Part shown: positions 1 through 20,004 of the stretch, piece after piece
How positions within the stretch are numbered: the first letter of the stretch is position 1
Layout of the letters: the number at the start of each line of letters is the position of its first letter
From: a virus
IMG/VR virus record: IMGVR_UViG_3300023116_000467
Location: 1 to 20,004 of that record
Length of the DNA: 20,004 nt
Direction: 5' to 3' (one strand)
The notes under the pieces: generated by a model
Databases searched by the model: none
Seen by the model: only the letters and a program-made list of their open reading frames with translations
Told to the model about the DNA's origin: nothing
Position numbers and translations under genes: made by a program

Positions 1-3000
1 TGGCAATCTCTTCGTATCTACCCAATTATCCGATGCTGGGTCAAGTGTGATGTTACCAATATAGGCAAAAACATTGAATGGGTTGACATTTTCAACACGA
101 GATGCATAAGGTTGCTCAATGAGAGTATCTTCAGTATAAGGAAGAGAAATAATCGCACCTTCGTCATCAGCAGATGTAGCACCAGTTCTCTTAATATTGG
201 TAGAAAGAGATTCATTAAGAATCAGAGAAAATGCAGTGGTGTAATGAGAAGGTCTAGCAACACCTTCCTCAAAATCTAATGATGCTGAATAATCTACAGA
301 AGTTGTAGAAGATTTAGAATGATCTGTAAAATCGTCTACAATAAAACCATTCTTTAGACGATTTTTACCAGTTGCATCCAAAACGTCAACATTAAAGGTA
401 TCACTCTCAAGCATATTGAGAGAGGTATAATATTCAACCTGGTCAATTCTCTTTTCCAGTTTGCCGATATCTCTCATAGTATATCGTCTATTTTCAGACT
501 TAGTGATGATAACATCATCATTGGGGTCAAATCCATATGGAGCATGACGCAGCGTCGCTAAAAGCATACTCTCTTGCAAATCATCAGGTTCACCAGGAAG
601 TTCTTCAGATTTACCTTTAATAACTTTAAATTCTCCATCTGGAGATAAGAACAGTTTATCAATTCTAGGAAGATACCAATCAAAGTCGCAACGGAAATCA
701 CTGTCGATTTTTGGAATATCGAAAAGTGTCGCTCCAGGAGTCCCTGATGTTGGATATACTCTGGATTTAAAATCTAACGTAGAGCAGTTAACATATGCAG
801 GAGATGCTACAGAACCAGCACCACTATAAAGATTTTTAACACCAGGTCGGAAATCTAAATAATCGGACAAGAATCTTCCATCATATGTTGGAACATCGCT
901 ATAAGATGTGTTCAAATAAGATTGTCCACCAAAATAATCACCTGTTGCAGAATGATTGTAATAATCAAATACAATCTTTAATTTTCTAATAGGGGTAGCA
1001 ACACCCTTTTCTCTTACGATTTTAGAAATTGCGTATTGGAAGTTGGTTTGTCCAGTTTCCAATCTATACCTATCAGTGATTACCTTAGAACCAGATTCAA
1101 CAGAACCAACAGAGTCATTAATAATGGCAGAAATAGATGCACTAGTACTATCAAAACCATCGATAGTTTCACCTGGTTGGAATGAACCATCCAAATAAAC
1201 AATACTGAGTTTTAAAGTACTTGAGTTGAATCCAACAACTCTACCTCTAGCTAAAGATGTTCTACCACTAACAATGCTTCCTGTAGCAAAGAACGCTGGT
1301 TCTACTAAAGTAACAGATGGAAGAACTGGATCGTTATCATCTAAAGATTCATAAACGGCATGAATCTTATATGCATCTGTTAAACCTAACGAAACATCAA
1401 CATCTTCAATTCTTGTTCCATATAAATTGCTGTAAAGCAATCCATAATTTTGTTTGTCTAAGTTTTGAATAGTCTTGTTAACTTTCAAAACGAACATCTC
1501 AACAGGAGATTTTGTTTTTCTCTGTGTTACGTTTTTGGAGATAGTTGCAGTAACCTTAACAGAAGTAATGTTTGTCAGATTATCAACTTGAAGTGTAGTT
1601 CTATCACTTGTTGTAAACGATGTATATCCAATAGCATTGCTATCGCTAGTATCAATGGTAACTTGATCGCCAACAGGATGCGTTGTATTAGTACCTGCTA
1701 AAACAGTAATGGTGTAATTTGAATCTGAGATTGCTTCAAACTGCTCATTTTCAGGTAATGTGATTGAGATAGAATTTGATGCCACTGTTTGAGCATCAAA
1801 AGTTCTTCTGACAATCATAGATTCGTCAGAAATGCTCTTTACAAATGGTTTTGCTAACTGACTAAACAAGTTTGCATTATTAGAACCTTCAAGTCTGGAA
1901 CGATAACGAATTAGAGTAGATACTGTTCCAGCAGAGGGAGCTGATGCACCAGGAGTTACATTAACTACTTGGTCTGCAAAATTGAAAATAGTTGTTGGAT
2001 TAGAAGTCGTTAGTGCAGTTGGGTCAACGTAGTCAACGTCAACATAGTCAGTGCTATTAAAGTAGATTCTATCTCCAGCTCTTAAGTCTGCGGCGAAATT
2101 GGAATTCAAACCAGTAATAGTTTCAGACCCAGCAGTAGCAACATAAGTAAATGTTTGACCCTGTAAAGTTTTTTCATCTTGAAGAACTACGTCTGCAGTA
2201 AATTCTATAGATGTCGTTACTTCATCTCTAGCTGCAACTTGTCGTACATCGGAGAACTGATAGACATGCACTTCCTGAATAGTATCAAGTTGAGTGCCAT
2301 CTAAAGTTAAAATTTCACCTTTTACAAAAGTACCTTCTACCTGATAAAGTTGAATGTGGTCTGCATTAGTGACAGCATTTACAATGTATCCTTTTGCACC
2401 AGAAGTAGAACCAACTAATAATGAACCAGCATCAATAGTTTGATTGCTATCTAATTCAATAATTACAAACATTTGCACATCAAACATGTGCAAAGAATAT
2501 TCATCATCAGCGTTTCCAAATGTATTATCTGGGTCTTCAATGTGCTCTAATGTTGCAGCTCTTGCATAACCAATGATATTTCCCTGAGCAGTGCCTTGAG
2601 AAACTGTGAAGTTATCTCTCAGTTCAAGTGTCTGATAAGCATTAGAGATACTAGAACCGCTAATATTTAAAAATCCATATACATTTTCTACTACACAATT
2701 ATTACCCAGAGAGAACGGAACAATTACGTTCTGTGCAGAATCGGTCTCTCTTGGTTTATCAAGGTCAACATATGTTGGAGAAAGTGTTTTAACCCTATAT
2801 CCCCTAACATATGCAGTACCTGGTCCAATTTCAATGGAGTACAAGTCCTCACTTGCAACTGCACCGCTCGAAGTGATACCTCCAGCGGAATAAACTCCAT
2901 TATTAAATCCATCATCTAAATTCTCTCTCATGTCAACCGTAAAATCGGTGACCACATAATCGCCAGACTCTTCGTATGTTCTAAGAGCCATTGACTTTTC

Positions 3001-3885
3001 AAGTTCATCATATGCACTACGGTCAACAAGTTTTTCAACTTTAGTGCCATTAATACGAAGTAATTCAATAAAATCTTTATCTGCATCATCCGTAAGGAGT
3101 TTCTTAATTAGATTTGCAGTGATTCTGAATCTATGAGCACCAGGAGCAGCATAATTGGATGTTCCTGCAGCATTATCATTAAGACTTAAATCGTCTTCTG
3201 GGGTTACAATAGATTCCAGGATTTCTAAACCAATTCTATATCTGGGTTCCGTTCCATATTGGTCAAGGAGAACAGTTTGATATGATACGTCTACGAAGTA
3301 ACCTCTAATAAAATAAACGCCTGGTTGAATATATGCAACAGAACCTTTTTGTAGAGCACTAGTTGGAAGAAGTTGTGCAAAGGGAGAACCAATTTCAATC
3401 AGAGTTGTACCAAATGTAATTTCAGTATCAGTAATTAACTGTTCGTTATCTTGGAAGGTTGCCTCAGTACTTTCATCACCACCAGATTGAATATACTTGA
3501 TATAAAGTGTAATATATCCCTTGTCTGATTCAGTATCAGAAATAGTGAATAGAACTTTTGCCTTAACGCCTGTTGTTAATCCCTCAATAATTTTTCCGTT
3601 TAATTGAGTTCTATAGAGTTCAACATCAGCACCCAAGAACGATTCTTGAAGCATGATAGCATCGACATTCAGGTCATATCCTACCTGACCTGGGATGACC
3701 ATTGCGCCATCTTTGAACAAGTGTTGTCCGACATTCTCAATCTGATTCTGGAGAACCGACTGCATTGTTGTAAGTTCTCTCGCCTGAATTGGAAATCCAG
3801 GACGGAAGAGAACTTTATAAAAGTTCTTATCCTTATCGAAATCGTCGTAATAAGGAGTGACGTTAAGGTTGGTGTTCTGTGCCAT
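1..3885 (-). CDS. DUF4815-like virion structural protein, 3' end outside window
   Basis: An uninterrupted frame runs from ATG at 3885 off the window at base 1, giving 1295 residues that end ...DTKRLP with no stop. The N-terminus (MAQNTNLNVTPYYDDFD) is followed at about residues 22-60 by FYKVLFRPGFPIQARELTT and an amphipathic stretch ending in MVIPGQ. I recognise this as the conserved start of the DUF4815 structural family found beside gp8 in cyanomyoviruses. The rest is beta-rich, with modules of the form 'V.G.TS.A.G.V......L......G.F..GE', as in LLVGSTSGAKGYI and IVSGRTSLARGRV. No signal peptide or membrane segment is seen. The start codon overlaps the gp8 stop by one base (TAATG), and there is no good Shine-Dalgarno sequence, so translation is probably coupled to gp8. 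Its position after gp8 is that of T4 genes 9-10, but I see no T4 homology. The role is inferred to be baseplate or tail periphery; the precise function is unknown. Confidence 0.85.
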   Translation of the reverse strand, partial: MAQNTNLNVTPYYDDFDKDKNFYKVLFRPGFPIQARELTTMQSVLQNQIENVGQHLFKDGAMVIPGQVGYDLNVDAIMLQESFLGADVELYRTQLNGKIIEGLTTGVKAKVLFTISDTESDKGYITLYIKYIQSGGDESTEATFQDNEQLITDTEITFGTTLIEIGSPFAQLLPTSALQKGSVAYIQPGVYFIRGYFVDVSYQTVLLDQYGTEPRYRIGLEILESIVTPEDDLSLNDNAAGTSNYAAPGAHRFRITANLIKKLLTDDADKDFIELLRINGTKVEKLVDRSAYDELEKSMALRTYEESGDYVVTDFTVDMRENLDDGFNNGVYSAGGITSSGAVASEDLYSIEIGPGTAYVRGYRVKTLSPTYVDLDKPRETDSAQNVIVPFSLGNNCVVENVYGFLNISGSSISNAYQTLELRDNFTVSQGTAQGNIIGYARAATLEHIEDPDNTFGNADDEYSLHMFDVQMFVIIELDSNQTIDAGSLLVGSTSGAKGYIVNAVTNADHIQLYQVEGTFVKGEILTLDGTQLDTIQEVHVYQFSDVRQVAARDEVTTSIEFTADVVLQDEKTLQGQTFTYVATAGSETITGLNSNFAADLRAGDRIYFNSTDYVDVDYVDPTALTTSNPTTIFNFADQVVNVTPGASAPSAGTVSTLIRYRSRLEGSNNANLFSQLAKPFVKSISDESMIVRRTFDAQTVASNSISITLPENEQFEAISDSNYTITVLAGTNTTHPVGDQVTIDTSDSNAIGYTSFTTSDRTTLQVDNLTNITSVKVTATISKNVTQRKTKSPVEMFVLKVNKTIQNLDKQNYGLLYSNLYGTRIEDVDVSLGLTDAYKIHAVYESLDDNDPVLPSVTLVEPAFFATGSIVSGRTSLARGRVVGFNSSTLKLSIVYLDGSFQPGETIDGFDSTSASISAIINDSVGSVESGSKVITDRYRLETGQTNFQYAISKIVREKGVATPIRKLKIVFDYYNHSATGDYFGGQSYLNTSYSDVPTYDGRFLSDYLDFRPGVKNLYSGAGSVASPAYVNCSTLDFKSRVYPTSGTPGATLFDIPKIDSDFRCDFDWYLPRIDKLFLSPDGEFKVIKGKSEELPGEPDDLQESMLLATLRHAPYGFDPNDDVIITKSENRRYTMRDIGKLEKRIDQVEYYTSLNMLESDTFNVDVLDATGKNRLKNGFIVDDFTDHSKSSTTSVDYSASLDFEEGVARPSHYTTAFSLILNESLSTNIKRTGATSADDEGAIISLPYTEDTLIEQPYASRVENVNPFNVFAYIGNITLDPASDNWVDTKRLP

Positions 3886-5417
3886 TAGAATTCGATTACG
3901 ATTTTGATGTCTTCTACCTGGTCGTTTGCACGACTAATTGATCTCCTATTATCTATATAAACAACGTTACCGCTGTTTGATTCAATCTCGGGTTTTGCAT
4001 AACCATTGTTAAACCTCATACCCAAATCATATTCAGTGTTGTTAATAGTTCTGGAAGATGAATTAGGAACGGCAGGAAAATTAACATCTGGTTGACCAGC
4101 AGCACCAGATGTTGCTCCATTGATAACGTTAGAACCATCAAACTCGTTTTGTGTACCAGTAACCTCTGGGAAAATACCATCTGTAGCATTCTGATAATAC
4201 TTCAGAAGTTTAGTAGTAGGATTCCAAGAAATTACTCGACCACGAGCAGTAACGTTTGTTCCACCAACGACTCGGGTTTGAGTGATAATTTCATCAGGTA
4301 CATAATTACCTTGGAACGTTGGTGAGAAGATAACTGCCTTTGTAGCAGATACAGTCAAATCAGAAATAAGTTCTGCTGTACCAAACTTCAATGGATTGGT
4401 AATTAAACCAATACGACGATAGTCGTTATCGATTGGGAAATCGCCAGCACCCTCGTCATAAGAGAGTTTAGCGTTTACCATAACACGAAACGCACCAAGT
4501 TCAACGACAGAATCTGCACCATGACCACCAGGAGGGGGAATGATGACATCAACCTGAGCACTGTTTCCAGTACCAATTCCAGTGATGTTATCAACACTAA
4601 TCTTACCAAAAGTGTATCCAGTACCACCAGAAGTTACTGTCGCAGAAATAATTTTACCACCATCAACAACAATGGAAACACGACCACCAGTGCCATCACC
4701 GTTGATAGCAACGTTGTCATATGTTCCATTATTGTATCCTGTTCCCGCAGCATTAATAACAACGGTATCAATTTCACCAGCAACAGCATTAGTTTTTACC
4801 GCATCATTGGTAAAAACTGGCATGTAGTCATTGGAGAAAAACTTAAGAACCGAAGCAACAGGAATAGTATACATATACTTCCAGCGATATCCATCGCCAG
4901 TAGTAATAATACTAGTAGAAGTACCAGTAGGTTCAACCGTAGAGGGTTTGCCGTTGGGGTCTGAAGGAGAAGTACCGTTGTAAATAACTTTATATACTTG
5001 ATATTGAGAATTTACAACATAAAAATCGGAGTCATATAATTTAGTCGCACCAGAAGAAGCAGTCTTACTAGGAGAGTAATCATGACGATACATGTCATAT
5101 GTAAAACCAAGTCCACCAGTAGTTTGTTCTGGAGAAACCCAGTCAATACGACGAACAACCTGAACAGTATCAGCAGCAAGAACTCTTTTCAGAGAAACCA
5201 TGTCGTCATAAGAACCAGAAAATTCTTGAAACGAATCAACCGCTTGAGGGGGAGAATTCTCATTATCCCAGGGTTGAGGTCTTCCAATGAAAAGATATAA
5301 CCTATCACGATTTGTTCCTGCGACATCATCACTATCGGTAGGATTTGGTCCTTCCAATGATTTGATAAATTTTCTCGCAGAAAAAATTCTAAATTGATCA
5401 GTAAGTAGAGCTGCCAT
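3885..5417 (-). CDS. 8: Baseplate wedge protein gp8 (T4 gp8 homologue, enlarged)
   Basis: A 510-residue protein; T4 gp8 has 334. Motifs match T4 gp8 in the same order: IGRPQPWDNEN at 44-54 (T4 FGRSEPW...NEN), VVRRIDW near 87-93 (T4 IPRRDW), GDGYRWKYMYTIP near 174-187 (T4 GDGYVWEYLFEIP), IGLITNPL near 338-345 (T4 ISIITNPL), and the C-terminus GNVVYIDNRRSISRANDQ then ending VIEF (T4 GEMIYMENRPPIIMAMDQ, ending LFTF). In T4 gp8 is a dimeric part of the baseplate wedge that joins the gp7-gp10 complex. The extra length is mainly two inserts: a GxGY beta module at about 211-297 and a 'RGRVISWNPTTKLL' module at about 356-422. The start is fixed by an in-frame TAG two codons upstream of ATG 5417. A late-promoter motif and a distant AGAGGA lie in the 39-base gap ahead of it. 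It overlaps the next gene by one base. Confidence 0.93.
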   Translation of the reverse strand: MAALLTDQFRIFSARKFIKSLEGPNPTDSDDVAGTNRDRLYLFIGRPQPWDNENSPPQAVDSFQEFSGSYDDMVSLKRVLAADTVQVVRRIDWVSPEQTTGGLGFTYDMYRHDYSPSKTASSGATKLYDSDFYVVNSQYQVYKVIYNGTSPSDPNGKPSTVEPTGTSTSIITTGDGYRWKYMYTIPVASVLKFFSNDYMPVFTNDAVKTNAVAGEIDTVVINAAGTGYNNGTYDNVAINGDGTGGRVSIVVDGGKIISATVTSGGTGYTFGKISVDNITGIGTGNSAQVDVIIPPPGGHGADSVVELGAFRVMVNAKLSYDEGAGDFPIDNDYRRIGLITNPLKFGTAELISDLTVSATKAVIFSPTFQGNYVPDEIITQTRVVGGTNVTARGRVISWNPTTKLLKYYQNATDGIFPEVTGTQNEFDGSNVINGATSGAAGQPDVNFPAVPNSSSRTINNTEYDLGMRFNNGYAKPEIESNSGNVVYIDNRRSISRANDQVEDIKIVIEF

Positions 5418-5434
5418 TTGCTATGGTACTATTG

Positions 5435-5440
5435 TCCTCT
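5435..5440 (-). promoter_or_regulatory. Possible ribosome binding site of gp8, unusually distant
   Basis: On the minus strand the gap reads AGAGGA, the best Shine-Dalgarno match near any start in this window. It lies about 17 bases before ATG 5417, well beyond the usual 5-9. No alternative in-frame start exists, because TAG lies two codons upstream. It may be used through a fold that brings it closer, or be chance. Confidence 0.3.
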
Positions 5441-5444
5441 TGTT

Positions 5445-5452
5445 TATTTATG
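5445..5452 (-). promoter_or_regulatory. T4-type late promoter motif upstream of gp8
   Basis: The minus strand reads CATAAATA in the short gap after the 1541-codon gene, ending 27 bases before the gp8 ATG. T4 late promoters are a TATAAATA -10 element without a -35, and NATAAATA motifs have been described before late genes of cyanomyoviruses. Placement between a stop and a structural gene supports it; AT-richness weakens it. Confidence 0.55.
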
Positions 5453-5456
5453 TTGA

Positions 5457-8400
5457 TTACGAACGGATAATTGTTTGATACTCAATACTCTTGATTCTGT
5501 ATGAAGCACCACCATTTCCAACCAATCTTTCTCCACCAATAATTGCCTGAGCAACAGCACCAGCACCAGTAGTGTCTGATGGGTCATTCGTAAATGTTAC
5601 TGTTGGATGATAATCATAAGAACCATCTACATATGGAATTATTCCATATCCACCATTAGTAATAGTTAATGAATCAATTTGGTCCCCAGCAGCTGTCATA
5701 TTGACAGTTGCAGTACACTCAATGTCTCCAATATTTTCAATAGTAACTGTTGGAGCTACACTATAGTTTGTTCCAGGATTTTGGACAATAAAGTCAACAA
5801 CAGTGCTATTTTGGGAAAATTCATACAAATATCCAGCGATTCCAATATTAATGTTCCCAGTGTTATATGGAACAATACTATTTACAACTAAGATTTGTGA
5901 ACTTGGGTCCCAAGAAACAACAGTTCCTCTAACACCAGAAATTTCTCCAGTAACAATTTCATTTACACTATAGTTCTGACCATTACTAAAGTTAGCATCC
6001 AATTTAATGCTAAGTATGGATGCGTGTTCAACACCATCACTCAATGCGCCAGCAGCACTAATATTTGCATACTTGAATGGAATACTACCATCTTTGATGC
6101 TATCACCAACTTGGAAGAGAGTTGTATTCTGCCCACCAACAGTCTCTTCAATACCATAGAGAGAACTGTAGATTCCTCCATCAAGACTAATTTGACTCTC
6201 ATAGTCCGTCCCTGTATTTACCAAATCAGGAATACCATCACCAGCACCATCCAACTCATCATCATCTTCAAAGGTTCTATCCTGCAATGTTGATAATGGA
6301 CTTGTCAATAAACTAATAGAATCGCCAATAGAGTTAATAATAACATGTGGTAAGAATCCTCCTTGAGCACTAGATGCAACACCAGCATCAAATTGAACGA
6401 TAGCATCTTCCGTAGATGGAATACCTCCATCAATAAACGCTAACTCATCAACCTCAAAAGTAACTAAAAGTTCTCTTGTAGATGGATTCCAGTCATAAAC
6501 TTTAGCAACTTTATTGCTAGCATTTTCTACTCTACGAATGACTCTATCACCAACATTAAATTGATAAGTAGAAACACCACTTGGGTCATTCTGCCCAGCA
6601 TCCAAAATAACTCTCTGGTCGTAATTGAAGTTAACACCCCTTGTTAAACCAGAGAATTTGCCAGCACTTTTAGATGTATAGGAAATAGTTTCAGTTCCCA
6701 GAATAATTTCACCAGAACCAGGATATGCAGCAGTAGAATCTACAAAAATTTCTGTATCTGATGGAGCAACATCTTTTACAAGTCCAGTTAAGTAAATATC
6801 AGATGAATTGAAAGCCTGTCTCGCTCTAGTTTTACGTTTTAAGTTTACTAACTTGGTGAAAATAATATTTGGTGAACTGACATAACCCTCTCCAGGATTT
6901 GTTACATCAATTCCAACAACAGAACCCTGATCAATCCTAGCAACTGCCTCAGCACCAATACCTCCCCCACCAGTGATAAGAATATATGGGGGTTCTTGAT
7001 AGAATTCTCCAGGGTCGGCAACACTGATAGAAGTAACTTTACCCAAAGTATCAATTGATGCTGCACCTTGAGCACCCTGACCGCCGCCACCTTCAAAAAT
7101 TAGAGTTGGTGGGGTGGCATATTGCCTTCCAGGATTGGTTAGAGAAAGACCTGTAATACTTTGTACAATTGCAGAACCTGTGGCACCAGTACCCTCTCCA
7201 CCCAAAATTCTAGCTTTAGCAGGACCAAAATAGTTGTCACCATTTCTAGCCATCTTAATATAAGATACTCGTCCATCATCGGTTAGGACTACATTACCTT
7301 CAGCACCTTGAGGTACTACATCATCTGGTACTGGTACTACATCGCCTTCAAATAAAGGTGTGCCATAATATTTTGGACCAATTATGTATGGATATACAGG
7401 ATTTCCACTAGAGTCCTCAGTCATATAATATGCATAAGTACCATTTGGATATTCTGGAGTAGGACCGAACTTACCATTGTATTCATCTAGAGTTCCAATA
7501 CCTTCTTCATAAATATAATCTTCTACAAGGTCACCAAGAATATAACCTTCTTGAATAGTTCTGAATCCATGGTCGGGGTCACTATATGCAAACAAGTATA
7601 GTAATCTTGGAGCATTTACAGGAATTTCGAATCTTATTTCTCTTTGAGATGCGCCATTAAAAGAACTAATGTAGGTAGTATATGTGACTTCACTGCTATC
7701 AATATAATATGAAATCCCTTCACCATCAAATAAGTATGTTGTATCTCCAATGATAATGGGACTTCCTCCATGCCACCCATCTTGTGTAGTTGAGAATAAT
7801 ATAAATTGGTCATCATTACTCGCATCATCTTGATTGAAGATATAAGTTTTTCCTCTGGCAAGATTTAAAAATGATGGTCTAATTCCATCAATTAAAAATT
7901 CCCCATTACTAACAGTTACCGCATATGTAATTGTTTCTGGAGTAACTACTTCTTCTCTAGCACCAGGTAATTCATCAGAAGATTTCAATCTATATGAACT
8001 AATTTCTCTTTCTACAGCACCACTAGAGTTGTAACCATAAGGACCATAAATGGGATATCCATCAAAAGACATACCAAGAATTTTAGAGTGTCCATCTGGA
8101 TGACGTGCAAAATCATCATCACCACCACCATAAGTTACCGCTCTAAGTCCCCAATGGTCAAAAGTGGGACCATCGGCACCAAGCATGTAAACATAGACCA
8201 ACTGATTCTCTCTTCTGACATCAGGTGGAATACCTACAGTTACGGTTTTAATGCTATTGAAACTGGTGTCAAAATAACGAGCAACATAACTAGAACCATA
8301 CACAGTTCCTGAGAAGAAAATTCTCAAATCTTCACCAATATCAGGAGTTTCGCCACCATTAGCACTATTTCCTCGGATAACTTCCAAATCCAGAGTAAAT

Positions 8401-10082
8401 ACGTTTGTTAAGTCTAGTCTAAACGCAACATGTCTGTTTGAAGTACCACTGCCAAATCTAAAATGTCTACCAATATCAAATCCACCAGTTGAACCTGTAC
8501 CAGTTCCACTGTCTTCAAGAGTGGCACGCAATAGTTCTCCAGAATATTGACTCATCAAATCATCTGGACTGATTGTTGTTTGACCCTTGAAGAACTCACC
8601 AATATAATAATCATTTGGTGTTTGTTCGTCATCAACTACAGAACTAAGAACCATATAACCTTCATGTCCTTCATATCCAGACATATACCTATGGTTCTTA
8701 CAATGATAGTAGATTCTATCATTTTCATCTGGATTCATAATGAATATCGCCTGATATTCATTTTCATAATCTGCTGCTGGAGCAGCAGATACACCTGTAC
8801 TATTGTAGTATAAACTTCCTCCTGCTAAAGCACCATCTCGACTGGTACTAAATTGCATTGGATGTCCAAGAGGATGAATTTCAGATGGTTGATTAGATAC
8901 ATCACTTTGATTCCAACGAATCAAATAGTTCCTCTGAACTTGAATATTTTCTGGGGCAAAATAATACTGTCCTGGTACAAATGGACCGAATTCAGAAGCT
9001 TCTGGTCCGAAATCAATATAGAATATTCCATTGGGAAAAGTTATTGGAGCAGAACCAACCCTAAATTGAAATCCTGTTGAACCCAAAATCAAATCATCAG
9101 TAGAAAATAATTCCGTTGTTCCTACAAGTCTCAAATAGATATGAGTAATATCATTCTGAGAATTTCTTACGATTTTAGCAACTGTCCCTCTAGCATTTCC
9201 ACCAATTTCCTCACAAACTCTACCAACTTCAAGAGGACCAAGGGATTCGTCAAGGTCTGCAACTTCAAGCAAAACATTATCATACTCGACCTTTACATTC
9301 CAGGTAAACTGTTTAAAGGTTCCCCATTCAAATACCCCATTGTCCAAAGAAAATTCATCTAGTGTTTTACTACTGTGGTAGTAATAAACGTCGTCTTCAG
9401 TTATAGCGTCATATTCATTTGCGTTTTTTACATAAGGATATTTTACAGTGTCAACACTAAATCCTGGGGTAGTTCCTCCATCAGTGTCCCAATCTGGAGT
9501 ATGAATTAAACCACCATTTGATAAAATACCAGTTACCTTATCTTTTTGCTCTACTCTACCAGTTCCAAAGGGCACATCCTTTCCTGCCCTAAGAATGAAA
9601 GTTTGGTCAAAATTTCTATCAGTAAGAGGTCCACCGCCAGGTGCTCTCTCAGATTGAAACGGAGTTGGTTTTGGGTGATTATCAGACTCAATTCTTAATC
9701 TATCTGTAATATTTCCACTTGCGCTCAATCCAAATGTTCCTCTGGTAAGAGAATTTGGATGTGATTGCCAAATTCTATTGAAATCAAATGAAGTTACAAC
9801 GTCAGGTGTTTCCTGTTCTGGAATAATTTGAAGTCTTAATGGGTCATACCCTCTGCCCCTATCTAAAACTCGGACATGGATAATCTTACCAGAATCTTCG
9901 TCAATAATTGGATACAGTAGTGCTTCTGCAGTGGGAATGCCACATCCAGTAATGACTAGTCTAGGAGGATCTGCAACGTCATATCCAGACCCACCATCAA
10001 CAACTTTTACAGCTTTAACACCGAAATTATCATCGAAAATTGGTTCGATGACAGCGCCAGTTCCAGGTACAGTTCTTGCCAT
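5457..10082 (-). CDS. Large modular structural protein with cupredoxin-like and YHYH domains
   Basis: 1541 residues between gp7- and gp8-like genes, so inferred to be a baseplate or tail appendage protein. Order of parts: GxGY beta repeats (about 22-95); a '[19 protein letters not shown]' module (about 285-345); a cupredoxin-like fold (about 348-482) with His407 and Cys461-x2-His464-x2-Met467; a beta-rich linker; the first part of a YHYH-type domain (about 640-705, [18 protein letters not shown]); a second cupredoxin-like fold lacking the ligands (about 708-840); the rest of the YHYH-type domain (about 842-906, [13 protein letters not shown] then [11 protein letters not shown]); three GxGY repeats (about 931-1080); a '[10 protein letters not shown]...GLTRG' module (about 1106-1155); and a final GxGY pair (about 1428-1520). 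No signal peptide or membrane helix is seen. The start ATG lies 5 bases after the previous stop, without a clear Shine-Dalgarno sequence. Cyanophages carry a large structural gene called vrlC in this cluster; I cannot tell whether this is it. Confidence 0.85.
6840..7290 (-). repeat. Tandem GxGY beta repeats in the 1541-residue protein
   Basis: Three to four tandem units at about residues 931-1080. The core is 'V.NPG..Y..PP..I..GGGG.GA.A.A.I..G.V..I', seen as [40 protein letters not shown] and [17 protein letters not shown]. Further copies lie at the protein's two ends (about 22-95 and 1428-1520). A beta-solenoid or stacked beta fold is likely, by inference. Confidence 0.7.
7365..8165 (-). other. 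YHYH-type domain split by a degenerate cupredoxin-like fold
   Basis: [20 protein letters not shown] (about residues 655-678) and, about 170 residues later, [34 protein letters not shown] and [11 protein letters not shown] (about 845-906) are the two halves of a YHYH-family domain, in which they normally follow closely. Between them, at 708-840, sits a cupredoxin-like module recognised by [14 protein letters not shown] and [11 protein letters not shown]. At the usual copper-ligand sites it has DQFILF in place of GHPL and [13 protein letters not shown] in place of the Cys-His-Met loop. Domain names come from recalled family patterns. Confidence 0.6.
8637..9040 (-). other. Cupredoxin-like domain with intact type-1 copper ligand pattern
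   Basis: Residues about 348-482 of the 1541-residue protein. His407 (in [12 protein letters not shown]) and the loop [10 protein letters not shown], with Cys461, His464 and Met467, give the His...Cys-x2-His-x2-Met pattern of type-1 copper sites. The following [13 protein letters not shown] closes the fold. Copper binding is not shown by sequence alone. Confidence 0.65.
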
Positions 10083-10087
10083 TTATT

Positions 10088-11308
10088 TTAACTTACTACT
10101 GTAATTGTTCCGTTCATTGCAGCGTGAAGAGTACACTGATAATAAAGAGTTCCAGGAGCGTCCATAGGAACAGTCCAATACAATACATTAGACCCGCTAC
10201 CAGACTGACCACTAGTATACGGAGTTCCAGACAATCCCTGTGTACTTTGAATCCTAAAGGGATGCGCTCCACCCTGCACAGAGTTGTCAAATGCATATGT
10301 TGCACCTCTCATGACATAAATTGTGGGGTCATTCTGCGTTGTTGGAAATCCAGGACCTGAAAATGTATAATCAGAAGTGCCATTTGCATTCAATTCCCAC
10401 CACGTTATTGGACTACGTGTTACAACCCAAGAAGTTCCATTCCAGAACAAAGAATCGCCCTGAGTAATCCCTGCAACGTTTGTGTCTGTTAACGCAGCCA
10501 GAGTAGTTGTTAAAGTGCCATCAAAGTTAATGGTAAGAGTATCTCCTGTCACCGATGTGGTGATATTTGTACCACCTGCAATGGTTAAAGTATCGGTTTG
10601 TGTGTTTGCTGTAGTAGAACCAGTGTCGCCAGAAACGGTAGCAAATAAATTGATAGACCCTAGTCCAGCATCATCATTAGCAGGTGCCCAGTTAGTGCCA
10701 TCCCACTTTAAAACCTGACCTGATGTAGGTGCTGTAGTTGTAGTATCTACATCGGAAAGGGAATCAATGTCAGAATATTCTGTTAAAATTTTAACTCTTG
10801 CATCACCAACACCACCTGCAGTGATGTTCATATTTACATATGGACTATCATCGCCATCTACAGTATAAAAATATCCAGGATATGTCGCTGCAGCGGGAGC
10901 AACACCTGCTGAAGCATACTCATTTATATACTGAATTTTTGTTGGAAAATCTACTGTTCCAGTAGAACCGTCAAATATAGATGTTACTCCACCAACACCA
11001 AAAATTAAATCTCCAGTTCCATTAGTAGCAATATTAATATTGCCATTAGAGGAAGAAATAATTGAGTTTCCTGCAACATCTAAAGATGATGTCAAAATGC
11101 TGTAATCTGATGGAACAAATGTAGTTCCATCATATCTTAGAACCTGCCCAACTCCAGCATTAGAAACGGTAATGGCTGTTGTAGAACCATTGCCAATTGA
11201 GTTATACAGTTCATCAAAATTATCGTTAATCTTGTCGCCACCAGCACGTAAAGTATCACCAGTGTTATCATTAGCGACAGCGCCAAGATTTAGAGATTGT
11301 TTAGCCAT
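10088..11308 (-). CDS. Baseplate-attached fibre-like protein: gp9/gp10-type N-terminus plus cupredoxin-like C-terminus
   Basis: 406 residues. The N-terminus SLNLGAVANDNTGDTLRAGG then DKINDNFDELYNSIGNG matches the first 40 residues of T4 gp10 (INIGNVVDDGTGDYLRKGG, then KINENFDELY) and the similar start of T4 gp9, segments that anchor these trimers to the baseplate wedge. Then come fibre-type repeats: GQVLRYDGTTFVPSD, GQVLKWDGTNWAPAND and GDSLFWNGTSWVVTRS. The C-terminal 90 residues (about 315-406) form a cupredoxin-like module: YTFSGPGFP, RGATYAFDN, His349 in AHPFRIQSTQG, and Cys392-x2-His395-x2-Met398 in LYYQCTLHAAMNG. The gene follows the gp7-like gene, and T4 gp7 and gp10 are direct partners, which supports wedge attachment. 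A late-promoter motif lies 20 bases upstream of the ATG; the nearest Shine-Dalgarno-like sequence (GCGAG) is weak. The full T4 gp9 or gp10 fold is not evident, so no symbol is given. Confidence 0.85.
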   Translation of the reverse strand: MAKQSLNLGAVANDNTGDTLRAGGDKINDNFDELYNSIGNGSTTAITVSNAGVGQVLRYDGTTFVPSDYSILTSSLDVAGNSIISSSNGNINIATNGTGDLIFGVGGVTSIFDGSTGTVDFPTKIQYINEYASAGVAPAAATYPGYFYTVDGDDSPYVNMNITAGGVGDARVKILTEYSDIDSLSDVDTTTTAPTSGQVLKWDGTNWAPANDDAGLGSINLFATVSGDTGSTTANTQTDTLTIAGGTNITTSVTGDTLTINFDGTLTTTLAALTDTNVAGITQGDSLFWNGTSWVVTRSPITWWELNANGTSDYTFSGPGFPTTQNDPTIYVMRGATYAFDNSVQGGAHPFRIQSTQGLSGTPYTSGQSGSGSNVLYWTVPMDAPGTLYYQCTLHAAMNGTITVVS

Positions 11309-11328
11309 TACTCGCTACGATTTTTAGT

Positions 11329-11336
11329 TATTTATT
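11329..11336 (-). promoter_or_regulatory. T4-type late promoter motif upstream of the 406-residue gene
   Basis: The minus strand reads AATAAATA in the 41-base gap between the gp7-like stop (TGA at 11352-11350) and ATG 11308, ending 20 bases before the start. It fits the NATAAATA form of T4-like late promoters. The gap is AT-rich, so a chance match cannot be excluded. Confidence 0.5.
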
Positions 11337-11349
11337 AGATTAGTAAGAG

Positions 11350-14300
11350 TCATACAATAATTTCAGGGTCAACCAGTTCTTCACCATAATCAGCAAGATT
11401 TGGAGGAGTCCAGTCATCAGGAACTTCAGTTTCAACTACAATTTCTGGATTTTGGTATCCAGAACCAGGAGAAACAACTTCAACACCAGCAACACCAACC
11501 AGTGCCTTAACTTGACCATCGAAACCTGAAATAGAATCGAGTCTAACGCTAGGTCTAGAAGTATATCCAGAACCACCAGCAGTGACGGAAACGGTCTCAA
11601 TAGTTCCAGATGTCAAATTAGCTTGACCCTGAGCACCCTGACCAAATACAGAACCAAGATAATCAAATGTGATGAGAGAGTTTGAAGATTCAATAACAGC
11701 GACTTCACGGTCTTCAGTTTCACCCTGAATTTGAATCAAATCACCAGGTTCAATAGGAGGAATAACCTCAGCAGCATCAACGTCTGCTTCAGAACCAACG
11801 TAAGAAAACGCAACAAATGTGGAACCTACGCGAGGAATTTCAGAGAAGATGATTCTAGAACCAACAATCTCAAAACCAATTCCAGGTTCCTGAATAACTC
11901 CATTAAGAGAAACAATGATATTGTTCTCTGGTCTAATTGTTGCAGATTGTACACCTTCAGTAAGGGTCAGAGAGTAGAAAACATCATTACGCTTAAGGTT
12001 GAAAGATTGACGTAAGGAGTCAAACTCGAACGAAATATCATCCAGTTGTCTAAGTTTACCAGCATAGAATCCAGTAAATGCAGATCCAAGTTCTGGTGGT
12101 TCGGTAAACTGAATAGTATCCGAGAATGCAGTAAATGCATTTGTAGCACCAGGAGGTTGCAAGACGCCATTAATAAAGATTAACATATGACCCTCTGGGT
12201 CTGGAAGATATGGAACACCATTATCGGTGGTCAGTTTGAATGATGTTTGAACACCATCAAATCCTTTAAATGCTCTCTTAACTCTTGCCTTAAGATCAAC
12301 AATTTCGAGAATTGCTGCTTCAAAATTATCTGGTCCAAAGATTGCATCCTTAACATCAAATGTTCCAGCAATATTGCTCAGGTATAATCTCTTATTGATT
12401 CCAACATCTCGGATATCTTGAACTAAAGCAGAAGCAGCGCCATCAGTCACAACTCGGGTAGAAATGGACGCATATCCAACAGGGAAGTTGGAAGCAATAC
12501 CATAATCACCAACAATATCACCATTTTGGAAATTACCTTGATATTCACTAACGTAGATGAAATTACTATCAAGGTCAACCTCAGTAATAATGCCGTAAGT
12601 ATTTGTATCTTGAATGCCAGCAACAACCTTATAAAGTCTATTGCCTACGGTAAACTCTTCTAAATTGCTAAGAATGCTAATACCAAGTCTTACATATCCA
12701 CTAGAGGCAATCTTATCACCAACACCAATGTCAAGACCAGCAAATTTAGTAACATCGAGATACTGTCTAGAAGATTCTGGATAAACAACCGAAGTTGTTT
12801 CAAATGTTCCTAGTAATGTCTCAGTGTCAACTGTCAATTTACCACCAGTGTTAGATGTTACTGATGCTTCAGTTTTAATGAAATCTGTAGGTGTTGCGGT
12901 TTGACCACTGGTATAACCTTTAAATGCAATATCTTCAACAAAAGTACCTGCAAGGTCAATAATATGAATGCGATTTTCAATAGAACTAATTTGAGCAGTT
13001 GTTCCATTATCGTCACCAACAATTGTGTCAGTAATTGCCCAGGTCCCTGCAGTTACCTCAACATCGAGGTACTTAAAGTTCTCATCCTCATAGAATCCAT
13101 AAACAGTTCCAGTTGTTCCAGGTGTTCCTTGCTTACTGACACCTTCATTCATAGTGAAAGGACCATCAGTAATATCACCATCAATGCGGAATCTCTGATA
13201 AACTTTAACGACTCTACCTTCGTTTAAGGTAATGAATTGTGCCTCAGCAAAAGCATCACTTTGATTACCATAGATATAGTCAGCAGGACTCAATCCACCA
13301 CCAATTCCTACTGGGATGGTTCTTTCTCCATATGTCTTAGTTGGAAGACTGATGCCATTGATAGTGGTCAGACCAGTATAGTAACTATCTACTGCTAACT
13401 GATTAGATATGATGGTTATACCATTTCTAATTAAAGCAGCAATAGAATCTGTAGAATAATTTGCTGCTTGAGTAGAATCATAGAAACTAAAGAATCCAGC
13501 GTTACCAGAAGGAGAAAGTAATGTATTGTCAAGAGAATTTGTCATAAACTCTTGGAGCAATTCAAGAGCAAATGTCTTAATATTAAATTCAGTGTCAGAA
13601 TAGAATATTTCACCAGAAACTGCGGTGTATGGGTCAAGTGTCCCCTTATTGAGTTTCAGACCCCAAGCATAAACTCCCTTTACATTATCCCCAGTGTATG
13701 TTGCAGCACCAGTTTCATTTCTAACATAAACTGTAGAGCGCAATTCAGAAACACCAAAGGAGAATGTACCAGTAATGTATACTCTATACCAACCATTTCC
13801 ATATGGAATTAATCCATAGTCATCTACGGTTATACCACCTTGAGGAGTAAATGGCGAAGCAGAATATGTTCCATCGGAAAGATTCGCATCAAAGAATGCA
13901 AGTTTTCTTGTAGAAGCACCAGCATCAAGACCCATTTCCCAACGAATTCTCGAATATTCGCCTGCTTTGAGGAAAATAGAAGTTGTAAATTGTTGGGTGG
14001 TATCACCAGTTGGAGAACCTGTATCGAAACTTTCGACATCCGAATCAAATCTGACCGTTGTTGTATCAAAGGTTTCATAAGCAGTAAGATTGTAATTCTT
14101 GTATCTCCAATGTTCAGTAAGATTATTGGTGGAATAAATCTTATCTGCACTTAACGTTCCATCAGGTGCTGCTGTAATATTTTGAGTTACACCAGTTGAT
14201 TGTCCAGTTGAAAGAGCTAAAACTATATTCTCTGGATTAGTCAGTAAATTAATACCAGAAACTTGCCCTGTGATATTAGATGTGGTAACTCTTGCTAAAG

Positions 14301-17300
14301 CAAGACTCTTAACATTAGTTGGATTAGTATACCAAGTAAAGACATTACTAATTCCACCAGCATTGACAAAAGGACTAAATGTGCTAGAAAGTGCAGGTGT
14401 TGCCCCAGCAGCAGTAATAGAATGACCACTAGGACCATTATCTACAGAAGAACCTTGGCAGGTCAACAATACTGTATTGGGTATGGAAGTTAATGGTACT
14501 ACTGATGGAGTAAAGTCTGCAGTGTAAACAGCATCGGTTACAATTCTGAAGTTGGAAATGTGACCCTCTGCTCTAGTGCTTCCACCAAGGTTGTTAAATG
14601 CAACTAAGGGTTCAATAGCACTAGAATAATCTGTTGCCCATGTATCAGAAATTCCCTGCTGCACACCATCTACATAGATTCTACAATTGCCAATAGAAGT
14701 ATCATCTCTAACGATTGCAACATGATACCAGGTATTCAAATTGAAATTGTGGGCACGAGTAAAGAAGGTTCCAGAACCACCCCAGAAACCAATCTGAGTC
14801 GCACTAAGGAAAAGATTTAGATTATCCTGAACCGAACCGCTTACTTCAAACGTTGTACGACCAGTCCAATAAATCCATGCTTCAAGGGTAATTGCACCAG
14901 TTCCAAATTGGAAATCGGAACTACTTGCTACTCTGAGATATTGAGTATTTCCATCAAATTCAACCGAACCCCCAAGACCAGAAGCAACATCAGCAGTACC
15001 ACTATTAGTACCACCAGTTAAAGTATCACCAGATACCCAAGGAGTTCCTGTAAATGGTCCTACAACCATGAATGTATTTTTCTCAGAATATTCAAGAATT
15101 GTTGCAGTTCCACCACCGCTGGATGTAACTACCTCACCAACTTCAAATTCACCCGAAATATTTTCGATGAACACATCATATGCATCAGATGTAGAGGAAG
15201 TATCAGTTGTGATGATATCATGGGCAATATTTTCAACCATGTCATCAAGGAACGAGTCATAAGTCCAAGAACCAGAACCAAACTGATTGTTAACTGTTTG
15301 TGTAATTTCTTCTCTATAGTAATTCTTATTATAGAGAATATTCTTAGCAGCACCTCTGCCAGCATCACCAGAAGGAGCAAGAATTCCTACTGCAATATCG
15401 ACCAATTCATTAAGTCTGGTGATTACCTCCGAAATATTAGATGGAGTCTCCGAATCTCTATATGGTGTTTCATCAGTATACTGTGCATTATAATTTGGAG
15501 AAGATGCATTAGCACCTTGCTCATAAAGATAGTTGTTCAGAGCATATTCACCAATAACTTTCAGTTGCTCAATTGCATAAACAGTAGCAAGTAACTCATT
15601 CTCAATATGATTTAAAGTGAGATCAGAATTCAAATAGAATTCCATATTGGCAATCGTGCTATTATTACCACCAGTCTGTAAGTCGGAAATGATTGCAAGT
15701 AACAGATACTTAAGGTCTCTCTGACATACAACTTCACCATCATTACCAGGATACGTTAATGCAGAATAATTTGTTCCATTTAAGTTGTACGTAAACTCTG
15801 CTGTGGTAAGTCCAGTAATCTCTTCAGCGATATAATCGCGGTTGAAATACAATCTATCAGCACCAATAGCATAGTCGGATGATGTTGGTGCGATAATGTC
15901 ATTCAGTGTATCGATTAATGTATCGATTGCATCTTGAACATTCTGACATCCACCTGGGTCATCAGTAATGCCCCAATCACCAGTGATGATATCATCAGTA
16001 TTGGTATAATCAAGGTCGCCAGTGATTGCTTGCTTCATGTAGAATCCAAGACGCTCATGAGCATATACAGACTGGAATACCTGTAGTCTAATATGAATCA
16101 ATTCATCGTTTGCTCCAAGATAGAACTTGGCAGCCTGAACGGTGAATTCATTACCTCCGTCTGCAATATCCTTAACAATTTCATTAAGGATAAGAGTGAG
16201 GTCTGTCTTACAACGAAGAGTTCCATCTCCAGTTCCACCTTCATTACGTGGCATTTCCAAGTAAAGGTCTGGATATCTAGTAAGAAGGTCTGCAGATGCT
16301 TTATCAACAATAACAGATGCATTAGCACGAATGAGGTTTGCAGCATCAAAGAAGCGATATCTGTTATCCAAATCAATCTGATTTGTGTACAGAATATTAT
16401 CAGTACCATTATGATAAGTAGAATCAAATGGGACTTCATAGAATGCATCTACGGTTCCACCAACATACTCAAACGCAGGTTCGACCTTAGTTACAGTTCC
16501 AAGATGGTCTCCATCGAGAGTTGCACTTGGAGTGTCTGCTTCAGAAAGAGTATCCGTCAGGATATCAATCAGGTTATTGATTGTGGTGTAAACGTCAGCA
16601 CAGTTGTTAAGGTCAGCAGAACCAGTTTCATAAATGTTAGTTGCATCAGTGTTGAGAGTCTGAGTCAATCCATGGTTGCCCTGAACTGTCCAAGCAACGT
16701 TATTAATAATATACTGAAGCATTTCATCAACTTTATTAAATGCCCAGATAGTCTCAGTAACTTCAGTCTCAATGTGATTAAGAGTTACAGGATTTTGAGT
16801 TCTATCAACATAAATTGCTGCAGCATCCCACATGTGGCTGTTAGAACCATTCTTAAGGTCTTCAATAATCTGGTCTAAAACATCACGAATGTCATCTTCA
16901 CAATTAACGTTACCACCAGGAATAACCAGAGAAGGATATTGCTGGAGAAGCAGATATACCGTTTCTTGAGCGATAAAGTCTTTATTAAGTCTAATGGACT
17001 CTGCTGCATTATAAACTCTGTGAGAGTTGCCCGTGAATCCAGCAGGAGCACCAGCAAGTCTAGAGGTTGCTAAGATTGCATCATTATGGAACTCTTCACC
17101 ATTTGTGAGGGACTCTCCACCAGACCAATCTTCAGTATAAGTTTGAGTATCTTCACCATCTAAGTGAAGAAGCAGTTTGGTGTTGCTATCACCTTGGAAG
17201 ATACCGTTGCGTGGTGTAAACGCTGCGGTATAACGTCCAGTGTTAGAAACTCTAAACTCATCAATATGACCAGAGAAAGGATTAGAACCAGCAAAGTTTG

Positions 17301-20004
17301 CTCCAATAAAGAGACGTTTTGTAGAACCTAAATCGTTACTGTTAGTGGTGCTTCCAGCTTCAGAACCATCAACAAATAACTTCAAATCAGTACCACTTCT
17401 AGTGATAGCAATGTGATACCAAGTATCTGCAGAAAGAGTTGTTGCACCAGATGTAACAACGTCACTGCCACCGATATTAAAGCGTACTTGATTTGTGGCA
17501 ATATAAAGTCTACCAGCATTTGCATCAGCACCACTATCTCTCGTATCAAAGATATGTCTATCACCAGCAGAGACATCATCTGGACGAATCCAGCACTCAA
17601 CAGTAAATGCTCCTGTTCCAAAACCAAATTCAGTAGAAGTTGGAATGGAGAGATAATCAGTAGTAGCATCATCCAATAATAAGGAAGAATCACCAAATTT
17701 CTTCTGAGCAGTATCTAACTGAGCACTATTGTTGAAAGTTGCTGTATGATAATCCTGACCAGAGTTAAGGATTCTACCAACCTTACCAAGATAAATTGTG
17801 GAACGTGCTTGGTTATATCCAATAACTTCTGCCTTAGTATCTCTGGTCTTAATAATTTGACCAGGCGAGAAGAATCCTTCACCTTGTTTAGAGGTAAATG
17901 TTACTTTTCTAATTGTTATCTCTTCAGAAGCAGTAAATTCTCCGTTGTTATTTCCATATTCAATTTTATAGTTTCGGATGAATTCATCTTCACTGAAAGC
18001 ACCAGATTCGTTATCATATGGAATGATATAATTGTTGATAGATTCATTTGCAGGGAATGAAATATCAAAGGCAGTAGAATTATCATCAAAGTCAACAATA
18101 TTAACTTGAGACTGTGAAATATCATCAAGAACAACGTTTGGATATGTTGTGGAAGTAATTCTGTTGAACAGCAGTCCAAAGAACGAAGAACCTTCAGAAA
18201 TATCAACCTGAGAAATAAATTCTTCAGTTACGGGGTCTTGATAAACTGTAGTGGAGGTGACACGAGCAACAACAGCGGACTGAGAACCAATGATAATATC
18301 GTTAAGTTCAATATCAAAAAGACCAGGGGTAGACTGATAGGTTCCTGTTGTCTTACTTAAAGTAAGGTCTCCTGTAACCTCAACTTGAGTTCCGTAGATA
18401 GGAGTTCCTTCTAACTTAGATGCAGCAGCAGTTCCCGATTGTCCTCTTAGAACTTCAAGAGTTGTAGACTCATTATTTTGAGTAATAGAATTAACAACAA
18501 AGATTTCAGAACCAAACTGATAACTCTCACCAACTTCAAATACATCACTTGCAACAGGAGTATTTGGTGTGTCCGAAGCAATTACTTCAAAGGTATCTGT
18601 TGCAGCACCAATAGTATATCTTAACTCTGCAATAGGAGTTTCCTGTCCTGTTTGTAAGTTGATTTGCTCAACAACAGCAGTATCTCCAGTAAGGTTTGTT
18701 ATTTGCTCACCAAAGATAAACAGTCCAAGATTATCAACGTCAGTGATTGTATTCAAGTTAGATGCAAATCCAGTCGTACTTACAATACAAAGTTCTCCAA
18801 GTTGGAAAGTACCCTCAGAAACATATCCAAAAATACTATTACCAATAACATTGGTAACAATAAGTTTTGCATTAGACGCTGTACCACTTAAAGTATTACC
18901 AATGTTAGGGAAGATTCCACTAATATTGGTGAAAGTCATTTCAATCGTATCGATTTGCTCAACTGTTACGTTGACGTACTTAACGCTTGCAGGGGGAGAT
19001 GGTGGTTCACTAAAGACAATGGAATCATTTTGAATTTCAAAAGCAGTATCTGGGGTTTGTACAACGCCATTCAACACAATCATTAACTGGTTTGCGTTAG
19101 CAACAACAGTTTCACCATTAACAGTTAATGGGAATGCGATTCTTTCACCATCAAAGAAGCTAGAAATATCATCCAATCTCTGAACAACAGAGGTTAAAAT
19201 ATTCTCCGAGGACGTAAGTCTCTTTTGACGGAAGAGAACTTCAGTATTATTAAACTCAGAATAAATTGGTTCAACAAGAGCAAAGTTTTGAATATTAGGA
19301 ACAATTGCCTCTCTAGCAAGTTCAACCGATTTGACTAATTCGAAATCGGTTTCCTTATTTGGAATAGACCCATACTCGTTAACACTAAGTTCACCAAAAA
19401 CCTTAAAGGATGCTGGGTGAACATTTCTAATTAAAATGTCTTTCCACTCACCAATAGATACAGCAGACTTAATTGCATAAGAGAAGTCTTGATAGTAGTA
19501 AGAGTCCTGAATCTTTTGAATAATTTCAGAAGGCTTACCTACATCATCAATGAACTGACCAGTTGTCTTAGTAATAGAACCAATTTCAAGAACACCTTTA
19601 GCAACTTTAAGATCGCTAATTACACCAGAAGACTTGGAAATAGCGCCTGTTACTGATTGCCCTTCTGAAAAATCACCATCATAATCAACAATCTTTAAAA
19701 TTCTTGGTCCAACTTGCCAACCAGAGTTAGTAGAGACATATCCAGTTGCAGTAGCATTTTCAAGAGAATCACCTTGATAGACCAATTCTCCTTCTAAGAA
19801 TGTAGATGTAATGACATTTGCTTCTGCAGCACCACCGAAGGACGACGTTAATACTTGTTGACGACCCGTTCCAGCATTTACAAAAGTAATCGCATCACCA
19901 AGTTCTGCATTAGTAGGTGTAATTGCAAGTTTTAATTGGTCATCCTCAAGAGAATTTGCAGTTCCAGAAATTGCATAATAAGTCGTAGTGCCATTAAGAC
20001 GACC
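11350..20004 (-). CDS. 7: Giant baseplate wedge protein, gp7-like C-terminal segment plus ~2,600-residue modular extension; 5' end outside window
   Basis: An open frame fills 20004-11350 (2884 residues, TGA stop). The frame stays open to the window edge, so the real start lies upstream; TTG 19785 is internal. Residues about 161-206 (DSYYYQDFSYAIKSAV, then WKDILIRNVHPASFKVFG) resemble the T4 gp7 C-terminal segment (SRSYYVMKIKS, WKSDVIRFVHPVGFGFIAI). In T4, gp7 is 1032 residues and ends about 150 residues later; here some 2,600 more follow. Order: NGVxQ module (279-350); beta modules (about 360-750); LamG 1 (751-951); helical repeats 1-4 (995-1610); LamG 2 (1673-1868); CBM-like domain (1911-2128); remainder of helical repeat 4 (2130 to about 2220); beta modules; two NGVxQ modules (2576-2736); GxGY repeats (2798-2860). 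In T4, gp7 organises the wedge and binds gp10, gp8 and gp53. The extension is inferred to project outward and may bind surface sugars. The gp7 identity rests on a short match plus gene order. Confidence 0.8.
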   Translation of the reverse strand, partial: GRLNGTTTYYAISGTANSLEDDQLKLAITPTNAELGDAITFVNAGTGRQQVLTSSFGGAAEANVITSTFLEGELVYQGDSLENATATGYVSTNSGWQVGPRILKIVDYDGDFSEGQSVTGAISKSSGVISDLKVAKGVLEIGSITKTTGQFIDDVGKPSEIIQKIQDSYYYQDFSYAIKSAVSIGEWKDILIRNVHPASFKVFGELSVNEYGSIPNKETDFELVKSVELAREAIVPNIQNFALVEPIYSEFNNTEVLFRQKRLTSSENILTSVVQRLDDISSFFDGERIAFPLTVNGETVVANANQLMIVLNGVVQTPDTAFEIQNDSIVFSEPPSPPASVKYVNVTVEQIDTIEMTFTNISGIFPNIGNTLSGTASNAKLIVTNVIGNSIFGYVSEGTFQLGELCIVSTTGFASNLNTITDVDNLGLFIFGEQITNLTGDTAVVEQINLQTGQETPIAELRYTIGAATDTFEVIASDTPNTPVASDVFEVGESYQFGSEIFVVNSITQNNESTTLEVLRGQSGTAAASKLEGTPIYGTQVEVTGDLTLSKTTGTYQSTPGLFDIELNDIIIGSQSAVVARVTSTTVYQDPVTEEFISQVDISEGSSFFGLLFNRITSTTYPNVVLDDISQSQVNIVDFDDNSTAFDISFPANESINNYIIPYDNESGAFSEDEFIRNYKIEYGNNNGEFTASEEITIRKVTFTSKQGEGFFSPGQIIKTRDTKAEVIGYNQARSTIYLGKVGRILNSGQDYHTATFNNSAQLDTAQKKFGDSSLLLDDATTDYLSIPTSTEFGFGTGAFTVECWIRPDDVSAGDRHIFDTRDSGADANAGRLYIATNQVRFNIGGSDVVTSGATTLSADTWYHIAITRSGTDLKLFVDGSEAGSTTNSNDLGSTKRLFIGANFAGSNPFSGHIDEFRVSNTGRYTAAFTPRNGIFQGDSNTKLLLHLDGEDTQTYTEDWSGGESLTNGEEFHNDAILATSRLAGAPAGFTGNSHRVYNAAESIRLNKDFIAQETVYLLLQQYPSLVIPGGNVNCEDDIRDVLDQIIEDLKNGSNSHMWDAAAIYVDRTQNPVTLNHIETEVTETIWAFNKVDEMLQYIINNVAWTVQGNHGLTQTLNTDATNIYETGSADLNNCADVYTTINNLIDILTDTLSEADTPSATLDGDHLGTVTKVEPAFEYVGGTVDAFYEVPFDSTYHNGTDNILYTNQIDLDNRYRFFDAANLIRANASVIVDKASADLLTRYPDLYLEMPRNEGGTGDGTLRCKTDLTLILNEIVKDIADGGNEFTVQAAKFYLGANDELIHIRLQVFQSVYAHERLGFYMKQAITGDLDYTNTDDIITGDWGITDDPGGCQNVQDAIDTLIDTLNDIIAPTSSDYAIGADRLYFNRDYIAEEITGLTTAEFTYNLNGTNYSALTYPGNDGEVVCQRDLKYLLLAIISDLQTGGNNSTIANMEFYLNSDLTLNHIENELLATVYAIEQLKVIGEYALNNYLYEQGANASSPNYNAQYTDETPYRDSETPSNISEVITRLNELVDIAVGILAPSGDAGRGAAKNILYNKNYYREEITQTVNNQFGSGSWTYDSFLDDMVENIAHDIITTDTSSTSDAYDVFIENISGEFEVGEVVTSSGGGTATILEYSEKNTFMVVGPFTGTPWVSGDTLTGGTNSGTADVASGLGGSVEFDGNTQYLRVASSSDFQFGTGAITLEAWIYWTGRTTFEVSGSVQDNLNLFLSATQIGFWGGSGTFFTRAHNFNLNTWYHVAIVRDDTSIGNCRIYVDGVQQGISDTWATDYSSAIEPLVAFNNLGGSTRAEGHISNFRIVTDAVYTADFTPSVVPLTSIPNTVLLTCQGSSVDNGPSGHSITAAGATPALSSTFSPFVNAGGISNVFTWYTNPTNVKSLALARVTTSNITGQVSGINLLTNPENIVLALSTGQSTGVTQNITAAPDGTLSADKIYSTNNLTEHWRYKNYNLTAYETFDTTTVRFDSDVESFDTGSPTGDTTQQFTTSIFLKAGEYSRIRWEMGLDAGASTRKLAFFDANLSDGTYSASPFTPQGGITVDDYGLIPYGNGWYRVYITGTFSFGVSELRSTVYVRNETGAATYTGDNVKGVYAWGLKLNKGTLDPYTAVSGEIFYSDTEFNIKTFALELLQEFMTNSLDNTLLSPSGNAGFFSFYDSTQAANYSTDSIAALIRNGITIISNQLAVDSYYTGLTTINGISLPTKTYGERTIPVGIGGGLSPADYIYGNQSDAFAEAQFITLNEGRVVKVYQRFRIDGDITDGPFTMNEGVSKQGTPGTTGTVYGFYEDENFKYLDVEVTAGTWAITDTIVGDDNGTTAQISSIENRIHIIDLAGTFVEDIAFKGYTSGQTATPTDFIKTEASVTSNTGGKLTVDTETLLGTFETTSVVYPESSRQYLDVTKFAGLDIGVGDKIASSGYVRLGISILSNLEEFTVGNRLYKVVAGIQDTNTYGIITEVDLDSNFIYVSEYQGNFQNGDIVGDYGIASNFPVGYASISTRVVTDGAASALVQDIRDVGINKRLYLSNIAGTFDVKDAIFGPDNFEAAILEIVDLKARVKRAFKGFDGVQTSFKLTTDNGVPYLPDPEGHMLIFINGVLQPPGATNAFTAFSDTIQFTEPPELGSAFTGFYAGKLRQLDDISFEFDSLRQSFNLKRNDVFYSLTLTEGVQSATIRPENNIIVSLNGVIQEPGIGFEIVGSRIIFSEIPRVGSTFVAFSYVGSEADVDAAEVIPPIEPGDLIQIQGETEDREVAVIESSNSLITFDYLGSVFGQGAQGQANLTSGTIETVSVTAGGSGYTSRPSVRLDSISGFDGQVKALVGVAGVEVVSPGSGYQNPEIVVETEVPDDWTPPNLADYGEELVDPEIIV
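11425..11610 (-). repeat. GxGY beta repeat pair at the C-terminus of the gp7-like protein
   Basis: Two units: SVTAGGSGYTSRPSVRLDS and VEVVSPGSGYQNPEIVVE, about residues 2798-2860. They share the 'G.GY..P.(I/V)' core with units in gp8 and the 1541-residue protein. Confidence 0.65.
11795..12275 (-). repeat. Two tandem NGVxQ modules
   Basis: Two units of about 75-80 residues: FDGVQTSFKLT...LIFINGVLQPPG...DTIQFTEPPELGSAF and FDSLRQSFNLK...IIVSLNGVIQEPG...SRIIFSEIPRVGSTFVAF. A third, distant copy lies at 18955-19168 (LMIVLNGVVQTPD...DSIVFSEPPSPP). T4 gp10 has a similar segment (VRFNGILQE), so this is a recurrent tail-protein module. Confidence 0.7.
13620..14270 (-). other. Carbohydrate-binding-module-like domain
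   Basis: Residues about 1911-2128. It has the recurrent phage pattern of INLLTNPENI, GTLSADKIYS, a central TTSIFLKAGEYSRIRWEM, IPYGNGWYRVYITGTF, and a closing VYAWGLKLNKGTLDPYTAV. This arrangement is typical of jelly-roll CBM-like domains in phage fibre and tail proteins. Sugar binding is inferred from the fold type only. Confidence 0.6.
14400..14985 (-). other. LamG-like (concanavalin-type) domain 2
   Basis: Residues about 1673-1868: VEFDGNTQYLRVASSSDFQF, GAITLEAWIYW, NLNTWYHVAIVRDD, CRIYVDGVQQG, EGHISNFRIVTDAVYTADF and VLLTCQG. This is the classic LamG-type order (strand, 'EAWI', 'WYHVA', 'VDG', 'I..FRI'). Confidence 0.85.
15176..17020 (-). repeat. Four diverged helical repeats, the last one interrupted
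   Basis: Units begin near 17020 (AAESIRLNKDFIAQETVYLL), 16350 (AANLIRANASVIVDKASADL), 15873 (GADRLYFNRDYIAEEITGL) and 15360 (GAAKNILYNKNYYREEI). Shared features of each are a Cys followed by an acidic helix (Cys1035 in NCEDDIRDVLDQIIEDL, Cys1265 in RCKTDLTLILNEIVKDI, Cys1427 in VCQRDLKYLLLAIISDL), then GGN or GSN, an 'AA.(F/I)Y' segment, an L-x-H-I motif, and a closing helix such as DTLIDTLNDIIAPTS. Unit 4 has Tyr1582 in place of the Cys and stops after DIITTDTS. Unit length varies (Cys-to-Cys 230 and 162 residues). Confidence 0.75.
17150..17750 (-). other. LamG-like (concanavalin-type) domain 1
   Basis: Residues about 751-951: FNNSAQLDTAQKKFGDSSL, YLSIPTSTEFGF, GAFTVECWIRPDD, SADTWYHIAITRSG, LKLFVDGSEAGS, SGHIDEFRVSNTGRYTAAF and KLLLHLDG. 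A textbook LamG-type pattern that ends just before helical repeat 1. Confidence 0.88.
19385..19520 (-). other. T4 gp7 C-terminal-like segment
   Basis: Residues about 161-206 of the visible protein. Pattern 'S.YY..F.Y.IKS...I..WK..(V)I.R.VHP..F..F' aligns by eye with the T4 gp7 segment containing SRSYYVMKIKSNL and RWKSDVIRFVHPVGF. The preceding beta-rich stretch (GQSVTGAISKSSGVI) also parallels T4 gp7 (GQTIYTATGRCNVTYI). Confidence 0.6.

Follow-up and report, generated by a model that had tools for sequence, protein, structure and literature searches.

In bacteriophage T4, the baseplate wedge protein gp7 is described as a monomer present in six copies per tail, with one domain that binds gp9 and another that swings outward when the baseplate opens (PMC3004832). 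The T4 protein is 1,032 residues long and is represented in Pfam by the families Gp7_helical, Gp7_5th and Gp7_6th. Its orthologue in phage XM1, gp17, has 242 residues; according to PMC10457771, a loop at residues 80-106 interrupts its core domain and binds a set of six tail spikes, whilst the C-terminus binds a second set, the spikes themselves being a separate protein. In AlgoCIS, which is not a phage and has gp6- and gp7-like parts fused in one protein, the gp7-like part of Alg12 is reported to be a re-engineering hotspot to which tail fibres attach (PMC8894135). A very large gp7-like protein of cyanophages is already in the public annotation: it comprises 6,283 residues in Synechococcus phages S-M1 and QB2, and 7,312 in P-SSM4, where it is annotated as 'gp7, baseplate wedge initiator'. 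The gp7 gene of S-SZBM1 encodes 6,619 residues, the length of a protein in Table 1 of PMC9146016, which lists 71 peptides and a coverage of 13.5% for it in purified virions and describes this phage as having no long tail fibres. A second gene annotated as gp7 in P-HM1 (PHM1_095, L091:36510-40255) has 1,248 visible residues including one LamG domain; Pfam detected no gp7 core match in this visible part, and the label looks wrong. The existing annotations of the giant proteins supply a name but not the split architecture set out below, and no description of a split gp7 was found in the titles and abstract openings that searches of open-licence literature listed, subscription papers being outside the scope of that search; given this restriction, the absence is only weak evidence of novelty.

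The window, meaning the whole stretch of 20,004 nt analysed here, is an entire virus record. Its minus strand is open for 2,884 codons from position 20004, the window edge, to 11350, and the other two frames of the same strand contain 105 and 413 stops over this region. As the window is the complete record, the giant gp7 gene is truncated by the end of the contig. A sibling IMG/VR contig (L005) is 98-100% identical at the DNA level over residues 1-900 of the window's frame, and comparison of 1,392 codons between the two revealed 150 synonymous and 74 non-synonymous differences, implying that the frame is constrained at the protein level. The first 368 residues match 403 phage records, mostly those of Synechococcus and Prochlorococcus phages, with S-M1 and QB2 being the nearest of the listed isolates (91.6% over these residues). 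Across its visible length, the protein is homologous to S-M1 gp7, with 79-81% identity in two main blocks. It belongs with the giant gp7 proteins of the Kyanoviridae (S-M1, QB2, P-SSM4 and S-SZBM1), sharing their split core and homologous extension, the middle of which varies between members. The features of the window are listed in the table.

Table. Features of the window (all on the minus strand; residues are numbered from the start of the visible part of the giant gp7 frame).
Feature	Position	Strand	Basis or remarks
Giant gp7 gene, 3' part, 2,884 codons plus stop	11350..20004	-	approximately residues 3291-6283 of S-M1 gp7
Domain V remnant (second half of the T4 gp7 domain), residues 85-150, directly before the HP segment	19555..19752	-	profile matches
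HP segment of the gp7 core (positions 235-281 of the 284 in PF23786)	19387..19515	-	profile search and hhalign
LamG1, residues 779-922	17239..17670	-	Laminin_G_3, E 4.8e-40 for the protein
Repeat region, approximately residues 995-1600	15205..17022	-	off-diagonal similarity; 16 of 26 relatives aligned
LamG2, approximately residues 1640-1833	14506..15087	-	second Laminin_G_3, placed via S-M1; 7 of 26 relatives aligned
CBM-like stretch, residues 2005-2122	13639..13992	-	resembles RcGTA head spike fibre, E 3.1e-5
Conserved extension end, residues 2601-2858	11431..12204	-	26 of 26 relatives, 84%; up to 91% per 75-residue step
gp9/gp10-like baseplate protein	10088..11308	-	T4_gp9_10_N, E 5.8e-10; phrog_677
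YHYH-domain baseplate protein of 1,541 residues	5457..10082	-	Pfam; phrog_708
gp8-like baseplate wedge protein	3885..5417	-	Phage-Gp8, E 2e-18
DUF4815-containing VrlC-like protein, incomplete at the window end	1..3885	-	homologous position annotated VrlC in P-SSM4

The original prediction, which was of an open frame with a gp7-like segment at residues 161-206, holds, the segment being matched by the Pfam family PF23786 (Baseplate_wedge). A search of the whole window gave a single match, with an E-value of 4.5e-5 calculated for one record and a score of 16.7 bits that falls short of the family cut-off of 27; in a protein scan of the frame, the match covered residues 164-206 (E 0.087, 12.7 bits). 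The domain V remnant preceding this HP segment matches profiles of T4-type gp7 and the PDB gp7 entry 9f4a, each match being weak singly, and is aligned in 25 of 26 relatives with 84% identity. In S-M1, PF23786 matches three collinear pieces, at residues 3-50 (E 0.0029), 679-729 (E 1.8e-8, exceeding the cut-off) and approximately 3454-3495 (E 0.086), and at E 0.1 it has no match in three of the seven cyanophage references. A core profile of five T4-type gp7 sequences identifies residues 694-723 of S-M1, containing 'DFYSAKGT' (the FYxxKG segment), with a domain E-value of 1.1e-6, followed by the HP segment at 3465-3493 (E around 0.1), such that the order found in T4 is kept. Over the seven references, the whole-protein E-values for this profile range from 8.2e-8 to 0.042, and it alone finds the place of the HP segment in four of the seven with domain E-values of 0.1-0.5; these values were computed for a database of seven sequences, and the other in-house E-values likewise refer to databases of few sequences.

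Both segments appear specific to gp7 rather than the neighbouring wedge protein: using hhalign, the FYxxKG segment scores P 90.8 (E 1.2e-6) against gp7 and P 0.2 against T4-type gp6, and the HP segment P 77.3 (E 2e-5) against T4-type gp7 and P 0.3 against gp6. When a profile led by the window was searched against 177,635 PDB sequences at E-values up to 10, just two matches were returned, both to gp7 (E 0.024 and 0.2), neither matched stretch being significant by itself; an upstream profile searched against the same number of sequences gave four matches, with gp7 ranked first and second (E 0.0026 and 0.0031). Plain sequence searches of the PDB returned nothing at E 1 for residues 1-3956 of S-M1, and no gp7 for the phage 7757 protein discussed below, which matched an unrelated receptor alone (E 0.2). 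Alignment A7 combined the window with 39 out of 58 loci from its class and with 30 of the 36 others sampled, whilst A8 comprised 36 of 60 listed sequences. An AlphaFold model of window residues 1-300, based on 70 sequences, had a mean pLDDT of 37.8. That of the N-terminal part of a relative from a class lacking the first insert reached 56.7; a search of the PDB with this second model found no fold match at E up to 0.001, the top-ranked entry being an unrelated-looking phage capsid chain (E 0.018).

The giant proteins share with T4 gp7 the FYxxKG segment, the HP segment and the domain V remnant, in the same order, but they differ in how far apart these lie. FYxxKG and HP are separated by 149-150 residues in all five T4-type gp7s, compared with 2,788 in S-M1 and 1,639-2,884 in all seven cyanophage references. 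The cyanophage insert occupies the place of T4 domain V (PF21427, residues 766-861), and the compact form of that domain between the two segments is absent in S-M1, only the remnant before HP being present. Neither residues 1-640 of T4 gp7 nor its domain VI have a counterpart at a domain E-value of 0.1 in the seven cyanophage gp7s, although phage 7757 has one weak match to domain VI. Hence the earlier view of a gp7 with a C-terminal tail is right as regards the gp7-like segment and the very long extension, but wrong in treating the core as otherwise ordinary, since it is split by around 2,700 residues upstream; likewise, the STKG motif was expected just before position 20004, but comparison with S-M1 places it approximately 2,590 residues further upstream, counted from the end of the window. 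An ordinary gp7 core lying just upstream of the window, with the extension as its sole addition, would account for the HP segment and long extension, both of which are real; this arrangement is nevertheless extremely improbable, because FYxxKG is found about 2,790 residues before HP both in S-M1 and in the complete 6,166-residue frame of the sibling contig (FYxxKG at 699, HP at 3486, gap 2,787). Judged by sequence, an insert of about 2,700 residues divides the gp7 core, which is not that of a normal gp7 with a tail, and the contrast with T4 that had been proposed from the window is upheld by the full-length relatives.

The extent of this splitting was surveyed using cyanophage-seeded searches, taking the best 80 loci of each and no more than 10 kb either side of the match, such that far larger gaps could escape. 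Counting only frames with both motifs gave 207, or 160 after deduplication (153 from IMG/VR and seven from annotated phage records). In these 160 marine frames the distance ranges from 1,639 to 2,883 residues, and falls into classes of 1,639-1,762 (32 frames), 1,877 (one), 2,172-2,343 (44), 2,412-2,439 (22) and 2,784-2,883 (61), the last being that of the window. In the window's protein the gp7 core comes in two separated halves, of which the window itself includes that with HP, FYxxKG being seen in the relatives; the insert is of approximately constant length within lineages. The survey set aside 203 frames with a single motif, 22 having HP and 181 FYxxKG, and all but two of these run past the end of the locus. 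The remaining two, a 5,048-residue frame (L038) and a 705-residue frame (L163), are complete with one core segment each; they may represent a broken gene, a faulty assembly or a genuine division into two genes. These two frames, together with the origin of the window as a metagenomic fragment, are what could be adduced for an assembly artefact having fused several genes, but the same continuous gene is held by isolates, and PMC9146016 reports the 6,619-residue protein from virions, so we regard such an artefact as having almost no chance of being the explanation.

Three shorter proteins have the core segments in the same order as the giants, without the giant extension. A previously unannotated 587-residue frame of Desulfovibrio phage 7757 (L090:11968-13728), in which the core parts are close together, scores 36.5 bits with the T4 core profile, 40.0 with the cyanophage FYxxKG profile and 63.7 with the cyanophage HP profile; it is a gp7 of compact form and provides a link between those of T4 and the cyanophages. 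In Stenotrophomonas phage Moby, a 503-residue 'hypothetical protein' encoded between gp6 and gp8 (L416:13965-15476) is evidently also a gp7, with a gap of 334 residues that includes a GxGY module. The 1,016-residue 'putative structural protein' of Pelagibacter phage HTVC008M (AGE60389.1, L418:33435-36485) has both gp7 core segments. With gaps of 181, 334 and 598 residues respectively, the proteins of 7757, Moby and HTVC008M form a graded series between T4 and the giant split gp7.

The literature offers a different candidate for the gp7 role. In PMC7029224, gp7 is stated to be absent from pelagi- and cyanomyophages and apparently replaced by VrlC, and PMC3037559 places gp7 in a non-cyanophage core set; were VrlC to fill this role, the two short motifs in the giant protein would be there by chance or be generic, and the single-motif scores against T4 are indeed weak. 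However, the giant has both gp7 segments in order and specific relative to gp6, gp7 tops its PDB search, and the phage 7757 protein provides a bridge to T4. The gene order in QB2 and P-SSM4 is gp25, gp6, giant gp7, gp9, YHYH protein and gp8, placing the giant between gp6 and gp8; the window covers only the gp9-like to gp8 side of this order. Furthermore, the best matches of the HTVC008M VrlC are E 2.2 for FYxxKG and E 0.09 for HP, whereas the protein encoded between gp6 and gp8 of that phage gives 1.5e-22 and 1.9e-20 (all in small databases). The VrlC-like part in the window has FYxxKG at E 0.36, no match to HP and one domain-V-like module of 8.7 bits. It is consequently very unlikely that the giant protein is something other than gp7.

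Growth of the protein has occurred at more than one point. Relative to the other classes, that of the window has around 500 more residues before FYxxKG, containing GxGY modules 39-48 residues apart. In S-M1, GxGY occurs eight times in residues 1-697, where shuffling gave a mean of 0.3 and at most 4, ten times in the insert (shuffled mean 1.1, maximum 5) and twice in the C-terminal part (shuffled mean 1.0, maximum 3); these counts show modular repetition in the first insert, to some extent in the second, and not in the extension. An origin of the insert through copying of domain V hairpins was considered, but is unconvincing: S-M1 has the motif three times, and shuffled sequences, which average 0.46, also reach 3. 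A YHYH domain was found by Pfam within the insert in all seven references, whereas LamG was detected in S-M1 and P-SSM4, the latter scanned over its first 4,000 residues, and not in the other five. Conservation was profiled across 26 relatives, all of one class, that of the window. Against these the insert aligns near-completely, with 54-92% identity per 75-residue step, and its YHYH domain is present in all 26 with 78% identity.

Past the His-Pro of the window the extension amounts to 2,688 residues, close to the 2,600 or so first estimated, whilst five T4-type gp7s end 145-214 residues after theirs, much as had been anticipated. The two LamG folds proposed within it were both recovered as Laminin_G_3 matches, the better at residues 779-922, as was the CBM-like stretch at 2005-2122, and the suggested repeats are visible as off-diagonal similarity at 995-1404. 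LamG1 is aligned in 25 of 26 relatives at 54% identity and the CBM-like part in all 26 at 48%. In the window's class, the extension is thus modular, with conserved ends between which middle modules come and go, and the length after HP varies from 2,503 to 3,729 residues (27 frames). In the 1,639-1,762 gap class, by contrast, this length stays within 1,585-1,668 residues (20 frames), and complete ends are too few for a judgement in the other classes; variability of the extension may therefore not be universal. Between the window and its sibling contig, identity drops from around residue 900, in LamG1, and the downstream genes have also diverged (approximately 75% over positions 8883-13229). A clean exchange of the tip is therefore rejected in favour of ordinary mosaicism, one junction of which falls within gp7. 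Within the repeat region, residues 1219-1248 (approximately positions 16263-16350) match the Pfam Phycobilisome family (E 2.5e-5 in the window, 2.3e-6 in S-M1); the match spans 30-55 residues, and although the hosts bear phycobilisomes, it is probably due to chance.

The neighbouring baseplate genes share PHROG profiles with gp7, and the VrlC-like protein of the window has the domain-V-like module mentioned above. Since the neighbours at 1-3885 and 5457-10082 have beta modules and YHYH in common with gp7, modules may move among baseplate genes. Such sharing would also be expected had gp7 grown through passive accretion of beta modules that brace or thicken the baseplate, with adhesion located elsewhere. 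The over-representation of GxGY in residues 1-697 and the insert of S-M1 fits this, as does the steady extension length in the 1,639-1,762 class, and other baseplate proteins of the window, those with YHYH and DUF4815, could adhere instead. The lectin-like folds, and an extension whose middle varies strongly between conserved ends, are less easily accommodated, and we consider passive accretion unlikely, if still deserving of serious attention.

The reading that we favour, and think reasonably probable as a whole, is that the window encodes the distal half of a cyanophage gp7 with a split core, whose inserts form arms, the outer of which contacts the cell. The core elements (the helical pair, the FYxxKG helices, domain V and the HP segment) are retained but set apart within the polypeptide, for the window's lineage by approximately 500 residues before FYxxKG, 2,700 including YHYH inside domain V, and a further 2,700 replacing the domain VI end of T4. 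In the folded wedge, these pieces could reunite on gp6, with the inserts leaving as covalent arms at sites corresponding to those where XM1 gp17 binds its tail spikes; by analogy with PMC10457771, the two spike-binding sites of gp17 may parallel the two sites of growth in cyanophage gp7, although in XM1 the spikes are a separate protein. The inner arm, whose length and sequence are both conserved, would serve mostly as a scaffold of the baseplate. The outer arm, in which LamG and repeat modules vary between conserved ends, is suggested to contact the cell surface and to pass movement to the wedge and sheath, which might act as a trigger.

It is the parallels with XM1 gp17, T4 gp7 and AlgoCIS that lead us to read the cyanophage protein as a wedge core with fused arms. 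The lack of long tail fibres in S-SZBM1, as described in PMC9146016, fits contact through the outer arm without proving it. The original suggestion, in which the extension would supply the outer and adhesive part of the baseplate, is plausible, and cyanophage gp7 probably combines a wedge core with peripheral modules that would contact the host. A stronger version, in which wedge core and host recognition are united in one polypeptide, gp7 has taken over, within domain V and at its C-terminus, the work of T4 gp10-gp12 and the fibre connectors, and host range can change through the swapping of modules in this one core baseplate gene, is possible but more doubtful.

On sequence grounds, cyanophage gp7 is enlarged approximately six-fold, with thousands of residues added at a few fixed points; a protein at the core of baseplate assembly evidently tolerates insertions of this size at such positions. 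These results speak against the view, as expressed in PMC7029224, that gp7 is missing from pelagi- and cyanomyophages. The split, graded and modular nature of gp7 designates residues to test in host recognition. Little is understood of how cyanomyophages recognise their hosts. In the ocean viruses of Synechococcus and Prochlorococcus, some of the apparatus that touches the host may reside in the core of the baseplate itself.
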